Part shown: piece by piece, positions 1-64,000 of the stretch
Numbering within the stretch: position 1 is the stretch's first letter
How the letters are laid out: each line of letters begins with the position of its first letter
Assembly: GCF_033110965.1 (NCBI RefSeq)
Contig: NZ_CP137003.1
Coordinates: forward strand, 1-64,000
Source: Raineyella sp. LH-20
Lineage (GTDB): Bacteria > Actinomycetota > Actinomycetes > Propionibacteriales > Propionibacteriaceae
DNA: 64,000 nucleotides
Direction: 5' to 3'
Program-made: the position numbers and the translations under genes
Notes under the pieces: generated by a model
Seen by the model: the letters and a program-made list of their open reading frames with translations, nothing else
What the model was told of the DNA's origin: nothing
Database searches by the model: none

Positions 1-1
1 A

Positions 2-523
2 CGGCGACCGATCGCCCGCGAGCAGACCCAGCGGGCCCACGACCTGCTCTTCGGACCGGCCGTCGGCGACCAGGTCTCACGCCACCACAGGCTGGCCGTT
101 GCCGTCTTCGTCGCCGCGCTACATCATGCTGACGCGGTCACCGACCACTACGCGCGGCTGCTGGGCGAGGTGGCCCCGGATCTGGTCGAGTCGGTGCTGA
201 CCGAAGCCGGCCGTGCGGCGAGTGCCGGGCCGTGGGGCAGCTATCGCGAGCCGGACCTCGCCGAGGAGAGCGAGCCGGGCACGGCGTACGCCGCCGGGCC
301 GGACATCCGCGACCGGTTCGGCGACCGACTGGCTGCCGGGCTGGAGCATGCGCACCTGGTGGTGTTCCATCCCCGCGACTGCCGCCCCGAGGCGCTGGCG
401 GCGCTGGTCCGGGCCGGCTGGTCGCAGGCCGGCATCGTGACCCTCTCCCAGGCGGTCGCCTTCCTCAGCTACCAGATCCGCCTCGTCCACGGGCTACGCC
501 AGCTCGCCACCGAAGGAGCCTGA
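2..523 (+). CDS. CMD-domain protein, Avi_7170-like (5' truncated)
   Basis: The reading frame is open from the first bases of the window, so the start lies upstream and about 173 residues are visible. The stretch resembles the helical carboxymuconolactone-decarboxylase-like family known as Avi_7170 (TIGR04029), which is normally encoded beside an AhpD-like partner of the Avi_7169 type. That pairing is seen here: the stop codon overlaps the next start in an ATGA junction, so the two are translationally coupled. No CxxC peroxidase motif is visible in this chain, so it may be a non-catalytic or structural partner. In other genomes the pair is found near flavin-dependent oxidoreductases or ABC transporters, but what lies upstream here cannot be seen. 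The family call is from recall of sequence features. Confidence 0.6.
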   Translation, partial: RRPIAREQTQRAHDLLFGPAVGDQVSRHHRLAVAVFVAALHHADAVTDHYARLLGEVAPDLVESVLTEAGRAASAGPWGSYREPDLAEESEPGTAYAAGPDIRDRFGDRLAAGLEHAHLVVFHPRDCRPEALAALVRAGWSQAGIVTLSQAVAFLSYQIRLVHGLRQLATEGA

Positions 524-1137
524 TGACCATCGCTGTCCTCCGTCCTGAGCTCGACCGCCCGCGCTCGTTCACCCAGGACGCACTGGGCTGGGTGCCCTGG
601 CTCGAACCTCCGGCCGCGGCCGAGCTGACCGACGCGCAACGCGCCGGCTTGGTGCAGGCCTCGCGGGCCGCCAGCCCGTACTTCCGGTTGCTGGCCGAGG
701 ATCCGGCGGTACTGGAGGCCCGTACGCGCGCGGACTTCGACATCTTCCACTCCACCCGCGACGGGCTCCCCCGCGCGGAGCGCGAACTGGCCGCGGCAGT
801 GGTGTCGCGGATCAACGGGTGTGTGTTCTGCACCTCGGTGCACGCGCGCTTCGCCAGCCACCACTCACATCGCGAGGCCGACATCCAGCGGCTGCTCGTC
901 GAGGGACCGGACGCGCTGACCGACGACGGATCGGATCCGCGCTGGTCGGCGATCACCGAAGCAGCCGTAGCCCTGACCGTGGCACCGGTGGAACTGGGCC
1001 CGGAGCACCTGACGGCGCTCCGGTCGACCGGTCTGGACGACCTGGCGATCCTCGACGTCATCGGCGCCGCGGCGTTCTTCGCCTGGGCGAACCGACTGAT
1101 GCTGTCGCTGGGTGAGCCCGAGGTGATCGGAACGTAG
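523..1137 (+). CDS. Alkylhydroperoxidase (AhpD) domain protein, Avi_7169-like
   Basis: A 204-residue AhpD-like all-helical protein. The segment from about residue 95 to 107 carries the family signature: Cys100 and Cys103 as a CxxC pair, followed by His107 (CVFCTSVH). In AhpD relatives this set reduces peroxides through a thiol relay. The N-terminal half (residues 1-90) is a helical extension shared with the Avi_7169 group (TIGR04030). Start chosen at the ATG that overlaps the preceding stop; a much longer open frame upstream is only a shadow of the first gene. The physiological substrate is unknown. The partner gene immediately upstream suggests the two act as one unit, probably in oxidative defence linked to a catabolic or uptake locus outside the window. 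Confidence 0.75.
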   Translation: MTIAVLRPELDRPRSFTQDALGWVPWLEPPAAAELTDAQRAGLVQASRAASPYFRLLAEDPAVLEARTRADFDIFHSTRDGLPRAERELAAAVVSRINGCVFCTSVHARFASHHSHREADIQRLLVEGPDALTDDGSDPRWSAITEAAVALTVAPVELGPEHLTALRSTGLDDLAILDVIGAAAFFAWANRLMLSLGEPEVIGT

Positions 1138-1146
1138 ACTCGTTCC

Positions 1147-1407
1147 ATGACCCAGCATCTGGCCCCCGGCGCCGAGACCCTCGTCGACGAGCGCGTCGAG
1201 CAGGAGGAGGACCTCCGCTACGAGGACGGCGACCATGAGCGCTTCTCGCACTATGTCCCCAAGGACAAGTTGACCGAGGCCATGGTCATGGGCACCCCCG
1301 TGATCGCCCTGTGCGGCAAAGTGTGGGTGCCGTCGCGCAATCCCGATCGTTTCCCGGTGTGCCCGGAATGCAAGGAGATCTGGGAGACCCTGCAGGACGG
1401 CAAGTGA
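1147..1407 (+). CDS. DUF3039 domain protein
   Basis: An 86-residue soluble protein of the actinobacterial DUF3039 family (function unknown). The diagnostic central block, residues about 31-76, reads as an HY-motif, then a conserved ALCGK(x)W(x)P segment with Cys56, then PVCPEC with Cys72 and Cys75. These cysteines look like a small zinc-ribbon or knuckle, which is inference. The N-terminal 30 residues are acidic and probably disordered. The gene follows the AhpD-like gene by 9 bases and overlaps the next gene in a GTGA junction, so it is probably cotranscribed with both. Length is usual for the family. Confidence 0.85.
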   Translation: MTQHLAPGAETLVDERVEQEEDLRYEDGDHERFSHYVPKDKLTEAMVMGTPVIALCGKVWVPSRNPDRFPVCPECKEIWETLQDGK

Positions 1408-2087
1408 CAGAGATCCACCCGTCCTCCACCCAGACTCAGCCGCGTACGGGCGCCCGACCGGCGCCGCCCCCGCCCCGCAAGGGTGCGCGTCCTTCCCGCC
1501 GACGCATCGTTCTGCTGGTCACCGCCGGGATGGTCCTGCTGATCGGGCTCGCCGTGCTCGGCGGCGTGTTGCTGCTCGGGCCCGGCCCCCGTCCCGCTGC
1601 GTCGTCCAGCCCCACCGTCGCGGCCTCACCGACCGCCGCGCCGACCCCGTCGGCGGCACCGTCGGCATCAAGGTCTCCGAGCCCGACCCCGAGTCCCACA
1701 CCGCCCGCGGCCGTGCTCGATCTGTCCGGCCAGGCCGCGTACCAGTTCCTGTCACCGACGGGCAACATCGTCTGCCAGATGGCCTCCACGAACGTACGGT
1801 GCAGTGCCCAGAACCGCAGCTGGACCCCGCCGGCGCCGGCGGACTGCACCCTGGATCACGGTGACCTCGGCATCGACGCGAACGGGCGGGCCACGGTGGT
1901 GTGCGCCGGCGACACCATCCGCCAGCCGCTGTCCGGCTCCTCGATCCCCACCCTCGCGTACGGTCGGGCGGTCCGGATGGGCGACATGATGTGCTTCAGC
2001 CAGTCCAACGGCGTCAGCTGCTCCTCCAACCTGACCGGCGACAGCATCTTCTTGGCGCGGGAACGCTACGAGCTGAATTCGCACTGA
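1404..2087 (+). CDS. Membrane-anchored cysteine-rich extracytoplasmic protein
   Basis: About 227 residues starting at a GTG that overlaps the DUF3039 stop. Residues 1-34 are basic and proline-rich (cytoplasmic), residues about 35-58 form one membrane helix, and residues 60-105 are a Ser/Thr/Pro/Ala linker typical of a wall-spanning stalk. The outer domain contains six cysteines spread over about 100 residues and a FLSPTGNIVCQM segment. That segment resembles DUF6636-type exported domains of actinobacteria, in which an F-x-SP-x-GNI-x-C opening is common. Function is unknown. A lone signal anchor with a disulfide-rich outer domain suggests a cell-surface or envelope-stability role, but no enzyme motif is visible. 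Confidence 0.6.
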   Translation: MTEIHPSSTQTQPRTGARPAPPPPRKGARPSRRRIVLLVTAGMVLLIGLAVLGGVLLLGPGPRPAASSSPTVAASPTAAPTPSAAPSASRSPSPTPSPTPPAAVLDLSGQAAYQFLSPTGNIVCQMASTNVRCSAQNRSWTPPAPADCTLDHGDLGIDANGRATVVCAGDTIRQPLSGSSIPTLAYGRAVRMGDMMCFSQSNGVSCSSNLTGDSIFLARERYELNSH

Positions 2088-2216
2088 TCGATCCACCCGA
2101 TACCCGACCGCGCCGGGCAGCCGACGCGACTCACACCACCCGCCGATCCTGACCACGGCCGCACTGCTCGAGTTCGAGCGGTCCCGAGGTCCGTCGGGAC
2201 CCCGGCCAGAATCGGC

Positions 2217-2804
2217 TCAGGGGCTCGGGCTCGTCGAGACCCCGGCCCGGACGTACGCCACCACCGCGGTGACCGCCGCCTCGATCGGCATCCCGTGCTC
2301 GATCAGCGGGACCACCCCGTTGATCGCTCCCCAGGAGATCGCCGTCAGCACGCTCACGTCCTTGGCACCCACCGCCTCGATCGCCAACGCCAACGGAGCG
2401 ACCAGCTCCTGGTGCAGCTGACGCAGCCGCTCCTGCTGAGCCGACCCGAGCGCCGCGACATCCACCGCCGGATCGGGGGCATGCCCGTCCGCCGCGCCCC
2501 GGAGGACCGTACGAATGATCGCCTCCAGCCGGGCCGCGGGATCAGGGCCGGCGGCATCGAGGGCCACCGCCAGGGCGGCCTTCACCTGGACGAAGGTCTC
2601 CTCCACCGCCAGCGCGACCAATTCGTTGCCCGACCGCGCGTACTGGTACACGCTGGTCCGGGCCAGCCCGGCTCGCGCGGCCACCGCGGCCGGCGTGACA
2701 GCCGCCGCCCCCTCGGTGGTGAGCAGGTCGACAGCCGCCGAGATTACCTGGCGTTCCTTCATCGCCCGATGTTCGGCGACGGTCGCGGCAGAGATCTTCG
2801 GCAC
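2217..2804 (-). CDS. TetR-family transcriptional regulator
   Basis: A 195-residue TetR-type repressor. The N-terminal helix-turn-helix covers roughly residues 15-60, with the typical order AAVAARAGLARTSVYQYARSGNEL as the DNA-reading unit. The rest is a helical ligand-binding domain. The frame stays open to a TTG at 2870, but that would place the start inside the predicted operator. A GTG at 2804, about nine bases after a GGGAG ribosome site, or the GTG two codons upstream, fits better. It is divergent from the DHA2-type exporter at 2948, the usual arrangement for a repressor of a drug efflux pump. The ligand is presumably a toxic compound exported by that pump; this is inference from context. 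Confidence 0.85.
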   Translation of the reverse strand: MPKISAATVAEHRAMKERQVISAAVDLLTTEGAAAVTPAAVAARAGLARTSVYQYARSGNELVALAVEETFVQVKAALAVALDAAGPDPAARLEAIIRTVLRGAADGHAPDPAVDVAALGSAQQERLRQLHQELVAPLALAIEAVGAKDVSVLTAISWGAINGVVPLIEHGMPIEAAVTAVVAYVRAGVSTSPSP

Positions 2805-2863
2805 CGGCACATTCTCCCACGGATCCGCCCGATCAGGACGATGCACATCACCCGGCCCGAAGT

Positions 2864-2905
2864 TTACCAACAGATCGTCAGCATGTTACCGTCTATCTGT
2901 CAGCA
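2864..2905. promoter_or_regulatory. Probable tandem TetR operator between regulator and exporter
   Basis: Two 22-base near repeats lie head to tail: TTACC starts at 2864 and 2886, and GTCAGCA at 2877 and 2899, both exactly 22 bases apart, or two DNA turns. An inverted pair ACAGAT (2870-2875) and ATCTGT (2895-2900) overlays them. This sits 43 bases upstream of the exporter start and about 60 upstream of the regulator start. It is the natural binding site for the divergent TetR protein; binding itself is inference. Confidence 0.6.
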
Positions 2906-2947
2906 AGATGTCCCTGCCACGTCGCGTGGCACCGTCCGGGAGACTCC

Positions 2948-4627
2948 ATGTCCGACCCCACCGCTTCCACCCCTGGCCGTCCCACGGGTTCCGCCGGGCC
3001 CGCCCCGGTGTCCGCTCCTGCGTCCACCCCGGCCGCCGCCGGCGACTTCACCGGTGTGCCCCACCGCTGGTGGGCGATGGCCGCCATCGCCCTGGGCACC
3101 TCGTTGGTGATCATGGACGCCACCATCGCCAACGTCGCGCTCCCCGTCGTCATCGACGACCTCCACATGACGGCCACCCAGGCACAGTGGGTGAGCGCCG
3201 TCTACTCACTCGTCTTCGCGTCGCTCATGCTCACGTCGGGCCGGTTCGGCGACCTGTTCGGCCGCCGGATGATGTTCGTCGCCGGCCTGGTCGTCTTCAT
3301 GGCGTCCTCCTTGGTGGCCGGCTCGGCGAGCAGCCCCGAGGTGCTGCTGGTGGCCCGGCTGGTGCAGGGCATCGGCGCGGCCATGGTGCTGCCCGCCACC
3401 ACGTCGACCATCAACGCGATGTTCACCGGCAAGGACCGCACCATCGCCTTCGCCATCTATGGCTCGGCGATCGGCGGCATGGCGGCCGTCGGCCCGCTCG
3501 TCGGCGGCTGGCTCGCCACCGACGCGAGCTGGCGATGGGCCTTCTGGCTGAACATCCCGTTCGGGATCGCCGCGGTGATCCTGGCCGCTCGCTACCTGCC
3601 GGAGACCCGGGACCGTACGCTGCGCCGGGGGATCGACTGGTCCGGCACCGTGCTGGCCACGCTGGGCCTCGGCGGCATCGTCTTCGCCCTGGTCGAGTCC
3701 TCCTCGTTCGGGTGGCTGCACCAGGCCGACGGCGCACTGTCGCCCGTATCGTTCGCCCTCGTCGGCGGGGTCGTCCTGATCGGGCTGTGGGGGTGGGCGG
3801 AGCAGGTCCGGCATCGCCGCGGTGCCATCGTCCAGGCCCACCTCGGGCTGTGGCGCATCGCGAACTTCCGGTACGGCGCCATCGCCTCCCTGGTGATCGC
3901 CCTCGGGGAATTCGGCATGCTCTTCGCCCTTCCCCTCGTCGCGCAGGGCGCACTGGGCTACGACGCGCTGGGCACCGGCTGGCTGATGATGGTGCTCGCC
4001 ATCGGGACTTTCCTGATGTCCGGCGCGGTCCCCCAGCTCACCCGCCGGATCGGCGCCCGCCGCGTCGTCCAGCTCGGCGTCCTCGTCGAGGCCCTCGCCG
4101 TCGCCGCCCTGGCCCTCGCCCTGCCGGGCACCGCGGTGTCGATCGGGGCCTGTCTCTTCCTCTACGGACTCGGCGTGGGCATGGCGACCGCCCAGGTGAC
4201 GAGCGTCTCCCTTGCCGAGGTGCCGGTCGGCCTGTCCGGTGAGGCGTCGGGGATGCTCACCACGGTCCGGCAGATCGGGTCGGCCCTGGGCGTGGCGGTG
4301 CTCGGCGGCCTGCTCATCAGCTCCCTCACCCACGGCACCCAGTCGCGTCTCGACGCCATCCCGCTGCCCCCGGCGGCCCGATCGGCCGTGGTGACGGCGG
4401 TGCACGACTCGATCGGCGCGGCGATCCCGGGGCTGCAGCGCGACCCGCGGACGACGGCGGCAGCCGACCTCGCCTCGGAGGCACTCGTCGACGCGGCGAA
4501 GGTCTCCACCGGAGTCGCCGGAGGCATCCTCGGTGTCGGTTTCCTGGCGACCCTGGCACTGACCGAGGTGTCGGCCGAGGAGACGCTGCGGCGCCGCGGT
4601 CGGGCGGAGAGCGCCGTCGACGCGTGA
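2948..4627 (+). CDS. DHA2-family (EmrB/QacA-type) MFS drug exporter
   Basis: A 559-residue integral membrane protein with about fourteen hydrophobic helices, the DHA2 topology of the major facilitator superfamily. After a 35-residue proline/alanine-rich N-terminus, the first helix begins near residue 40. The loop between helices 2 and 3 has the GRFGDLFGRRMMF motif A. The helix 5 motif C region reads as GPLVGGWLATDASWRWAFWLN-like sequence, typical of proton-driven drug/H+ antiporters. ATG start with a GGGAG ribosome site. It is divergent from a TetR gene with tandem operator-like repeats between them, so expression is probably induced by its substrate. Likely exports cationic dyes, biocides or an antibiotic; the substrate cannot be read from sequence. 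Confidence 0.88.
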   Translation: MSDPTASTPGRPTGSAGPAPVSAPASTPAAAGDFTGVPHRWWAMAAIALGTSLVIMDATIANVALPVVIDDLHMTATQAQWVSAVYSLVFASLMLTSGRFGDLFGRRMMFVAGLVVFMASSLVAGSASSPEVLLVARLVQGIGAAMVLPATTSTINAMFTGKDRTIAFAIYGSAIGGMAAVGPLVGGWLATDASWRWAFWLNIPFGIAAVILAARYLPETRDRTLRRGIDWSGTVLATLGLGGIVFALVESSSFGWLHQADGALSPVSFALVGGVVLIGLWGWAEQVRHRRGAIVQAHLGLWRIANFRYGAIASLVIALGEFGMLFALPLVAQGALGYDALGTGWLMMVLAIGTFLMSGAVPQLTRRIGARRVVQLGVLVEALAVAALALALPGTAVSIGACLFLYGLGVGMATAQVTSVSLAEVPVGLSGEASGMLTTVRQIGSALGVAVLGGLLISSLTHGTQSRLDAIPLPPAARSAVVTAVHDSIGAAIPGLQRDPRTTAAADLASEALVDAAKVSTGVAGGILGVGFLATLALTEVSAEETLRRRGRAESAVDA

Positions 4628-4703
4628 TCTCCCCGCCGGGCGGGGTCCACGATCAGATCCACGTCGTCCCGGTCGAGGATCAGGTGATCTCCCCCGCCGG
4701 GCG
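4625..4703. repeat. Direct repeat with GC hairpins after the exporter gene
   Basis: GTGATCTCCCC-GCCGGGCGG occurs at about 4625-4643 and again, with one extra C, at about 4683-4702. Each copy contains a CCCGCC/GGCGGG hairpin. The first copy overlaps the exporter stop codon. The pair lies between convergent genes and may act as a terminator, though no T-tract follows. Confidence 0.5.
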
Positions 4704-4711
4704 GATCCGGT

Positions 4712-5611
4712 TCAGGGCGCAGGGAAGGACGACGCCTCGATCGGCGCCATGTCGACGCTGACCTTCATCGTCGAGCGGCCACCTTCTCCGTAGATCACCC
4801 CGCGCACCGGCGCCACGTCAGAGTAGTCCCGCCCCCATGCGACGGTGGCGTGGGACTCGTCGACCGGCCGGTCGTTGGTCGGGTCGAGGTCGTACCAGCC
4901 GCCCCCCGGCACCCACACACCCGCCCAGGCGTGTGTCGCGTCCGCGCCGATGTTCCGCGGCCGACCCGGCGGGGGAACCGTGGCGAGATAGCCGGACACG
5001 TACCGACCGGCCAACCCCATCGAGCGCAGGCAGGCCACCATCAGCTGGGCGAAGTCCTGGCAGACCCCGGCGCGGATCGTCAGGACCTCGTCGACCCGGG
5101 TGGTCACCGTGGTGGCCTTCGGGTCGTACGCGAAGTCGGCGTGAATCCGATGGTTCAACTCCTCGACGGCCTCGCCCACAGGGCATCCCGGCGGGAACGA
5201 GGGCGCAGCGTACGCGGCGATCTCGGGCAGGACATCCACCCGCGGCGAGGGCAGGGTGAGGTCGACCGCCCGCCACCAGTCGGACACGTCGCGGCGGGTG
5301 TCGGGGCGGCATCGTTCCCAGGGCTGGGCGAGGGCCGGCGGCGGGACGGTCTGTGCGCTGACCGTCAGGTCGGTGGTGCCGACGATGACCAGATCGCTGT
5401 GCGGCGTCGTGACGTGGTACCAGGTCCGCGCATTGCCGTACACATCGACGTCGGTGGCCCGCTCCGACGGGACGGGCATCACCTCGGTGCGGTGTCCGAG
5501 GAGATGCTGGCGGCTGTCCTCCCGCGGCACCAGGTGATAGACCCCGTAGCTGGACGTGATCGGCCCCTCGTAGTGGTAGGCCGTTTCGTGGCGGATCCGG
5601 TAGGTCCTCAC
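4712..5611 (-). CDS. Transglutaminase-like cysteine peptidase-fold protein
   Basis: A 299-residue protein with an N-terminal bacterial transglutaminase-like domain (residues about 1-85, opening TYRIRHETAYHYEGP) and a C-terminal transglutaminase core. The catalytic triad is visible: Cys184 in RAGVCQDFAQ, His227 in DATHAWAG, and Asp243 in the WYDLDPTND segment. The GTG start overlaps the stop of the upstream ATP-grasp/alpha-E gene in a GTGA junction, so the two are coupled; the longer open frame lies inside that gene. In other genomes this trio of circularly permuted ATP-grasp, alpha-E and transglutaminase recurs. It has been predicted to be a peptide-bond forming and hydrolysing system. Here the transglutaminase would be the peptidase or transferase partner. 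Substrate unknown. Confidence 0.85.
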   Translation of the reverse strand: MRTYRIRHETAYHYEGPITSSYGVYHLVPREDSRQHLLGHRTEVMPVPSERATDVDVYGNARTWYHVTTPHSDLVIVGTTDLTVSAQTVPPPALAQPWERCRPDTRRDVSDWWRAVDLTLPSPRVDVLPEIAAYAAPSFPPGCPVGEAVEELNHRIHADFAYDPKATTVTTRVDEVLTIRAGVCQDFAQLMVACLRSMGLAGRYVSGYLATVPPPGRPRNIGADATHAWAGVWVPGGGWYDLDPTNDRPVDESHATVAWGRDYSDVAPVRGVIYGEGGRSTMKVSVDMAPIEASSFPAP

Positions 5612-8322
5612 ATGCCACCCCCGCCCGGGCCCGGCGGCCGCTCGGCGGACACCCACAGCGGGCGCGGTTGCGGCGCACGACGCAGGTAGGCCTCCGCGAT
5701 CGCCTCCGAGACCCGGAACAGCCGCCACCGCAGATCGGTGAGGTAGTCGTCCACGCACTGCACCGGGTTCGGGCCCGGGGCCGGGTGGCGCAGGGTGGCC
5801 GCCGGCTCTGTGGCCTGCGGGCGCAGGGCCGCAGTCGGCTCGGGGGCCGACGCCGGCGCCTCGCTGTCCGCCCCGTCGACCGACGGGACGAGAGCGGGCT
5901 CGCCGTGGCAGACCCGCCGCACCGCAGCCGCGGTGGTCAGCTCGGCGAGGTCCGCCAGGAGCCGCTGCGGCCGGCCGGCGGTCGACGCGTGGGGCAACCG
6001 GCCGAGGGCGCGCTGCAGACGTTGGACCTGGAAAGCCACCGAGCGAGGGTTGCTCGGATCGGCGACCAGCAGGTCGAGGACCGCCGCGACCTCGGGCCGT
6101 TCACCGTGCCGGCGTCGGTGGGTGACCACGCTCTCGGCCGCCGTCATCGCCGCGGTGAGCACCATCCGCTGGGGCGGCAGTGACCAACGCCCCTCCGTGT
6201 CGGCGGTCGTCCCGGCCCGCAGCGCCGGCGCGGTGAGACATGACCGCAGCAGGCCGACCACCTGGACGGCGCGTTCCAGCGCCCGGCCGGAGTCGAGGAG
6301 CTGCCAGCCCGCGTCGTGGACCATGTTCTCCGCCGTGATCCCGTTGAGCGCCAGCAGGGCGACCAGACTGCGCTCCGCCGCGTCGGCCAGCCGACTGGAG
6401 TCGTCGGGATCGGCCCGGCGCAGTTCGTCGAGGACCCGTTCGGCGCCGGCCAGGACGACCCAGACATCCGACGAGAGTTGGTCGCGGACGCCGTCCGCCG
6501 CGTGGCTGAGCCGGGCCAGGGAGCGGGCCACGGTGCCGCGCCGGGACCGGTTGACCAGTTGGGTGCGCAGCTGCCGCAGGGCACTGCTGTCATCGCCCGG
6601 GCGCGGCGTGACGGAGTAGAGCGCATCGAGCAGCACGTCGACGGCCGAGCCGGGACGGCACACCATGTTCACCTCGACCAGCACGTGGTGGGTGGCGCTG
6701 ACCAGCCGGACGACGTCCTCGGCCCGCTCCGCATAGCGGCCCATCCAGTACAGGTCGTCGAGCACGCGCGGCACCATCGCGTCACTGCCGCCGATCAGCT
6801 CGGCGACCACATCACCGTCCGTGTCGGCCGTGGTCGGCAGGTCGCTGCCGACGATCCACAGGTCCTTGGTCGGCCGCCCCGAGATCGACGCCGGGCCGGG
6901 GGTGGTCGCCACCGGCTCGTCGACCAGCTCGCCGAGCCCACCGGGCAGGGCGGCGTACGACGCGCCGTGGCGGATCAGGTAGCCGGTCAGCTGGAACGGT
7001 GCATCGACGATCCGGCCGTCGCGGACCGCCGGGCTGGTCGACAGCGCCGGCCGCTGCTGGCCGACGTAGAGATGGGGCTCCTCCTCGATCCGGCGGGTCA
7101 GCTCGTCGCGTTCCGCGGCGCTGAGCAGCGGGCCCTCCCAGGTGCGGCCGGAGCCGATGTGGGCGATCCGCAGCTCCACCAGATGCGTACGTACGTGACT
7201 GCGGGCCGAGTCCGCACCACACCACCAGGTCGGCAGGGACGGCAACCGGAGCGGTTCGTCGAGCAGGGCGTGACAGATCGTGTCGTCGAAGGCCATCAGC
7301 CCCGGGTTCTCCAGGACTCCGGTGCCCAGCGAGTTGACCACCGACACCGAGCCGCGGCGAACCGCCTGGGTCAGCCCGGCCACCCCGAGGCGAGATCCCG
7401 GCTGCAGCTCGAGCGGATCGGTGGCCCGGGCCGGGACATGGCGGAAGATGACGTCGACCGGCTCGAGGCGGTCGAGCGACCGCAGCCACACCCGGCCGTC
7501 CCGGACGACGAGGTCGCTGCCCTCGACAAGGGGGAAGCCGAGGCGGCTGGCCAGGAAGGCCTGGTCGAACGCGGTCGCGGCGTGGGTGCCCGGGGTGAGC
7601 ACCACGACGTGCGGGTCCTCCACGTCGTCGGGGGCCGACTCGACCAGCGCGGCACGCATCGCCTGGTAGAAGGGCGTCAGCCGGATCAGGTCGGCCTCGC
7701 GATACAGCTCGGCATGCACCCGGGACAGCACCCGCCGGTTCTCCATCGCATAGCCGGCACCGACCGGCGCCTGGGTCTCCTGGGCACGGAGCCGCCAGCC
7801 GCCGTCGGCGGCCCGGCCGATGGTGGCGCCGACCAGGAACAGCCCACGCGGCTGCGGGGCGCCGATCAGCGGACGCAGGTAGCCGGGATGGCCCATCACC
7901 ACCTCGGGGGGCACGATCCCGTCGGCCAGCAGTCGCCGGGCGCCGTACAGGTCCGTGAACGCGGCCGACAGCAGCTCGGCCCGCTGCACCAGCCCCTTCT
8001 CGAGCTCGCGCCACTCCCCGGAGTGCAGGACCAGCGGCAGCGGGTCGAGCCGCCACGGTTGCGGCTCGGCCACCTCGTCCTCGTCGTCACCGACGTCGTC
8101 GCGGCGCACCGGCGCCCGATCGGCGGCGGTGTCCTCGGTCGACCACGGGCGGTAGGTGACGTTGTCGTCGGCCAGCCGCCGGTCGATCTCCCGCTGCCGA
8201 GCAGCCCAGTCGTACGATCCCTCGGCCACCGCCGCGAGCTCGCCCCAGCCGACCCGGAGCGCTCCGTCTGGCGCCCTGAACTCGTCGTACGGTCCGGGAG
8301 CGCGGTCCCGTCCGGCGGTCAT
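5608..8322 (-). CDS. Circularly permuted ATP-grasp / alpha-E domain fusion
   Basis: A 904-residue fusion. Residues about 75-480 match the circularly permuted ATP-grasp type 2 domain (formerly DUF404/DUF407), here containing LYGARRLLADGIVPPEVV, HPGYLRP, a VVLTPGTH segment and NSLGTGVLENPGLMAF. From about residue 515 the alpha-E domain (formerly DUF403) begins with the telltale LDDLYWMGRYAERAEDVVRL. The last 80 residues hold an Ala/Pro/Glu-rich insert. In many bacteria the two domains are separate neighbouring genes, so the fusion is worth noting. ATP-grasp enzymes ligate a carboxylate to an amine; the target here is unknown. Start at the ATG ten bases after sahH; the frame is open upstream within sahH. 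The downstream transglutaminase overlaps by four bases. Confidence 0.88.
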   Translation of the reverse strand: MTAGRDRAPGPYDEFRAPDGALRVGWGELAAVAEGSYDWAARQREIDRRLADDNVTYRPWSTEDTAADRAPVRRDDVGDDEDEVAEPQPWRLDPLPLVLHSGEWRELEKGLVQRAELLSAAFTDLYGARRLLADGIVPPEVVMGHPGYLRPLIGAPQPRGLFLVGATIGRAADGGWRLRAQETQAPVGAGYAMENRRVLSRVHAELYREADLIRLTPFYQAMRAALVESAPDDVEDPHVVVLTPGTHAATAFDQAFLASRLGFPLVEGSDLVVRDGRVWLRSLDRLEPVDVIFRHVPARATDPLELQPGSRLGVAGLTQAVRRGSVSVVNSLGTGVLENPGLMAFDDTICHALLDEPLRLPSLPTWWCGADSARSHVRTHLVELRIAHIGSGRTWEGPLLSAAERDELTRRIEEEPHLYVGQQRPALSTSPAVRDGRIVDAPFQLTGYLIRHGASYAALPGGLGELVDEPVATTPGPASISGRPTKDLWIVGSDLPTTADTDGDVVAELIGGSDAMVPRVLDDLYWMGRYAERAEDVVRLVSATHHVLVEVNMVCRPGSAVDVLLDALYSVTPRPGDDSSALRQLRTQLVNRSRRGTVARSLARLSHAADGVRDQLSSDVWVVLAGAERVLDELRRADPDDSSRLADAAERSLVALLALNGITAENMVHDAGWQLLDSGRALERAVQVVGLLRSCLTAPALRAGTTADTEGRWSLPPQRMVLTAAMTAAESVVTHRRRHGERPEVAAVLDLLVADPSNPRSVAFQVQRLQRALGRLPHASTAGRPQRLLADLAELTTAAAVRRVCHGEPALVPSVDGADSEAPASAPEPTAALRPQATEPAATLRHPAPGPNPVQCVDDYLTDLRWRLFRVSEAIAEAYLRRAPQPRPLWVSAERPPGPGGGGM

Positions 8323-8332
8323 CGGCGGCCCC

Positions 8333-9790
8333 TCAGTAGCGGTAGAAGTCCGGCTTGTACGGGCCCTCGACCGGCACACCGAGGTAGTCGGCCTGCTTGG
8401 CGGTGAGCGTCGACAGGTGCACACCGAGCGAGGCGAGGTGGAAGCGGGCCACCATCTCGTCCAGCTGCTTGGGCAGCCGGTGCACACCGACCGGGTAGGC
8501 GTCCGGGTGCTGCCACAGCTCGATCTGGCCGACCACCTGGTTGGTGAAAGAGTTGGACATCACGAAGCTGGGGTGGCCGGTGGCGTTGCCCAGGTTGAGC
8601 AGCCGGCCCTCGGACAGCACGATGATCGTGTGCTCGGCGACCTCGTCGCCGGCCGCGGTGGTGCCGGCCGGGAAGGCCCACTGGTCGACCTGCGGCTTGA
8701 TGGTCGTCCGCTGCACGCCGGGCCAGGCCATCAGGCCGGCCATGTCGATCTCGTTGTCGAAGTGACCGATGTTGCCGACGATCGCCTGGTGCTTCATGCG
8801 TGCCATCTGGTCGGCGGAGATCACGTCGCAGCAGCCGGTGGCGGTGACGAAGATGTCGCCGACGCCGATCACCTCGTCCAGGGTGGCGACCTGGTAGCCG
8901 TCCATCGACGCCTGCAGGGCGCAGATCGGGTCGATCTCGGTGATGATCACCCGGGCGCCCTGGCCGCGCAGCGACTGTGCGCAGCCCTTGCCGACGTCGC
9001 CGTAGCCGCAGATGACCGCGACCTTGCCGCCGATCAGCACGTCGGTGGCCCGGTTGATGCCGTCGATCAGCGAGTGGCGTACGCCATAGACGTTGTCGAA
9101 CTTCGACTTGGTCACCGCGTCGTTGACGTTGATCGCCGGCCACAGCAGGGTGCCGTCCCGCTCGGCCTGGTAGAGCCGGTGGACCCCGGTGGTGGTCTCC
9201 TCGGTCACGCCCTGGATGCTGTCGGCGACGGCCACCCAGTCGACCGTCCTGTCCTCGAGGGTGGCGCGCAGCGCGCCGAACAGTGCCCGCTCCTCCTCCG
9301 AGGTGGCCGCCGCCGGGTCGGGCAGCGTGCCGGCCTTCTGGTGCGTGGCCCCGAGGTGGACCAGCAGGGTGGCGTCACCGCCGTCGTCGAGGATCATCGT
9401 CGGCAGCTGGCCGTCGGGCCAGCGGAAGGTCTGGGTGGCGGCCCACCAGTACTCGTCCAGGCTCTCCCCCTTCCAGGCGAACACCGGCTGCCCGGCCGGC
9501 GCCTCAGGGGTGCCCCCGCCGACGGCGATTGCGGCAGCGGCGTGGTCCTGAGTGGAGAAGATGTTGCAGGACGCCCAGCGGACCTGGGCTCCCAGCGCCA
9601 CCAGGGTCTCGATCAGCACGGCCGTCTGGATGGTCATGTGCAGCGACCCGGCGATCCGTGCGCCGGCCAGCGGCTGGTCGGGCCCGTACGTTTCGCGCAT
9701 CGCCATCAGGCCCGGCATCTCGTGTTCGGCGAGGGTGATCTCGCGGCGGCCGAAGTCGGCCAGGGTCAGGTCAGCGACGCGGTTGTCCAT
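8333..9790 (-). CDS. ahcY: Adenosylhomocysteinase
   Basis: A 485-residue S-adenosyl-L-homocysteine hydrolase, the size usual in actinobacteria. It splits S-adenosylhomocysteine, the product of methylation reactions, into adenosine and homocysteine using bound NAD. Visible signatures are the substrate-contacting [14 protein letters not shown] block, the NAD-binding [10 protein letters not shown] glycine motif and the C-terminal ending PDFYRY. The ATG start lies about 100 bases downstream of aroQ on the same strand. The next gene, the ATP-grasp fusion, follows after ten bases, so it may be read on the same message. In M. tuberculosis the orthologue (Rv3248c) sits near the same mannose and whiB2 genes. 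Adenosine released here would feed the add and deoD enzymes elsewhere in the window. Confidence 0.97.
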
Positions 9791-9889
9791 GAGCGCAGAT
9801 GCTACTCGGTGCGGGGCGGGGCCCGCGCATCCGCGGTCGTCCGAGGCCTCGGGGTGGCCTGGCGGCCCGTCCGCCGGTCGTTCAGTCGT

Positions 9890-10333
9890 TCAGGCCTCGG
9901 GGCCGGCCTGCCCGGCGAGCCAGCCGAGCGCCGCCAGGTATCCCTGGATCCCCAGGCCGGCGATCACACCGGTGGCGTAGGGCGTGACGTACGAGTGCCG
10001 GCGGAACTCCTCGCGGGCGTGCACGTTGGAGATGTGCACCTCGATCAGCGGTGCGGTGCGCTGAGCGACGGCGTCGGCGACGGCGATCGAGTAGTGCGTC
10101 CAGGCGGCCGGGTTGAGGACGACCGGCGCGGAGGCGTCGGCGGCCTCGTGCAGCCAGCCGATCATCTCGTGCTCCGCATCGGTCTGGCGCACCTCCACGT
10201 CGAGCCCCAGCTCCGCGCCGGTCGCCCGGCACAGCTCGGCGAGCTGGGCGTACGTGGTGGTGCCGTACGTGGCCGGTTCACGCGTGCCGAGCCGCCCGAG
10301 ATTGGGACCGTTGAGGACGAGGACCTTCTGCAT
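9890..10333 (-). CDS. aroQ: 3-dehydroquinate dehydratase, type II
   Basis: A 147-residue type II dehydroquinase of the shikimate pathway, which dehydrates 3-dehydroquinate to 3-dehydroshikimate. The N-terminus has the standard [18 protein letters not shown], with the catalytic base Tyr23 and the nearby arginine. The second half has [17 protein letters not shown] with the catalytic His. Length and subunit type match the dodecameric enzyme. Start at the ATG after about 40 noncoding bases; the open frame continues back through the SIS gene but has no family similarity there. It stands apart from other aro genes, inserted between the SIS-domain gene and sahH. A possible degenerate copy of its 3' end, sharing an AGGCCTCGGGG core, lies at about 9842-9866. 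Confidence 0.95.
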
Positions 10334-10374
10334 GACAGGCAGCGTACGACCTCCCCGGCCGGTGGTGTGCGATA

Positions 10375-11403
10375 TCACCCCAGCGACGCGGTGCCCAGTC
10401 CGATCCCCAGGTAGGCCGCGGTGAACCGGCCCTTCTGCAGCAGCATCACGTAACGGGCCAGGTCCTCGCCCTCGCGGGCCTCCAGGGTGTCGCTGCGGAC
10501 ATCCACCCGACCGCAGGCTGCACGCAGGGCCGCCGCGGCCCGACTGACGTCGGCGTGGGCGTCCCCGTCGTCGAGGATCAGCAGGCAGGGGCGGCGGTCG
10601 GCGCTTGGCGCGTCCTCGAACGGGTCGGCGAACGGATCGGCCGGCTCGGTGGCCTCGATCACCGCCATCAGATCGTGGGCGTCGGCCGACAGGGCGGCCC
10701 GCCCGGTGACCGCACGCAGCGCTCCGGCGACCCGGCGCCCGGCACGGGCGGCCAGCACCGAGCCGCCCCAGACCAACGGCTGGGCGTCGGCCATCGCACA
10801 GGCGAGCACCTTGGCCGGGTTCGCCGACAGGTCGAGGAAGGGTGAGGACGCCTCGGCGACCATGTCTGCGGCGTCCGCGACGGACTCCACCGACACCGGC
10901 GGTCCGAGGCGCAGTTCGTGGAGGGCCGCCAGCACGACCATCACCGCGGCCAGCGGGTCGCCGGTCGTGGTGGGGACGAGGGTGGTGCTGCGCGAGGCGG
11001 CGAACTCCGCCACCGACGATGCCTCCGACGCGGCGATGACGATCCGGGCACCCCGTCGGGTCGCCTCCTGCGCGGAGGCGATCAGGGCCGGATCGGAGCC
11101 CTCGGACGCCATGATCAGCACCAGGTCGAGTGGGCCGACCCAGCCGGGCAGGCCCTGGCGGGGCCAGGCCACGAACGGCACCGGGCAGACGGGCTCGAGG
11201 ACCGCACGGATCAGCCGGGCATCGGTCCCCATCGCGATCACCGCCCGGGGTCGGTCGCTCTCGGTCAGCTGGAGAATGGTGGCGGAGGCGCCGTACCACT
11301 CGCCGCGCAGCCGGGCGCCGCACTCGGCCAACCGCCGCAGTGGCGCGTCGTAGGTCTGCAGGACCTCGCGGTCGTCGAGGCGCGAGTCGTCGAAGTCCGC
11401 CAT
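10375..11403 (-). CDS. SIS-domain (phosphosugar isomerase-like) protein, Rv3256c/TobH type
   Basis: A 342-residue protein with two sugar-isomerase-like halves, related to bifunctional phosphoglucose/phosphomannose isomerases but divergent. It matches the position and look of mycobacterial Rv3256c, which lies beside the phosphomannomutase gene. Residues about 65-170 contain [18 protein letters not shown] and [21 protein letters not shown], typical of a SIS phosphosugar-binding loop. Start at [19 protein letters not shown], ten bases after the Trm112-like gene. The operon (pmm, trm112-like, this gene) suggests a role in hexose-phosphate interconversion for mannose-containing glycans. Catalytic residues of a true isomerase cannot be confirmed by eye, so it may be regulatory. 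Confidence 0.75.
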
Positions 11404-11413
11404 CGCCGCGGCC

Positions 11414-11725
11414 CTACTCGCCGCGGCCGGCGTCGCCCGCCGACCCGCCCGTGCCTGTCCCGGTCCCTTCGACGCCCGCCTCATCGGTGTCGGCGCCGGT
11501 CGCCGCAGCGCCGGCGGTGGGCCGTCCACGTCCGGTGTCGACACCGTGCGGGTTGCGCGCCTCGTCGACCAACAGCACCGGGATCCCGTCCCGCACCGGG
11601 TAGGCCAGGCCGCACCCGTTGCCGGTGCACACCAGCTCGTTGCGATCATGGTCCACCGCCAGCGGCGCATGGCAATTCGGGCAGGCCAACACGTCCAGCA
11701 GTGCCGGGTCCAGGTCGACGGCCAT
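11414..11725 (-). CDS. Trm112-family zinc protein
   Basis: A 103-residue protein whose first 60 residues are a Trm112/YcaR-type zinc-binding domain: Cys15 and Cys18 (LACPNCHAPL), Cys33 and Cys38 (CTGNGCG), then AYPVRDGIPVLL. Eukaryotic Trm112 activates methyltransferases; bacterial versions are small, essential-looking and of unclear function. Residues 60-103 are a Gly/Thr/Asp-rich tail that is probably disordered and not typical of the family. It lies between the phosphomannomutase and the SIS-domain gene, the same context as in mycobacteria. The gene ends ten bases before the SIS gene, consistent with one transcript. Confidence 0.85.
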   Translation of the reverse strand: MAVDLDPALLDVLACPNCHAPLAVDHDRNELVCTGNGCGLAYPVRDGIPVLLVDEARNPHGVDTGRGRPTAGAAATGADTDEAGVEGTGTGTGGSAGDAGRGE

Positions 11726-11821
11726 CTCAGTCTCCTCGCTGCCCGCCGGCGCCGGCGGGTCGGTTGCAGTCAGTCTAGGAGTGTCCCGGGGTCCGGGAAC
11801 GCCCCGCCGCGGGCCGTCGGC

Positions 11822-13207
11822 TCAGCCGCGGACCAGGCCGAGGACCTCATCGCGGAGCGACTCCATCGTGGCCCGGTCGGCGGCCTCGACATTGAGCCGC
11901 AGCAGCGGCTCGGTGTTCGACGGGCGCAGATTGACCCGCCAGCCGTCGCCGCGGACCGTCAGTCCGTCGATCCGGTCCTGCGCGCCGCGGCCGTCGAAGG
12001 CCTCCGCCACCACGTCCATCGACTCCTGCTGGTCGTCGACGTCGGAGTTGATCTCCCCCGAGCCGACCCGGCGGACGTACTTGGCGACGAGCTGGGACAG
12101 CGGCCGGTCGGCGTGGCCCAGCAGGGAGAGCACATGCAGGCCGGCGAGCATGCCGGTGTCGGCGAAGTAGAAGTCGCGGAAGTAGTAGTGCGCGGAGTGC
12201 TCCCCGCCGAAGATCGCGTCGTGCTCGGCCATCAGGGCCTTGACGTACGTGTGGCCGACCTTCGAGGTGACCGTGGTGCCGCCGTTCTCGGCGACGATCT
12301 CCGGCACCGACGCAGAGGTGATCGTGTTGATCACGATGGTCGCGCCGGGCTCACGGGCGAGTTCCTGCTCGGCGATCATCGCGGTGATCGCCGAGGGATC
12401 GACGACCGCGCCGGTCTCGTCGATGGCGAAGCACCGGTCGGCGTCCCCGTCGAAGACCAGGGCGAGGTCCGCGCCGGTCTCCACCACGCGGCGCTGTGCG
12501 TCGACCAGGTTCTCCGGGATCAGCGGGTTGGGCTGGTGGTTGGGGAAGGTGCCGTCCAGGTCGCCGTACAGCACGTCGAGGTCCAGATTGAGTGGTCCGA
12601 GGACGCTCGGGGCGGTGTGGCCGGCCATGCCGTTGCCGGCATCGACGACGACCTTGAGCCGTCGGATGTCGTCGAGCTTCACCAGCGAGTGCAGGTGGGC
12701 GGCGTACTCGGCCAGGAAGTCCTGCTCGCGGACCGATCCCCCGGTCTGCGCGGCCGTGGCGATGGCCGCCATGTCGAGGCCGGCCGCGTCCAGTGACTGG
12801 GCGTCATGCTTCAGCTGCAGCAGGAACTCGGGGGTGACCGGGCGGGCGCCGGCCAGGCAGAACTTCACCCCGTTGTAACGGGCCGGATTGTGCGACGCGG
12901 TGAAGGTGATCCCCGGCAGGTCGAGGTGTCCGGACACGAACCACAACTCGTCGGTCGAGGTGAGGCCGGCGACCACCACCCGGGCCCCCTCACTGCGGGC
13001 GCCGGTGATGAACGCCGCGGAGAAGTCCGGGCCGCTGGTCCGCATGTCACGCCCGACGACGAACTCGACCGGACCGTCGTCCGTCCCCTTCATCAGTCGG
13101 GCGTACGCGACCCCGAGCGCGGTGGCACCGGCGGTGTCCCATTCCGGGCTGTCGCCCGAGGTCACTCCGCGGATGTCGTTGGCCTTGAAGATCTGATCCT
13201 GAAGCAT
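11822..13207 (-). CDS. manB: Phosphomannomutase/phosphoglucomutase
   Basis: A 461-residue alpha-D-phosphohexomutase converting mannose-6-phosphate to mannose-1-phosphate, and probably glucose phosphates too. The phosphoserine loop is present as TFTASHNPARYNG with Ser105. The metal loop is FDGDADRCF near residue 254, the sugar loop GGEHSAHYYF comes later, and the phosphate-binding loop near the end is LRPSNTEPLLRLN. The order matches the orthologue Rv3257c (manB) between whiB2/Rv3258c and Rv3256c. The product feeds the GDP-mannose pyrophosphorylase at 16078. Start ATG at MLQDQIFKANDIRG. It is probably the first gene of a minus-strand operon leading into trm112-like and SIS genes. Confidence 0.93.
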   Translation of the reverse strand: MLQDQIFKANDIRGVTSGDSPEWDTAGATALGVAYARLMKGTDDGPVEFVVGRDMRTSGPDFSAAFITGARSEGARVVVAGLTSTDELWFVSGHLDLPGITFTASHNPARYNGVKFCLAGARPVTPEFLLQLKHDAQSLDAAGLDMAAIATAAQTGGSVREQDFLAEYAAHLHSLVKLDDIRRLKVVVDAGNGMAGHTAPSVLGPLNLDLDVLYGDLDGTFPNHQPNPLIPENLVDAQRRVVETGADLALVFDGDADRCFAIDETGAVVDPSAITAMIAEQELAREPGATIVINTITSASVPEIVAENGGTTVTSKVGHTYVKALMAEHDAIFGGEHSAHYYFRDFYFADTGMLAGLHVLSLLGHADRPLSQLVAKYVRRVGSGEINSDVDDQQESMDVVAEAFDGRGAQDRIDGLTVRGDGWRVNLRPSNTEPLLRLNVEAADRATMESLRDEVLGLVRG

Positions 13208-13358
13208 CGTCGGCGATCCTATCCCCTTCCGAGACCCGGATCGGCCCGGGTCGCGTCGAGTCTGTGCTGTCCTGACACGCCCCGTCCCGCGTTGCGATCC
13301 GGTGCACTCCGGACGGTCGGCACCGGATCAGGACAGGCCGGCACCGCGCGGGATCGGC

Positions 13359-13775
13359 TCAGGACGGCCGCGACCCCCGGGTGCGGGTCGTCGGTCCCGG
13401 GGCGGCGTCGCCGGAGTCCTTCAGCATGGTCAGGTGTCCCTTGTGGGCCACCTCGCGGACGTCGCTGCGTTCAGCGAAGTCACCCGGGCCGACGGCCTCG
13501 TCCTCGGCCAGGCCCACCCGGCGGATGGCATCCGCCAGCGCCATCAGATCGTCGGTGTCAGGCTGCTCGGGCTGACCGGTGAGCGGCAGCCGGATCACGT
13601 CCCACCCGCGCGGCACCGACAGGCGCTGCGAGTGTTCCAGGCACAGGTCGTACGCTGCCGGTTCGGAGCGCGCCGAGAGCGGCCCCAGCACGACCTGCTG
13701 ATCCGCGTACGCGAACGTCAGAGTCGCCACCGCCGATCGGCCGCAGCCCGATCGCGTACACCGCCTGGTCGTCAC
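13359..13775 (-). CDS. DUF3499 family protein (Rv3258c-like)
   Basis: A 138-residue actinobacterial DUF3499 protein. The family signature is at the N-terminus: RRCTRSGCGRSAVATLTFAYADQQ, then AVLGPL-type sequence and AYDLCLEHSQRL(x)PRGW. Cys and His residues in RRC-x4-C and DLCLEH look like a zinc site. The C-terminal third is acidic and variable. Function is unknown, but it is conserved next to manB and whiB2 in actinobacteria. The start is set at the GTG encoding VTTRRCTRSG; the frame is open much further upstream, running antisense to the zincin gene, with no family similarity. It is divergent from that gene, with about 106 bases between them. Confidence 0.82.
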   Translation of the reverse strand: MTTRRCTRSGCGRSAVATLTFAYADQQVVLGPLSARSEPAAYDLCLEHSQRLSVPRGWDVIRLPLTGQPEQPDTDDLMALADAIRRVGLAEDEAVGPGDFAERSDVREVAHKGHLTMLKDSGDAAPGPTTRTRGSRPS

Positions 13776-13881
13776 CCCACGAACGGTACTCCCCCGCCGC
13801 TGCGGTCCCCGGGAAGGCAGCGACCTCGTGTCGCAGCCCACACCTGCCGCACCCACCAGGTCCCCGACTATCCTGTCCGGC

Positions 13882-14337
13882 ATGTCCGACTCCTGGCATC
13901 GCTCCCGCCGACGGGACCGGCACGGGCGCGGCATCCGCGGCCCGCTCGCATTGCCCAACCCCTGGACGGGACGGCCGGTCCGCGCGCCGCAGGCCCCCGA
14001 TGACCGGGAGTTCTTCGCCACCGCCCTGGCGGAGGCGATCGCCGCGATCGCCGCCAACCACCCGCGGGTGCTGGACGGCATCTCGGTCGGCATGGAGGAC
14101 GTCCCGGACCTCCCCGCGTCCTGGGCGCACGACAGCGTGCCGCTGGCCGCTGCGGTCGAGTCGCCGGACGGCCGCGCGGCGGAGGTCGTGCTCTACCGCC
14201 GGCCGCTGCAGCTGCGGGCGGCGTCCCGGGAAGGTCTGCGGATCCTGGTGCGCCGCACGCTGGTGGAGCAGTTGGCCGTGGTCACCGGCCTGACGCCCGA
14301 CGAGATCGACCCCGAGGGCCCGACCGACGAGGAGTGA
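13882..14337 (+). CDS. Metallopeptidase (zincin)-family protein lacking HExxH
   Basis: A 151-residue protein related to Rv3259 and its actinobacterial kin, annotated as metallopeptidase family (zincin_1-like). The N-terminus RRRDRHGRGIRGPL and the C-terminal segment RTLVEQLAVVTGLTPDEIDPEG align with that family. In true members the segment reads about HEIAHHFG; here it is EQLAVVTG, so both zinc histidines and the catalytic glutamate position are absent and peptidase activity is unlikely. The start is taken at MSDSWHRSRRRDRHG, where similarity begins; a GTG at 13828 is an alternative. It is divergent from the DUF3499 gene and convergent with whiB, with a strong hairpin in between. Confidence 0.72.
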   Translation: MSDSWHRSRRRDRHGRGIRGPLALPNPWTGRPVRAPQAPDDREFFATALAEAIAAIAANHPRVLDGISVGMEDVPDLPASWAHDSVPLAAAVESPDGRAAEVVLYRRPLQLRAASREGLRILVRRTLVEQLAVVTGLTPDEIDPEGPTDEE

Positions 14338-14360
14338 CCCGTCCGGTCGTCGGGCCCTGC

Positions 14361-14425
14361 CGGACTCCACCGCCGCCGGACTCCACGGCATGGTCGGACT
14401 CCACCGCACGGCCGGACTCACACCA
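14361..14425. repeat. Imperfect 16-18 bp tandem repeat after the zincin gene
   Basis: The core CGGACTCCAC or close variants begins at 14361, 14377, 14395 and 14413, a spacing of 16, 18 and 18 bases. It starts 24 bases after the stop codon of the zincin-like gene. No protein-coding role is seen. Confidence 0.6.
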
Positions 14426-14497
14426 TGGTGACACGACGTGGCAGCAGAATCACCGGGCACCACCACCCGCCTGTTCCGATTCCGTCCCGGAAACCCG

Positions 14498-14526
14498 AAG
14501 CGGCACCCTGAATAAGGGTGCCGCTT
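14498..14526. terminator. Bidirectional hairpin terminator
   Basis: A perfect 12-base stem, AAGCGGCACCCT at 14498-14509 pairing with AGGGTGCCGCTT at 14515-14526, closes a five-base loop. It lies between the convergent zincin-like and whiB genes. The symmetrical A/T ends mean it can serve both strands. Confidence 0.8.
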
Positions 14527-14580
14527 CCGTCGGTCGGGTAATTCGAAACCGCCGTTCCAGCGGTATCCGGGATCTGTCCA

Positions 14581-14844
14581 TCAAACGATCTGCTTCTTGA
14601 GCTTACGGCGTTCCCGCTCACTCAGACCGCCCCAGATCCCGAATCTCTCGTCATGTGCCAGAGCGTAATCAAGGCATTCTGCACGTACGTCACAGGTGTG
14701 GCAGACGGCCTTCGCCTCACGGGTCGATCCGCCCTTCTCGGGGAAGAAGGCCTCTGGGTCGGTCTGCGCGCACAGGGCGCGCTCCTGCCAGCCCAGAATG
14801 CCCTCGTCTTCACCTCCGTCGAGGACGGTCAGCCATTCGTCCAT
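14581..14844 (-). CDS. whiB2: WhiB-family iron-sulfur regulator (WhiB2/WhmD type)
   Basis: An 87-residue WhiB protein. Four cysteines bind a [4Fe-4S] cluster: Cys25, Cys48, Cys51 and Cys57 (C-x22-C-x2-C-x5-C), followed by the GIWGG turn at 69-73 and a basic C-terminus RRKLKKQIV. WhiB2/WhmD orthologues control septation and cell division with the principal sigma factor. The assignment to WhiB2 rests on length and on synteny with manB and Rv3258-Rv3259. The start ATG follows a strong GGAGGAA ribosome site at about 14848-14854; the longer open frame to 14988 is unlikely. The gene is read toward the shared hairpin terminator at 14498. Confidence 0.93.
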   Translation of the reverse strand: MDEWLTVLDGGEDEGILGWQERALCAQTDPEAFFPEKGGSTREAKAVCHTCDVRAECLDYALAHDERFGIWGGLSERERRKLKKQIV

Positions 14845-15160
14845 GCGTTCCTCCTGGTTTCCCGGATGAACTGCCCGCGGGGGGTTCGGACAGCCGATGT
14901 CGTTTCGGATGGCCGGACCTGGGGGACCGGCCTCGGTCTGGTTGTCACCCGTTGCCATGACCCGATCCCGCCCAGGAGATCGAGTCACACCATTGGGATT
15001 ACACTGATGTGATCCCCGGGTGTGGCTCCGAGATTACGTCATAAGAACGGCGCCGCGCAACGTCGGACGACAACAACTTGGCTACTACACCGCGTGTCGG
15101 ATGGCGCTTCACCGGGGATTAGTGCTGCATCCGGAAGACGCCGGCCTGTCGGACCCGCCG
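14845..15160. other. whiB upstream region, no gene recognised
   Basis: This 316-base stretch separates the whiB start from the stop of the next minus-strand gene. It should hold the whiB promoter. It contains an AT-richer patch at 15030-15046 (ATTACGTCATAAGAAC on the plus strand) that could be a minus-strand -10 area, but I cannot assign -10 and -35 boxes with confidence. No ORF here looks real. Confidence 0.4.
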
Positions 15161-15973
15161 TCAGCGAGGATCGCTGCCCGGCGTACGCCACAGATCGGGG
15201 TCGATCCGGCCCGGCTCGGGGGCCTTCCGGTCAGCCGCCGGCGGCTCGGTCGGGGTGGTCTGCTCGGCCGGTCCGGCGGGCTCCCACCCGAACGGCGTCG
15301 TGGCGTCACCCCAGGAAGTGGCCTCAAGGCCGTGGGCGGCATCCGCCGCACTGTGCCAGACGGCCCCGGAGGTCTCGTCGGGCTCCCAGCGGGCCGACAC
15401 CTCGTCAGGGACGGCCTCGACCACCCCGGGGGTTCCATCGTCCGGAACGCCGGCCGGCGCCGGCACACTGGTCACGGTGTCCCCACCCTGGCCGGTCGCC
15501 GAGCCGACTACGGAGGCCTCCTCCTGGCGCACCCGCCGCGCCGCACCGGCGACGGTCGCCAGCGCGACACACAGCAGCACCGGCACCACCGAGGACACGA
15601 CGAGGTCCGCCACCTCCAGGGCCCGATCGCTGGTCCGCAGCAGGGGTGACCACAAGCCGGCGACACCGGCCGCGATCGATGTCGCGACGGCGAGCGAACT
15701 CACCCAGGTGGCCTGCCCGGTCAGCCGGGCAGCGTTCGCCAGCCGCGGGCGCACCCAGACGTCCGCCACGGCGAAGAGCACCAGGAGGAGCAGCACCGGC
15801 ACCGAGACGAGGTCCTGGGCGTGGCGGGCGACGGCCTCCAACGGCGGGAGGTCACCGACCGCCGCCAGCACCGTACGCACCACCCCCAGCACCCACCAGG
15901 CGATCACCAGGGCGATCACCACCCAGGTGAACGGCCCGCGCCGGTTGCGCACCTCCGTCAGGACATCGGGCAT
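15161..15973 (-). CDS. Multi-spanning membrane protein of unknown function
   Basis: A 270-residue protein with four hydrophobic segments at about residues 16-38, 55-72, 88-106 and 120-143. A hydrophilic, Pro/Thr/Asp-rich tail of about 125 residues follows. I do not recognise the family. The tail has no motif and looks disordered, so it is probably cytoplasmic or wall-facing. The ATG start MPDVLTEVRNRRGPF is preceded by a GAGGAGA-like ribosome site. It stands between mannose-1-phosphate guanylyltransferase upstream and whiB downstream, all on the minus strand. This gives weak contextual support for an envelope role. About 100 bases separate it from manC. Confidence 0.6.
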   Translation of the reverse strand: MPDVLTEVRNRRGPFTWVVIALVIAWWVLGVVRTVLAAVGDLPPLEAVARHAQDLVSVPVLLLLVLFAVADVWVRPRLANAARLTGQATWVSSLAVATSIAAGVAGLWSPLLRTSDRALEVADLVVSSVVPVLLCVALATVAGAARRVRQEEASVVGSATGQGGDTVTSVPAPAGVPDDGTPGVVEAVPDEVSARWEPDETSGAVWHSAADAAHGLEATSWGDATTPFGWEPAGPAEQTTPTEPPAADRKAPEPGRIDPDLWRTPGSDPR

Positions 15974-16056
15974 GACACTCTCCTCGGGAAGTCAGGACGT
16001 TGCGGAAACCGGCAGGTGGCGGAGCCAGCCAGGTCGGTCGGGGACGAGGACGGGGG

Positions 16057-16098
16057 TCAGACGAACGACTCCCCGGATCAGACGAACGCCTCCCCGGC
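16057..16098. repeat. 21-bp tandem duplication across the manC stop
   Basis: Bases 16057-16077 and 16078-16098 are identical except for one position. The second copy holds the last codons and stop of the guanylyltransferase gene. The first copy repeats them, so a second in-frame-spaced tail and stop follow the real one. Confidence 0.8.
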
Positions 16099-17157
16099 CT
16101 GGTCCCGGACGGCGGCGACCAGTTGCTTGATCCGCTCGGCGCCACCCTTCGGGCAGACCAGGGTCACGTCGGGCGTACGGACCACGACGACGTCGGCCAG
16201 GCCGACGGTGGCGATCAGGTGACCGTCGTCGGTCCGGTTGATCACCAACGTGTCGTGGGTGTCCAGGTGCACGACCGCCCCCTCCCCCGCGTTGCCGTCG
16301 GCGTCGTGGGGCAGCTGCTCGGCCAGGCTCGGGAAGCCGCCGATGTCGTACCACTGGATCGGCAGCGCGACGGCCAGCACCGTGGCGCTGCCCTCACCAC
16401 GGGAGACCGGCTCCATGATGGCGTAGTCCACGCTGATCTTCGGCGCCCGGGGAAACAGCTCCTCGACCCGCGACGGGTCCGCCGCGAGGGCGGTGACGAT
16501 GTCGTACGACTCGGGGGCCAGCTGACGGAGCTGGTCGAGGAAGGTCCGGGCCCGCCAGACGAACATCCCGGAGTTCCACCAGTACTCCCCGGAGGTCAGG
16601 TACTGCTCGGCGGTCGCCCGGTCGGGCTTCTCGCGGAACTCCACCACCTCGGTGACGTCGTCGTACCCCTCGATCTCGGTGCCACGGTGCAGGTAGCCGT
16701 AGCCGGTGTGGGCCGAGGTCGGGACGACCCCGAAGGTCACCAGGGCCTCGGGCCGGGCCTCCACCACGTCGTACGCCAGGCCCAGGCGCTCACGGAACGT
16801 CTCCAGGGGCCGCATGATCTGGTCGGCGGTCACCACCGCGACGGACGCCTCCGGGTCCTGGGCGGCCAGCACGGCCGACGGCCACGCCACGGCGTTCAGC
16901 GAGTCGCGGCCGACCGGCTCGCCGAGGATGTGCTGGGGGTCGATCTCGGGCAGCTCCGCCTCGACCACGTCCCGATACGACGCGCCGGTGCAGACCCAGA
17001 CGTGGTCCGCCCCGACGACCGCCTCCACCCGTTCGTACGCGAGCCGCAGCAGGCTCTTGTCACCCACCAGGTGGAGCAACTGCTTGGGCATCCCCTTGCG
17101 GGACAGCGGCCACAGCCGGGTGCCCGCCCCTCCGGCAACGATCACAACATGACGCAT
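16078..17157 (-). CDS. manC: Mannose-1-phosphate guanylyltransferase
   Basis: A 359-residue nucleotidyltransferase that makes GDP-mannose from mannose-1-phosphate and GTP. The N-terminus shows the pyrophosphorylase signature VVIVAGGAGTRLWPLSRKGMPKQLL, with the Arg and Lys that bind GTP and phosphate. GYGYLHRG and the EFREKPD-type segment VVEFREKPDRATAEQYL follow, with YWWNSGMFVWRA after them. It is a single-domain enzyme without the C-terminal isomerase domain of AlgA/ManC bifunctional forms. It draws on mannose-1-phosphate from manB and supplies GDP-mannose for mannosyl glycans and lipomannan-type polymers. It is divergent from a TIGR03089 gene, with only 35 bases between starts. The 3' end carries a 21-base duplication around the stop. 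Confidence 0.93.
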   Translation of the reverse strand: MRHVVIVAGGAGTRLWPLSRKGMPKQLLHLVGDKSLLRLAYERVEAVVGADHVWVCTGASYRDVVEAELPEIDPQHILGEPVGRDSLNAVAWPSAVLAAQDPEASVAVVTADQIMRPLETFRERLGLAYDVVEARPEALVTFGVVPTSAHTGYGYLHRGTEIEGYDDVTEVVEFREKPDRATAEQYLTSGEYWWNSGMFVWRARTFLDQLRQLAPESYDIVTALAADPSRVEELFPRAPKISVDYAIMEPVSRGEGSATVLAVALPIQWYDIGGFPSLAEQLPHDADGNAGEGAVVHLDTHDTLVINRTDDGHLIATVGLADVVVVRTPDVTLVCPKGGAERIKQLVAAVRDQAGEAFV

Positions 17158-17192
17158 GGCGCCAGACTATGGGATCTGAGTAGGGTCACCGC

Positions 17193-17978
17193 ATGCGCAC
17201 CGCCGGATCGCTGTCCTTCGACCACTCCCTGCGTGATCGGGTCCGCCGGCACGGCGGCGACCCGCTGGTGACCTATTACGCTCCGAGCACGGGCGTCCGC
17301 GTCGAGTTGTCCGCCCGGACCTTCGTGAACTGGGTGGACAAGACGGCCAACCTGGCCGTCGACGAGCTCGACCTCGCCGAGGGCGACGTGGCCGTCCTGC
17401 CACTCGCCGCCACCCATGCCGGGCACTGGATCACCCTGGTCTGGGTGGCCGCCCTGTGGCAGATCGGGGTGCTGGTCCGCGACCCGGACGAGATGCGCGG
17501 GCCGGACGCAGGCGGTGTCCGGCCCGATCTGGTCGTCACCGGCCCCGAGGAGTACGCCGACGACTTCGCCGCAGCACGGGCGCTCGGCGCACGCGCCACG
17601 GCGGCCTGTTCGCTGCATCCCCTGGGTCTCGGCTTCCCGGGGCCGACCGGTGCCGGCGTGCTGGACTACGGCGCCGAGGTGCTCTCCCAGCCCGACGTCT
17701 ACGTCCAGGCCCCCGCCTCGCCGGGCGTCCCGCTGTGGCAGGGCGGCGGAAGCGTACGCGACTGGGCGGCGATCGCCCGCGATGCCGCGGCGCTGACGGC
17801 GGTGCGCCCGGACGGAACGTACGGCCGGCGGCTGGTCCGGCCGACCGAGGCGTACGCCACCGTGCTGGCCGGCCTGGTCGCCCCGGTGCTCGGTGACGGA
17901 TCGGTGGTGATCATCGACGGACCGGCCGACGAGGCCGCGGTGGCGCAGATCGCAGCAGCCGAACGCACCACCGACTGA
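17193..17978 (+). CDS. TIGR03089 family protein (adenylation-domain-like)
   Basis: A 261-residue protein matching the actinobacterial TIGR03089 family, seen as Rv3268 next to an LCP gene in M. tuberculosis. It resembles the first half of an adenylate-forming enzyme. The N-terminal LVTYYAPSTGVRVELSARTFVNWVDKTANLA corresponds to the substrate-pocket start of acyl-CoA synthetases. The ATP P-loop (SGTTG) and the C-terminal lid domain are missing, so it is unlikely to adenylate a substrate by itself. Role unknown; the consistent neighbours (LCP, mannosyl genes) hint at the envelope. ATG start 35 bases from the divergent manC start, implying overlapping promoters. Confidence 0.8.
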   Translation: MRTAGSLSFDHSLRDRVRRHGGDPLVTYYAPSTGVRVELSARTFVNWVDKTANLAVDELDLAEGDVAVLPLAATHAGHWITLVWVAALWQIGVLVRDPDEMRGPDAGGVRPDLVVTGPEEYADDFAAARALGARATAACSLHPLGLGFPGPTGAGVLDYGAEVLSQPDVYVQAPASPGVPLWQGGGSVRDWAAIARDAAALTAVRPDGTYGRRLVRPTEAYATVLAGLVAPVLGDGSVVIIDGPADEAAVAQIAAAERTTD

Positions 17979-17993
17979 GGATCGGCAGCGGGC

Positions 17994-19088
17994 TCAGCGG
18001 GCGGAGGTCTCCCCCAGCCCGACCAGGAAGCCCAGGCCCCAGCACATGTGCATGGTGACGAAGATCAGCGGCAACCGGACGCGCACCTGCCAGGGCAGCT
18101 CCCGACGCAGCGCCGCGGCCCCGGCGAACACCCCGGCGAGGTAGCCGAGCGGGGCCAGCCAGCCCAGCTTCATCCAACCGACCTTGTGGTAGCTGCCGTG
18201 ACCGCCGACGGCCAGTCCGCCGAGCACCGCCAGCACGGCCAGCGGTGGGGCGAGGTAGCGGGCGTTCAGGGTGTCCGGGTGGCGACGGACGACCTCACGG
18301 CGCCATTTGCCGGTGTCGTAGAACTGCTTGGCCAGCGCCCGGACGGTGGACCGCGGCCGGTACGTCACGCGCATCGCGGGGGTGAACCAGACCACCTCTC
18401 CCGCCTGGCGCAACCGGTAGTTCAGCTCCCAGTCCTGGGCGCGGTGCAGGCTCTCGTCGTAGCCGCCGACGGCCTCCAGTGCCTGCTTGCGGAAGCTGCC
18501 GAGGAAGACGGTGTCCGCGGGGCCCTCGGCCGAGGTGCGCAGGTGGAAGGTCGAGCCGCCCAGCCCGAGCCGACTGGTGTACGCGACGGCCACGGCCTCC
18601 TCGAACGGCGTGTCGCCCTGGGCGTCCATGATCCCGCCGACGTTCGCCGCCCCGGTGCGGCGGAGGGTCTCCACGGCGGTCGCGATGTAGCCGTCGCCCA
18701 GCTCGCCGTGCCCGTCGACCCGCACCACGATGTCGTGCCGGGCCGCGGCGATCGCCAGGTTGAGACCGGCCGGCGTACGACCGGTCGGATTGTCCACCAG
18801 CCGCACCCGGGCATCCTCGGCGGCCAGCCGCTCGGCGATCCCACGGGTGTCGTCCTCGCTCGGCCCGACGGCGATGATGACCTCCAACGGGCCGGGGCAC
18901 TCCTGGTCGAGCACGCGCCGCACGGCCGCCTCGAGGTGGCGCGACTCGTTGCGCACCGGCATCACGACGCTCACCGCGGTGCTGCCGGCCGTGGCCGACG
19001 GGGCCGCCGCGGCCGCCGTCCCCGGCTCCGGGGCGGGACCGAGCGGTGCGGCCGGGTCAGGGACGGCTTCCTGCGGGGGGACGGTCAT
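17994..19088 (-). CDS. Family 2 glycosyltransferase, membrane-anchored
   Basis: A 364-residue GT-A glycosyltransferase. The nucleotide-sugar fold begins near residue 40 with SVVMPVRNESRHLEAAVRRVL. The metal-binding DxD position reads VRVDGHGELGDGY, and the acceptor-side motif lies in RAQDWELNYRLRQAG. Residues about 270-350 contain three hydrophobic helices, so it is held at the membrane with its active site inside. The ATG at 19088 follows a GAGGA ribosome site and is preferred over the GTG six codons upstream. It is the neighbour of manC and an LCP gene, fitting transfer of an activated sugar to a lipid-linked wall polymer. Sugar and acceptor are unknown. Confidence 0.83.
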   Translation of the reverse strand: MTVPPQEAVPDPAAPLGPAPEPGTAAAAAPSATAGSTAVSVVMPVRNESRHLEAAVRRVLDQECPGPLEVIIAVGPSEDDTRGIAERLAAEDARVRLVDNPTGRTPAGLNLAIAAARHDIVVRVDGHGELGDGYIATAVETLRRTGAANVGGIMDAQGDTPFEEAVAVAYTSRLGLGGSTFHLRTSAEGPADTVFLGSFRKQALEAVGGYDESLHRAQDWELNYRLRQAGEVVWFTPAMRVTYRPRSTVRALAKQFYDTGKWRREVVRRHPDTLNARYLAPPLAVLAVLGGLAVGGHGSYHKVGWMKLGWLAPLGYLAGVFAGAAALRRELPWQVRVRLPLIFVTMHMCWGLGFLVGLGETSAR

Positions 19089-19143
19089 CGGTTCCTCACT
19101 GGTCACGGGGGCGGCGTACGCACCTTATCGGGCGTCGCACGCC

Positions 19144-20718
19144 CTACCGCGCCGAGGCTACTCGGCAGACCGACTCCAGGTTGTCCACCTCCGGGCCCGG
19201 GGACGGGGAGGGCGTGGCGGAGGAGGTCGACCGCTCCCCCGCGGACGGCGCGGGCGACGGGTCCGGGCTCGCCGGAGACGCTACCTGGACCGCCGATCCG
19301 CCGGATCCCGCCGCGGCCGCCGCGCCTGATCCTGCCGCGGCGGTGGCCGCCGGGGAGGCGGCCGCCACCGCAGCGGCCTCCTTGTCCAGTTCCTCGGACC
19401 GGGCGATGTGGTCGCGCACGCTGGCCTGCAGCACGTCGAACTTCGGGTTGCCGGGGAAGATCAGCGGCGGGACGAAGCTGATGCTGCTGATCGGCACCGT
19501 ACGGGCCTTGAGGGCGAGGTCGGTCAGCCGGCCGATCTCACCGGGTGGCATGTCCGTGGTGACGATGGTGCCGCCGGCCGCCGCCAACGCGTCGAACTTG
19601 GCGACCACGGTCACCGGGTCGGCCTGGTGCAGGACGGCCGTCATCACGCACTTCTGCCGCTGCATCCGTTCGAAGTCGCTGGACCCCTGGCGGGACCGGG
19701 CGAACCACAGGGCGTGCATCCCGTCCAGGTGGACTCCGTCGCCCGCCCTGATCCAGCCGAGGATGGGCGACGAACCGCCACCGATCGGGACGTCCTTGCG
19801 GACGTCGAGGGTGATGCCGCCGAGCGCGTCGATCAGCCCCTGGAAGCCCGCCATGTCGACCATGGCGTAGTAGTTGACGGTCAGCCCGGTGGCGGCCTCG
19901 ACGGCCTCCTTCGTGGCGCGCGCGCCGGGGTCGGCCACTCCGGGATAGAGCTTCGGATCCTTGGCCGCCGCTTCCGTCGCCCGGGTGTAGACGGCGTTGA
20001 GCAGACACTCGTGGTCGGGGCAGCTGAAGCCGTCCGGGTAGAGGCTGTGCATCGGCGAGTCCGCCGGGAACGGGACGTCCTCCAGGTTGCGCGGCAGGGA
20101 GAACAGCACGGTCCGCCCGGTGACGACGTCGATGCTCGCCACGGTCAGCGAATCGGGCCGCAGTCCGACCCGGCTCGCGCCAGCGTCGGCGCCGAGGAGG
20201 AGGATGTTGACCCGCCCGTCGACGGCCCTGGCACTGCCGCCGCCGGTGAAGACCGTGCCGACCAGCTGGGCGCCGCTGGCGGCCGTCCGTACGCTCACTC
20301 CGACGACGCTGCCGACGAGCAGGATCAGCGCGAGGGTGACGGCCGCGAAGGCCCGGCGGTGCCGGGGCTCCATCGCCGGCGGGTAGGCGAGCCGCCACGC
20401 GTCGACGAGCAGGGCGATCCAGCCCAGCGCACCGACCACCGCCACCACGATGAGCAGGCCGGTGACCAGCGGAGTGGCGACCACGGTGAGCAAGGCGGTC
20501 CAGGAGATCAGTCCGATGATGCCGAGCACGACCACCAGCGCGAGCACGATGCCCCAGCAGCGCAGAGCGACGATCCCGACGCCCCGGCGTCCGGCGACCA
20601 ACTGGGCCGCGCCGGGCGCGAGCACGCTCATCAGCAGCAGGCCGGCGCCGCGGCGCACACGGACGCCCTCCGCGGCACGCTGCGGATCGGCGGGCTGGAT
20701 GCTCGGGCGATGGGTCAC
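19144..20718 (-). CDS. LCP-family (LytR-CpsA-Psr) glycopolymer ligase
   Basis: About 524 residues. After a short N-terminus come four closely spaced hydrophobic helices (about residues 25-155). The LCP catalytic domain follows from about 185 to 420 with NILLLGADAG, PDSLTVASID, SLPRNLEDVPF and FARSRQGSSDFERMQRQK. The conserved arginines and aspartates that bind the polyprenyl diphosphate can be matched. The last 110 residues are an Ala/Ser/Pro-rich tail. LCP proteins attach secondary polymers such as arabinogalactan, teichoic acid or capsule to peptidoglycan. The start is uncertain: the GTG at 20718 begins the likely protein, while a GTG at 20787 has a GGAG before it. It is divergent from a second LCP gene. 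Confidence 0.88.
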   Translation of the reverse strand: MTHRPSIQPADPQRAAEGVRVRRGAGLLLMSVLAPGAAQLVAGRRGVGIVALRCWGIVLALVVVLGIIGLISWTALLTVVATPLVTGLLIVVAVVGALGWIALLVDAWRLAYPPAMEPRHRRAFAAVTLALILLVGSVVGVSVRTAASGAQLVGTVFTGGGSARAVDGRVNILLLGADAGASRVGLRPDSLTVASIDVVTGRTVLFSLPRNLEDVPFPADSPMHSLYPDGFSCPDHECLLNAVYTRATEAAAKDPKLYPGVADPGARATKEAVEAATGLTVNYYAMVDMAGFQGLIDALGGITLDVRKDVPIGGGSSPILGWIRAGDGVHLDGMHALWFARSRQGSSDFERMQRQKCVMTAVLHQADPVTVVAKFDALAAAGGTIVTTDMPPGEIGRLTDLALKARTVPISSISFVPPLIFPGNPKFDVLQASVRDHIARSEELDKEAAAVAAASPAATAAAGSGAAAAAGSGGSAVQVASPASPDPSPAPSAGERSTSSATPSPSPGPEVDNLESVCRVASAR

Positions 20719-20858
20719 GACGGGAACTTTCGAGAGGACGATCAGGCCTTGCTCTCGGAGCAATTCCGACAGTAGGACAGGAGTCACACCGCTCCGCGGA
20801 CGCCACGCCGCAGGTCGGCTTCACCGGGTGTTCAGCGCGCCCGGGTATTTTGGCCGGC

Positions 20859-22337
20859 ATGGCTGGACGCGACGACCTCGACTGGCTCTACAGCCGCGAC
20901 GACGCGCCGGATCCCTCGCGGCCCTTCGGAGAGGATGCGGCGTCGTCCGGCACGCCCCCGACCCCAAGCCCGGACCGCCCGGGAAGCCCGCCAGGGGCCG
21001 GCACCCGGAGGACGGGCCAGGGGCCCGGCAGAGAAGGGATCGACCGAGAGTCCGGCCCCGCACGAGCCGACGGCACCCCCGGCGGCCCGCCCCGGGACCA
21101 GCCGGCCACCGCCGTGTTCGTCCCCCGCGACCGGACGGCGGATCCGCGGATTCCTCCGGGTCGCGGAGCCGCCGACCCGTACGCCTCGCCGGCCACACCG
21201 ACCGCCCCGTGGCAGGAGGCCGCGCCGGCCCCCGCCCCGCCGCCCCGTGCGGGAGTGCGTCCCCGGCCGGCACCGGCACCGGCGCCGCTGCCCGGTCCCG
21301 GCGGGCCCGGTGAGCCCGGCGGGGTCGGGCCCGGCCTCCCCGGCGACAGTCGCCCGCTGTCCGCCGGACGCGTCCCCCGGCGGCGTCGGGTGGCCCGGTG
21401 GGTGACCGGGGTGATCGCGGCGCTGCTCGTCTATCTGCTCGCCTTCCCTGCCTGGGCCTGGTTCGGCTCGGCGCGGGTGGATGCGACCCCGACGGGTCAG
21501 CGGCCGGGGTTCCAGCCGGGCATCACGCTGCTGATGACCGGATCCGACTCCCGGGTGGGGCTCACCACGGCCGAGAAGTCCTCGTACGGCGGTGGCGGTG
21601 AGGGCACCGGGCGCACCGACACCATCATGCTGCTGCACGTCCCGCTGGTCGGCGCCCCGGCCCTGGTCTCCATCCCCCGCGACTCGTACGTCACGATCCC
21701 CGGGCACGGCAAGAACAAGATCAACGCCGCCTACGCCTTCGGCGGGCCGAAGCTGCTGGCCCAGACCATCGAGCAGAACACCGGCGTACGGATCGACGGG
21801 TACGTCGGGCTGGGGTTCGACGGGTTCGTCAGCATCATCGACGCCCTCGGCGGGATCCCGATGTGCCTGGATGCCCCGATGAAGGACAAGGACGCCCATG
21901 TCGACCTGCCGGCCGGCTGCCAGACGCTCGGCGGCGCCGAGGCACTCGGCTACGTACGGATGCGCAAGGCTGACCCGCGCGGCGACATCGGCCGGATCGA
22001 GCGCCAGCGCGAGATGGTGGGCGCGACGGTCAGCAAGGCCGTCTCACCGATGACAGTGATCAACCCGGTCCGCTGGATCAGCCTCAACAACGCCGTCCGC
22101 GGCGCGCTCAGCCGCGGCACCGACACCGGCCCGCTCGACGCCCTGGCCCTGCTCTACGGTGCGGCGGTCGTCGGCGCGGGCGGCGGCCACACGTTCAGCG
22201 TGCCGGCGGCCGACACGAACTACCACACCCCCGCCGGCGACGCCGTGCGGTGGGACGACGCCAAGGCCACGGTGGTGTTCCAGGCGCTGCGGACCGGCAA
22301 CACCACCGATCTGGGGCAGTTCGACAAGAAGAACTGA
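20859..22337 (+). CDS. LCP-family protein with long cytoplasmic N-terminus
   Basis: A 492-residue LCP protein with a single membrane helix at about residues 180-205. It is preceded by a 175-residue Pro/Arg/Gly-rich cytoplasmic region. The outer LCP domain, residues about 215-420, shows LLMTGSDSR, GRTDTIMLLHV, LVSIPRDSYVTIPGHGKNKINAAYAFGG and GYVRMRKADPRGDIGRIERQR, all classic. The ATG at 20859 is used because the upstream TTG has no support. It is divergent from the other LCP gene, with about 140 bases between. Two LCP paralogues side by side suggest partly redundant ligases for wall glycopolymers. The long disordered N-terminus might be a partner-docking or phosphorylation region; that is inference. 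Confidence 0.9.
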   Translation: MAGRDDLDWLYSRDDAPDPSRPFGEDAASSGTPPTPSPDRPGSPPGAGTRRTGQGPGREGIDRESGPARADGTPGGPPRDQPATAVFVPRDRTADPRIPPGRGAADPYASPATPTAPWQEAAPAPAPPPRAGVRPRPAPAPAPLPGPGGPGEPGGVGPGLPGDSRPLSAGRVPRRRRVARWVTGVIAALLVYLLAFPAWAWFGSARVDATPTGQRPGFQPGITLLMTGSDSRVGLTTAEKSSYGGGGEGTGRTDTIMLLHVPLVGAPALVSIPRDSYVTIPGHGKNKINAAYAFGGPKLLAQTIEQNTGVRIDGYVGLGFDGFVSIIDALGGIPMCLDAPMKDKDAHVDLPAGCQTLGGAEALGYVRMRKADPRGDIGRIERQREMVGATVSKAVSPMTVINPVRWISLNNAVRGALSRGTDTGPLDALALLYGAAVVGAGGGHTFSVPAADTNYHTPAGDAVRWDDAKATVVFQALRTGNTTDLGQFDKKN

Positions 22338-22364
22338 GCGGCTCGACAAGAAGGACTGGGCCGG
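22321..22364. repeat. 22-bp tandem duplication across an LCP stop codon
   Basis: TCGACAAGAAG begins at 22321 and again at 22343, and the two 22-base units differ at only a few bases. The first unit encodes the last residues and stop of the LCP protein; the second lies just after it. Confidence 0.75.
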
Positions 22365-22499
22365 CGTGGCCGCCTGCGGCGAGCCGCGAGACCCGGGACG
22401 GTGGCGCCGGCCGGCAGCCCGGGCCGGTGGCCCAGGACGGCGGCCGGCTCCGGACCGGGACGAAGCCCGGGCCCAGGACGGATGGCCGACGGACCGCGG

Positions 22500-23042
22500 T
22501 CAGTGGTTGCGGACCCGCTCGCCCTTCGCCTCGGCGGTCGCCCGCAGCTCGTCCTGGAAGGCGAGCATCTTCCCGGTCAGCTCCGGATCGCCGGCGGCCA
22601 GGATCCGTACGGCGAGCAGGCCGGCGTTGCGGGCATTGCCGATCGCGACAGTGGCCACCGGCACCCCGGCCGGCATCTGCACGATGGACAGCAGCGAGTC
22701 CATCCCGTCGAGGTACTTCAGCGGCACCGGCACGCCGATCACCGGCAGCGGCGTCAGCGCGGCCAGCATCCCGGGCAGATGTGCGGCGCCACCGGCCCCG
22801 GCGATGATCGCCTCCAGCCCACGCTCGTGGGCGTGCCGACCGTACGCCACCATCGCCTCCGGCATCCGGTGCGCGGAGACGACGTCGGCCTCGTACGCGA
22901 TGCCGAACTCCTGCAGCGCGATCGCCGCGGGCTCCATCACCGGCCAGTCGGAGTCGGACCCCATCACGATGCCCACCCGGGGCCGGGCGGTGGGCTGACC
23001 CGTCTCGGTCGTGCCGGCCCCAGTCATGGCGGTCTCGGTCAT
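22500..23042 (-). CDS. purE: N5-carboxyaminoimidazole ribonucleotide mutase
   Basis: A 180-residue PurE class I enzyme of purine synthesis. It moves the carboxyl group of N5-CAIR to make CAIR. Signature blocks are [14 protein letters not shown], then [16 protein letters not shown] with the catalytic His, and [18 protein letters not shown]. About 20 extra N-terminal residues (Thr/Ala/Gly) precede the core. Its ATG start overlaps the purK stop in an ATGA junction, so the two sequential enzymes are translated together. It is convergent with the LCP gene at its 3' end. Order purK-purE on one strand next to a GtrA gene matches Rv3275c-Rv3277. Confidence 0.95.
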
Positions 23043-24235
23043 GCGATCTCTCCCATCAGATAACGGGCGGCGTGCCGGGCGCGTTCCCGGACGTCCGCCA
23101 GATCGGAACCGTACGTGGTCACGTGCCCGACCTTGCGGCGCGGCGTGACCGTCTTGCCGTAGAACTCCACCTTCAGCTGCGGGTCCCGCGACATCACGTG
23201 CAGCAGCCCGCCGGCCAGGTCCTCGCGGGAGCCACCGAGCACGTTCTCCATCACCGTCCACGGTGCACGGGCCGCCGGATCGCCCAGCGGCAGGTCGGCC
23301 ACCGCCCGCAGGTGATTCTCGAACTGCGAGGTGTGCGCCCCGTCGATCGACCAGTGCCCGGTGTTGTGCGGGCGCATCGCCAGCTCGTTGACCAGGATGC
23401 GGCCGTCGCGGGCCTCCATCAACTCCACCGCCAGCACGCCGACCACGCCGAGGTCGCCGGCGATCCGCAGCGCCAGCTGCTGGGTGGCCAGCACCCGGGC
23501 CTCGTCGAGGCCCGGCGCAGGGGTGATGGTCTCCGCGCAGATCCCGTGGTCCTGGACGGTCTCCGAGATCGGGTACGTCACCCCCTGGCCGGAGGGGGAC
23601 CGGACGACGAGGGCGGACAGCTCGCGGGTGAAGTCGACGAACTCCTCGGCGAGGATCCGCACCTGACCGCTGGTGCCCGACCCGGCGGTGGTGCCGCCAC
23701 CCACCTCACCGGAGGCCACCGCGTCGAACGGCACCGACGCCTGGTCGGGCCCGTCGATCTTCCACACGCCCTTGCCGTCGTAGCCGCCCCGGGAGGTCTT
23801 GGCGATCACCGGCCAGCCGATCCGGTCCCCGAAGGCGACCAGGTCGGCGGCGGAGTCGACCACGGCGTACGTCGGACACGGTGCACCCAGCGCCGCGAGC
23901 CGTTCCCGCATCACCACCTTGTCCTGGGCGTGCACCAGCGCGCCGGGCCCGGGGCGTACGGCCACGCCGCGCGCCTCCAGCTCCTCGAGCAGGGTGGTCG
24001 GCACGTGCTCGTGGTCGAAGGTCACCGCGTCACAGCCCTCGGCGAAGGCCAGCACGGTCGCCCGATCGGTGTAGTCGCCGACCACCACGTCATGGGCGAC
24101 CTGCTCGGCGCTCACCCCCGGGGCCTCCGCCAGCAGCCGTACGTGCAGGCCCAGCCGCGTCGCCGGGCCGTACATCATCCGGGCCAATTGGCCGCCGCCG
24201 ATGATCCCCACCACGAAAGGTCGCGCTCCACTCAC
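23039..24235 (-). CDS. purK: N5-carboxyaminoimidazole ribonucleotide synthase
   Basis: A 398-residue ATP-grasp enzyme that makes N5-CAIR from AIR, bicarbonate and ATP. The start region [23 protein letters not shown] is diagnostic. The ATP-grasp core has [15 protein letters not shown], an [16 protein letters not shown] strand and the metal-site stretch [32 protein letters not shown] Gly/Thr/Ser-rich insert at about residues 180-200 is unusual in length. The GTG at 24235 is the sensible start; the same frame is open for another kilobase antisense to trpS, without similarity. It is divergent from trpS, with 72 bases between the two starts. Confidence 0.95.
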
Positions 24236-24307
24236 GATCGACAAGGCTACCCGGACGGCTCCCGGCCGCCCGCCGCGACGGAACGCGGATGTGAGAGTAT
24301 GCACCCG

Positions 24308-25405
24308 ATGACCGAGAACCAGCCGCAGACCACCGTCCCCGCCGCCGACGAGACGGCCGCTGAAGGCACCCAGCCGGGCCTCATCGCGCGCGAGCAGGAC
24401 GTGCTGACCCACCCGGAGCGCTACCGGATCCTCACCGGTGACCGCCCGACGGGCTCCCTGCACCTCGGTCACTACCTCGGCACCCTGCAGCGCCGCGTGC
24501 AGCTGCAGGACGCAGGCGTCCCGACCGTCCTGGTCATCGCGGACTTCCAGGTCATCACCGACCGCGAGGACCCGGGCGACATCCAGCGCAACGTGTTCGA
24601 GATCCTCAAGGACTACCTGGCCTGCGGGATCGATCCCGAGAAGACGATCACCTTCACCCACTCGGCGGTGCCGGCGCTCAACGAGCTGCTGCTGCCGTTC
24701 CTCTCCGTGGTGAGCCTGCCGGAGATGGAGCGCAACCCCACCGTGAAGTCGGAGCTCGCCGCCTCCGGCCAGAAGACCCTCAACGGCCTGCTGCTCACCT
24801 ATCCGGTGCACCAGGCCGCCGACATCCTCTTCTGCAAGGGCAACCTGGTGCCGGTCGGCCGCGACCAACTGCCGCACGTCGAGCAGACCCGGGTGGTCGC
24901 CCGCCGGATCAACGAGCGCTACGCCGGCGGTCGGACGATCCTGCCGGAGCCGCAGGCGCTGCTGTCGCCCGCCCCGCTGGTGCTCGGCATCGACGGCGAC
25001 AAGATGTCGAAGTCGCGCAACAACTTCATCTCGCTGTCGCACACCGCCGACGAGACCGCCAAGCTGTTCCGCAAGGCGAAGACCGACGCCGACCGGCACA
25101 TCGCGTACGACCCCGACACCCGCCCGGAGGTCTCCTCCCTGGTGATGATCGGCGCTCTCCTCAGCGATCAGGAGCCCGAGGACTTCGCCGCAGCGATCGG
25201 CGACCGTGGTGGCAAGGCCCTCAAGGACGCCGTCACCGAGGCGGTGAACGAGCATCTCGCCCCGATCCGGGCCCGCCGGCTGGAACTGGCGGAGGACACG
25301 GCCTACCTGCAGCGGGTGCTGCGGACCGCCAACGAGAAGGCGAACGCGATGGCGGAGGCCACCCTGGCCGAGGTCAAGGACGCCCTGGGGATGATCTACT
25401 ACTGA
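24308..25405 (+). CDS. trpS: Tryptophanyl-tRNA synthetase
   Basis: A 365-residue class I aminoacyl-tRNA synthetase charging tRNA-Trp. The HIGH-type motif is GSLHLGHYLG (about residue 53). The KMSKS signature is in IDGDKMSKSRNN (about residue 237). The tryptophan-binding region includes VLVIADFQVITDRED, and the PVHQAADILFCKGNLVPVGRDQLPHVEQTR block is clear. The first 30 residues are an Ala/Thr-rich extension. The ATG at 24308 is preferred to one at 24299 that adds three residues. It is divergent from purK and convergent with gtrA, with a hairpin made of the two stop regions. Confidence 0.96.
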   Translation: MTENQPQTTVPAADETAAEGTQPGLIAREQDVLTHPERYRILTGDRPTGSLHLGHYLGTLQRRVQLQDAGVPTVLVIADFQVITDREDPGDIQRNVFEILKDYLACGIDPEKTITFTHSAVPALNELLLPFLSVVSLPEMERNPTVKSELAASGQKTLNGLLLTYPVHQAADILFCKGNLVPVGRDQLPHVEQTRVVARRINERYAGGRTILPEPQALLSPAPLVLGIDGDKMSKSRNNFISLSHTADETAKLFRKAKTDADRHIAYDPDTRPEVSSLVMIGALLSDQEPEDFAAAIGDRGGKALKDAVTEAVNEHLAPIRARRLELAEDTAYLQRVLRTANEKANAMAEATLAEVKDALGMIYY

Positions 25406-25424
25406 GCGACCTGCCGGTCGCTCA
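25403..25424. terminator. Hairpin joining two convergent stop codons
   Basis: TGAGCGAC (25403-25410) and GTCGCTCA (25417-25424) form a perfect eight-base stem around CTGCCG. Its outer bases are the stop codons of trpS and gtrA. There is no T-tract, so it would be a weak intrinsic terminator at best, though symmetric for both strands. Confidence 0.5.
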
Positions 25425-26090
25425 CTCCGTGACGGCCGCCCCGGTCTCCTGCACCGCAGCCTCGGCGACCCGGGTCGGGCGGAAGATCAGCCAGCGCTGC
25501 ATGGAGAAGTTGGCCACCGTCGCGGCGCCCTGGCCGAAGACGAACGAGATCGTCTGCACCACCAGCCGCGGCAGGTGCTCGTCGGCGAGCAGCGGGAACA
25601 GCTTGGCGAAGATGCCGACCTGCAGGACGAACGTCACGACGTACGTCAGCATCGTCAGCAGGAAGCGCCGCAGCGACGGCTGGGCCTTGAAGGTGAACCG
25701 GCGGTTCAACGAGTACGCGGTGATGGTGCCGGCGATGAACGAGGCCGCCTTGGCCGGGGTGTAGCCCACGCCGACGGCCATCAGGATGAGCAGCAGGCCG
25801 AAGTCGACGACCGCCGACATCACCCCGGTGCCGAAGTAACGGATCGCCTGCTGGATCAGCCCCACGTGCTCGACATCGGGATGCGGCTGGGGGTCCCTCG
25901 ATCCCGGGTCGGTCGACACAGGGTCGGTCGACACAGGGCCGACGGTCAGATCGGGTGCGGACGCCGCCGCGGTCGAAGTGGTGGGAATGGTCGTCGCCTC
26001 CGTGTTGCCGGTCCGGGCCGCTGTCGTCGGGGACCCTGCCGGGAGCTCCTCGTCAGGCTGCTCGGCCTGCTCGCTCCCAGGGGTCGTCAC
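25422..26090 (-). CDS. GtrA-family membrane protein
   Basis: A 222-residue protein with a hydrophilic N-terminus (about 80 residues, Thr/Pro/Asp-rich) followed by four membrane helices of the GtrA/DPMS_synth_2 type. The conserved RYFGTGVMSAVVDFGLLLIL start, the SFIAGTITAYSLNRRFTFK turn and the final FGQGAATVANFSMQRWLIF are all present. Family members help flip or scaffold polyprenyl-linked sugars. The position near purK, purE and birA matches Rv3277. The N-terminus contains a 15-base exact tandem duplication (25906-25935) encoding PVSTD twice. Start GTG at 26090. A CRP-like palindrome is centred about 115 bases upstream. Confidence 0.85.
   Translation of the reverse strand: MTTPGSEQAEQPDEELPAGSPTTAARTGNTEATTIPTTSTAAASAPDLTVGPVSTDPVSTDPGSRDPQPHPDVEHVGLIQQAIRYFGTGVMSAVVDFGLLLILMAVGVGYTPAKAASFIAGTITAYSLNRRFTFKAQPSLRRFLLTMLTYVVTFVLQVGIFAKLFPLLADEHLPRLVVQTISFVFGQGAATVANFSMQRWLIFRPTRVAEAAVQETGAAVTE
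25906..25935. repeat. 15-bp exact tandem repeat inside gtrA
   Basis: GGGTCGGTCGACACA occurs twice in direct succession. It encodes a repeated Pro-Val-Ser-Thr-Asp in the disordered N-terminus of the GtrA protein. Confidence 0.85.
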
Positions 26091-26197
26091 CGAGACAGCC
26101 TAACGCCGCACCCCGGTCGCACCGTCCGCCGACGACGGCCACCCGGTCCACGGCTCACACCGTTCTCAGTGTGCGGCACACCACACCCGGCCGATTT

Positions 26198-26213
26198 TGT
26201 GATGTCGGTCACC
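26198..26213. promoter_or_regulatory. CRP/GlxR-like site upstream of gtrA
   Basis: TGTGATGTCGGTCACC matches the TGTGA-N6-TCACA consensus of CRP/GlxR regulators with one mismatch. It overlaps the birA stop codon and is about 108-123 bases upstream of the gtrA start. A GTGTG-CGG-CACAC palindrome lies at 26169-26181 in the same gap. Confidence 0.4.
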
Positions 26214-27030
26214 TCAGATGGGTGACATCTCCGGCGGCGTACGCCTCGACTCCGTGGTCGGTGCGCACCAGCACGGCACCGGACGGATCGATGCCCACGG
26301 CACGCCCGAGGACCGTACGTTCGGTGCCTCCGGGTGCCCCCAGCAGCACCCGGACATCGCGACCGATGGTCGAACACTGCTCCTCGTACGTCTGCTGCAG
26401 CAGGGCCAGCCGACCGTCGTCCCACATCCGGTACATCCGGGACCACTCCGCCAGCACCTCGGCCACCAGGTCCGCCCGATCCACCTCCGCGCCGCACAAC
26501 AGCAGTGAGGTGGCGGTCGGCACCGGCAGCTCCTCGGCGGACAGCGAGACGTTGATCCCGAAGCCGACCACACACCCCGGACCGGACGGGCCGTCGACGC
26601 GTTCGGACAGGATGCCGCAGATCTTGCGGCCCTCGATCAGCACGTCATTGGGCCATTTCAGGGTGGCGGCCACCCCACTGGCACGGTGGATCCCACGGGC
26701 GACGGCCACCCCGGTCAGCAGCGACAGCCACATCCACTCCGGCAGCGGACGGCGCGGGGTGACCCCCAGCGAGACCGCCACCGCCGCCCCGGGCGGCGCC
26801 TCCCAGCGACGGGCGAAGCGGCCCCGGCCGGCGCTCTGGTGGTCGGCGACGAGCACCAGCCCGACCCCGTCACCGTCCCGCATCCGGGCGGCCAGATCGG
26901 CGTTCGTGGAGCCGGTCGAGGCAACGACCTCCACGCTGTGCCACAGTCCGGCACCGACGCCAAGTCCCGTTCCGCCGGAGAGAACCCTGCGGCGAAGTCG
27001 GTCTGCATCGGTACGTGGGGACTCGGGCAT
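26209..27030 (-). CDS. birA: Biotin--[acetyl-CoA-carboxylase] ligase
   Basis: A 273-residue biotin protein ligase of the short, non-regulatory type, with no N-terminal DNA-binding domain. It activates biotin with ATP and attaches it to the lysine of biotin-carrier proteins. The biotinyl-AMP loop is GRGRFARRWEAPPGAAVAVSL, and the KWPNDVLIEGRKICGIL block follows, both diagnostic. The C-terminal SH3-like domain ends with VRTDHGVEAYAAGDVTHLR. The substrate is very probably the carrier domain at the end of the 32430 gene product. It is divergent from the carboxylase beta gene, with about 160 bases between, as in birA-accD5 of mycobacteria. Confidence 0.94.
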   Translation of the reverse strand: MPESPRTDADRLRRRVLSGGTGLGVGAGLWHSVEVVASTGSTNADLAARMRDGDGVGLVLVADHQSAGRGRFARRWEAPPGAAVAVSLGVTPRRPLPEWMWLSLLTGVAVARGIHRASGVAATLKWPNDVLIEGRKICGILSERVDGPSGPGCVVGFGINVSLSAEELPVPTATSLLLCGAEVDRADLVAEVLAEWSRMYRMWDDGRLALLQQTYEEQCSTIGRDVRVLLGAPGGTERTVLGRAVGIDPSGAVLVRTDHGVEAYAAGDVTHLR

Positions 27031-27193
27031 GTGACCCAGCCTACCGGCGGCGATGGAATCCTCCGGCGACCGGCGAAGGGCTCCGCCAGGCGCTACAGTC
27101 AGCGCTAGCTCGCCCCGGGAGCGGCGCCGTGCGGCCGATCGAGGGGCGGGAGCTACACCGAAGTAGGCACCCGAGGCGAAGGTTTCAAAAGGT

Positions 27194-28765
27194 ATGGACG
27201 TCGACATCCACACGACAGCAGGGAAACTCGAAGATCTGAAACGCCGCGTCGAGGAAGCGGTCAACGCCGGCTCCGCCGCCGCTGTGGAGAAGCAGCACGC
27301 AAAGGGCAAGCAGACGGCTCGCGAACGGATCGAGGCCCTGCTCGACGAGGGTTCGTTCACGGAGCTGGACCAGTTCGCACGGCACCGCTCCCACGCGTTC
27401 GGCCTGGAGACCAAGCGCCCCTACGGTGACGGCGTGGTCACCGGCATCGGGTCGATCCACGGTCGCCCGGTGTGCGTCTTCTCCCAGGACGTCACCATCT
27501 TCGGTGGCGCGCTCGGCGAGGTGTACGGCGAGAAGATCGTCAAGATCATCGACTTCGCCCTGAAGACCGGCTGCCCGCTGATCGGCATCAACGAGGGCGG
27601 CGGCGCCCGCATCCAGGAGGGCGTGGTCTCCCTCGGCCTCTACGGCGAGATCTTCCGCCGCAACACCCAGGCCTCCGGTGTCATCCCGCAGATCTCGCTG
27701 ATCATGGGCGCCGCGGCCGGCGGTCACGTGTACTCCCCGGCCCTCACCGACTTCACCGTGATGGTCGACCAGACCTCGCAGATGTTCATCACCGGCCCGG
27801 CGGTCATCAAGACCGTCACCGGCGAGGACGTCTCGCTGGAGGACCTGGGCGGTGCGCGCACCCACAACACGAAGTCCGGCAACGCCCACTACCTCGCCGC
27901 CGACGAGGCGGACGCACTCGAGTACGTCCGCGAACTGGTCTCCTACCTGCCGCAGAACAACCTCGAGGACCCGCCGTACTACGACGAGGTCGCCGAGCTC
28001 GGCATCACCGACGCCGACCTCGCGCTCGACACGCTGATCCCGGACTCCCCCAACCAGCCGTACGACATCCGCCGGGTGATCGAGGCCGTCCTGGACGATG
28101 AGGAGTTCCTCGAGGTCCAGGAGCTGTTCGCGCAGAACATCGTCGTCGGCTTCGGCCGGGTCGAGGGCCGTACGGTCGGCGTCGTGGCGAACCAGCCGAT
28201 GCAGTTCGCCGGCTGCCTCGACATCGACGCCGCCGAGAAGGCCGCCCGGTTCGTCCGGACCTGCGACTGCTTCAACATTCCGATCGTCACCTTCGAGGAC
28301 ACCCCGGGCTTCCTGCCGGGCACCGACCAGGAGTGGAACGGCATCATCCGCCGTGGCGCGAAGCTGATCTTCGCGTACGCCGAGGCGACCGTCCCGCTGA
28401 TCACGATCATCACCCGCAAGGCGTACGGCGGCGCGTACGACGTGATGGGGTCCAAGCACCTGGGCGCCGACGTCAACCTCGCCTGGCCGACCGCCCAGAT
28501 CGCCGTGATGGGTGCCGAGGGCGCGGTCAACATCCTCCACCGCAAGGCGCTGGCCAACGACTCCGACCCGGAGACGCTGCGCAAGACGCTGATCGACGAG
28601 TACAACGACACGCTGGCCAACCCGTACGTCGCCGCCGAGCGTGGCTACGTCGACCAGGTCATCCAGCCGCACGAGACCCGTCAGGAGATCGTCCGCGTGC
28701 TGCGGCTGCTGCGCACCAAGCGCGAGAGCCTGCCGCCGAAGAAGCACGGGAACATCCCGCTGTGA
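27194..28765 (+). CDS. pccB: Acyl-CoA (propionyl-CoA) carboxylase beta subunit
   Basis: A 523-residue carboxyltransferase subunit, about the size of AccD5/PccB and of the 12S subunit of methylmalonyl-CoA carboxyltransferase. It moves carboxyl from carboxybiotin to propionyl-CoA. Seen motifs include [52 protein letters not shown], the oxyanion [17 protein letters not shown] and, in the second half, [52 protein letters not shown] in pieces. The Asp of the [11 protein letters not shown] region is the residue expected for propionyl preference in AccD5. It overlaps the epsilon subunit gene by four bases. Chains at 28762 and 32430 complete the enzyme. Confidence 0.95.
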
Positions 28766-29001
28766 GCGCCGACCTCGAGGAGAAGAAGGTCCCGACGGTG
28801 TTCCGCGTCGAGTGCGGGAACCCTTCGGAGGAGGAACTGGCCGCGATCACCGTGGTGTTCGCGGCCCTGGCCGGGCCCGACGCCACGCCGGGCACCGGCA
28901 CCCAGCCCCGTCAGTCCCGGTACAACTCGTACTGGCGGGCCATCCGCCGGACCTTCGCGACCGGCCGGGAGACCTGGAACTCCGGCATCCGCCAGTTCTA
29001 G
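28762..29001 (+). CDS. accE: Acyl-CoA carboxylase epsilon subunit
   Basis: A 79-residue small protein of the actinobacterial AccE/PccE family, which stabilises the alpha-beta carboxylase complex. The conserved core is [23 protein letters not shown] near residue 14. The tail, including [20 protein letters not shown], supplies aromatic and basic residues. The start is a GTG overlapping the beta-subunit stop (GTGA), so translation is coupled. A second GTG ten codons in, just before FRVEC, is possible. The position immediately after the beta gene and before maf is the same as Rv3281-Rv3282. Confidence 0.88.
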
Positions 29002-29040
29002 TCGGACGGCGTGTGGCAGCCGGCAGCTAGTCTGTCCGGC

Positions 29041-29799
29041 GTGACCCCACGAGCCATCGATCGAGCCGGGGAGACCACCCCGACACCGGGCCATCGCCTC
29101 ACTACTGGGCCTCGCCCCACTGGGCACCGCCCCACTGGGCACCGCCTCACCACGAGGCACCGCCTGGTGCTGGGGTCGGCCTCCCCGGCTCGGCTGTCCA
29201 CCCTGCGGGCCGCCGGACTGGATCCCGAGGTGATCGTCTCCGGGGTCGCCGAGGACGGCATCGCGGCGGACTCCCCCGCCGCGCTCGCGGCGACCCTCGC
29301 CGAGCTGAAGGCCGGGGCGGTGGCCGCCCGGCTGCTGGCCGATCCGCACCCGGCCGCCGGCGTCACGATCGTGATCGGCTGCGACTCGGTCCTCGAGCTG
29401 GACGGCGTCGCGTACGGCCGACCGGCCTCGGCCGAGGCGGCCCGCGCCGGCTGGCGGCGGATGCGCGGCGCCACCGGTGTGCTGCACACCGGCCACCGGG
29501 TGATCGTGCTGCCCGACGGCGCTCCGGGGTCCGGCACCGGCATCCCCGAGGTCCGTGCCGTCACCGGGACCGGCAGCACCGTGGTCCGCTTCGCGCGGCC
29601 GACCGACGAGGAGATCGACGCGTACGTGGCGACCGGGGAACCACTGCGGGTGGCCGGCGGTTTCACCCTCGACGGGCTCGGCGGCGCCTTCGTCGATCGG
29701 GTGGAGGGTGACCCGCACAACGTCGTCGGCATCAGCCTGCCGCTGCTCCGCACCCTGCTGGCCGGGCTCGGGATCAAGTGGATCGACCTGTGGCAGTAG
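29041..29799 (+). CDS. maf: Maf-family nucleotide pyrophosphatase
   Basis: A 252-residue Maf/YhdE-type house-cleaning pyrophosphatase that hydrolyses dTTP, UTP or modified nucleotides. The core starts at about residue 41 with RLVLGSASPARLSTLRAAGLDPEVIVSGVAED. It continues through VIGCDSVLELDGVAYGRP, GVLHTGHRV and VEGDPHNVVGISLPLL. The SASPAR arginine and the catalytic aspartate position are conserved. The first 40 residues are odd: they come from a run of 15-base tandem DNA repeats (about 29094-29165), giving RLTTGPRPTGHRPTGHRLTTRHR. No other good start exists between them and the core. GTG start; it follows accE by 39 bases in the same order as M. tuberculosis. Confidence 0.9.
   Translation: MTPRAIDRAGETTPTPGHRLTTGPRPTGHRPTGHRLTTRHRLVLGSASPARLSTLRAAGLDPEVIVSGVAEDGIAADSPAALAATLAELKAGAVAARLLADPHPAAGVTIVIGCDSVLELDGVAYGRPASAEAARAGWRRMRGATGVLHTGHRVIVLPDGAPGSGTGIPEVRAVTGTGSTVVRFARPTDEEIDAYVATGEPLRVAGGFTLDGLGGAFVDRVEGDPHNVVGISLPLLRTLLAGLGIKWIDLWQ
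29094..29165. repeat. Degenerate 15-bp tandem repeats encoding the Maf N-terminus
   Basis: An exact unit of 15 bases occurs at 29114-29128 and 29129-29143 (GCCCCACTGGGCACC), flanked on both sides by degraded copies. It encodes PTGHR repeats before the catalytic fold. Confidence 0.75.
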
Positions 29800-29811
29800 G
29801 CTGGCGCCATC

Positions 29812-30738
29812 ATGACTTCGACCCCCGAATCCGGAATCGCCCAGCAGCCCTCGGGCGACGTACGGCCCCGGCCCTTCCTCCCCGCCTGGCTGCGGGCGAT
29901 GCGCCCCAAGCAGTGGATCAAGAACGTCCTCGTGCTGACCGCGCCGCTGGCCGCCGGACGGATCGGCGAGGTCCACGTGCTGGTGTCCACGGTGCTGGCG
30001 ATGGTGGCTTTCATCCTGGTGTCGGCGGCGATCTACCTGCTCAACGACATCCACGACATCGATGCCGACCGTCAGCACCCGAAGAAGCGGTTCCGGCCCA
30101 TCCCGGCCGGCGAACTGCCGATCGGGTTCGCCTGGGTGCTCGCCGCCGTGACCGGCGTCGGCGGCCTCGCGCTCGGCGCGTGGATCTCGCTCGGGCTGGG
30201 TGTCACGCTCGCGACGTACGTCGTGGTGCAGTTCCTCTACTCCTACTTCCTCAAGGACTTCCCGGTCATCGACCTCGCCGTGGTGGCCTCCGGGTTCCTG
30301 CTGCGCGCGGTCGCCGGCGGCGTGGCGAGCGACATCCCGCTCAGCCAGTGGTTCCTCCTGGTCGCCTCGTTCGGCTCGATGTTCATGGTGGCCGGCAAGC
30401 GCTACTCCGAGATGCGCCACCTGGGCCCGGAGGCCGGCACCCGCAAGTCCCTGGCGGGCTACACCGAGAGCTACCTGAAGTTCGTCTGGGAGCTCGCCGC
30501 CGTCGCCGTCGTCATGTCGTACGCGCTGTGGGCCTTCGAGCAACGCCTCGGCGGCTACTCGAAGATGCTGTGGGCGGGCATCTCGATCTTCCCCTTCTCC
30601 ATGGCGATGCTGGAGTACGCCTTCCGCATCGACCGCGGTGAGGGCGGCGCCCCCGAGGACGTCGTCCTGCACGACCGGGTGCTCCTCGTGCTCGGTCTGG
30701 CCTGGCTGGTGACCATCTGCCTCGCCGTCTTCCTCTGA
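29812..30738 (+). CDS. ubiA: Decaprenyl-phosphate phosphoribosyltransferase
   Basis: A 308-residue UbiA-superfamily prenyltransferase with about eight membrane helices. It resembles Rv3806c, which joins PRPP to decaprenyl phosphate to start decaprenyl-phosphoryl-arabinose synthesis. The first aspartate motif is visible as NDIHDIDADRQHPKKRFRPIPAGEL. The RPKQWIKNVLVL opening is typical of this subgroup. A second Asp-rich loop lies near residues 175-200. It is separated by only 17 bases from the DprE2-like reductase gene, so two of the steps of the pathway are encoded together. No arabinosyltransferase is present in the window, so the final acceptor is unknown. Confidence 0.9.
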   Translation: MTSTPESGIAQQPSGDVRPRPFLPAWLRAMRPKQWIKNVLVLTAPLAAGRIGEVHVLVSTVLAMVAFILVSAAIYLLNDIHDIDADRQHPKKRFRPIPAGELPIGFAWVLAAVTGVGGLALGAWISLGLGVTLATYVVVQFLYSYFLKDFPVIDLAVVASGFLLRAVAGGVASDIPLSQWFLLVASFGSMFMVAGKRYSEMRHLGPEAGTRKSLAGYTESYLKFVWELAAVAVVMSYALWAFEQRLGGYSKMLWAGISIFPFSMAMLEYAFRIDRGEGGAPEDVVLHDRVLLVLGLAWLVTICLAVFL

Positions 30739-30755
30739 CCCCAGGAGCCTCTTCC

Positions 30756-31514
30756 ATGATGGATGCGACCGCGAACCCCCGCACCCTGCTGCTGCTCGGC
30801 GGGACCTCCGACATCGCCCTGGCGATCGCCCGGGCGTACGCCGCGGAGAGCCCGGCCCTCGACGTGGTGCTGGCCGCCCGGCCGACCGAGCGCCGCGCGG
30901 CGGCCGCCGCCGCCCTGCAGGCGGAGGGGGTCGGGGTCCGCGAGGTCGACTTCGACGCCCGCGCCGCCGGCACCCATGCCACGACGATCGAGCAGGCCTT
31001 CGCCGGCGGCGACGTGGACATGGCAGTGGTCGCTTTCGGGGTGCTCGGTGATGCCGAAGCGGCCTGGCAGGACCCCGAGCAGGCGCTCGAGCTCGCCGAG
31101 ATCAACTACACCGCACCGGTGCACCTCGGCGTGCTGCTGGCGGGCCGGATGCGTGCCCAGGGGCACGGCCGGATCGTGCTGCTGTCCAGCGTCGCCGGCG
31201 AGCGGATCCGTCGGTCGAACTTCGTCTACGGCTCCACCAAGGCCGGCGTCGACGGTTTCTATCGGGGCCTGTCCGAGGCGCTGCGCGGCTCCGGGGTGGG
31301 TGTCCTGGTGGTCCGGCCGGGCTTCGTGAAGTCGAAGATGACCGCCGGCCTGTCGTCCGCCCCGCTGGCGGTGACGCCGGATCAGGTCGCGGCGCAGGTG
31401 GTCGAAGGCGTCCGTACGCGGCAGACGGTCATCTGGGTGCCGAAGCTGTTCCAGCTGGTGATGCTGGTGCTGCGGCACATCCCGCAGGCGATCTTCCGCA
31501 AGCTGCCGTTCTGA
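30756..31514 (+). CDS. dprE2: Decaprenylphospho-pentofuranos-2-ulose 2-reductase (DprE2-like)
   Basis: A 252-residue short-chain dehydrogenase. The nucleotide loop is LLLLGGTSDIALAIARAYA. The catalytic set is Ser144/Ser145 (VLLSSVAGER), Tyr158 and Lys162 (FVYGSTKAG). The pattern GGTSDIA and the RRSNFVYGSTKAGVDGF block are those of Rv3791/DprE2. That enzyme reduces the keto intermediate made by DprE1 to give decaprenyl-phosphoryl-arabinose. The adjacent decaprenyl-phosphate phosphoribosyltransferase strengthens the call. DprE1, the flavin oxidase, is not in the window and must be elsewhere if the pathway is complete. A C-terminal hydrophobic segment (residues 228-248) may tether it to the membrane. 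Confidence 0.82.
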   Translation: MMDATANPRTLLLLGGTSDIALAIARAYAAESPALDVVLAARPTERRAAAAAALQAEGVGVREVDFDARAAGTHATTIEQAFAGGDVDMAVVAFGVLGDAEAAWQDPEQALELAEINYTAPVHLGVLLAGRMRAQGHGRIVLLSSVAGERIRRSNFVYGSTKAGVDGFYRGLSEALRGSGVGVLVVRPGFVKSKMTAGLSSAPLAVTPDQVAAQVVEGVRTRQTVIWVPKLFQLVMLVLRHIPQAIFRKLPF

Positions 31515-31614
31515 GCCGCCCACCGGATCGGCCCGGACGCCGGGGGCACGGGCGGCGTATTCTCCCGATGACGCGATGGCTCCACGAGCCCGGGCCGAAG
31601 AGAAGGCAGGATCA

Positions 31615-32280
31615 GTGCAACTAGACCTCAATGCAACGTTCGGTGATGCGATCCGTGAGTCGGCGCTCCAGCCCGAGGCCGTGCTGGAGTACGCCTCCAG
31701 CATCAACGTCCCCGCCGGCCTGCACGCCGGGACGCCCCGGGTCATCCTCGCGGCGATCCGCCGGGGCCTGTCCTCGAAGCTGCGGGTGGGGGCCGCCGTC
31801 GGCTACCGGGATTTCCTCGGTGGCGGCGACCGGTACGTCGACGTCGCGTACGAGGACCTGTATGCCGAGCTGATCTACCAGGTCGGGGCGGTCGACTCGC
31901 TGGCCTACTCCGAGCAGGCACGGATCTCCTATGTCCGGCCGTCCGGCGCGCTCGCCCGGATGGCCGGGCGCCGCAAGGACCACGCGGAGGCGATCCTGCA
32001 CGCCGTCGAGGCGTACGATCCGGAGCTTCCGCTGGTGGTGCACCACCTCTCTCCGCTGCTGGAGATGGCGACCGAGGCCGGTCTGAAGGTGATCATCGAG
32101 TATTCCGCCACCTCGCTGGAGCGGATGCGCACCTCGGTCGGCCGGATCGCCGCCGACGGACATCCTGAGCACTCGGTGTCCCTCCATCTGGACCCGGTGA
32201 CCTCTCCGGTGGTGGTCCGAACGTTACGTGAACTGGGTCACACTTTCGGGGCCCCACTCACGGCACGGCGCGGAATGTGA
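31615..32280 (+). CDS. Divergent LamB/YcsF (PxpA-like) family protein
   Basis: A 221-residue protein that keeps the order of the LamB/YcsF fold, the family of 5-oxoprolinase subunit PxpA. QLDLNATFGD corresponds to the family opening DLNxDxGE, VPAGLHAGTP to CGFHAGDP, VGYRDFLG to the HPGYPD block, IYQVGAVDSLAYS to YQxGALxAxA, and YVRPSGALAR to the KPHGALYN block. Several catalytic positions differ: the His of HPGYPD and the His and Lys of KPHGALYN are lost, while the first His (LHAG) remains. It may have another substrate or be inactive. The GTG start at 31615 is preferred because family similarity begins there. No PxpB or PxpC partner is nearby. The next gene is the biotin carboxylase chain. 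Confidence 0.6.
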   Translation: MQLDLNATFGDAIRESALQPEAVLEYASSINVPAGLHAGTPRVILAAIRRGLSSKLRVGAAVGYRDFLGGGDRYVDVAYEDLYAELIYQVGAVDSLAYSEQARISYVRPSGALARMAGRRKDHAEAILHAVEAYDPELPLVVHHLSPLLEMATEAGLKVIIEYSATSLERMRTSVGRIAADGHPEHSVSLHLDPVTSPVVVRTLRELGHTFGAPLTARRGM

Positions 32281-32349
32281 TCTGACACGCACCAACCTGC
32301 GGAACGACCCTTGTCGTCGCGCCGGCCGAACGCCCTCCCGGCACTCAGC

Positions 32350-32370
32350 CAGGCCCTAGACTCTGGCCTG
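32350..32370. promoter_or_regulatory. Possible operator/promoter of the biotin carboxylase gene
   Basis: CAGGCC (32350-32355) and GGCCTG (32365-32370) form an inverted repeat with a nine-base centre containing TAGACT, a -10-like hexamer. It lies about 60-80 bases upstream of the start at 32430. No convincing -35 is seen; the call is tentative. Confidence 0.3.
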
Positions 32371-32429
32371 ACAATGCCGTCGTGGCAACGGAGCCGTCGC
32401 GCGGTTCATCGTGGAACCCAGGAGGAATA

Positions 32430-34193
32430 GTGCCCATCAGCAAGGTGCTCATCGCGAACCGAGGAGAGATCGCCGTCCGCGTGATCCGCGCTGCGCGCGA
32501 CGAGGGGATCGCCAGCGTCGCTGTCTACGCCGATCCCGACGCCGACGCTTTGTTCGTGAAGCTCGCCGACGAGGCGTACGCCCTGGGGGGTGCCACTCCG
32601 GCCGAGTCGTACCTCGACATGGGCAAGATCATCGAGGTGGCCCGGCGCAGTGGCGCCGATGCCGTGCACCCCGGTTACGGCTTCCTGGCCGAGAACGCCG
32701 ACTTCGCCCAGGCTGTCATCGACGCCGGGCTGATCTGGATCGGCCCCTCCCCGCAGTCGATCCGCGACCTCGGCGACAAGGTCGCCGCCCGTCACATCGC
32801 TCTCCACGTCGGCGCACCGCTGGTTCCCGGTACCGCGGACCCGGTCGCGAACGCCGACGAGGTCGTCGCCTTCGCCCGCGAGCACGGTCTGCCGATCGCC
32901 ATCAAGGCCGCGTTCGGTGGCGGTGGCCGTGGCCTCAAGGTCGCCCGCACCCTGGAGGAGGTGCCCGAGCTCTTCGAGTCGGCCACCCGCGAGGCCGTCA
33001 CCGCCTTCGGTCGCGGCGAGTGCTTCGTCGAGCGCTACCTGGACAAGCCCCGCCACGTCGAGACCCAGTGCCTCGCCGACCAGCACGGCAACGTCGTCGT
33101 GGTCTCCACCCGTGACTGCTCGCTGCAGCGCCGCCACCAGAAGCTCGTCGAGGAGGCTCCGGCGCCGTTCCTCACCGAGGACCAGCAGCACCGTCTCTAC
33201 GAGGCGTCCAAGGCGATCCTCCGCGAGGCCGGCTACGTCGGTGCCGGCACCTGCGAGTTCCTGGTCGGCCAGGACGGGATGATCTCCTTCCTCGAGGTGA
33301 ACACCCGCCTCCAGGTGGAGCACCCGGTCTCCGAGGAGGTCTCCGGCCTCGACCTGGTCCGCGAGATGTTCCGCATCGCCAACGGCGAGGAGCTCGGCTT
33401 CGGCGATCCGGAGCTGCGCGGCCACTCCTTCGAGTTCCGCATCAACGCCGAGGATCCGGGCCGCAACTTCATGCCGGCCCCGGGCACCGTCACCGAGTTC
33501 GTCGCTCCGCAGGGCCCCGGTGTCCGTTTCGACGACGGCTACCGCAAGGGGATGACCGTCCCCGGCTCGTTCGACTCGCTGGTCGGCAAGCTCATCGTCA
33601 CCGGCGCCACCCGTGACCAGGCGCTGCAGCGCGCCCGTCGCGCTCTGGACGAGCTGGTCCTCGAAGGCATGCCGACCGCCATCCCGTTCCACCGCGTCGT
33701 CATCGACGACCCGGCATTCACCGCGGCCGACGGCACGTTCGGTGTGCACACCCGCTGGATCGAGACCGAGTTCGACAACCAGATCCCGCAGTACGAGGGC
33801 GCGCCGGGCGAGGCCACCGAGGCCGAGGAGAAGCGCACCGTCGTCGTCGAGGTCAACGGCAAGCGTGTCGAGGTCAGCCTGCCTGCCGGCCTGGGCACCA
33901 TGAGCGGCGGCTCGACCGCGGCCAAGAAGCCGAAGCGCCAGAAGTCGAAGTCGGCCGTCAAGGAGGCCTCGGGCAACTCGGTCACCGCGCCGATGCAGGG
34001 CACCGTGGTCAAGGTCGCCGTGACCGACGGCCAGGAGGTCAACGAGGGTGATCTGGTCGTCGTCCTCGAGGCGATGAAGATGGAGCAGCCGATCAACGCT
34101 CACCGTACGGGCATCATCTCCGCCCTGGTCGTCGAGGGCGGGCAGACCGTCCAGTCCGGCGAGGTGATGTGCGAGATCATCGACGCCGAGTGA
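32430..34193 (+). CDS. accA: Biotin carboxylase/biotin carrier chain of acyl-CoA carboxylase
   Basis: A 587-residue alpha chain. Residues 1-450 are biotin carboxylase: [84 protein letters not shown], and [16 protein letters not shown] with the catalytic Glu/Asn/Arg. The last 75 residues are a biotinyl domain with the acceptor lysine near 550 in [12 protein letters not shown] Lys/Ser-rich linker (about 485-510) joins them. It carboxylates biotin with ATP and bicarbonate and serves the beta/epsilon subunits at 27194-29001. GTG start preceded by an excellent AGGAGGAA ribosome site. It is followed by a strong terminator, so its transcript ends here. Confidence 0.95.
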
Positions 34194-34212
34194 GCTGGGC
34201 CGGCTGAGTCGG

Positions 34213-34272
34213 AGCACGCGAGCCCGGGTCACCGACGTCCCTGCGGGGGCGCCGGTGACCCGGGCTCGTGCT
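34213..34272 (+). terminator. Long hairpin terminator after accA
   Basis: AGCACG-C-GAGCCCGGGTCACCG (34213-34234) pairs with CGGTGACCCGGGCTC-GTGCT (34253-34272): about 20 base pairs with a single bulge and an 18-base loop. It lies between the convergent accA and lpdA genes. No T-run follows. Confidence 0.8.
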
Positions 34273-34310
34273 GTTGCCCCGGAGCCGCAGACCGCCGGGG
34301 CCCCGATCAC

Positions 34311-35738
34311 TCAGTTGGTCAGGGCAGCCGTGGCGTTGCGACCGTGGTTGTGCAGCCGCCGGGCGGCCTCGGCGACCGAGCCCGACAGCGACGGGTAGAC
34401 GGTGAACGCGTGCGCGAAGTCGTCGACGGTGATCCGCTGCGCCACCGCGAGCGACACGGCATGGATCAGCTCCGACGCGGTCGGGGCGACGATCACGCCA
34501 CCGACGACGATGCCGGTGACCGGCAGGCAGAACAGCTTCACGAAACCGTCGGTGAAGCCCTGCATCTTGGCCCGGGCGTTGGACGCCAATGGCATCATCA
34601 CGACGTCGGCGTGCGAACGGCCCTCGTCGATGTCCTTCTGGGTGACGCCGACGGTGGCGATCTCCGGTGCGGTGAAGATGTTGGAGGCGATCGTCTCCTG
34701 GCGCAGCTGCGGCACGGCGTCGCCGAGCGCATGCCACATCGCGATCCGCCCCTGCATGGCGGCGACCGAGGCGAGGGCGAAGACGCCGGTGCAGTCGCCG
34801 GCCGAGTAGACGCCCCGCGCGGAAGTGCGCGACACCTTGTCCACGGTGACGTAGCCACGTCGGTCGAGCGCGACGCCGGCCTCCTCCAGGCCCATCCCGG
34901 CGGTGTTCGGGATGGAGCCGACCGCCATCAGGACGTGCGATCCGCACACCTCGCGGCCGTCCTCGAGGCCGACGACCACCCCGTCACCCTCGCGCCGGGC
35001 GGACACCGCGCGGGCACGGCTGATGATGGTGATGCCGCGTCGCTCGAAAACGTCCTGCAGCACCCGGGCGGCGTCGGGGTCCTCGCCGGGCAGCACCATG
35101 TCGCGCGAGGAGACCAGGGTGACCCGGATGCCGAGGGCGTCGTACGCGTTGGCGAACTCGGCACCGGTGACGCCGGATCCGACGACGATCAGGTGCTCGG
35201 GCAGCTCGGTCAGGTTGTAGACCTGGGTCCAGTCCAGGATCCGCTCGCCGTCGGGCACCGCGTCGGGCAGCACCCGCGGGTGCGCGCCGGTCGAGACGAG
35301 GATGACGTCGGCGTCGAGGCGCTCCTCACCGAGGTCGGTCGTCGCCACCACCGTGTGGGTGCCGTCCAGCCGGCCGCGTCCGCGGACGATCCGTACGCCC
35401 TCCTTGACCAGGCGGGTGGCGATGTCGGCGGACTGCGCCTCGGCCAACTGGAGGACTCGAGTGTTGACCGCCCCCAGGTCGGTGAGCACGGTGTTGGTGA
35501 GGTCGTCGTCCCCGCCGGCGGCGTACAGCCCCTGGCCGGTGGCCTGCTCCATCGTCGACATGACGGTCGACGTCGCGATCAGGGTCTTCGAGGGCACGCA
35601 GTCGGTCAGCACGGCGGATCCGCCGATGCCGTCACTGTCGACGAGCGTCACCTCCCCGCCGAGCTGGGCACCCACGAGGGCCGCTTCGTATCCACCTGGT
35701 CCACCACCGATGATCACAACCTTCGTCACATCGGGCAT
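34311..35738 (-). CDS. lpdA: LpdA-type NAD(P)H-quinone/disulfide-family flavoprotein reductase
   Basis: A 475-residue FAD/NAD(P)-dependent pyridine nucleotide-disulfide oxidoreductase. The FAD loop is VVIIGGGPGGYEAALVGAQLGG and the NAD(P) loop LIVVGSGVTGAEFANAYDALG. Late signatures are VYSAGDCTGVFALASVAAMQGR and the dimer domain with VGVTQKDI. The redox site reads GGSAVLTDCVPSKT. The first Cys of the CxxxxC pair of true lipoamide dehydrogenases is missing, exactly as in M. tuberculosis LpdA (Rv3303c), which acts as a quinone reductase. It therefore probably does not reduce lipoamide. Start ATG at 35738. It is convergent with accA across the hairpin and divergent from deoD, with about 130 bases between starts. 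Confidence 0.88.
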   Translation of the reverse strand: MPDVTKVVIIGGGPGGYEAALVGAQLGGEVTLVDSDGIGGSAVLTDCVPSKTLIATSTVMSTMEQATGQGLYAAGGDDDLTNTVLTDLGAVNTRVLQLAEAQSADIATRLVKEGVRIVRGRGRLDGTHTVVATTDLGEERLDADVILVSTGAHPRVLPDAVPDGERILDWTQVYNLTELPEHLIVVGSGVTGAEFANAYDALGIRVTLVSSRDMVLPGEDPDAARVLQDVFERRGITIISRARAVSARREGDGVVVGLEDGREVCGSHVLMAVGSIPNTAGMGLEEAGVALDRRGYVTVDKVSRTSARGVYSAGDCTGVFALASVAAMQGRIAMWHALGDAVPQLRQETIASNIFTAPEIATVGVTQKDIDEGRSHADVVMMPLASNARAKMQGFTDGFVKLFCLPVTGIVVGGVIVAPTASELIHAVSLAVAQRITVDDFAHAFTVYPSLSGSVAEAARRLHNHGRNATAALTN

Positions 35739-35867
35739 TCTTTCATGCGGGCCGGTCCGACGCCCCTTCAGAACGGTCCTGTGCCGTGACGCGGATCGTA
35801 CGCCGCCCGGCGGACCCGCACGGCCGGTCTCCCCCGCGCCGGCACGTCCACGTGACAGACTCACGCC

Positions 35868-36797
35868 ATGAGCGAGACCCAGCGGTTCCCGGGCACGCAC
35901 TCCCCCGCCTCGACACCCCCCGGTGCCGCAGCGGTCGACCCTGCGACGCTCGACACCGGCACCCCCGAGCCGCATCCAACCGCCACGCCTGGCGGGCCCG
36001 CCGGCACCCCCGACGACCTCGCCGCCGCGGCCGCGACGACACTGCGGCAGGCCCTCGGGATCGACCGCGCCGACCTGGCCGTCGTCCTCGGTTCAGGCTG
36101 GGCGGAGGCCCGCGACGCGCTGGGCACGACGCTGGCCACCGTGCGGCTGGCAGAGCTTCCGGGCTTCCGCACACCGATCGTCGCCGGACACGGTGGTGAG
36201 TTGATGGCGGTCCGCACGTCGACCGGCGCGATCGCACTGCTCTTCACCGGGCGTACGCACCTCTACGAGGGACGCGGCGTCGACGCCGTCGTGCACGGCG
36301 TCCGCACGGCAGCAGCGGCCGGCGCCCGGGTGCTGGTGCTCACCAACGGCTGCGGCTCCACCCGACCGGAGTGGGGACCGGGCACCCCGGTGATGCTGCG
36401 CGACCACATCAACCTCACCGGCGCCACGCCGCTGCACGGACCGACCTTCGTGAGCATGTCCGACGCCTACTCCCCCCGACTGCGGGCCGTCCTGCACGCG
36501 CTCCGCCCCGGGATGCCGGAAGGGGTGTACGCGCAGTTCCACGGCCCGCAGTACGAGACCCCCGCCGAGGTCGAGTTCGCCCGACGGATCGGCGGCGACC
36601 TGGTGGGGATGTCCACCGCACTGGAGACCATCGCGGCCCGGGAGAAGGGCCTGGAGGTGCTCGGCCTGTCCCTGGTCACCAACCTCGCCGCCGGCGTGTC
36701 CGAGCAGCCCCTCGACCACGCCGAGGTGCTCGCCGCCGGGGCTGCGGCCGGGCCCCGGCTCCGGGCACTGCTCGCCGACCTGATGGCGGTCCTGTGA
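35868..36797 (+). CDS. deoD: Purine nucleoside phosphorylase
   Basis: A 309-residue trimeric-type (PNP class I) phosphorylase that cleaves inosine or guanosine with phosphate. The phosphate loop LAVVLGSGWAE, the TGRTHLYEG block, the NGCGSTRPEWGPGTPVMLRDHINLTG stretch in pieces, and AQFHGPQYETPAEVEF followed by GMSTALETIAA are all present. The first 60 residues are Pro/Thr/Ala-rich and not part of the fold. Its stop overlaps the pmmB start (GTGA), so they are translated together and the ribose phosphate released can flow to the mutase. The order deoD-pmmB matches Rv3307-Rv3308. It is divergent from lpdA. Confidence 0.93.
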   Translation: MSETQRFPGTHSPASTPPGAAAVDPATLDTGTPEPHPTATPGGPAGTPDDLAAAAATTLRQALGIDRADLAVVLGSGWAEARDALGTTLATVRLAELPGFRTPIVAGHGGELMAVRTSTGAIALLFTGRTHLYEGRGVDAVVHGVRTAAAAGARVLVLTNGCGSTRPEWGPGTPVMLRDHINLTGATPLHGPTFVSMSDAYSPRLRAVLHALRPGMPEGVYAQFHGPQYETPAEVEFARRIGGDLVGMSTALETIAAREKGLEVLGLSLVTNLAAGVSEQPLDHAEVLAAGAAAGPRLRALLADLMAVL

Positions 36798-38560
36798 CTC
36801 CGCCCGACATCACCGCACTGCCCGACATCACCGCACTGCTCGCCCGGGCCGCGGCCTGGCGGGCCGAGGACCCCGATCCGTCGACGGTCGCCACGCTCGA
36901 CGCGCTGGTCACCGCCGCTCGTGCGGGCGACGCCACGGCGCTCGACGCGCTCCGGTCGGCCTTCGCCGGTCCGTTGACGTTCGGCACCGCCGGACTGCGC
37001 GGACCGCTCGGCCCCGGCCCCGCGCGGATGAACCGCGTGGTGGTGGCCCGCGCCGCCGCCGGCCTGGCCCGCCACCTCCTCGCCTCCGGTCACCGTGGCG
37101 GCCGGGTGCTGATCGGTCACGACGCCCGGCACCACTCCGACGTCTTCGCCCGCGACACCGCCGCGATCCTCGCCGGCCACGGTCTCGACGCCGTCCTGAT
37201 CGACGGCCCGATCCCCACCCCGGTCGTCGCGTACGGCATCCGCGACCTCGGCTGCGTCGCCGCGGTCGTCGTCACCGCCTCCCACAACCCGGCGGCCGAC
37301 AACGGCTACAAGGTCTACCTCGGCGACGGCTCCCAGATCGTCCCACCGACCGACGCCGAGATCGCCGCGCTGATCGACGCCGCGAGCCACGAGCCGCTCC
37401 GTACGCTCCCCCGGGCCGCTTTCCGCAGCGCGGCACCGGACCTGGTCGACCGGTACGTCGCCCGGGCCGCCTCGCTGCTCAGTGCTCCACGGGCCGATGC
37501 GCTGTCGGCAACCGCCACCCGGCCACTGCGGTGGGTCTACACCCCGATGCACGGGGTCGGGCTGGCCACCGTACGTCGCGTTCTCGAGGCGGCAGGCCTG
37601 CCGATGCCCGCGGTGGTCGCCGCCCAGGCCGAGCCCGACCCCGACTTCCCCACCCTCCCCTTCCCCAACCCGGAGGAGCCGGGCGCGCTCGACCTGGCCC
37701 TGGACCTGGCCGCACGGACCGACGCCGATCTGGTCCTCGCCACCGACCCGGACGCCGACCGGTGCGCCGTCGCGCTACCCGGGCCCGACGGCTGGCGGAT
37801 GCTGCGCGGCGACGAGCTCGGCGTCCTCCTCGCGGCCGACCTGCTGCGCAGCCACCCCGGCGGGGTGTACGCGAGCTCGGTGGTCTCCTCCACCCTGCTG
37901 GCGCGGATGTGCGCGACGGTCGGGGCGCGGCACGTCACCACCCTGACCGGCTTCAAGTGGATCGGCCGCGTCCCCGACCTCACCTTCGGCTACGAGGAGG
38001 CGATCGGCTACTGCACCGATCCGGTGGCGGTGGCCGACAAGGACGGCATCACCACCCTGGTCCGGGTGCTCGACCTCGCCGGCCGGTGCGCCGACGAGGG
38101 TCGTACGCTCGCCGACGTCCTCGACGCGGTGATGCACGCTCACGGTCTGCACGCCACCGGCCAACTGGCCTTCCGCGCCGACGATGCCGAGACCATCCTG
38201 ACCGCGATGCGGCGGCTGCGGACGGCGATCCCGACCGCGCTGGCCGGCGAGCCGGTGCGGGTGACCGACCTGCAGGAAGGCACCGCGGAGCTCCCGCCGA
38301 CCGACGCGGTGGTCCTGGAGGGACGTACGGTCCGCGCGGTGGTGCGGCCGTCGGGCACCGAGCCGAAGCTGAAGTGCTATCTGGAGGTGCGGATGACCCC
38401 GGCGGAGTCGATCGACCTGGCCGCGGCCCGCACCCGCGCGACCGACCGGCTCGAGGCACTGGGACGTGAGGTCACGGCAGCCTTGGGGTTACCACCCGAC
38501 CTTGGGGTTGACCACCCAACCAGCCTGACGGGCACCGGACCGATCGTCCACCGAGGATGA
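36794..38560 (+). CDS. pmmB: Phosphohexomutase/phosphopentomutase-like enzyme (PmmB)
   Basis: A 588-residue alpha-D-phosphohexomutase of the PGM2/PmmB subgroup. The family opening LTFGTAGLRGPLGPGPARMN is followed by the phosphoserine loop VVTASHNPAADNGYKVY, the metal loop ATDPDADRCAVA, the GYEEAIGYC sugar loop and the phosphate loop VVRPSGTEPKLKCY. Enzymes of this subgroup often act on ribose or deoxyribose phosphates, which fits coupling to deoD; that is inference. It starts with a GTG overlapping the deoD stop. Codons 4-15 come from an exact 18-base tandem duplication (PDITAL twice). The last 25 codons include a 19-20-base repeat that adds a tail beyond the usual end. Confidence 0.9.
   Translation: MTPPDITALPDITALLARAAAWRAEDPDPSTVATLDALVTAARAGDATALDALRSAFAGPLTFGTAGLRGPLGPGPARMNRVVVARAAAGLARHLLASGHRGGRVLIGHDARHHSDVFARDTAAILAGHGLDAVLIDGPIPTPVVAYGIRDLGCVAAVVVTASHNPAADNGYKVYLGDGSQIVPPTDAEIAALIDAASHEPLRTLPRAAFRSAAPDLVDRYVARAASLLSAPRADALSATATRPLRWVYTPMHGVGLATVRRVLEAAGLPMPAVVAAQAEPDPDFPTLPFPNPEEPGALDLALDLAARTDADLVLATDPDADRCAVALPGPDGWRMLRGDELGVLLAADLLRSHPGGVYASSVVSSTLLARMCATVGARHVTTLTGFKWIGRVPDLTFGYEEAIGYCTDPVAVADKDGITTLVRVLDLAGRCADEGRTLADVLDAVMHAHGLHATGQLAFRADDAETILTAMRRLRTAIPTALAGEPVRVTDLQEGTAELPPTDAVVLEGRTVRAVVRPSGTEPKLKCYLEVRMTPAESIDLAAARTRATDRLEALGREVTAALGLPPDLGVDHPTSLTGTGPIVHRG
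36803..36838. repeat. 18-bp exact tandem repeat at the start of pmmB
   Basis: CCCGACATCACCGCACTG occurs at 36803-36820 and 36821-36838. It encodes Pro-Asp-Ile-Thr-Ala-Leu twice just after the start codon. Confidence 0.9.
38481..38519. repeat. 19-20 bp tandem repeat near the end of pmmB
   Basis: CCTTGGGGTT followed by a CCACCC core occurs at 38481-38499 and 38500-38519. It encodes the non-conserved C-terminal tail of PmmB. Confidence 0.75.
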
Positions 38561-38600
38561 GCATGCACGACGCCGCTGAGAGCGCAGGCACGCCATCACG

Positions 38601-38723
38601 GTGAGCCGAATCTGGCGGCTCAGGTCGGCCCCCAAGAGCAGCGCCGGTCGGATCGGCGCAACGGCGCCACAAGGGGCACGGCGGCCGACCCGGCTGCTTC
38701 CCGAGCCGCCAGATTCGGCTCAC
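38601..38723. repeat. Long inverted repeat, REP/BIME-like or MITE-like
   Basis: The 21 bases at 38601-38621 are repeated without error in inverse orientation at 38703-38723. Each arm is itself a small palindrome (GAGCCG, seven-base loop, CGGCTC). Inside, AGGTCGGCC (38622-38630) opposes GGCCGACC (38683-38690). The whole unit lies in the 340-base gap between pmmB and actP, where no ORF looks real. It could be a pair of REP-type palindromes, a tiny non-autonomous element or a structured RNA. No transposase or target duplication is visible. Confidence 0.65.
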
Positions 38724-38743
38724 TCCGTGCAGGACAGGACGAA

Positions 38744-38773
38744 CGAAGGCCCCGCCGGATGGCGGGACCTTCG
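38744..38773. terminator. Hairpin terminator between pmmB and actP
   Basis: CGAAGGCCCCGCC (38744-38756) pairs with GGCGGGACCTTCG (38761-38773) around a GGAT loop, with one mismatch. It is placed to end the converging pmmB and actP transcripts. Confidence 0.75.
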
Positions 38774-38860
38774 TCGGGTGTGCACCGCGATGTGTTCACC
38801 GCGCCGCACGGGGTGATCAGTACATCGCAGGATCAGTGGACAACGGGATCAGTGCACGGG

Positions 38861-38902
38861 GTGACCAGTGACCAGTGACCAGTGATCACTGATCACTGAT
38901 CA
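38861..38902. repeat. Six tandem 7-bp units at the actP stop codon
   Basis: The run reads GTGACCA three times, GTGATCA once, then CTGATCA twice, each exactly seven bases. The last unit contains the actP stop codon (minus strand). Partly related GGATCAGTG pieces occur at 38830-38855. The centre contains the palindrome CAGTGATCACTG. Confidence 0.85.
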
Positions 38903-40546
38903 GTGGACGATGGCCTCACCCGCACCGAGACCGGTCATCGAGCGGACCTCCATCTCGGCCTGCAGCGCCTTGTCCGCGGTGTTCTTCGCGGTGATCGTGC
39001 CGAGCCAGCCCATCAGGAAGGCCAACGGCAGCGCGACGATCGTCGGGTTGGTCAGCGGGAACCAGGCGAAGTCGGCGTGCGGGAAGAACGCCGACTTGTC
39101 CCCGGAGATGGCCGGCGAGAAGGCGATCAACACCACCGACGTGATCAGGCCGGTGTAGATCGACCAGACCGAGCCGCGAGTGTTGAACCGACGCCAGTAG
39201 AGCGTGAACAGGATCGCCGGCAGGTTCGCGGCGGCCGCCACGCCGAAGGCGAGCGAGATCAGGAACGCGATGTTCTGGCCGTTGGCGAAGATCCCACCGA
39301 TCACCGCGAGGATGCCGATGACCACCGAGGTGATCCGCGCGACCCGCACCTCGGCCGCGGCGTCGACGACGCCACCCTTCATCACGTTGTTGTAGATGTC
39401 GTGGGCGAAGGACGCCGAGGCGGTGATGGTCAGGCCGGCGACCACCGCGAGGATCGTCGCGAAGGCGACGCCGGAGATGATGCCCATCATGATCTCGCCA
39501 CCGAGCATCAGGGCGAGCAGGGGCGCTGCGGCGTTCGCCTTGCCCGGCGCCCCGCTGATGAGCGTGTTGCCCATGTCGCCACCGTTCTGGCCGACGAGCC
39601 AGATGGCGCCGTAGCCGAGGATGAAGGTGACGAGGAAGAACAGGCCGACCAGGTTGATCGCCCAGACCGCGGAGCGGCGGGCCTCCTTGGCGGTGGGCAC
39701 GGTGTAGAAGCGCATCAGCACGTGCGGCAGGCCCGACGGGCCGGTGACCAACGCGATGGCCAGCGAGACGAACGACAGCTTGGTGGCCCAGTCCTTGCCG
39801 TACTGCAGGCCGGGCTTGAGGATCGCCTCGCCGCCGGTGTGGTGGGCGATGGCGTCGCGCAGCAGCGACGACACGTTGAAGTTGGCGTAGACGAGGACCC
39901 AGATCGCCATGATCGTCGCGCCGGAGACCAGCAGGACGGCCTTGATCATCTGCACCCAGGTGGTGCCCTTCATGCCGCCGATCAGGACGTACGCGATCAT
40001 GATGGCGCCGACGACGCCGATCACCAGGTTCTGGCCGACGGTGCCCTTGATGCCGAGCAGCAGGGCGACGAGACCGCCCGCGCCGGCCATCTGGGCCAGC
40101 AGGTAGACGAACGAGATCACCAGGGTGGAGATCGCGGCGGCCGTACGGACCGGCTTGGACTCCATCCGGAACGACAGCACATCGGCCATCGTGTAACGGC
40201 CGGTGTTGCGCAGCGGCTCGGCGACCAGGGTCAGCGCGATGATCCACGCGACGAAGAAGCCGACAGAGTAGAGGAAGCCGTCGAAGCCGTTGATGGCGAT
40301 GGCTCCGGTGACGCCGAGGAAGGCAGCCGCCGACAGGTAGTCACCGGTGATGGCGAGGCCGTTCTGACGGCCGGAGAACGCGGCGCCACCGGTGTAGAAG
40401 TTGGCGGCGGCCTTCTTGTCCGCGTTGCGGCTGACGGTGATCACCACGGCCATGGTGAAGATCACGAACACCACGAAGATGGAGATGTTGATCAGCGGGT
40501 TGCCGTACGACACCGCGAGCGGGGTCAGCATCGAGGGGGCGGGCAT
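38900..40546 (-). CDS. actP: Cation/acetate symporter
   Basis: A 548-residue sodium:solute symporter with about thirteen membrane helices, closely resembling ActP. It takes up acetate and other short monocarboxylates with Na+. Diagnostic blocks are FYTGGAAFSGRQNGLAITGDYLSAAAFLG, RNTGRYTMADVLSFRM, GPSGLPHVLMRFYTVPTAKEARRS and TASASFAHDIYNNV. Its ATG overlaps the stop of the DUF485 gene (TGATG), so the two are one operon. The 3' end runs into the 7-base repeat array. A perfect CRP/GlxR-type palindrome lies upstream of the operon, suggesting control by carbon status. It fits an organism that produces or re-uses acetate. Confidence 0.93.
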   Translation of the reverse strand: MPAPSMLTPLAVSYGNPLINISIFVVFVIFTMAVVITVSRNADKKAAANFYTGGAAFSGRQNGLAITGDYLSAAAFLGVTGAIAINGFDGFLYSVGFFVAWIIALTLVAEPLRNTGRYTMADVLSFRMESKPVRTAAAISTLVISFVYLLAQMAGAGGLVALLLGIKGTVGQNLVIGVVGAIMIAYVLIGGMKGTTWVQMIKAVLLVSGATIMAIWVLVYANFNVSSLLRDAIAHHTGGEAILKPGLQYGKDWATKLSFVSLAIALVTGPSGLPHVLMRFYTVPTAKEARRSAVWAINLVGLFFLVTFILGYGAIWLVGQNGGDMGNTLISGAPGKANAAAPLLALMLGGEIMMGIISGVAFATILAVVAGLTITASASFAHDIYNNVMKGGVVDAAAEVRVARITSVVIGILAVIGGIFANGQNIAFLISLAFGVAAAANLPAILFTLYWRRFNTRGSVWSIYTGLITSVVLIAFSPAISGDKSAFFPHADFAWFPLTNPTIVALPLAFLMGWLGTITAKNTADKALQAEMEVRSMTGLGAGEAIVH

Positions 40547-40986
40547 CACAGGGCACCCTTCTGCTCCAGGCGCTCACGCAGCGCGGCGGACCGGGGGTCG
40601 AGGTTGCGGTTGGCGTGGCGGACGTAGGCCCACGTCACGAACCAGGTGCTGGCGAAGGCCAACAGCCCCAGCGGCACGCCCCAGGGGATGTAGCTGCCGC
40701 CGATCCGGGCGCCCATGAAGCCGGGCGCGTAGGTCGACAGCAGGACGAAGACGAAGTAGTAGCCCACGAAGACGATCACCATCGGGAAGGCGAACCGTAC
40801 GTGCGAGCTGCGGAGTTCCCGGTATTCCGCAGAGTTCTGGACAGCGACGAAATCGATGTCCTCGGGATCGTGAAGCCCTGCGCGGTCCTTGTCCCAGATC
40901 TCCGGGAGGGGTGCATGGTGCTTCGGAAGATTGGCCTCCGCTTCCGGCACCTCGCCGGACAGCGGAGACTGGGTGTGCGGCGTCAT
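40546..40986 (-). CDS. DUF485 membrane protein (YjcH-like), acetate permease partner
   Basis: A 146-residue protein with a 70-residue hydrophilic N-terminus and two membrane helices, at about 78-98 and 110-130. The DUF485 core is seen as NSAEYRELRSSHVRFAFPMVIVFVGYYFVFVLLSTYAPGFM in pieces. The family (YjcH in E. coli) is encoded just before ActP in many bacteria and is thought to aid the symporter. Here it is the first gene of the two-gene minus-strand operon. The N-terminus contains a His/Pro-rich region with no recognised motif. A perfect TGTGA-N6-TCACA site is centred about 110 bases upstream. Confidence 0.88.
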   Translation of the reverse strand: MTPHTQSPLSGEVPEAEANLPKHHAPLPEIWDKDRAGLHDPEDIDFVAVQNSAEYRELRSSHVRFAFPMVIVFVGYYFVFVLLSTYAPGFMGARIGGSYIPWGVPLGLLAFASTWFVTWAYVRHANRNLDPRSAALRERLEQKGAL

Positions 40987-41087
40987 TGTCGCTCCTCATA
41001 ATCAGCGGGTTCTCAGGACCCGTTGGTCGTGCAACGAGGTTCGCTGTAACCCCCGTCACGGGTCAACTTTCAGAACACACCAAGGTT

Positions 41088-41103
41088 TGTGATTTCAGTC
41101 ACA
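41088..41103. promoter_or_regulatory. Perfect CRP/GlxR-type binding site
   Basis: TGTGATTTCAGTCACA is an exact match to TGTGA-N6-TCACA. It lies between the divergent acetate-permease operon (start 40986) and the TPP-riboswitch transporter gene (start 41273). In corynebacteria the cAMP-type regulator GlxR uses this sequence and controls acetate genes. Which gene it controls here is inference; acetate uptake is likelier. Confidence 0.7.
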
Positions 41104-41149
41104 CATCGAGGGCGTGGGTGCCCTGTGATACTGTGCGCCCGTTCCATAC

Positions 41150-41265
41150 CACGGGAGTCCGCACCAGACGGCGGGCTGAGAGGGTCGAGTGCCTCACGGG
41201 TCATGCCGCGGCGGCTGGTCGACCGACCGGACGAACCTGACCGGGTCATGCCGGCGTAGGGAGAT
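41150..41265 (+). promoter_or_regulatory. TPP (THI-box) riboswitch
   Basis: The two conserved TPP-aptamer halves are clear: GGCGGGCTGAGAGGG at 41170-41184 for the pyrimidine-sensing part, and GAACCTGACCGGGTCATGCCGGCGTAGGGA at about 41233-41262 (in two pieces) for the pyrophosphate side. The region between them, about 48 bases, is a long P3-type extension. The final GGGAG of the aptamer is also the ribosome site for the ATG at 41273. Thiamine pyrophosphate binding should therefore hide it and block translation. Confidence 0.93.
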
Positions 41266-41272
41266 GACTTCC

Positions 41273-42631
41273 ATGTCCGTTGAATCACCGCAATTGCCGA
41301 CCGCCGAGCCCGGTGGCGGAGCCGTCGAGGCGCCGCTGGTGCTCAGCACCGAACCGCCCCGTACGCTCGGCGCCTGGGCACAGACCGCCCTGTGGGCCAA
41401 CCTCGGGATCTCGCTCTTCGGCCCACTCACCGGCGCCCTGATCGGGCTGTCGGTGGGCTCGGTCGGCCTGGGCATCCTCGCCACCGTCGTCGGCTGCGCG
41501 ATCGGCGCGGTCATCCTCGGCGGGGCGGCCACCTTCGGCGCGGTCACCGGTGCCCCCTCGATGGTGGCACTGCGTGGCCTGCTCGGCCGCCGGGGCTCGA
41601 CGGTGCCGACCGTGCTCAACATCCTGCAGAACATCGGCTGGGGCACGATGGAGCTCATCGTGATCTCCACGACCGCGGCGACCATCCTCGGCGCTGCCTG
41701 GCGGTGGCCGTTCGTGCTGGTCGCCGGGGCGATCACCACGGTGATGGCCGTACGCCCCCTCGGGTCGGTCAGGATGCTGCGCACCATCATGGTGTGGCTG
41801 GTGATCGCCTGCTCGGTGTACCTGTTCGTGATGGTGCTGCGCGAGCCGACGCACCCGATCGACCAGTCGAACGTGATCGGCTTCTGGCCGGCGGTCGACC
41901 TGGCCGTGGCCGGGGTGGTCTCGTTCGCCCCGCTCGCCGCCGACTACTCGCGCCACTCCCGCTCCACCCGAGCGGCGTTCACCGGAGCAGCCGTCGGCTA
42001 CGGCCTCGCCGCCATCGCCTTCTACGCGCTCGGCGTGCTGGCCGTCGCCCACCTCACCGGTGACCTGTCCGACGCGAAGCTGATCGGCGCCCTCGTCGGG
42101 TTGCCGGCCGGCGGCCTCGCACTGTTCATCCTGATGGTCGACGAGGTGGACGAGGCGTTCGCGAACATCTACTCGACCACCATGTCGGTGCACAACTTGG
42201 CGCCGAATGTCGATCGCCGGGTGCTCTCGGTCGTGATCGGCGTGATCTGCACACTGCTGGCCGGACTGATGGACTTCTCCCGCTACCAGAGCTTCCTCTA
42301 CCTGATCGGGTCGGTGTTCGTGCCGCTGTTCACCGTCGCGGTGGTCGACTTCGCCCTGCTCCGGCGCGGCCACTGGGACGTGACGGACCGGGCCCCGTTC
42401 CGGTGGGGCCCGGTGGTGGCCTGGCTGGCCGGGTTCCTCGCCTACCAGCTGATCTACCCCGGCGACGTACCGGGCTGGTCGGACCTGTGGGCCGGTCTGG
42501 CCGCGGCGATCCACGTCACCGCGCCGGTCTGGCTCGGCTCCTCCGTGGGTGCCATCGTGGTGTCCGGGGTGGTGATGGCGTTGATCGGGCTGGTCGGGCG
42601 CGCGCGGAGCCGTACGGTCGACGCCAGCTGA
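41273..42631 (+). CDS. cytX: CytX-type hydroxymethylpyrimidine/thiamine-precursor transporter
   Basis: A 452-residue purine-cytosine-permease-family (NCS1) transporter with about twelve membrane helices. The hydrophilic N-terminus of 30 residues is followed by PPRTLGAWAQTALWANLGISLFGP, which carries the NCS1 pattern. GAVTGAPSMVALRGLLGRRGS and NILQNIGWGTMELIVIS complete the substrate region. The TPP riboswitch directly upstream, with its own ribosome site inside the aptamer, identifies the cargo as a thiamine precursor, probably hydroxymethylpyrimidine, as for CytX. The ATG at 41273 is nine bases after GGGAG; an in-frame ATG at 41264 touches it and is too close. No thi biosynthesis genes are adjacent. 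Confidence 0.88.
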   Translation: MSVESPQLPTAEPGGGAVEAPLVLSTEPPRTLGAWAQTALWANLGISLFGPLTGALIGLSVGSVGLGILATVVGCAIGAVILGGAATFGAVTGAPSMVALRGLLGRRGSTVPTVLNILQNIGWGTMELIVISTTAATILGAAWRWPFVLVAGAITTVMAVRPLGSVRMLRTIMVWLVIACSVYLFVMVLREPTHPIDQSNVIGFWPAVDLAVAGVVSFAPLAADYSRHSRSTRAAFTGAAVGYGLAAIAFYALGVLAVAHLTGDLSDAKLIGALVGLPAGGLALFILMVDEVDEAFANIYSTTMSVHNLAPNVDRRVLSVVIGVICTLLAGLMDFSRYQSFLYLIGSVFVPLFTVAVVDFALLRRGHWDVTDRAPFRWGPVVAWLAGFLAYQLIYPGDVPGWSDLWAGLAAAIHVTAPVWLGSSVGAIVVSGVVMALIGLVGRARSRTVDAS

Positions 42632-42640
42632 CCGCGACCG

Positions 42641-42686
42641 ACCGGCGCGCCGGCGGAGATCCTCGATATCGGATCCGGCGCGCCGG
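42641..42686. terminator. GC-rich inverted repeat after cytX
   Basis: CCGGCGCGCCGG occurs at about 42642-42653 and 42675-42686. Each is a palindrome and the two can pair around a loop holding GATCCTCGATATCGGATC. It lies between convergent genes and probably ends both transcripts. Confidence 0.55.
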
Positions 42687-42716
42687 CCCCGTGGTGCTCC
42701 GCCCGCCGAACGACCC

Positions 42717-43295
42717 TCAGGGCAGCCCGCCGAGGATCGCCACCCGGGAGCGCTCGCGGACGTCCCGTAGGAATCCGGAGTCCTCCGCCCACTCCTGCGG
42801 GCTGAGGATCATGGCATTGACCCGGCGACCGACCCGCACCTCGACCTGTTCACAGACATCGTCGACCGCGACCGGATCGGGAGCGCCGATCACCATCATC
42901 TCGATGTCCTCGGGTGCCGGGCCGATCTCGCCCCGTGCCCGGGCGGCGAACGGTCCGTACAGGAAAGCACGATCGATCCGCGGGATCGTGGCGAGGGCAT
43001 CCGCCAGCAGGACGACCGGGCCGGTGCCGATCAACAGGATCTCTCGAAGAGGGGGGACGAGTGGGCTGTGCGGGTTCGCCCGGACCAGCCGGGTCCGTCC
43101 GATCCGGCGTGCCGCCAGCACGCCGGCATCCAGCAGCCGTTCGGCCTCCCGATGCGCCGTCGGGTAGGCCAGTTGCGTACGCTCCGCAAGGTCGGTGAGG
43201 CTCAACTCGTCCTGACTGAGCAACAGCGCGGCCAGCAGGCGCGCCTGTCCCTCCGACCGGAAGATCGGAGCGGCCGGCGGCAGTGCTGTCCTCAT
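42717..43295 (-). CDS. Winged-helix / nucleotidyltransferase-like regulator
   Basis: A 192-residue protein. Residues 10-75 form a MarR/ArsR-like winged helix (QARLLAALLLSQDELSLTDLAERTQLAYPTAHREAERLLDAG in pieces). The rest resembles a DNA-polymerase-beta-type minimal nucleotidyltransferase: FLYGPFAARARGEIGPAPEDIEMMV keeps the G and the D-h-E pair, but the usual GS is GP. Proteins of this build occur as solitary regulators or as antitoxin-like partners of HEPN toxins. No HEPN gene lies beside it, so it stands alone. The start is the ATG at 43295, where the helical domain begins. Role unknown; nucleotidyl transfer is possible but unproven. Confidence 0.68.
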   Translation of the reverse strand: MRTALPPAAPIFRSEGQARLLAALLLSQDELSLTDLAERTQLAYPTAHREAERLLDAGVLAARRIGRTRLVRANPHSPLVPPLREILLIGTGPVVLLADALATIPRIDRAFLYGPFAARARGEIGPAPEDIEMMVIGAPDPVAVDDVCEQVEVRVGRRVNAMILSPQEWAEDSGFLRDVRERSRVAILGGLP

Positions 43296-43483
43296 CCTGC
43301 GGACGCTATTGTCCGCCGACGGCACGGTCAACGGATTCGTGCGCTCCTGGCACACGAACCGCTCGCCCGCCCATCAGGGTCCGGCGAGCCGCCGCTGGTA
43401 GGCCCCGAACAGCACCTCGGGCGCACCGCTGCCCGGTGGCCGGTCGCCGGCCTCCCTCCGGGCTGAGGCCCACCGGTCAGGAC

Positions 43484-45280
43484 TCAGACGGTGGCCTCGA
43501 TCGGCGCCCACGCCGGCCCGTTCTCGGCCAGCGCGTCGTCGAGCTTGGCGAACAGCGGCTCCGGCTTGGCCAGCGGTGTGCCGGCGACGATCGGCTGCGA
43601 CGCCCAGACGGCCGCCGCCGAGGCGTAGTCGCCCATCAGCACCGGATAGTCGGGGCCACCGTCCTCGGAGACCGTACGGACCTCGGGCAGCGCCGCCCAG
43701 ACACCCTCGCCGCCGAGCATCGTGTAGATCTTCTGCGCCGCGTGCGGCAGGAACGGGGTGAACATCACGTTGCAGTCGGCCACCACCTGCAGCACCGTCC
43801 ACAGCACGGTGTCACGGCGGGCCGGATCGTCCTTCAGCTTCCACGGCTCGGTCTCGGAGAGGTACTGGTTCGCCAGGCCGACGATCCGCATCACCTCGGT
43901 GATGCCGTGCTTGAAGTGGCTGTGCGACAGTGCCTCGCCCACGACGTCGAACGCTGCCCGCGAGGCGTCGAGGAGCGTACGGTCCACGTCCTGCAGCTCA
44001 CCGGGCTGCGGGATCGCGCCGACGTTCTTCCATGCCATCGAGACGGCCCGGTTGACCAGGTTGCCCCACTGGGCGGCCAGCTCGGTGTTGTTGCGGCGGA
44101 CGAACTCCTCCCAGGTGAAGTCGGTGTCCTGGTTCTCCGGGCCGGCGACCGCGATGAAGTAGCGCAGGGCGTCCGGGCCGAACTCGCGCAGGAAGTCACC
44201 GACGTAGATCACATGGCCCCGCGACGAGGAGAACTTCGAGCCGCTCATCGTCAGGTACTCCGAGGAGACGACCTCGGTGGGCAGGTCCAGCACGCCGAAC
44301 GTGCCCGGCTCGCCACCGCGATCCCCCTGGCCGTTGTGGCCGAGCAGGATGCCGGGCCAGATGACGGAGTGGAAGACGATGTTGTCCTTGCCCATGAAGT
44401 ACGACGCGACGGTCTCCGGGTCCTGCCACCACGCCTTCCAGGCGTCCGGGTCGCCGGTCCGGGCGGCCCACTCGATGCTCGCCGACAGGTAGCCGATCAC
44501 GGCGTCGAACCAGACGTAGAGCCGCTTCATCGGCTCGTCGCGCCAACCGTCCAGCGGCACCGGGACGCCCCAGTCGAGGTCGCGGGTGATGGCCCGCGGG
44601 CGGAGGTCGTCGATCAGGTGCTGGGAGAACTTGATGACGTTGGGCCGCCAGTCCTCGCGGGTCTTCAGCCACTCGGTCAGCGACTCGGCCAGCGCCGGCA
44701 GGTCGAGGAAGAAGTGCTCGGTCTCGACGAACTGCGGTGTCTCGCCGTTGATCCGGGAGCGCGGGTTCTTCAGGTCGATCGGGTCGAGCTGGTTGCCGCA
44801 GTTGTCGCACTGGTCGCCGCGGGCACTCTCGTAGCCGCAGATCGGACAGGTGCCCTCGATGTAGCGGTCGGGCAGCGTACGCCCGGTCGACGGGCTGATC
44901 GCACCGCGGGTGGGGCGGGCGACCACGTACCCGTTGCGGTGCAGGGACAGGAAGATCTCCTGGGTGACCCGGTAGTGGTTCTTCGTCGTGGTCCGGGTGA
45001 ACAGGTCGTACGACAGGCCGAGCCCCTGCAGGTCCTCGACGATGATCCTGTTGTACTTGTCGGCGAGCTCGCGGACCGGGACGCCCTCGTTCTCGGCCTG
45101 CACGGAGATCGGGGTGCCGTGTTCGTCGGTGCCCGACACCATCAGCACCTGGTGGCCGCTCATCCGCATGTACCGCGCGTAGACATCGGAGGGTACGCCG
45201 AAGCCGGACACATGGCCGATGTGGCGAGGTCCGTTCGCGTACGGCCAGGCAACAGCGGTCAGCACACGGGATGAAGTCAT
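43484..45280 (-). CDS. metG: Methionyl-tRNA synthetase
   Basis: A 598-residue class I synthetase. The HIGH motif is [23 protein letters not shown]. The zinc knuckle uses [23 protein letters not shown] (two CxxC pairs, one zinc-type insert). The signature loop is [13 protein letters not shown], a KFSSS variant of KMSKS common in this enzyme group. The tRNA anticodon-binding helices follow, and there is no C-terminal EMAP-like dimer domain, so it ends soon after the helical part. It is the only methionine-charging gene in view. ATG start at 45280; the longer open frame upstream is noncoding. It is monocistronic, with about 190 bases to the next gene. Confidence 0.96.
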
Positions 45281-45521
45281 GGGCCACAGGATATCGCCCG
45301 TCGCTGCGGTCCCGACGCCGGCGATACCCTCCGGAAGCCGCACCGGATCGTACGCCGGATGTGGTCCGCCGATCCCCCGGACCGACCTCTCGTCGGCGGC
45401 CCCCACGCGCGGACCGGAGCCGTACGTCCGGCGCGACGTACGGTGCGAATCGCGTGCCGTCCGGCCGACCGGCGGACGCATGGATCGGGTCGGGCATCGT
45501 GCGGGCTGACATACTCGGGCC

Positions 45522-46046
45522 ATGGAGAGCTTCGTCGTGCACATCGACCGCAAACGGTGGGCGGACATGCGGCGCAACGGCAGGATCGGACTGATCGGTT
45601 CGATCCTGATCGGCATCGGCGGCGGGGCGTGGCTCATCGTGGCGGCGTTCGTCGGCGCGCGGCAGACCAGCCTGGTGCCCGGCATCCTGCTGGTCCTGCT
45701 GGGCATCGGCGCCGGCTGGTCGTTCCGGCAGCGGCAGCGCCACCCGATCAGCGACAGCGGCTCGCCGGAGCTGCTCACCCTCGACCGCGAGGGACTGCGG
45801 CTCGATCCGGGCGAGGGAGCCGATCTCGTCACGCGGGCCTGGGGCGCGTTCAGCGTGAGCTGGCTGCACCGTTCCGGGAGCTACCTCGAGGTGGTCCCCG
45901 AGGGACTCCCGGCCGGACGGTGGCCGGTGATCGTGATCGACGTGACCCGGCAGGCCCTGGCGGCCGCGATCACCGAGCTGTCCGGCGGGACGGCCTCACT
46001 CGGTGACGGTTCGCGGCCGCCGCGGCCGCGTCGCACCGACCGCTGA
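45522..46046 (+). CDS. Small two-helix membrane protein, unknown
   Basis: A 174-residue protein with two hydrophobic helices at about residues 22-42 and 50-68. A 105-residue hydrophilic domain follows, with [30 protein letters not shown]. The layout resembles membrane-anchored PH-like proteins of actinobacteria, in which a helical pair is followed by a small beta domain. I cannot assign a family. The stop codon lies within the first of three 29-base tandem repeats that fill the 3' gap. Start ATG at [13 protein letters not shown]. It faces away from metG and converges on telA. Confidence 0.55.
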
Positions 46047-46127
46047 CGCCTCGCACCGGCGGGCCCGACCGCTGACGCCTCCCGCCGGCGGGCCCGACCG
46101 CTGACGCCTCCCGCCGGCGGGCCCGAC
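46041..46127. repeat. Three 29-bp tandem repeats, overlapping a stop codon
   Basis: CGCTGACGCCT begins at 46041, 46070 and 46099, an exact 29-base period, each followed by a CGCCGGCGGGCCCGAC block. The first unit carries the stop of the two-helix protein. A second pair of units, GGTGCACGGCACCG, follows at about 46142 and 46166 with a 24-base period. Confidence 0.85.
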
Positions 46128-46221
46128 CGCCGCGTCCGGGCGGTGCACGGCACCGGGCCCGCCGTGGTGCACGGCACCGAGCCCGCAGCAGTGGGCAACA
46201 CCGGCCGCGGTCGCAGACCCG

Positions 46222-47604
46222 TCAGCGCGTAGCCGGCTGCGCCAACCGGGTCGACTGCTCCAGCACCGCCTCGGGCAGGTGCGGCATCGTCGGCAGGGCG
46301 AGCGGCTCCTCGGCCTTGGTCACCAGCTCGACGACCGTCCCGGCCAGCTTGTCGGAGGACTGGCTGATCGAGTGCTGCGCCGCGATCAGCGCGTTGACCA
46401 CGTCCTGGCGTGCCTGGTGACCGTACGTCACCGCATCGATCATCGACTCGGCCTGCTGGTCGAGGGAGGTCGCCACCTCGAGGATCGTCTCGGGGCGCAG
46501 TGTCGGGGTCTGGATGGTCCGGGCGACCTCCCCCACCGTACGACCGGACGCCTGGGCGTACGCCTGCAGGACGTCGTTCGCGCCGTCGGCGACCACCTGC
46601 TGCATCTCGGCGGCCTGCTGGGCCTGCAGCAGCAGGCCCCACTGGGCGATGGTGAGCTTCATCGTCGGGATGGTCAGGTTCACCAGCAGGGCGAGGCGCT
46701 GCCCCAGCCCGTAGTGCAGCGAGCGGGTGTTGCGCACCTGGGGGGAGGTCGACCAGGCGACGAAGAGGCGCTGCTGGAACTCGTTGATCCGCACCTCCAT
46801 CGCCTGGATGAACTCGGCGATCCGGTTGCGCAGCTCCTCCTTGTCGCGCTTGTCGGGATCAGCCGGGTCGACGACGATGCCCTGCAGGGTGCGGGACGCC
46901 TCGTCGCGGACCGTCTCCATCACCGCGATGGCACCGACGAGCTGGCTGATCGACTGCTCGTTGGCCCGGTAGAGCTCATCGCAGAGCACCACGTTGCGCT
47001 TCAGCTCGCGCTGCTTGTCGACGAGCTGGCCGGCGATCCGGTCCAACTGCTGCTCGACCGTACGCGATTCCTCGAAGAGCATCTCGACGAAATCGCGGCC
47101 CCGGCGGAAGACGCCCCGGACCGAGTCCATGAAGCGGTCGAACGCTTCGCGGACGTCGGGGGCGTTGGGGTCGTAGCGCTTCCGGAACGACCGCATCGAG
47201 TCGTTGATCTGCTTCATCATCGCGGTCAGTTCGGGGATCTCGACCGGGCCGAGCTCGCGGAAGATCCGGTTGACCTGCATGTTCACCGCGTCGATGGCCT
47301 GGTTACCGAACTCCGCCATCACCTCGGTGTTGTTGAGCATCTTCGGGAACAGCTGCGCGCCCGCCGTACGGGCCTGTTCCTGCTGGCCTGCCGACAGCAT
47401 CGCCAGGCAACTGAACTGGCCCGGAGCCTGACCGGGCAGGGCGACGTCGGCGGCGGACTCGCCACCGATCCGCACCTCCCCCGCACCGGACTTCTGGTCG
47501 TGCAGCAACTGGTCGGCGACGGTGGCGAGGGCGGAGTCGGCGGCGCCGGCGGCCGGCGGCGCACCACCGGTGAGGGCGCCGAAGTCGATGGACATCTCGG
47601 ACAT
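46222..47604 (-). CDS. telA: TelA-family (toxic anion resistance) protein
   Basis: A 460-residue soluble, mostly helical protein of the TelA/YceH family, linked to tellurite and other stress resistance and to Ter systems. After a Gly/Ala N-terminus come long helices with FGNQAIDAVNMQVNRIFRELG, LFEESRTVEQQLDRIAGQLVDKQRELKRNVVLCDELYRAN, and RSLHYGLGQRLALLVNLTIPTMKLTIAQWGLLLQAQQAAE in pieces, all typical. No membrane helix. It is the last gene of a four-gene operon after an XpaC-like protein and two solute-binding proteins, one bearing a VWA domain. XpaC and TelA genes are paired in Bacillus, which supports the assignment. Molecular function is not established for the family. Confidence 0.9.
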   Translation of the reverse strand: MSEMSIDFGALTGGAPPAAGAADSALATVADQLLHDQKSGAGEVRIGGESAADVALPGQAPGQFSCLAMLSAGQQEQARTAGAQLFPKMLNNTEVMAEFGNQAIDAVNMQVNRIFRELGPVEIPELTAMMKQINDSMRSFRKRYDPNAPDVREAFDRFMDSVRGVFRRGRDFVEMLFEESRTVEQQLDRIAGQLVDKQRELKRNVVLCDELYRANEQSISQLVGAIAVMETVRDEASRTLQGIVVDPADPDKRDKEELRNRIAEFIQAMEVRINEFQQRLFVAWSTSPQVRNTRSLHYGLGQRLALLVNLTIPTMKLTIAQWGLLLQAQQAAEMQQVVADGANDVLQAYAQASGRTVGEVARTIQTPTLRPETILEVATSLDQQAESMIDAVTYGHQARQDVVNALIAAQHSISQSSDKLAGTVVELVTKAEEPLALPTMPHLPEAVLEQSTRLAQPATR

Positions 47605-47644
47605 GGGCTGCTCCTGTCGGAAGGGCGGTGGTAGGGACGGCGTG

Positions 47645-48769
47645 TCAGCCGCAGGTCGTACGGTCCTGCAGGCAGCCCAGTAGGGCCAGGGTCACCTCGG
47701 AGTTCGGCGCCGGGATCGTACGGAACTGCGGTGCGAGCGGGATCTGGGAGAAGTCAGCGACGTTGTTCAGCCCGGCGTTGGTGGCCGACCGGAAGCCGTA
47801 GCGCTTCCAAGCCAGGGTCTGCAGGTCCTCGTCCTGGAGAGCGTCGATCAACCGTCCGGCGTCGGCGTTCAGCGCCAGCACCGGATGGTCGGAGTAGATC
47901 GTCGGCTCCGGGTAGAGGATCCGCACCTCCTTCAGCACCGCGTCGGAGCGGGGCCCGGAGGTCACCTGCTGGATGATCTGGTTCTCGTAGCCGGCGTAGA
48001 GCGGCGCCTGGTACTCGCCGCCCTGGGTGAGCCACTGGCGGAAGCCGTTGTCGGAGGACGTCGCCTGGAGGCCCTGGGCGTCGTAGATCGTGCGCATCGT
48101 CGGCAGCGCCCGGCGTGCCTCCTCCGGGGTGGGCGGCCGCGAGGCGTCGGGCGTCGCGACCATGGTCAGCTCCAGCTGGGCGAGGGTGAAGCCCGAGTTG
48201 GACTTCACCGGGTCGGTGGAGGAGATGTTGATCGGGCCCTTCAGGTTGCCGGCCTGCAGGGCCTGCCAGGTCCCGCCCTTCAGCGCCTGGTCCAGCAGCA
48301 GCGCGCGGGCATCGACGATGTAGTGGGTGCCGTTGCGCTGCTCGACCAGCCCGGCCTTGACCAGGGCATCGGTGCCCTGGGGCCCGGCGTAGACCACCTC
48401 CGGCGACTGCAGCGCCGTCTCCGCGCGGTACTGGGCGAACGCGCCCGGATGCTTGGCCTCGAACACGTGTTGGGCCGACGCGCTGGACGGCCACAGACAG
48501 TCCCAGCCGCGCTGCGTGATCTCGTCGGTCGACATCAGCACCTGGTCGTACGAGCCCATCGACTGCCAGGTGACGGTAAGTCCATAGCGGTCCTTGAGGA
48601 TACGTACGACGTCCGGGTCGTGCATGAAATCGGACTTCTCCGAACCGCCGACGCAGCTGATGGTCACCGGCGCGACCCGATTCTGTTGGCGGATCACCAG
48701 GTATCCGCCGGCCACCAGCACCACCAGTACGAGTGCCAGGCCGATGAAGAACATGCCGCGATGGCGCAT
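47645..48769 (-). CDS. Membrane-anchored solute-binding-fold protein
   Basis: A 374-residue protein with one N-terminal membrane helix (about residues 6-25) and no lipobox. It has a periplasmic-binding-protein-like outer domain. The ligand-site style motif SSTDPVKSNSGFTLAQLEL resembles the NPTQSNSGATTLL motif in the VWA lipoprotein two genes upstream, so the two chains are probably homologous in that domain. SCVGGSEKSDF and DEITQRGWDCLWPSSASAQHVFEAKHPG follow the same plan. No ABC permease or ATPase is nearby. The gene begins one base after the XpaC-like gene and ends 40 bases before telA, inside the four-gene operon. Ligand and partner unknown. Confidence 0.75.
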   Translation of the reverse strand: MRHRGMFFIGLALVLVVLVAGGYLVIRQQNRVAPVTISCVGGSEKSDFMHDPDVVRILKDRYGLTVTWQSMGSYDQVLMSTDEITQRGWDCLWPSSASAQHVFEAKHPGAFAQYRAETALQSPEVVYAGPQGTDALVKAGLVEQRNGTHYIVDARALLLDQALKGGTWQALQAGNLKGPINISSTDPVKSNSGFTLAQLELTMVATPDASRPPTPEEARRALPTMRTIYDAQGLQATSSDNGFRQWLTQGGEYQAPLYAGYENQIIQQVTSGPRSDAVLKEVRILYPEPTIYSDHPVLALNADAGRLIDALQDEDLQTLAWKRYGFRSATNAGLNNVADFSQIPLAPQFRTIPAPNSEVTLALLGCLQDRTTCG

Positions 48770-48770
48770 C

Positions 48771-49385
48771 TCAACCTCCCAGGGTCGGTAGCTCGGGGGG
48801 TGCCACGGTGTCCAGGTTGGCCTGGTACTCGGCCATCTCCCCCTGGTTGACGAGACGGATGCTGTCGAGGGCGAACTGGTCGAAGCGTTCGACCGCCGCC
48901 CGCCCGTCCGCCAGCAGCCGTGGCGCGTCGGTGTAGTAGGTGGGGTGCTGCTCGATGTCGGCGTACTTCTCGACCAGGCCGAGCAGGCTGGTGACGTGCC
49001 CGCCGAATCGGGCGGCCGAGGAGTAGAGGCTGCTCGGCTGGGTCTCGGCGATCCGGTCGAGCAACTCGGGCACCACCTCCCCGGCGCGGGCGACGGCGGC
49101 GCGGACCTGGGGGTCACGGATCCGGCGGGCCGCCCCGGCGAGCTGCTGCAGGGTCGCCTCGACCTCGCGCACCCGGGCCCGGGCGTCGCTGCTGTAGTCG
49201 TCCTGTTGCCGCTGGTGCTCGGAGCGGGCCAGCATCAGATAGATCCCGGTCGCCCCGACCGCCGCCAACAGCACCGGCGCGCCCAGCCGCAGCGCCGGTC
49301 CGGCGCCGGACAACAGGAGGAAGAACACCGCGAAGACCGCGATCGCCACCAGGATCGCCAACGGTGCGGCGAGCCGTCGGATCAC
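48771..49385 (-). CDS. XpaC-like two-helix protein
   Basis: A 204-residue protein with two membrane helices at the N-terminus (about 8-27 and 33-51), then about 140 residues of coiled-coil helix: SEHQRQQDDYSSDARARVREVEATLQQLAGAARRIRDPQVR in pieces. This layout and its place before telA match the XpaC family. That family is named for 5-bromo-4-chloroindolyl phosphate hydrolysis, with no proven enzyme activity. Direct sequence similarity is weak by eye. The start codon is a GTG overlapping the VWA gene's stop (GTGA), so it is translationally coupled. It likely bridges the membrane-bound binding proteins and cytoplasmic TelA; that is inference. Confidence 0.6.
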   Translation of the reverse strand: MIRRLAAPLAILVAIAVFAVFFLLLSGAGPALRLGAPVLLAAVGATGIYLMLARSEHQRQQDDYSSDARARVREVEATLQQLAGAARRIRDPQVRAAVARAGEVVPELLDRIAETQPSSLYSSAARFGGHVTSLLGLVEKYADIEQHPTYYTDAPRLLADGRAAVERFDQFALDSIRLVNQGEMAEYQANLDTVAPPELPTLGG

Positions 49386-51031
49386 TTGTACCCCGCTGCC
49401 TCGCGCAGTGCCGAGACCAGGTCGTCCGACTCCACGTACGCCCCGCCGCTGGCCTGTGCGACGGCGGTGAGCTGCTCAGGGTCGGCGTCACCGAAGGCGA
49501 TCGCCACCACCGGCACGCCGGCCGCGCGGACCCGGTCCTGACCGGCCTTCGCACTGCCGGAGGACTGGCCGTCGGACATCACCACGATGAGCTTCTTGCG
49601 TCCCGGCTCGGTGTCGCGGGCCAGCGCGGCGACGGCGTCGTCGAGGCAGCGGTACATGTTGGTGCCGCCGCCCGGCTCGTAGCCGGTGACATCGGCTTCC
49701 AGCTGCCGCATCCGCGCCGGGTCGTTGCCGTCCACGGTGAACGGGCCGGCCGCTTGGTGGTCGTTGAAGACCGCCACGGTGGTGCGGTCCTCCGGGCCGG
49801 TCTGCAGCAGGTTGAGCCTGGCCTGGTCCGGGTCGAAGATCTGGTGCGCGGCCTCCTTCACCCCGTCCCAGCCGTCGCCGGACATCGAGCCGGAGCCGTC
49901 CAGGCAGTAGTACGTGGTCACCGGTCGGCGGTAGCGAGTGTGATAGCGCTCGAGCACCTGCTCGATCACCGCCGCGGACGGGTAGCTGATGCCCTGTTCG
50001 CGGATGTCGGTCTTGATCCCCCAGGCCGGGTCGAACACGGTCGTGTCGGGCTGGTCGAGGGTCAGTCCGATGGAATCGGCCGGCCGCCGCCCGAGGTGCA
50101 GCAGGTCCCGGCGGGCCTTCGGGTCGTTCAGCAGGTGGTCCTGCAGCTCGGAGAAGATCTTCTCCTTGGCCGCGTCGGCCTCGCCGGTCGGCAGGAAGCC
50201 GAACGGGGCGTCGCTGATCGCCAGCGCCCCCTCCGGGTAGACCGCGTAGAACGGCTCCTTGCCCTGCGCCACCAGCTGCTGGTTCTGCTCGATCACCAGC
50301 GCCTCGTAGGTGAACACGGCGTCGCACTGGTCGGGCGCGTCGACACACTCCTGCATCATCGTGCCGGTCGACGGTGGCGTACGGTCCATCGACTGGACGA
50401 AGGTGGTGATGCCCTGGTCGACCTGTGGGGAGTCGAGCTGGGCGGCGGTCAGCGGCTGGCCGGGCCCGTTGCCGGCGAAGTGGTTCATGAAGGCCAGCAG
50501 TGTCGTCGCGCCGGAGTTGGACTGGGTCGGGTTGGTCGACCAGATGTGGGGGTCGCCGCTCTGGATGGCGGTCAGCACATCGCCCACCGTCACCTGCGGC
50601 CTGTCGGTGAGTCCGAGCCGCTGCATCGCCGACCGGCGGCCGGCGAAGACGACCGGGGTGACGAACATCGACCGGGTGTCACGCAGCCTGCCCTGGGAAT
50701 CGCCGATCTGCGCGAACACCGAGGAGGCGAACCAGTAGGCGTCGTACGTCGTCGACCCGGACTGGAGCGCCCGTGCCTGGTCCACCGAGCCGAGCAGTGT
50801 GTAGTCGCAGGTGTAGCGCTGGGCCGTGCACCACGGCACGACGATCTGGTCGAGGATGGCCTTCTGCTCCGAGCCGGCGACGATCCGCAGCGTACGGTCG
50901 GCCGGTCCGCCGCGACCTCCTGCGCCGGAGTTCCCGCCGCCTCCCCCGCCGCCACACGCCGTCAGTCCGAGGACGAGGGCGAGAGCGAGGGTGGCGCCGA
51001 GCGCACCGAGGGTCCGTCGACGTGGGGGCAT
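49382..51031 (-). CDS. Lipoprotein with solute-binding domain and VWA domain
   Basis: A 549-residue exported lipoprotein. The signal peptide ends with a lipobox LTAC, with Cys26 the lipid-carrying residue, followed by a run of glycines. Residues about 46-345 form a solute-binding-like domain (LRIVAGSEQKAILDQIV, SGDPHIWSTNPTQSNSGATTLL). From about 370 a von Willebrand factor A domain begins, with a perfect MIDAS: Asp378, Ser380 and Ser382 in YYCLDGSGSMSG, and a later VVMSDGQSSGS. VWA domains bind metal and partner proteins. The pairing of a ligand-binding and a VWA module in one lipoprotein suggests a sensor or surface receptor. It leads the operon ending in telA. Ligand unknown. Confidence 0.85.
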   Translation of the reverse strand: MPPRRRTLGALGATLALALVLGLTACGGGGGGGNSGAGGRGGPADRTLRIVAGSEQKAILDQIVVPWCTAQRYTCDYTLLGSVDQARALQSGSTTYDAYWFASSVFAQIGDSQGRLRDTRSMFVTPVVFAGRRSAMQRLGLTDRPQVTVGDVLTAIQSGDPHIWSTNPTQSNSGATTLLAFMNHFAGNGPGQPLTAAQLDSPQVDQGITTFVQSMDRTPPSTGTMMQECVDAPDQCDAVFTYEALVIEQNQQLVAQGKEPFYAVYPEGALAISDAPFGFLPTGEADAAKEKIFSELQDHLLNDPKARRDLLHLGRRPADSIGLTLDQPDTTVFDPAWGIKTDIREQGISYPSAAVIEQVLERYHTRYRRPVTTYYCLDGSGSMSGDGWDGVKEAAHQIFDPDQARLNLLQTGPEDRTTVAVFNDHQAAGPFTVDGNDPARMRQLEADVTGYEPGGGTNMYRCLDDAVAALARDTEPGRKKLIVVMSDGQSSGSAKAGQDRVRAAGVPVVAIAFGDADPEQLTAVAQASGGAYVESDDLVSALREAAGYK

Positions 51032-51107
51032 GCCCCCATGCTGACCGATAAGGGGGCCCTGAGAGGGGATCCAACCCGTGAACTGATGGTGAACGCTACG
51101 TGTCGAG

Positions 51108-52244
51108 TCAGGCGGCCCCGCCGACCCCGGCGGCGTGCGGCCAGGTCATCGCCACATGGTCGGCGATCCGCCGGCGGGTGTCCTCGTCGACGAACGCCGC
51201 CCGGACGGCCCGGTCGACGGTGGTGCGGACGTCATCCAGGGTCCAGCCGAACGTCTCCACCAGCAGCGCGTACTCCCGGCTCAGCGTCGTACGGCTGACC
51301 AGCCGGTTGTCGCAGGAGATCGTCACCTCGAAGCCCAACCGGTGCAGCCGGTCGACCGGGTGGTCGGCCGGCCGAGCGGCGATCCCGGTCTGCAGGTTGG
51401 ACGACAGGCACACCTCCAGCGGCACGTGTCGGTCACGGACCATTGCGGCGGTCTCGCCGAGCACCGGCACCGATCCGGACAGGTCGATGTCCTCGATCAG
51501 TCGCACACCGTGCCCGATCCGGTCGGCGTGGCACACGTCGACGGCCTCCCACACGGACTCGGGCCCCACCGCCTCACCGGCGTGGATCGTGTACGGGAGG
51601 CCGACCCGCTCCAGGTAGCGGAACGCGTCGAGCTGCCGGCTGGCCGGGTGACCCGCCTCGGCGCCGGCGATGTCGTACCCGGCGACCAGGTCCTCCTCGT
51701 GGCGGGCGGCGAGCTCGGCGATCTCCAGGCCGCGGTCGGCGTGACGCATGGCGGTGAGCAACTGGCGGACGATGATCGGATGACCGTCGCGGCGGGCGGC
51801 GGCCATCCCGTCCTTCAGTCCGGCGCCGACCGCCCGGACGGTCGCTGCGAGGGTCAGGCCGTGGCGCTGGTGCTGCTCCGGCGCCCAGCGGGCCTCGGCG
51901 TACACCACGCCGTCGTCCACCTGGTCGAGGACGAACTCGTACGCCACCCGGCGCAGCGCTTCCTCGGTCTGCATGGCGGCGACGGTGTGCTCGAAAGTCT
52001 CCAGGTAGCGCTCCAGCGAGCCGCTGTTGGCCGCCTCGAAGAACCACTCGGCGAGTGCCGTCGGGGTGTCGGCGGGCAGCGGATGACCGACCGCGGCGGC
52101 CAGCTCCAGCAGGGTCCGTGGCCGCAGCCCGCCGTCCAGGTGATCGTGCAGGGCGACCTTGGGCAGCGCCCTCAGGCGGGCACTGTCGAGCGGGCGGGCG
52201 GTGGTGCGGGCATCGGCGGCGTCGCCGAGATCCGTGGCGGTCAC
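51108..52244 (-). CDS. add: Adenosine deaminase
   Basis: A 378-residue zinc-dependent adenosine deaminase that converts adenosine to inosine. The metal-binding HDHLDGGLRPRT opening (His-x-His), the IHAGEAVGPESVWEAVDVCHADRIGHG segment with the catalytic Glu and His, and late TISCDNRLVS with the metal Asp are all present. The start GTG overlaps the stop of the cytidine deaminase gene (GTGA), so the pair is coupled. Adenosine could come from the sahH product, and inosine would be the substrate of the deoD phosphorylase. The add-cdd order on one strand matches Rv3313c and Rv3315c. Confidence 0.95.
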   Translation of the reverse strand: MTATDLGDAADARTTARPLDSARLRALPKVALHDHLDGGLRPRTLLELAAAVGHPLPADTPTALAEWFFEAANSGSLERYLETFEHTVAAMQTEEALRRVAYEFVLDQVDDGVVYAEARWAPEQHQRHGLTLAATVRAVGAGLKDGMAAARRDGHPIIVRQLLTAMRHADRGLEIAELAARHEEDLVAGYDIAGAEAGHPASRQLDAFRYLERVGLPYTIHAGEAVGPESVWEAVDVCHADRIGHGVRLIEDIDLSGSVPVLGETAAMVRDRHVPLEVCLSSNLQTGIAARPADHPVDRLHRLGFEVTISCDNRLVSRTTLSREYALLVETFGWTLDDVRTTVDRAVRAAFVDEDTRRRIADHVAMTWPHAAGVGGAA

Positions 52245-53026
52245 TGGAAGTCCTCGGGGTCGAAAGTGTCCGGTGCGGCGGGAGTCCCACCGTACCCGGG
52301 GTCGTCATGCCGATCGTACGGATGCCGCGCCGGGTCGTACGTCTCGTCCGGTCCCGGGCGGACCGCGGCGAACGGCCTGGGTCGCCCCGGCGGGGCGGTC
52401 GGGACGGGCGAGGCGGGCCGGATGACCGGTGCGGTCGGCCTCGGTGGGGTCGGTGGCACCGGTGCAGTCGGCGGCACCGGTGCAGTCGGCGGCACCGGTG
52501 CGGTCGGTCGGCCGACCGAGGGCATCGGCGCCGGCGATACCGACCGAGGGGTCGGCGCACCCGAACGCGTCGGCGGATCCGCCGAGCCCGCCGGAGGCAC
52601 CGGCAGCGGGCCGGCGACCACCGCGGTGTCCGCGACGCGGTCCAGGTCGGCGGGGCCGAACGCCCGGGGCAGCAGCGCGTCCATCGTGATCGGTCCGTCG
52701 GTGCTCTGCACCAGCATCCCGGGGGCGGCGTGCTCGTGCAGCAGCTGTCGGCACCGGCCGCACGGCATCAGCGGCCTGCCGGTGGCGTCCACGCACACCA
52801 GCGCCACCAGGTGGCCGCCGCCGCTCAGCGCCAGGGCGGACACCAGGCCGCACTCGGCGCACAGGGTGACACCGTACGAGGCGTTCTCGACGTTGCAGCC
52901 GGCCACCACCCGGCCGTCGTCGACCAGTGCGGCGGCACCGACCGGGAACCGGGAGTAGGGGGCGTACGCCTTCTCGCAGGCCTCGCGGGCCGTGCGGCGG
53001 AGCGCCGGCCAGTCGATCTCGGTCAT
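52241..53026 (-). CDS. cdd: Cytidine deaminase with proline-rich C-terminal extension
   Basis: A 261-residue protein, twice the normal length. Residues 1-135 are a standard tetrameric cytidine deaminase: AYAPYSRFPVGAAAL, GCNVENASYGVTLCAEC with Cys56 and Glu58, and MPCGRCRQLL with Cys89 and Cys92 as zinc ligands. Residues about 136-261 are low-complexity, rich in Pro, Ala, Thr and Asp, with PVPPTA repeats built from an 18-base tandem DNA repeat. They end in an acidic tail. Such a tail on a deaminase is unusual and has no known role. It overlaps the M20 hydrolase gene by one base and the add gene by four, so three genes form one operon. Confidence 0.9.
   Translation of the reverse strand: MTEIDWPALRRTAREACEKAYAPYSRFPVGAAALVDDGRVVAGCNVENASYGVTLCAECGLVSALALSGGGHLVALVCVDATGRPLMPCGRCRQLLHEHAAPGMLVQSTDGPITMDALLPRAFGPADLDRVADTAVVAGPLPVPPAGSADPPTRSGAPTPRSVSPAPMPSVGRPTAPVPPTAPVPPTAPVPPTPPRPTAPVIRPASPVPTAPPGRPRPFAAVRPGPDETYDPARHPYDRHDDPGYGGTPAAPDTFDPEDFQ
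52455..52508. repeat. Three 18-bp tandem repeats in the cdd tail
   Basis: The unit GGCACCGGTGCAGTCGGC occupies 52455-52472 and 52473-52490 exactly, and a third degenerate copy 52491-52508. On the minus strand it encodes repeated Ala-Pro-Val-Pro-Pro-Thr. Confidence 0.9.
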
Positions 53027-54264
53027 CAGGCGTCCTTCGGGTGGGGCGGCGTGGCGGCGAGTCGACTGAGCACCTTCACCCCGACCGGGATGCAGCCTTC
53101 GTCGACGTCGAACCGCGCCTGGTGGATGTCGGGCCAGTCGGCCTCCGCGATCCCCCGGGGGCGGACCCCCAGGCGCGCCATCGCGCCCGGCACCGCCTGC
53201 AGGATCCAGGCGAAGTCCTCACCGCCCAGCGACTGGGCCGTCCGGGCGACCGACTGCGGCCCGAGCTGACGTTCAGCGGCGTCGACCAGCCGGGCGACCC
53301 CGCGGGGATCGTTGACCGTCGGCGGGATGCCGGGGTCGATGTCGACGTCGACCTCCACCCCGAACGGCGCGACGAGCTGGGTGATCAACTCCGGCAGCAG
53401 CTCTACCGTCCGTTTCCACCCCGGCACGTCCAGCACCCGCAACGTGCCACCCAGCTCACCGGTCCGTGGGATGGCGTTCTCGACGCTGCCGGCGCTGATC
53501 CGGCCCCAGATCAGCGATGCCCCACTGCGTGGGTCGATCCGCCGCGACAGCAGGAACGGGGCCTGGGTGAGCACCGCTCCGAGGGCACCGACGATGTCGG
53601 CGGTGAGGTGTGGTCGGGAGGTGTGGCCGCCGGAGCCGCGCAGGTTGACGTTCACCTTCACCGCGGCGGAGGTGATCGCGCCGCGCTTGACGGCGATCTG
53701 GCCGACAGTGGTCCGTGGATCGCAGTGCAGGGCGTACGCCTCACGCACCCCCTGCAGGGCACCGGCACGGATCACGTCGGGGGCGCCGCTGGGAGTGGAC
53801 TCCTCGGCCGGCTGGAAGATCAGCCGCACCCCGGTGCGCAGTAGTCCCCGGTGGCGCAGCTGCGCCAGCACGTGGCCGACGCCGAGGATGATCGTGGTGT
53901 GCACGTCGTGGCCACAGGCGTGGGTGACACCGGGGTTCTTGGAGGCGTACGACACGTCCTTGGCGTCCGCCAGTGGCAGGGCGTCCATGTCACCGCGCAG
54001 GGCGACCAGGCCACGGCCGGGCTCCCAGTCGTCGCCGAGGATGTCGCAGGTGAGGCCGGTGCCGACCGGCAGCACCTTCGGCTCCAGGCCGATGGACAGC
54101 AGCGAATCGGCGACCCGTTGGGTCGTCCGTCGTTCAGCCCGGCCGAGCTCGGGGTGGGCGTGCAGGTCGCGGCGGAAGGAGATCATCCGCTCGCTGATGG
54201 CGGCGGTGGCCACCGCGATGGCGGGACCGGGATCCACCTCCGACGTCGTGGGTGAGGCGGTCAT
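53026..54264 (-). CDS. M20-family amidohydrolase (N-acyl amino acid/peptide hydrolase)
   Basis: A 412-residue zinc-dependent M20D hydrolase resembling AmiA/AmiB-type and hippurate-like enzymes that cleave N-acyl amino acids. The metal and catalytic motifs are ALRGDMDALPLAD, HACGHDVHTTIILG and FQPAEESTPSGAPDVIRAGAL. The late Gly-Gly-Glu-Asp-Phe of GGEDFAWILQAVPGAMARLG supplies the last metal contact. A dimerisation lid domain fills residues about 190-300. It precedes cdd with a one-base overlap and so heads the three-gene minus-strand operon. Its synteny partners in mycobacteria are Rv3305c/Rv3306c. Substrate is unproven. Confidence 0.85.
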   Translation of the reverse strand: MTASPTTSEVDPGPAIAVATAAISERMISFRRDLHAHPELGRAERRTTQRVADSLLSIGLEPKVLPVGTGLTCDILGDDWEPGRGLVALRGDMDALPLADAKDVSYASKNPGVTHACGHDVHTTIILGVGHVLAQLRHRGLLRTGVRLIFQPAEESTPSGAPDVIRAGALQGVREAYALHCDPRTTVGQIAVKRGAITSAAVKVNVNLRGSGGHTSRPHLTADIVGALGAVLTQAPFLLSRRIDPRSGASLIWGRISAGSVENAIPRTGELGGTLRVLDVPGWKRTVELLPELITQLVAPFGVEVDVDIDPGIPPTVNDPRGVARLVDAAERQLGPQSVARTAQSLGGEDFAWILQAVPGAMARLGVRPRGIAEADWPDIHQARFDVDEGCIPVGVKVLSRLAATPPHPKDA

Positions 54265-54484
54265 TGGCCCAGCCTATCGCCGGTCCCCCGCCGGTGACAG
54301 GGCGCGGCCCCGAACGACGGGCGATCCGGCCTCGACGGGGACCACGGAGGGTCCGGCCGGGACCGGGACCGGGACGGCGGACGGCCGCCACCCACGAGGG
54401 GTGACGGCCGTCGGGTGTCCGACAGTGCCGGACGGGGCCGTACGGATGACGGATCGGCTCAGGCGCCGGGCCGTACGGATCGGC

Positions 54485-56077
<1,593 letters not shown>

Positions 56078-56161
56078 GGGGCTGAGCCTACCGGTGGCCT
56101 TCCCCGCCCGTACGGGCGATCCCCCTCTTCCGGGACCCCCACCGGCGTACAGGGAACCGAC

Positions 56162-56177
56162 CGTGACAACAGTCACA
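56162..56177. promoter_or_regulatory. CRP/GlxR-like site upstream of the mutase gene
   Basis: CGTGACAACAGTCACA fits TGTGA-N6-TCACA with one mismatch, and contains the perfect palindrome GTGAC-AACA-GTCAC. It lies 85-100 bases upstream of the mutase start at 56077, a suitable place for control. Confidence 0.5.
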
Positions 56178-56238
56178 TCCGGGCCGACGCCGCCGTCCGC
56201 GGGGACTCTCCGGCCGGCCACCGGGTGGACGGGCCGAC

Positions 56239-57501
56239 TCAGCCGACCTGGCGGACCAGTGCCTCGGCGGCGCTGACGATGGCGACCGTCTCCTCGTGCC
56301 AGTTCGCCTCCTGGCTGCGGTGCGGTCCGGTCGCCAGACTGATGGCGACCCCCGCGGCGCGCAGCCGTAGCTCGGTCGGGTCGACCCGGCGGTCGAACAC
56401 CGGGGTCCACTCCACCAGCAGCCGCTGCAGATGCGCCGCCTGCGCGATGTCCATCCGCTGGATCGTCGACAGGTGGGCGAGCAGGCAGCCGAGGTCGTCG
56501 GCACGCCGGCCGGGCCCGATGCCGTCGATGTCGAGCAGGCCGCAGACATGCCCGCCGGCGACATGGACCTGTCCCTCGTGGAAGTCCCCGTGGGTCGCCT
56601 CGTCGCCGGCCGGCAGCCCGGCCAGCCCTTGGCTCACCTGGTCGGCCAGCCACAGCAGCCGCCCCTCCAGCTCAGGCATCGCCCGGGCGACCACCTCGAC
56701 GTAGTAGTGCACCGACTCCGTCCACGGGATCCGGCGCGGCAGCCGGGCCACCACCGGCGGGAAGGCGTCCAGCACCGCGATCAGTTCCTCGGCAGTGCAC
56801 GGGGAGTCCTCGCGGAACAGCGCCGTGGACAGCGGCAGGCCCGGCAGCCCGGCGGTCACCACCACCGAGTCTGCGGTGAGGACCAGCACCTCGGGCACCG
56901 CGATCCCCGCACCGCGCAGCATCCGGTGCCGATCAAGGGTCTGGTCGGCCTCCGCGGCAGTCTGCACCTTGAGGTAGAACCGGCGGCGATCCCCCTCGGC
57001 CCGGACGTCCGCCCGCAGCACGGCCCGCTGTCGGGGCCGGTAGCCGACCACGTCGAGCTGGACGTCGCCCGGGGTGATCGTCGGGCGCGGGCCGGACAGC
57101 GACCCCGCGTGCGGGGTCCACAGACCGTAGTCGTTCACCAGGTCGGCGATGCCCTCGGCGTACGCCGCGGTGCGCAGGCCCGGGAGCTCCGGGTCCTCCG
57201 GGTAGATCCAGACCGTCACCTCCCGGCCGTACGGGTCGTGGTAGACGTGCGCGCCGCCCCGTTCGGACTCGTCGGGACCGCCGACCCTCGAGGTGACGCC
57301 GACGATCTCGGTCGACTCGCCCCAGCTCCACGAGACGTGCGTCCGATAGGTCGCGGTGGTGGCACGGCCTGGTTGGTGGTCGACATGGTCCATCCGCCAG
57401 CGCAGCAGGGTCCCCCCGGCGTCGCGGACGGCAGCCATCAGGATGTCGCCCACCGCGCGGGAGCTGAGCAGCAGCCCACCGTCCGGGTCGTCCTCGTTCA
57501 T
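56239..57501 (-). CDS. Aminoglycoside phosphotransferase-like kinase
   Basis: A 420-residue protein with a phosphotransferase (APH-like) kinase domain in the second half. The catalytic loop is seen as [13 protein letters not shown]; the usual HxDxxxxN ends in Gln instead of Asn. The metal site is [23 protein letters not shown]. The N-terminal 180 residues, including [27 protein letters not shown], supply the nucleotide-binding half. The lysine of [13 protein letters not shown] probably contacts ATP. The target could be a sugar, choline or antibiotic; nothing in context decides. The start is the ATG at 57501 after GGGGGAT; an ATG at 57516 is an alternative. It converges on nothing and sits between the mutase and a CNNM protein. 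Confidence 0.72.
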
Positions 57502-57553
57502 CGCATCCCCCTCCATGTCCGCCCTGGCTCCCCGACACCCGTCGGGGAGACGA

Positions 57554-59077
57554 TCAGCGCCGTCCGCCGCCCTGCGAGCCGTCCGGCCCGGCGACCGCAC
57601 CGCCGTCCGCGCCCTCCGACCCGGTGCCCGTGGCACCGGGCTGTCCCGCACCCGCCTCTTCCGACGGGTCCGTCGCCGCTGGCCGTCGCTGGCCACCCGG
57701 GCCTCCGGACGTCGCCTCGGATCCGCCACCGGCAGCCCGCGCCCCCCGGGGCCGACCGACGGCCGGCGCCGTTCCGGCCCGCCGGATCAGGAACCGCGCG
57801 GCCCGGCGGCCGTCCATCTCCAGCACCGACACCTCGACCGCACGATGCTGGTCCGGGTCATCGGCCGACGCCAGTTCCGCCTCCGTGCTGTCACCCACCG
57901 AGGGGATGGCGCCGAGGCGGAACATGAACCAGCCGGCCAGGGTGTCGTACGGTCCCTCCGGGAGCACCATCCGGGTCTCGTCCTCGAAGTCCTCCAGCGA
58001 GGTCAGCCCGTCGACCTCCCGTGTGTTGGGCGCCGCCGGGGCCTCTTCCTGGACGATGTCGTACTCGTCGGTGATCTCGCCGACCAGCTCCTCGACCAGG
58101 TCCTCCATCGTCACGATGCCGGCGGTGCCGCCGTACTCGTCGCGGACCACCGCCATGTGGCTGGACACCCGCCGCATCTCCGCGAGGGCGTGGATGACGT
58201 TGACGGTCTGCGGGAAGTTCGCCATCGGCCGGACGAGCTCCTCCACCGGGGTCGCGCGCTGGGCCCACCCCGGGTCGAACAGGTCACGGACGTGGACGAA
58301 GCCGAGCAGGTCGTCGACCGACGCCCCGGTGACCGGGTAGCGCGAGTGCGGCGCCCCGGTCAACTCGCGGACGGCCTTGTAGACCGGTGTGTCGCCGGGC
58401 AGGAAGTCGACCTCGGTGCGCGGCACCATCACCTCGCGCAACGTACGGTCCCCGGCCTCGAAGACGTCCTCCAGGATCCGGCGCTCCTCGTCGCCCAGGG
58501 CGGCCGCGTCGGAGACCAGCGACCGCAACTCCTCCTCGGTCACCTCCTCCCGGGCGGCCTCGGGCCGACCGCCGAGCAGCCGGACGACGGCGTTCGTGGA
58601 GACCTCCAGCAGCCAGATCACCGGCCGCATCGCCTGGGCGATCCCGTCGACCGTCGGCCCCAGCGCCATCGCGAACGATTCGGCCCGCTGGAGCGCCAGC
58701 CGCTTCGCAGCGAGCTCACCGAGCACGATCGACACGTACGAGATGACGATGGTGATGACCACCAGGGAGGCGGTCGAGGCGACACCGTTCGGCACCCCCC
58801 AGCCGACCAGCACCGGGGTGAGGCGACCGGCGAGGGTGGCGCCGCCGAACGCGGACGACAGGAACCCGAACAGCGTGACGCCGATCTGCACGGCCGACAG
58901 GAAGCGCTGCGGATCGGCCGCCAGGTGGGCGACCTTCTGCCCGCGCCGCCCTCGGGTGCGGAGCTGCTTGATCTGGCTCTCCCGCAGCGAGATCAGCGCC
59001 ATCTCCGCCGCGGAGAAGAAGCCTCCGCAGAGCGTGAAGAAGAGGATCAGCAGGATCTCGCTGATCATGCGGCTCAT
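57554..59077 (-). CDS. CNNM/HlyC-CorC family membrane protein
   Basis: A 507-residue hemolysin-family/CNNM-type protein, possibly exporting or sensing Mg2+/Co2+. Residues 1-180 are the CNNM (DUF21) domain with four membrane segments: ILLILFFTLCGGFFSAAEMALISLRESQ and SYVSIVLGELAAKRLALQRAE are diagnostic. Residues about 200-330 hold two CBS repeats, with DRTLREVMVPRTEVDFLPGDTPV and VVRDEYGGTAGIVTMEDLVEELVGEI. A CorC_HlyC cap domain follows to about 430. The final 80 residues are Gly/Pro/Ala-rich and disordered. Start ATG at 59077, nine bases after GGAGG. It is divergent from the folP2-like gene. A regulatory role in ion balance is inferred. Confidence 0.88.
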   Translation of the reverse strand: MSRMISEILLILFFTLCGGFFSAAEMALISLRESQIKQLRTRGRRGQKVAHLAADPQRFLSAVQIGVTLFGFLSSAFGGATLAGRLTPVLVGWGVPNGVASTASLVVITIVISYVSIVLGELAAKRLALQRAESFAMALGPTVDGIAQAMRPVIWLLEVSTNAVVRLLGGRPEAAREEVTEEELRSLVSDAAALGDEERRILEDVFEAGDRTLREVMVPRTEVDFLPGDTPVYKAVRELTGAPHSRYPVTGASVDDLLGFVHVRDLFDPGWAQRATPVEELVRPMANFPQTVNVIHALAEMRRVSSHMAVVRDEYGGTAGIVTMEDLVEELVGEITDEYDIVQEEAPAAPNTREVDGLTSLEDFEDETRMVLPEGPYDTLAGWFMFRLGAIPSVGDSTEAELASADDPDQHRAVEVSVLEMDGRRAARFLIRRAGTAPAVGRPRGARAAGGGSEATSGGPGGQRRPAATDPSEEAGAGQPGATGTGSEGADGGAVAGPDGSQGGGRR

Positions 59078-59285
59078 CGACGCCCGCCTCCCCACGTCAT
59101 CGGCCGAGGTGCCTCTCTCTGGCACCGGTGCGGGGAGGCGCCGATACTGTGGTCATCGATCACCCGCACAGAATAGCGGCAGGTGCCCACAGACGAGGGC
59201 CTGCACGGCGCGCTGTCCGGGCAGGACCGGCGCCAGTCCGGGAGACACCCGGTCCGGCCTGGTGCTATCTGTTTCAATCGACGAC

Positions 59286-60167
59286 GTGACGACTCTTCCC
59301 CGCTACGGGCTCCGGACCATCGGTCGGCGGACGTTCGACTTCGATCGGCAGGCGGCGGTGATGTCGGTGGTGAACCGTACGCCGGACAGCTTCTGGGACC
59401 GGGGCCGGACCTACCTCCTCGACGCCGCCGTCGAGGCGGCGCTGGCCGCGGCGGCCGAGGGTGCGGACTGGGTCGACATCGGCGGGGTGCCGTTCTCGCC
59501 CGACACCCCCGCGGTCACGGTGGCCGAGGAGATCGAGCGGGTGGTCCCGGTGGTCGAGGCGGTGACCGCCGCCAGCGACGTGGTGATCTCGGTCGACACC
59601 ACCCGGGTGGACGTCGCCGAACGGGCGATCGCCGCCGGCGCGGCGGTGATCAACGACACCTCGGGGCTGGCCGATCCGGCGTTGGCCGAGCTGGCCGCTG
59701 CCACCGGGGCGACGCTGATCGTCACGCACTGCCTGGCGGCACCACATGCTCACCATCCGCGGCCGCACTACGACGACGTGGTGGACGAGGTGGTCGCCTT
59801 CCTCGCTGACCGGCTCGACCGGGCCCGCGACCTCGGCGTACGTGACGAGCAGATCGTCCTCGACCCGGGCCACGACCTGAACAAGAACACCCGACACACC
59901 CTGGAGCTGACCCGCCGCTTCGATGAGGTCGTCGCGCTGGGCCTGCCGACGCTGGCGGCCGTCTCCAACAAGGACTTCATCGGCGAGACGCTGGGCCGCG
60001 ACCGCGAGGAACGGACCATCGGCTCGGTCGTCGCCGCCACCTGGTGCATCCAGCAGGGCGCCCGGGTGATCCGGATGCACGACACCCGGGCGGCGGTCGA
60101 CACCGTGCGGCTGTGCGCGGCGATCGCCGGCACCCGCGAGCCGGCGTACGAACGCCACAACCTCTGA
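59286..60167 (+). CDS. folP2: Dihydropteroate synthase-like protein (FolP2 type)
   Basis: A 293-residue TIM-barrel protein of the dihydropteroate synthase family. MSVVNRTPDSFWDRG replaces the usual NVTPDSFSDGG, as in mycobacterial FolP2 (Rv1207). VISVDTTRVDVAERAIAAGAAVINDTSG and VLDPGHDLNKNTRHTLELTRRF also match that subgroup, and SNKDFIGETLG is the FolP2 mark. FolP2 of M. leprae and relatives lacks normal synthase activity, so a different role is likely. No other folate gene is nearby. The start is the GTG at 59286 encoding VTTLPRYGLRTIG. Upstream the frame is open but without similarity. A 16-base tandem repeat follows its stop. Confidence 0.82.
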   Translation: MTTLPRYGLRTIGRRTFDFDRQAAVMSVVNRTPDSFWDRGRTYLLDAAVEAALAAAAEGADWVDIGGVPFSPDTPAVTVAEEIERVVPVVEAVTAASDVVISVDTTRVDVAERAIAAGAAVINDTSGLADPALAELAAATGATLIVTHCLAAPHAHHPRPHYDDVVDEVVAFLADRLDRARDLGVRDEQIVLDPGHDLNKNTRHTLELTRRFDEVVALGLPTLAAVSNKDFIGETLGRDREERTIGSVVAATWCIQQGARVIRMHDTRAAVDTVRLCAAIAGTREPAYERHNL

Positions 60168-60177
60168 CCGCCCGAGT

Positions 60178-60243
60178 CGCCGTCACCCCGACGGCGCCGT
60201 CACCCCGAGTCGCCGTCACCCCGAGTCGCCGTCACCCCGATGG
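60178..60243. repeat. Four 16-17 bp tandem repeats after folP2
   Basis: CGCCGTCACCCCGA begins at 60178, 60195, 60211 and 60227, a period of 17 then 16 bases. It begins ten bases after the stop codon and ends at about 60243. The rest of the gap to 60342 shows nothing recognisable. Confidence 0.85.
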
Positions 60244-60341
60244 CGCGGAACCAGCCGGCACCCCGATCGTCACGGGATGTCGGCCGGTTCCTCGTCACGA
60301 CGCGCCCGACGGGGTGGCGCCGGCGCGTCTCCGGGGCCGGG

Positions 60342-62054
60342 TCAGGCCCGCCCGGGGCGGGTGGCCTGCAGGCCGAGTACCTTGCCCTGGCCGGCAGCCG
60401 GGGTCAGCGAGGTCACCGTGCCGGTCCGCTGGTCGAGCAGCACGGTCGGCGCCTTCGGGTGGCTGAAGTCGAACATGCCGGTGATCGGATTGGCGATCGC
60501 GTCGAACGAGCTGTCGCCGATCCGGCCGGTCTGCCAGTTGTCCTCGACGAACGTCAGGATCGAGGACTGGTCGGTCAGGGTGTGGTCGACGTAGTTGGTC
60601 TTCGCGTAGGGCGAGATGACCAGCAGCGGCTGGCGCGGGCCGTAGCCACAGCGATCGGCGTAGCCGCCGAGCACCGGAGTGCCCTTCGCCGCGGCGTCGG
60701 TGCACCAGGCCGCGTCGTCGGCCGAGGCGGAGGCGTTGACGACCGGCGCCTTGGCGTGGTCGTACCAGCCGTCGGAGTCGTCGTACGCGATGACGACGGC
60801 GGTGTCCTGCCAGTTCTTCGACTGCTGGATCTCGTTGACGGTCTTCGCGATGAAGGCCTGCTCGTCGGCCGGGTCGGAGTAGTTGGCGTGGCCGTCCTGG
60901 TAGGACGAGGCCTTGAGGAAACTGACCGCCGGCAGGTTGTCGGTGGTGACGACCTTGTCGAAGTCGGTCAGGTCGTACTGGTGGTTGGCCTGGCCGTTGT
61001 GGCCGATCTCCGCGTCGCCGGCCGGTGCGACGTGGTGCGGGTTGGCGGTCGACTTGTAGTACTGGAAGGGCTCGTGGTGCGGCGAGTAGTCGACCACGGA
61101 GGCGCCGCCCACGTTGGTGTGGGTGCTCTTGCAGGCGGCCGGGGTGGTCGCGGTGGCAGCGGTGGTGGGACGGAAGCCGCCCTGGAACCAGCCCCAGCTG
61201 ACGCCCTTGTCGTTGAGCAGGTCACCGATGTTCCTGCCGTCCATCCCCGCGAGGGTGTTCTTGGACGCGTGCGAGTTGTTGGAGCAGTCGTCGTACACCG
61301 GATCGGGGTCGTTGGTGACGGTGCCCACGCCGTTGGCGTCGGGGACGCGTACGACGTAGTCGCTGGCGGTCGGCTTGACCTCGGTCGTGCCGTCGGCGCT
61401 GAACTCGTGCACGCCGTGGGTCTGGCCGGAGATCAGGTTCAGCGCGCCCGGGGTGGAGGGGCCGAACGTGGTGCTGTAGGAGTTGTCGCTCATCGCGTAC
61501 TGCTGGGCGTAGTTCCACAGGCCGGTGACCGTGTTGCCGTCGTAGTAGCCCATCACCAGGCCCTTGGTGCCGAAGACGCCGGGCGGGGTGGCACAGGTGT
61601 CCTTGCTGGTGGTCTCGACGGCCTTGTCCATCAAGCCGCCGTCGTACGCCCGCTGCTCATTGGTGTACGTGTGGTCCTGGTCGCAGGTGATCTGCTGGCC
61701 GGGGGTGAGCCGGAAGGGCTGCACACTGTTCGGGTTGGACGGGGCAAGCAGGCCCGCGTTCTGCAACGTGTCGATGGTCTTCGGGGTGCCGGGGCGGGCC
61801 TGGAAGGCCGGGGCGGTGACCCCGGTGCCCTGCTGCTGCTCACCCGCGGTGTTGGCGGCGTACGGGTAGGTCGCGAAGTAGTGATCGAAGGAGACGTTCT
61901 CCTGGAAGATCACCACGACGTGCTTGATCGGGGTCGTGGTCTGCGCAGCGGCGCGGGGTGCGGCAGAGGCCTGGACGCCACCGAAGACGGTGGTGGCCAG
62001 GCAGACCGCACCCACGCCGGCCAGCACGCGCCTGCGCGGGTGACTGGTGGACAT
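60342..62054 (-). CDS. Secreted phosphoesterase (phospholipase C/acid phosphatase family)
   Basis: A 570-residue exported enzyme of the phosphoesterase family (PF04185 type) that includes phosphatidylcholine phospholipases C and acid phosphatases. The signal peptide covers residues 1-32, with RRRVLAGVGAVCLATTVFGGVQASA; it lacks a clear twin-arginine motif. The core starts with IKHVVVIFQENVSFDHYFATYPY, where Glu52-Asn53 is the family metal/catalytic pair. LNLISGQTHGVHEF, KGVSWGWFQGG and IAYDDSDGWYDHAKAP are also family-like. Cleaves phosphate esters outside the cell, either lipid head groups or organic phosphates. Start ATG at 62054 after a GAGGAG ribosome site. The 3' neighbour is the convergent folP2 gene. 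Confidence 0.87.
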   Translation of the reverse strand: MSTSHPRRRVLAGVGAVCLATTVFGGVQASAAPRAAAQTTTPIKHVVVIFQENVSFDHYFATYPYAANTAGEQQQGTGVTAPAFQARPGTPKTIDTLQNAGLLAPSNPNSVQPFRLTPGQQITCDQDHTYTNEQRAYDGGLMDKAVETTSKDTCATPPGVFGTKGLVMGYYDGNTVTGLWNYAQQYAMSDNSYSTTFGPSTPGALNLISGQTHGVHEFSADGTTEVKPTASDYVVRVPDANGVGTVTNDPDPVYDDCSNNSHASKNTLAGMDGRNIGDLLNDKGVSWGWFQGGFRPTTAATATTPAACKSTHTNVGGASVVDYSPHHEPFQYYKSTANPHHVAPAGDAEIGHNGQANHQYDLTDFDKVVTTDNLPAVSFLKASSYQDGHANYSDPADEQAFIAKTVNEIQQSKNWQDTAVVIAYDDSDGWYDHAKAPVVNASASADDAAWCTDAAAKGTPVLGGYADRCGYGPRQPLLVISPYAKTNYVDHTLTDQSSILTFVEDNWQTGRIGDSSFDAIANPITGMFDFSHPKAPTVLLDQRTGTVTSLTPAAGQGKVLGLQATRPGRA

Positions 62055-62376
62055 GAGCGGCTCCTCAGCTGGGCGGGCCCGGCCGGTCCGGGTCCCCCAG
62101 CGCCGGAAGCTACGCGGCCCCGCCGGAGCCGGGCGAGACCTGCGACACATGATTCGGCGTGAATTCATCGGCCGTTCGGCGGTCGTTGCCGCGACACACA
62201 GGTCGGCACGCTATTGACAGTCCATCCCTGTCGGATCTTCACGATGCTCCAAGGATCGGCTCGGGAAACGTACGGTCCGACAGGGTGGGACCACGGCCGG
62301 CGAGCACCACTGCAGACCGTCGCTCCGCGCGCTGAACGGCGTTCTGCCCATCGCCATCGTCGGCTAGCCTGACGGG
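62055..62376. other. Divergent promoter region between phosphoesterase and purU
   Basis: This 322-base gap should hold promoters for both genes. TTGACA at 62214-62219 is a good -35 hexamer on the plus strand, but no TATAAT-like partner sits 16-18 bases further on. GACAG and CTGTC around it form a small inverted repeat (62216-62232). I could not find a clear PhoP-type direct repeat for the phosphoesterase gene. No ORF here looks real. Confidence 0.35.
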
Positions 62377-63261
62377 GTGATCGAGGGTCAGAACGCGGCA
62401 GCGGGGATCGACGGCAGCGCCGACCAGTGGGTCGTCACGTTGAGCTGCAAGGACCGGCCGGGCATCGTGCACAAGGTGTCGGGTGCCGTGGTGGGCGCCG
62501 AGGGCAACATCACCGAGTTGCAGCAGTTCACCAGCCAGGACACCGGCAACTTCTTCATCCGGCTGCAGTTCGCCACCCGGCAGCCGCGCGAGGCGATCGT
62601 CGACCAACTGACCCCGGTGGCCCGGGAGCTGCAGGCCAGCTGGCAGATGGATGTCGTCGGTCGACCGCTGCGGACGCTGATCCTGGCGTCCCGCGCAGGG
62701 CACTGTCTGCAGGATCTGCTCTTCCGCCAGCACGCCGGGCAGCTGTCGGTGCACGTGCCCCTGGTGTTGTCCAACCACGACAACCTGCGCCAGCTGTCCG
62801 ACTTCTACCACGTGCCCTTCGAGTCCCATCCGGTCACCCCGGAGACCAAACCCGACTTCGAGCGTCGGGTGCGTCAGGTGGTCGAGGACGAGGGCGTCGA
62901 GCTAGTCGTCCTCGCCCGCTACATGCAGATCCTCTCCCCCGAGCTGTGCGACTTCCTGCAGGGGCGCGCGATCAACATCCACCACTCGTTCCTGCCCGGC
63001 TTCAAGGGCGCCAACCCGTACCGCCAGGCGCACGCCCGCGGCGTCAAGCTGATCGGGGCCACGGCGCACTTCGTCACCGCCGACCTGGACGAGGGCCCGA
63101 TCATCGAGCAGAACGTCGTACGGGTCGACCATGCGGACTCCCCGAAGCAGCTGATGGCGATCGGCCAGGACGTCGAGTCGCGGACGCTGTCGCAGGCCGT
63201 CCGTCTGTTCTCCGAGCATCGGGTGCTGCTGGACGGGATCCGGACGATCGTCTTCCAGTGA
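62377..63261 (+). CDS. purU: Formyltetrahydrofolate deformylase
   Basis: A 294-residue enzyme that hydrolyses 10-formyl-THF to formate and THF, giving formate for purine synthesis and balancing one-carbon pools. The N-terminal ACT regulatory domain covers about residues 20-100 (VVTLSCKDRPGIVHKVSGAVVGAEGNITELQQF in pieces). The formyltransferase domain follows, with VLVLSNHDNLR, INIHHSFLPGFKGANPYRQAHARGVKLIGATAHFV in pieces, and DLDEGPIIEQNVVRVDH. The catalytic Asn-His-Asp set is complete. The N-terminus carries an extra 18 residues. GTG start at 62377. It is divergent from the phosphoesterase and reads toward mdh. Confidence 0.95.
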   Translation: MIEGQNAAAGIDGSADQWVVTLSCKDRPGIVHKVSGAVVGAEGNITELQQFTSQDTGNFFIRLQFATRQPREAIVDQLTPVARELQASWQMDVVGRPLRTLILASRAGHCLQDLLFRQHAGQLSVHVPLVLSNHDNLRQLSDFYHVPFESHPVTPETKPDFERRVRQVVEDEGVELVVLARYMQILSPELCDFLQGRAINIHHSFLPGFKGANPYRQAHARGVKLIGATAHFVTADLDEGPIIEQNVVRVDHADSPKQLMAIGQDVESRTLSQAVRLFSEHRVLLDGIRTIVFQ

Positions 63262-63308
63262 CCCTCGGGCAGGTCAGGTTACTACATCGACCGTAGTCAC
63301 GACGTCGT

Positions 63309-63324
63309 TGTGTCGTACGTCACA
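63309..63324. promoter_or_regulatory. CRP/GlxR-like site upstream of mdh
   Basis: TGTGTCGTACGTCACA differs from TGTGA-N6-TCACA at one base. It lies about 165-180 bases upstream of the malate dehydrogenase start. A TTGACT hexamer follows at 63333. Confidence 0.4.
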
Positions 63325-63426
63325 CGAATGGCTTGACTTTGCAGTGTTCATGCGTGGTCAGACCATTTTAAATGACAACAACGGATACCCCCTCCACCCC
63401 CTCGACGACGATCCCGGGGGTGCTAG

Positions 63427-64000
<574 letters not shown>

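Follow-up and report, generated by a model that had tools for sequence, protein, structure and literature searches.

Two putative outer-face binding proteins encoded beside an XpaC-like protein and TelA in Raineyella: a possible new form of the XpaC-TelA stress system

TelA takes its name from tellurite, yet in the literature it behaves as an envelope-stress protein, by a mechanism that is not established there. In Firmicutes its gene is paired with xpaC. The pair (as xpaC-yaaN) is given as core sigma-W in Bacillus subtilis (PMC3498285), the two genes are given ratios of 10.3 and 3.44 in a passage of a paper on CesSR of Lactococcus (PMC3139573), and a further paper has a passage on Listeria under bacteriocin, with log2 values of 0.63 and 0.61, and another in which a telA-type mutant is cited as four-fold more sensitive to nisin (PMC12791056). 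The second setting in which TelA is described is that of the Ter systems (TerB/C/D/F with TelA), for which a passage in a comparative genomic study of jumbo phages proposes that the vWA protein TerF and TelA build sub-membrane structures (PMC7824862).

The operon considered here lies in the window, by which I mean the whole stretch of DNA that was analyzed, the first 64,000 nucleotides of contig NZ_CP137003.1 of Raineyella sp. LH-20. It consists of four ORFs on the minus strand (46222..51031), which I will refer to as A, B, C, and D and which are shown with their features in Table 1. A and B overlap by 4 bases, B and C are separated by 1 base, and C and D by 40 bases; these junctions, and the view that the four genes are a single unit, had been given in an initial annotation of the sequence, and both are borne out by the ORF coordinates. 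A palindrome of 16 bases across the start codon of A is not kept in a relative of the same genus and was set aside. No published description of the four-gene set was found in the literature searched.

Table 1. Features of the four-gene set, in coordinates of the window.
Feature	Coordinates	Strand	Evidence
A: lipoprotein, N-terminal solute-binding and C-terminal VWA domain, 549 aa	49382..51031	-	ORF, Pfam, lipobox
A, solute-binding domain, ~residues 45-330	50042..50899	-	hhalign to C; weak ModA match
A, SNSG motif, residues 171-174	50510..50521	-	alignments A3, A8
A, VWA domain at residues 376-537, MIDAS intact	49421..49906	-	Pfam; alignment of 11 homologues
B: XpaC-like, 204 aa, GTG start	48771..49385	-	PF10112; hydropathy scan
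C: solute-binding-like, 374 aa, N-terminal hydrophobic anchor at residues 8-26	47645..48769	-	ORF; hydropathy; homology to A
C, SNSG motif, residues 190-193	48191..48202	-	8-row alignment A1
D: TelA, 460 aa, divergent class of the family	46222..47604	-	PF05816; hydropathy

By hydropathy scan of the window proteins, A and C each have one hydrophobic segment at the N-terminus, B has two, and D has none; the lipobox cysteine of A (Cys26) is invariant in 11 homologues. The predicted layout has A and C outside, B in the membrane with a cytosolic tail, and TelA soluble. The reading I favor, quite possible if still short of probable, is that the four genes make up one membrane-spanning envelope-stress module, in which the two binding proteins would serve as sensors rather than as transport subunits.

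The VWA domain of A scores 59.2 bits against a Pfam cut-off of 23.8, and the five residues assigned to the metal site by the MIDAS motif (D378, S380, S382, T457, and D487) do not vary among the 11 aligned A sequences, in agreement with the intact MIDAS claimed earlier. The binding domain of A is homologous to C (hhalign 98.6%, E 5.9e-16, as compared to 0.2% for a VWA control), which confirms the common ancestor that the initial annotation had proposed for the two binding proteins. The SNSG motif that they were said to share stands up in part: it is present in both window proteins and invariant in the 11-row alignment of A (A3), but one Variovorax row in the wider alignment A8 reads SNTG, and C, aligned with 7 diverse homologues (A1, 8 rows), keeps only its serines (S190 and S192) invariant, with fewer invariant positions in the wider A7.

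The family to which these domains belong is better seen in A than in C. Four of the eight A proteins scanned (L020, L079, L078, and L083) reach SBP_bac_11 (PF13531) at 45-65 bits, and the other four (those of the window, L015, L022, and L076) do not reach its cut-off. When the binding domain of A is compared by sequence profile to solved structures, the nearest binding protein is ModA, a weak match (E 0.003); two pentatricopeptide repeat chains that rank above it are read as repeat artefacts. The window C has no Pfam match, none of the six C proteins scanned reaches a Pfam cut-off (one comes near that of PF13531, with 23.6 bits against 25), and profiles of C find no solved binding protein (three matches with one profile, the best at E 0.29, and none with another). 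An AlphaFold2 model of C (window and two named relatives) was too poor for use (mean pLDDT 49.3, pTM 0.43).

The blocks GSE, SS, SNSG, and YE are common to A and C and rank with the most strongly conserved positions of each, as ligand binding would explain if they line the pocket, as the structures of binding proteins would suggest. Such conservation counts against a reading that would suit the failure of C to reach any Pfam family or solved binding protein, namely that the four proteins are a scaffold, either static or induced by stress, by which the membrane and cell envelope are stiffened or repaired; the binding domains would have lost their ligands and would act as contact surfaces, and the metal site of the VWA domain would clamp partners. 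That reading also draws on the passage in which TelA and the vWA protein TerF are listed as parts of sub-membrane structures (PMC7824862), and I regard it as somewhat unlikely.

The inner half of the proposed sensor module consists of B and D. B exceeds the cut-off of PF10112 (44.2 bits against 29.8) and is the only match to that family in the genome of the window; the Pfam name is '5-bromo-4-chloroindolyl phosphate hydrolysis protein', and I take the family to be that of XpaC. A protein of this name is termed XpaC-like in a passage of one paper (PMC12791056). In the hydropathy scan, the hydrophobic segments of B (residues 7-25 and 34-52) are followed by a charged tail. Among 14 control genomes, PF10112 was detected in Lactococcus only, and it was not detected in the control genome of Bacillus subtilis. 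Proteins that occupy the slot of B in other lineages fall under the PF10112 cut-off (22.5 bits in L015) or are without a Pfam match, and of 14 B proteins scanned for hydropathy, 8 show two hydrophobic segments and 6 a single one. Across lineages the B proteins are only remotely alike (hhalign 0.5-24%), which, like the varying number of segments, weighs against the module, and the matches between profiles of different groups (E 4e-4 to 0.02) are to be read against an antisense artefact at 0.0016, which serves as a gauge of noise.

D, the sole TelA of the genome, scores 84.5 bits with PF05816 (cut-off 30), as compared to 289-319 bits for the usual class of TelA among relatives. The TelA proteins of the window's family are very divergent, with branches of 5.2 and 9.6 in two trees, and because of this divergence they may have lost the role that TelA has in Firmicutes. 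A single origin of the set-bearing TelA proteins among all TelA proteins is rejected by the tree at p-AU 4e-57, a value weakened by long branches. The best match of the TelA profile among solved structures, Cry6Aa (E 0.0013), was taken as a likeness between coiled coils.

All four genes were found together at 17 loci, 15 in Actinomycetota (at least two classes) and 2 on plasmids of Betaproteobacteria; the survey with profiles of A and C covered Actinomycetota and, beyond that phylum, plasmids. The initial annotation had let its reading depend on the genes staying together in relatives, and they do so across phyla, in shuffled order: A-B-C-D at 7 loci, C-D-A-B at 9, and C-A-B-D at 1, with A always ahead of B. 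In a sample of 396 genomes from the phylum, C occurs in 11, TelA over its cut-off in 17, and both in 9, where the genes form one cluster in every case. The co-occurrence of C and TelA has a Fisher p of 2e-12 by genome and, by genus (6 and 11 in 237 genera, 5 shared), of 4.5e-7. Sphaerotilus, Variovorax, and Deinococcus again have neighboring genes that overlap, by 4 or 14 bases. For the 16 loci that have all three of A, C, and D on one stretch, the trees of these proteins agree (Spearman 0.88-0.94, permutation p 0.0005), an agreement owed largely to a split of the sets into two lineages, and they cut across the classification of the hosts, which suggests that the set is transferred whole. Carriage by phages is unsupported, in that Sphaerotilus C finds no match among 50,697 phage records. 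The gene just upstream of C in Sphaerotilus encodes a PhoX phosphatase; phosphate as ligand is not argued from this single neighborhood.

The counts depend on how some loci were treated. G228, with its set split over two contigs, was counted as a set and excluded from the trees of 16 loci. G107 has an A-like SBP-VWA protein with a weak and partial match to C (E 2e-4) and was counted as being without C, and two loci were left out of the counts, one with a shortened C-like ORF (G445) and one where the contig ends inside C (G399). Nine of the ten places in the phylum sample with TelA only were fetched (G260 was left out), and Variovorax is represented by one of its three records.

Incomplete sets also occur. 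A-like or C-like proteins without TelA nearby were found at L078, L025, L019, L024, L074, L081, L082, L086, and L087. Deinococcus has C-A-B with no adjoining TelA, the second locus of G128 has C-A with a different third gene, C stands without A in G050 and G235, and G401 has A-B-D without C. A-like proteins with no detected B, C, or D were found in G439, G450, G107, Miltoncostaea, and Streptomyces NBC_00564.

It might be supposed that A and C serve an ABC permease, encoded adjacent to them or elsewhere, and that their adjacency to XpaC and TelA is a matter of regulation only. The kinship of A with PF13531 and ModA is what one would expect of such proteins, four sets (L016, G228, L022, and L059) have ABC genes directly upstream in the same orientation, and further PF13531 proteins are encoded in the genome of the window (six matches, five over the cut-off). 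Neither A nor C is among those six, however, and the initial annotation was right that the operon contains no ABC genes, and a query with an ABC ATPase gave no match over the ~8 kb to each side of it in the window. With that query the stretches around the 17 sets gave nothing at 10, the window included, and ATPase-type ORFs at 7, one of which (L015) is UvrA-like. The four upstream neighbors differ in kind. L016 and G228 have a branched-chain-type ATPase pair, the former with a Peripla_BP_6 piece in the same stretch; L022 has an ATPase together with an NMT1-type binding protein of its own (PF09084, 202 bits); and the ABC protein at L059 is of the exporter type. Of the 17 C proteins scanned, 15 have an anchor-like segment, and A bears a VWA domain; both speak against transport as well, which I consider unlikely.

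That the set guards the membrane against entry of phages or plasmids, as proposed for Ter systems, is very improbable, since its patchy distribution, the Wadjet JetA gene and flotillin gene near the Variovorax set, and a passage proposing that Ter parts block phage entry (PMC7824862) are to be weighed against PADLOC models that match none of the four proteins, save for a weak match of TelA to ZorA (E 0.03), and against genes flanking the window and Sphaerotilus sets that look metabolic.

The envelope-stress module thus remains the reading I prefer. Eleven other TelA loci of Actinomycetota lack A and C, and with a profile of B a B-type neighbor is clear in 5 of them (E 7e-26 to 2e-5) and weak, over short stretches, in 3. 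Since B and TelA occur together without A and C, and since the xpaC-telA operon of Firmicutes is one of envelope stress, A and C look like an outer sensor pair joined to an XpaC-TelA core. In such a module A (anchored by lipid) and C (anchored by a helix) would sit on the outer face and take up small solutes, identical or related, as ligands; the likeness of their domain to the ModA-like PF13531 group makes a small anion one candidate. The metal site of the VWA domain may provide a ligand-dependent contact of A with C, or of A with B. B would relay the state through the membrane to its own cytosolic coiled coil, which would hold or free TelA beneath the membrane, and TelA would then shield the envelope, as XpaC-TelA appears to in Firmicutes.

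A surface sensor signalling to TelA was one model put forward in the initial annotation. The predicted layout fits it, but the A-like and C-like proteins without TelA and the ABC genes upstream of four sets do not, and the signalling itself is something I infer. Taken to its full extent, which from the sequences at hand I hold to be rather doubtful, the operon would encode by itself a transmembrane signalling device of a new kind, in which paired outer binding proteins, one with a metal-dependent VWA clamp, relay the presence of a solute via an XpaC-type membrane transducer to TelA on the inner face, without a kinase, cyclase, or sigma factor. This device would move between phyla as a unit, and its outer half could be joined to different inner partners. 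The conserved set suggests an undescribed route by which TelA is told of conditions outside, and two predicted outer-face binding proteins beside an XpaC-like protein and TelA offer a specific candidate for the input to which TelA responds.

How, then, does the set compare with known systems? The binding proteins of ModA/PF13531 ABC importers resemble it to the extent that half of the scanned A proteins reach the family cut-off and C is homologous to the domain of A, but the set has no permease or ATPase in its operon, and its binding proteins are anchored and paired, with one copy fused to VWA. Proteins named by NCBI 'substrate-binding and VWA domain-containing protein' have a domain order identical to that of A, and Variovorax A bears exactly this name; the name conveys nothing about partner genes, and the term did not occur in the literature searched. 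Ter systems likewise bring TelA together with a VWA protein, but here the VWA domain sits on a lipoprotein and would therefore be outside the cell. TerD (PF02342) has no match in the window genome, and two TerC genes lie at 1.50 Mb of the contig, ~1.45 Mb from the operon, so the earlier statement that neither is nearby is correct. With no TerD in the genome, and with XpaC-TelA as the better point of reference, the Ter framing of that annotation is nonetheless weak. The xpaC-telA (xpaC-yaaN) operon of Firmicutes likewise has PF10112 and TelA in one operon, and B and D of the window exceed both cut-offs. As compared to that operon, the window set adds two extracytoplasmic solute-binding proteins, one of them fused to VWA, and as compared to the usual class its TelA is very divergent. 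As far as the comparison of its genes can tell, I judge the set to be a new form of the XpaC-TelA stress system.

The four minus-strand genes A (a lipoprotein with solute-binding and VWA domains), B (XpaC-like), C (an anchored solute-binding-like protein), and D (TelA) are shown in the table, with other features of the window and of the loci read elsewhere. The ORFs are consecutive, with no space for further genes between them, and their junctions agree with the initial annotation. Pfam finds a C-terminal VWA domain in A (59.2 bits), assigns B to PF10112 (44.2 bits, cut-off 29.8) and D to TelA, PF05816 (84.5 bits, cut-off 30), and matches C to no family. A has a lipobox (Cys26), and the metal-site residues of its VWA domain (D378, S380, S382, T457, and D487) are invariant in all 11 aligned A sequences, as befits the lipoprotein with an intact site that had been described. 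PF10112 is presumably the XpaC family, the Pfam name referring to a phosphate hydrolysis protein; among the control genomes, only Lactococcus has a match. In excerpts of PMC12791056, a Listeria protein with the name of PF10112 is termed XpaC-like. The palindrome at the start of A is absent from the same-genus relative (L055).

Features of the window and of related loci (L, DNA stretch read; G, genome)
Feature	Stretch	Positions	Strand	Description
A	window	49382-51031	minus	ORF, 549 aa
B	window	48771-49385	minus	ORF, 204 aa; 4-base overlap with A
C	window	47645-48769	minus	ORF, 374 aa; begins 1 base past B
D	window	46222-47604	minus	ORF, 460 aa; 40 bases past C
Tandem repeat	window	46036-46130		GC-rich, directly downstream of telA; 29-base unit, 3.3 copies, 96% matches
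Palindrome	window	51012-51040		TGGGGGCATGCCCCCA; perfect, 16-base, spans A start codon
Adenosine deaminase gene	window	51108-52244	minus	Upstream of A
Cytidine deaminase	window	52241-53026		Abuts adenosine deaminase; C-terminal proline-threonine repeat extension (PTAPVPPTAPVPP)
XpaC-like protein by TelA	L062	7255-8453		Split over two overlapping frames, as if frameshifted
PhoX-family phosphatase gene	L076, Sphaerotilus	3912-6981		Stops 4 bases ahead of C; possible hint of a phosphate ligand
Flotillin and Wadjet JetA genes	L079, Variovorax	2515-14828		Large plasmid; close to the set
Second A-C pair	L025 (G128)	5586-9345		Followed by an unrelated membrane protein
C	L019 (family f5)	5466-7004		C preceded by a long N-terminal part that matches no Pfam family; neither A nor TelA in the stretch read
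C	L024 (family f5)	5956-7533		No A or TelA in the stretch read
A-B-D set	L083 (G401)	4454-8809		B has a long additional N-terminal part, secreted-looking

The expectation that the four genes are kept together in relatives is borne out. The phylum was sampled with 396 genomes, of which 12 match the C profile (one, G107, weakly and in part) and 17 have a TelA above the family cut-off. Nine have both, in a single cluster every time (Fisher test, p = 2e-12 by genome and 4.5e-7 by genus, with both in 5 genera, C in 6, and TelA in 11 of 237); the genus value is the fairer, since genomes are not independent. C was found in 8 of 57 nearer relatives, six of which (G000, G397, G407, G409, G441, and G444) carry the full set on one contig; the contig of G399 breaks off within C, and in G445 the match is just a shortened C-like ORF. 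C is missing from G401, where A, B, and D form a divergent set. Granulicoccus phenolivorans and Nigerium massiliense are among the relatives, and G407 and G409 share the window's GTDB family. Two further genomes of the window's genus (G396 and G398) gave no match to C, TelA, or the A binding domain, so within the genus the set comes and goes as one unit.

All four genes occur at 17 loci, with A before B in each. The order is A-B-C-D at seven (the window, L055, L056, L057, L015, L016, and G228, the last on two contigs, L018 and L073), C-D-A-B at nine (L017, L020, L021, L023, L058, L059, L076, L077, and L079), and C-A-B-D at one (L022). Of 72,556 plasmid records, 8 matched a C protein in a tblastn search. 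Sphaerotilus sulfidivorans (Betaproteobacteria) has C, a "toxic anion resistance protein", a "vWA domain-containing protein", and a hypothetical protein; Variovorax sp. SRS16 has C, a "toxic anion resistance protein", a gap of ~430 bases containing a hypothetical ORF of 46 aa, a "substrate-binding and VWA domain-containing protein", and a hypothetical protein. Nonomuraea has C-D-A-B, and Deinococcus taeanensis C-A-B with no adjoining TelA. By profile, the last gene of all these sets is the B of Streptomyces-like sets, though only the Nonomuraea match (E 1e-55) is independent, because the profile was built including the Sphaerotilus, Variovorax, and Deinococcus proteins. The Sphaerotilus C has no match in phage records.

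Where A, C, and D lie on the same stretch, as they do at 16 loci, the patristic distances of their trees correlate (A-C 0.88, A-D 0.94, C-D 0.92; permutation p 0.0005 each). All three trees split Propionibacteriaceae together with f41, a family of a different class within the phylum, from a remainder that includes families f4 and f78 and Nonomuraea (window's class), family f20 (not of that class), and Betaproteobacteria. Since this split contradicts host classification, it points to transfer of whole sets; the TelA tree has very long branches, reaching 9.6 changes per column, and detail within it is therefore unsafe.

The common ancestry proposed for the two binding proteins is upheld by profile comparison. 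The A binding domain (11 sequences) aligned with C (8 sequences) by hhalign at 98.6% probability (E 5.9e-16, 226 columns), as against 0.2% for the VWA part of A; judged by sequence, the two are related. Common blocks are GSE, SS past the third strand, (N/T)(N/D)P..SNSG, and YE. SBP_bac_11 (PF13531) is reached by four of the eight A proteins scanned (L020, 55.8 bits; Variovorax, 56.8; Deinococcus, 45.5; G401, 64.7) and not by those of the window, L015, L022, and Sphaerotilus. The closest solved binding protein to A by sequence is ModA (E 0.003). With so weak a match, and PF13531 reached by half the proteins, a small anion as ligand is no more than a lead.

Two ABC-ATPase queries over the stretches around all 17 sets found nothing at ten, the window included, in keeping with the description of its operon as lacking an ABC transporter. 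ATPase-type ORFs appear around seven. The match at L015 is UvrA-like, and those at L057 and L077 are not adjacent to the set; directly upstream on the same strand lie a branched-chain-type ATPase pair (L016 and G228), an ATPase accompanied by an NMT1-type binding protein of its own (L022), and an exporter-type ABC protein (L059). Such neighbours are what one would expect if A and C were binding proteins for an ABC system, but they differ among themselves and so look like chance neighbours; on these ATPase scans, a transport role keeps a low but real probability.

TelA is more common than the set. At 11 TelA loci read that lack A and C (L062 to L070, L084, and L085), a B profile clearly matches a neighbour at five (L062, E 1.6e-5; L066, 1.6e-37; L067, 2.4e-6; L084, 4.4e-24; L085, 7.4e-26), matches a short stretch weakly at three (L064, L069, and L070, E 5e-5 to 0.001), and finds nothing at L063, L065, and L068. 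Because of these B-type neighbours, the XpaC-like protein and TelA are probably the core pair, with A and C an addition. TelA in the window's family falls into a usual class, scoring 294-317 bits, and a divergent class, scoring 69-87 bits. Five genomes of the search carry the divergent class: in four it accompanies the full set, and in the fifth, G401, it stands with A and B. Both classes are present in Granulicoccus (G407). Counting against the proposed module, its parts are also found singly or without TelA: a different membrane protein replaces B and TelA beside the L025 pair, C lacks A in G050 and G235, and A-like proteins with no B, C, or D detected are found in G107, Miltoncostaea, Streptomyces NBC_00564, G439, and G450. 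The outer pair may therefore serve other inner partners, or the TelA-less loci may be remnants.

Hydropathy of the window proteins gives a single N-terminal segment for A, where it is the signal peptide, and for C, where it is the anchor; B has two such segments and D lacks any, in line with the description of C as membrane-anchored and TelA as soluble. Arginines precede the first segment of B and a charged tail follows the second, for which reason this B is expected to form a hairpin, its two termini inside. The two-segment layout ascribed to B thus holds in the window but is not general: six of 14 B proteins show one segment and eight show two. Among 17 C proteins, 15 have an N-terminal segment above the threshold of 1.6; those of Variovorax (1.58) and Deinococcus (1.19) fall under it. 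The B proteins of different lineages are only remotely alike (cross-group profile matches at E 4e-4 to 0.02, with an antisense artefact at 0.0016 for comparison; hhalign 24% at most), and their identification as the same B everywhere therefore rests largely on place, size, and membrane segments.

The analysis shows the component genes, the kinship of A and C, the layout given by hydropathy, and the conservation. As to contacts and response, the most likely mechanism that I infer is that A and C would sense the outer face, whatever their ligand, that the VWA metal site would contact a partner depending on the bound state, that B would relay that state across the membrane, and that TelA would respond beneath it.

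I found no description of the four-gene combination in the open-licence literature searched, nor the NCBI name for the architecture of A in its papers; the component families, like the core pair, have been described before. The idea that TelA and TerF form structures beneath the membrane reportedly originates in a comparative-genomics paper. Such sub-membrane structures are attributed to TelA and to the vWA protein TerF in excerpts of a jumbo-phage paper (PMC7824862). Likewise in excerpts, xpaC-yaaN of Bacillus subtilis is among the core sigma-W operons (PMC3498285), both genes are "up" in Staphylococcus (2.04 and 2.32; PMC3480535), and a Lactococcus CesSR study gives ratios of 10.3 for the XpaC-like gene and 3.44 for telA1 (PMC3139573). 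Exposure to bacteriocin brings a modest rise of Listeria lmo1966-lmo1967 (log2 0.63 and 0.61), and an lmo1967 mutant is cited there as four-fold more sensitive to nisin and two-fold more sensitive to tellurite (PMC12791056, in part).
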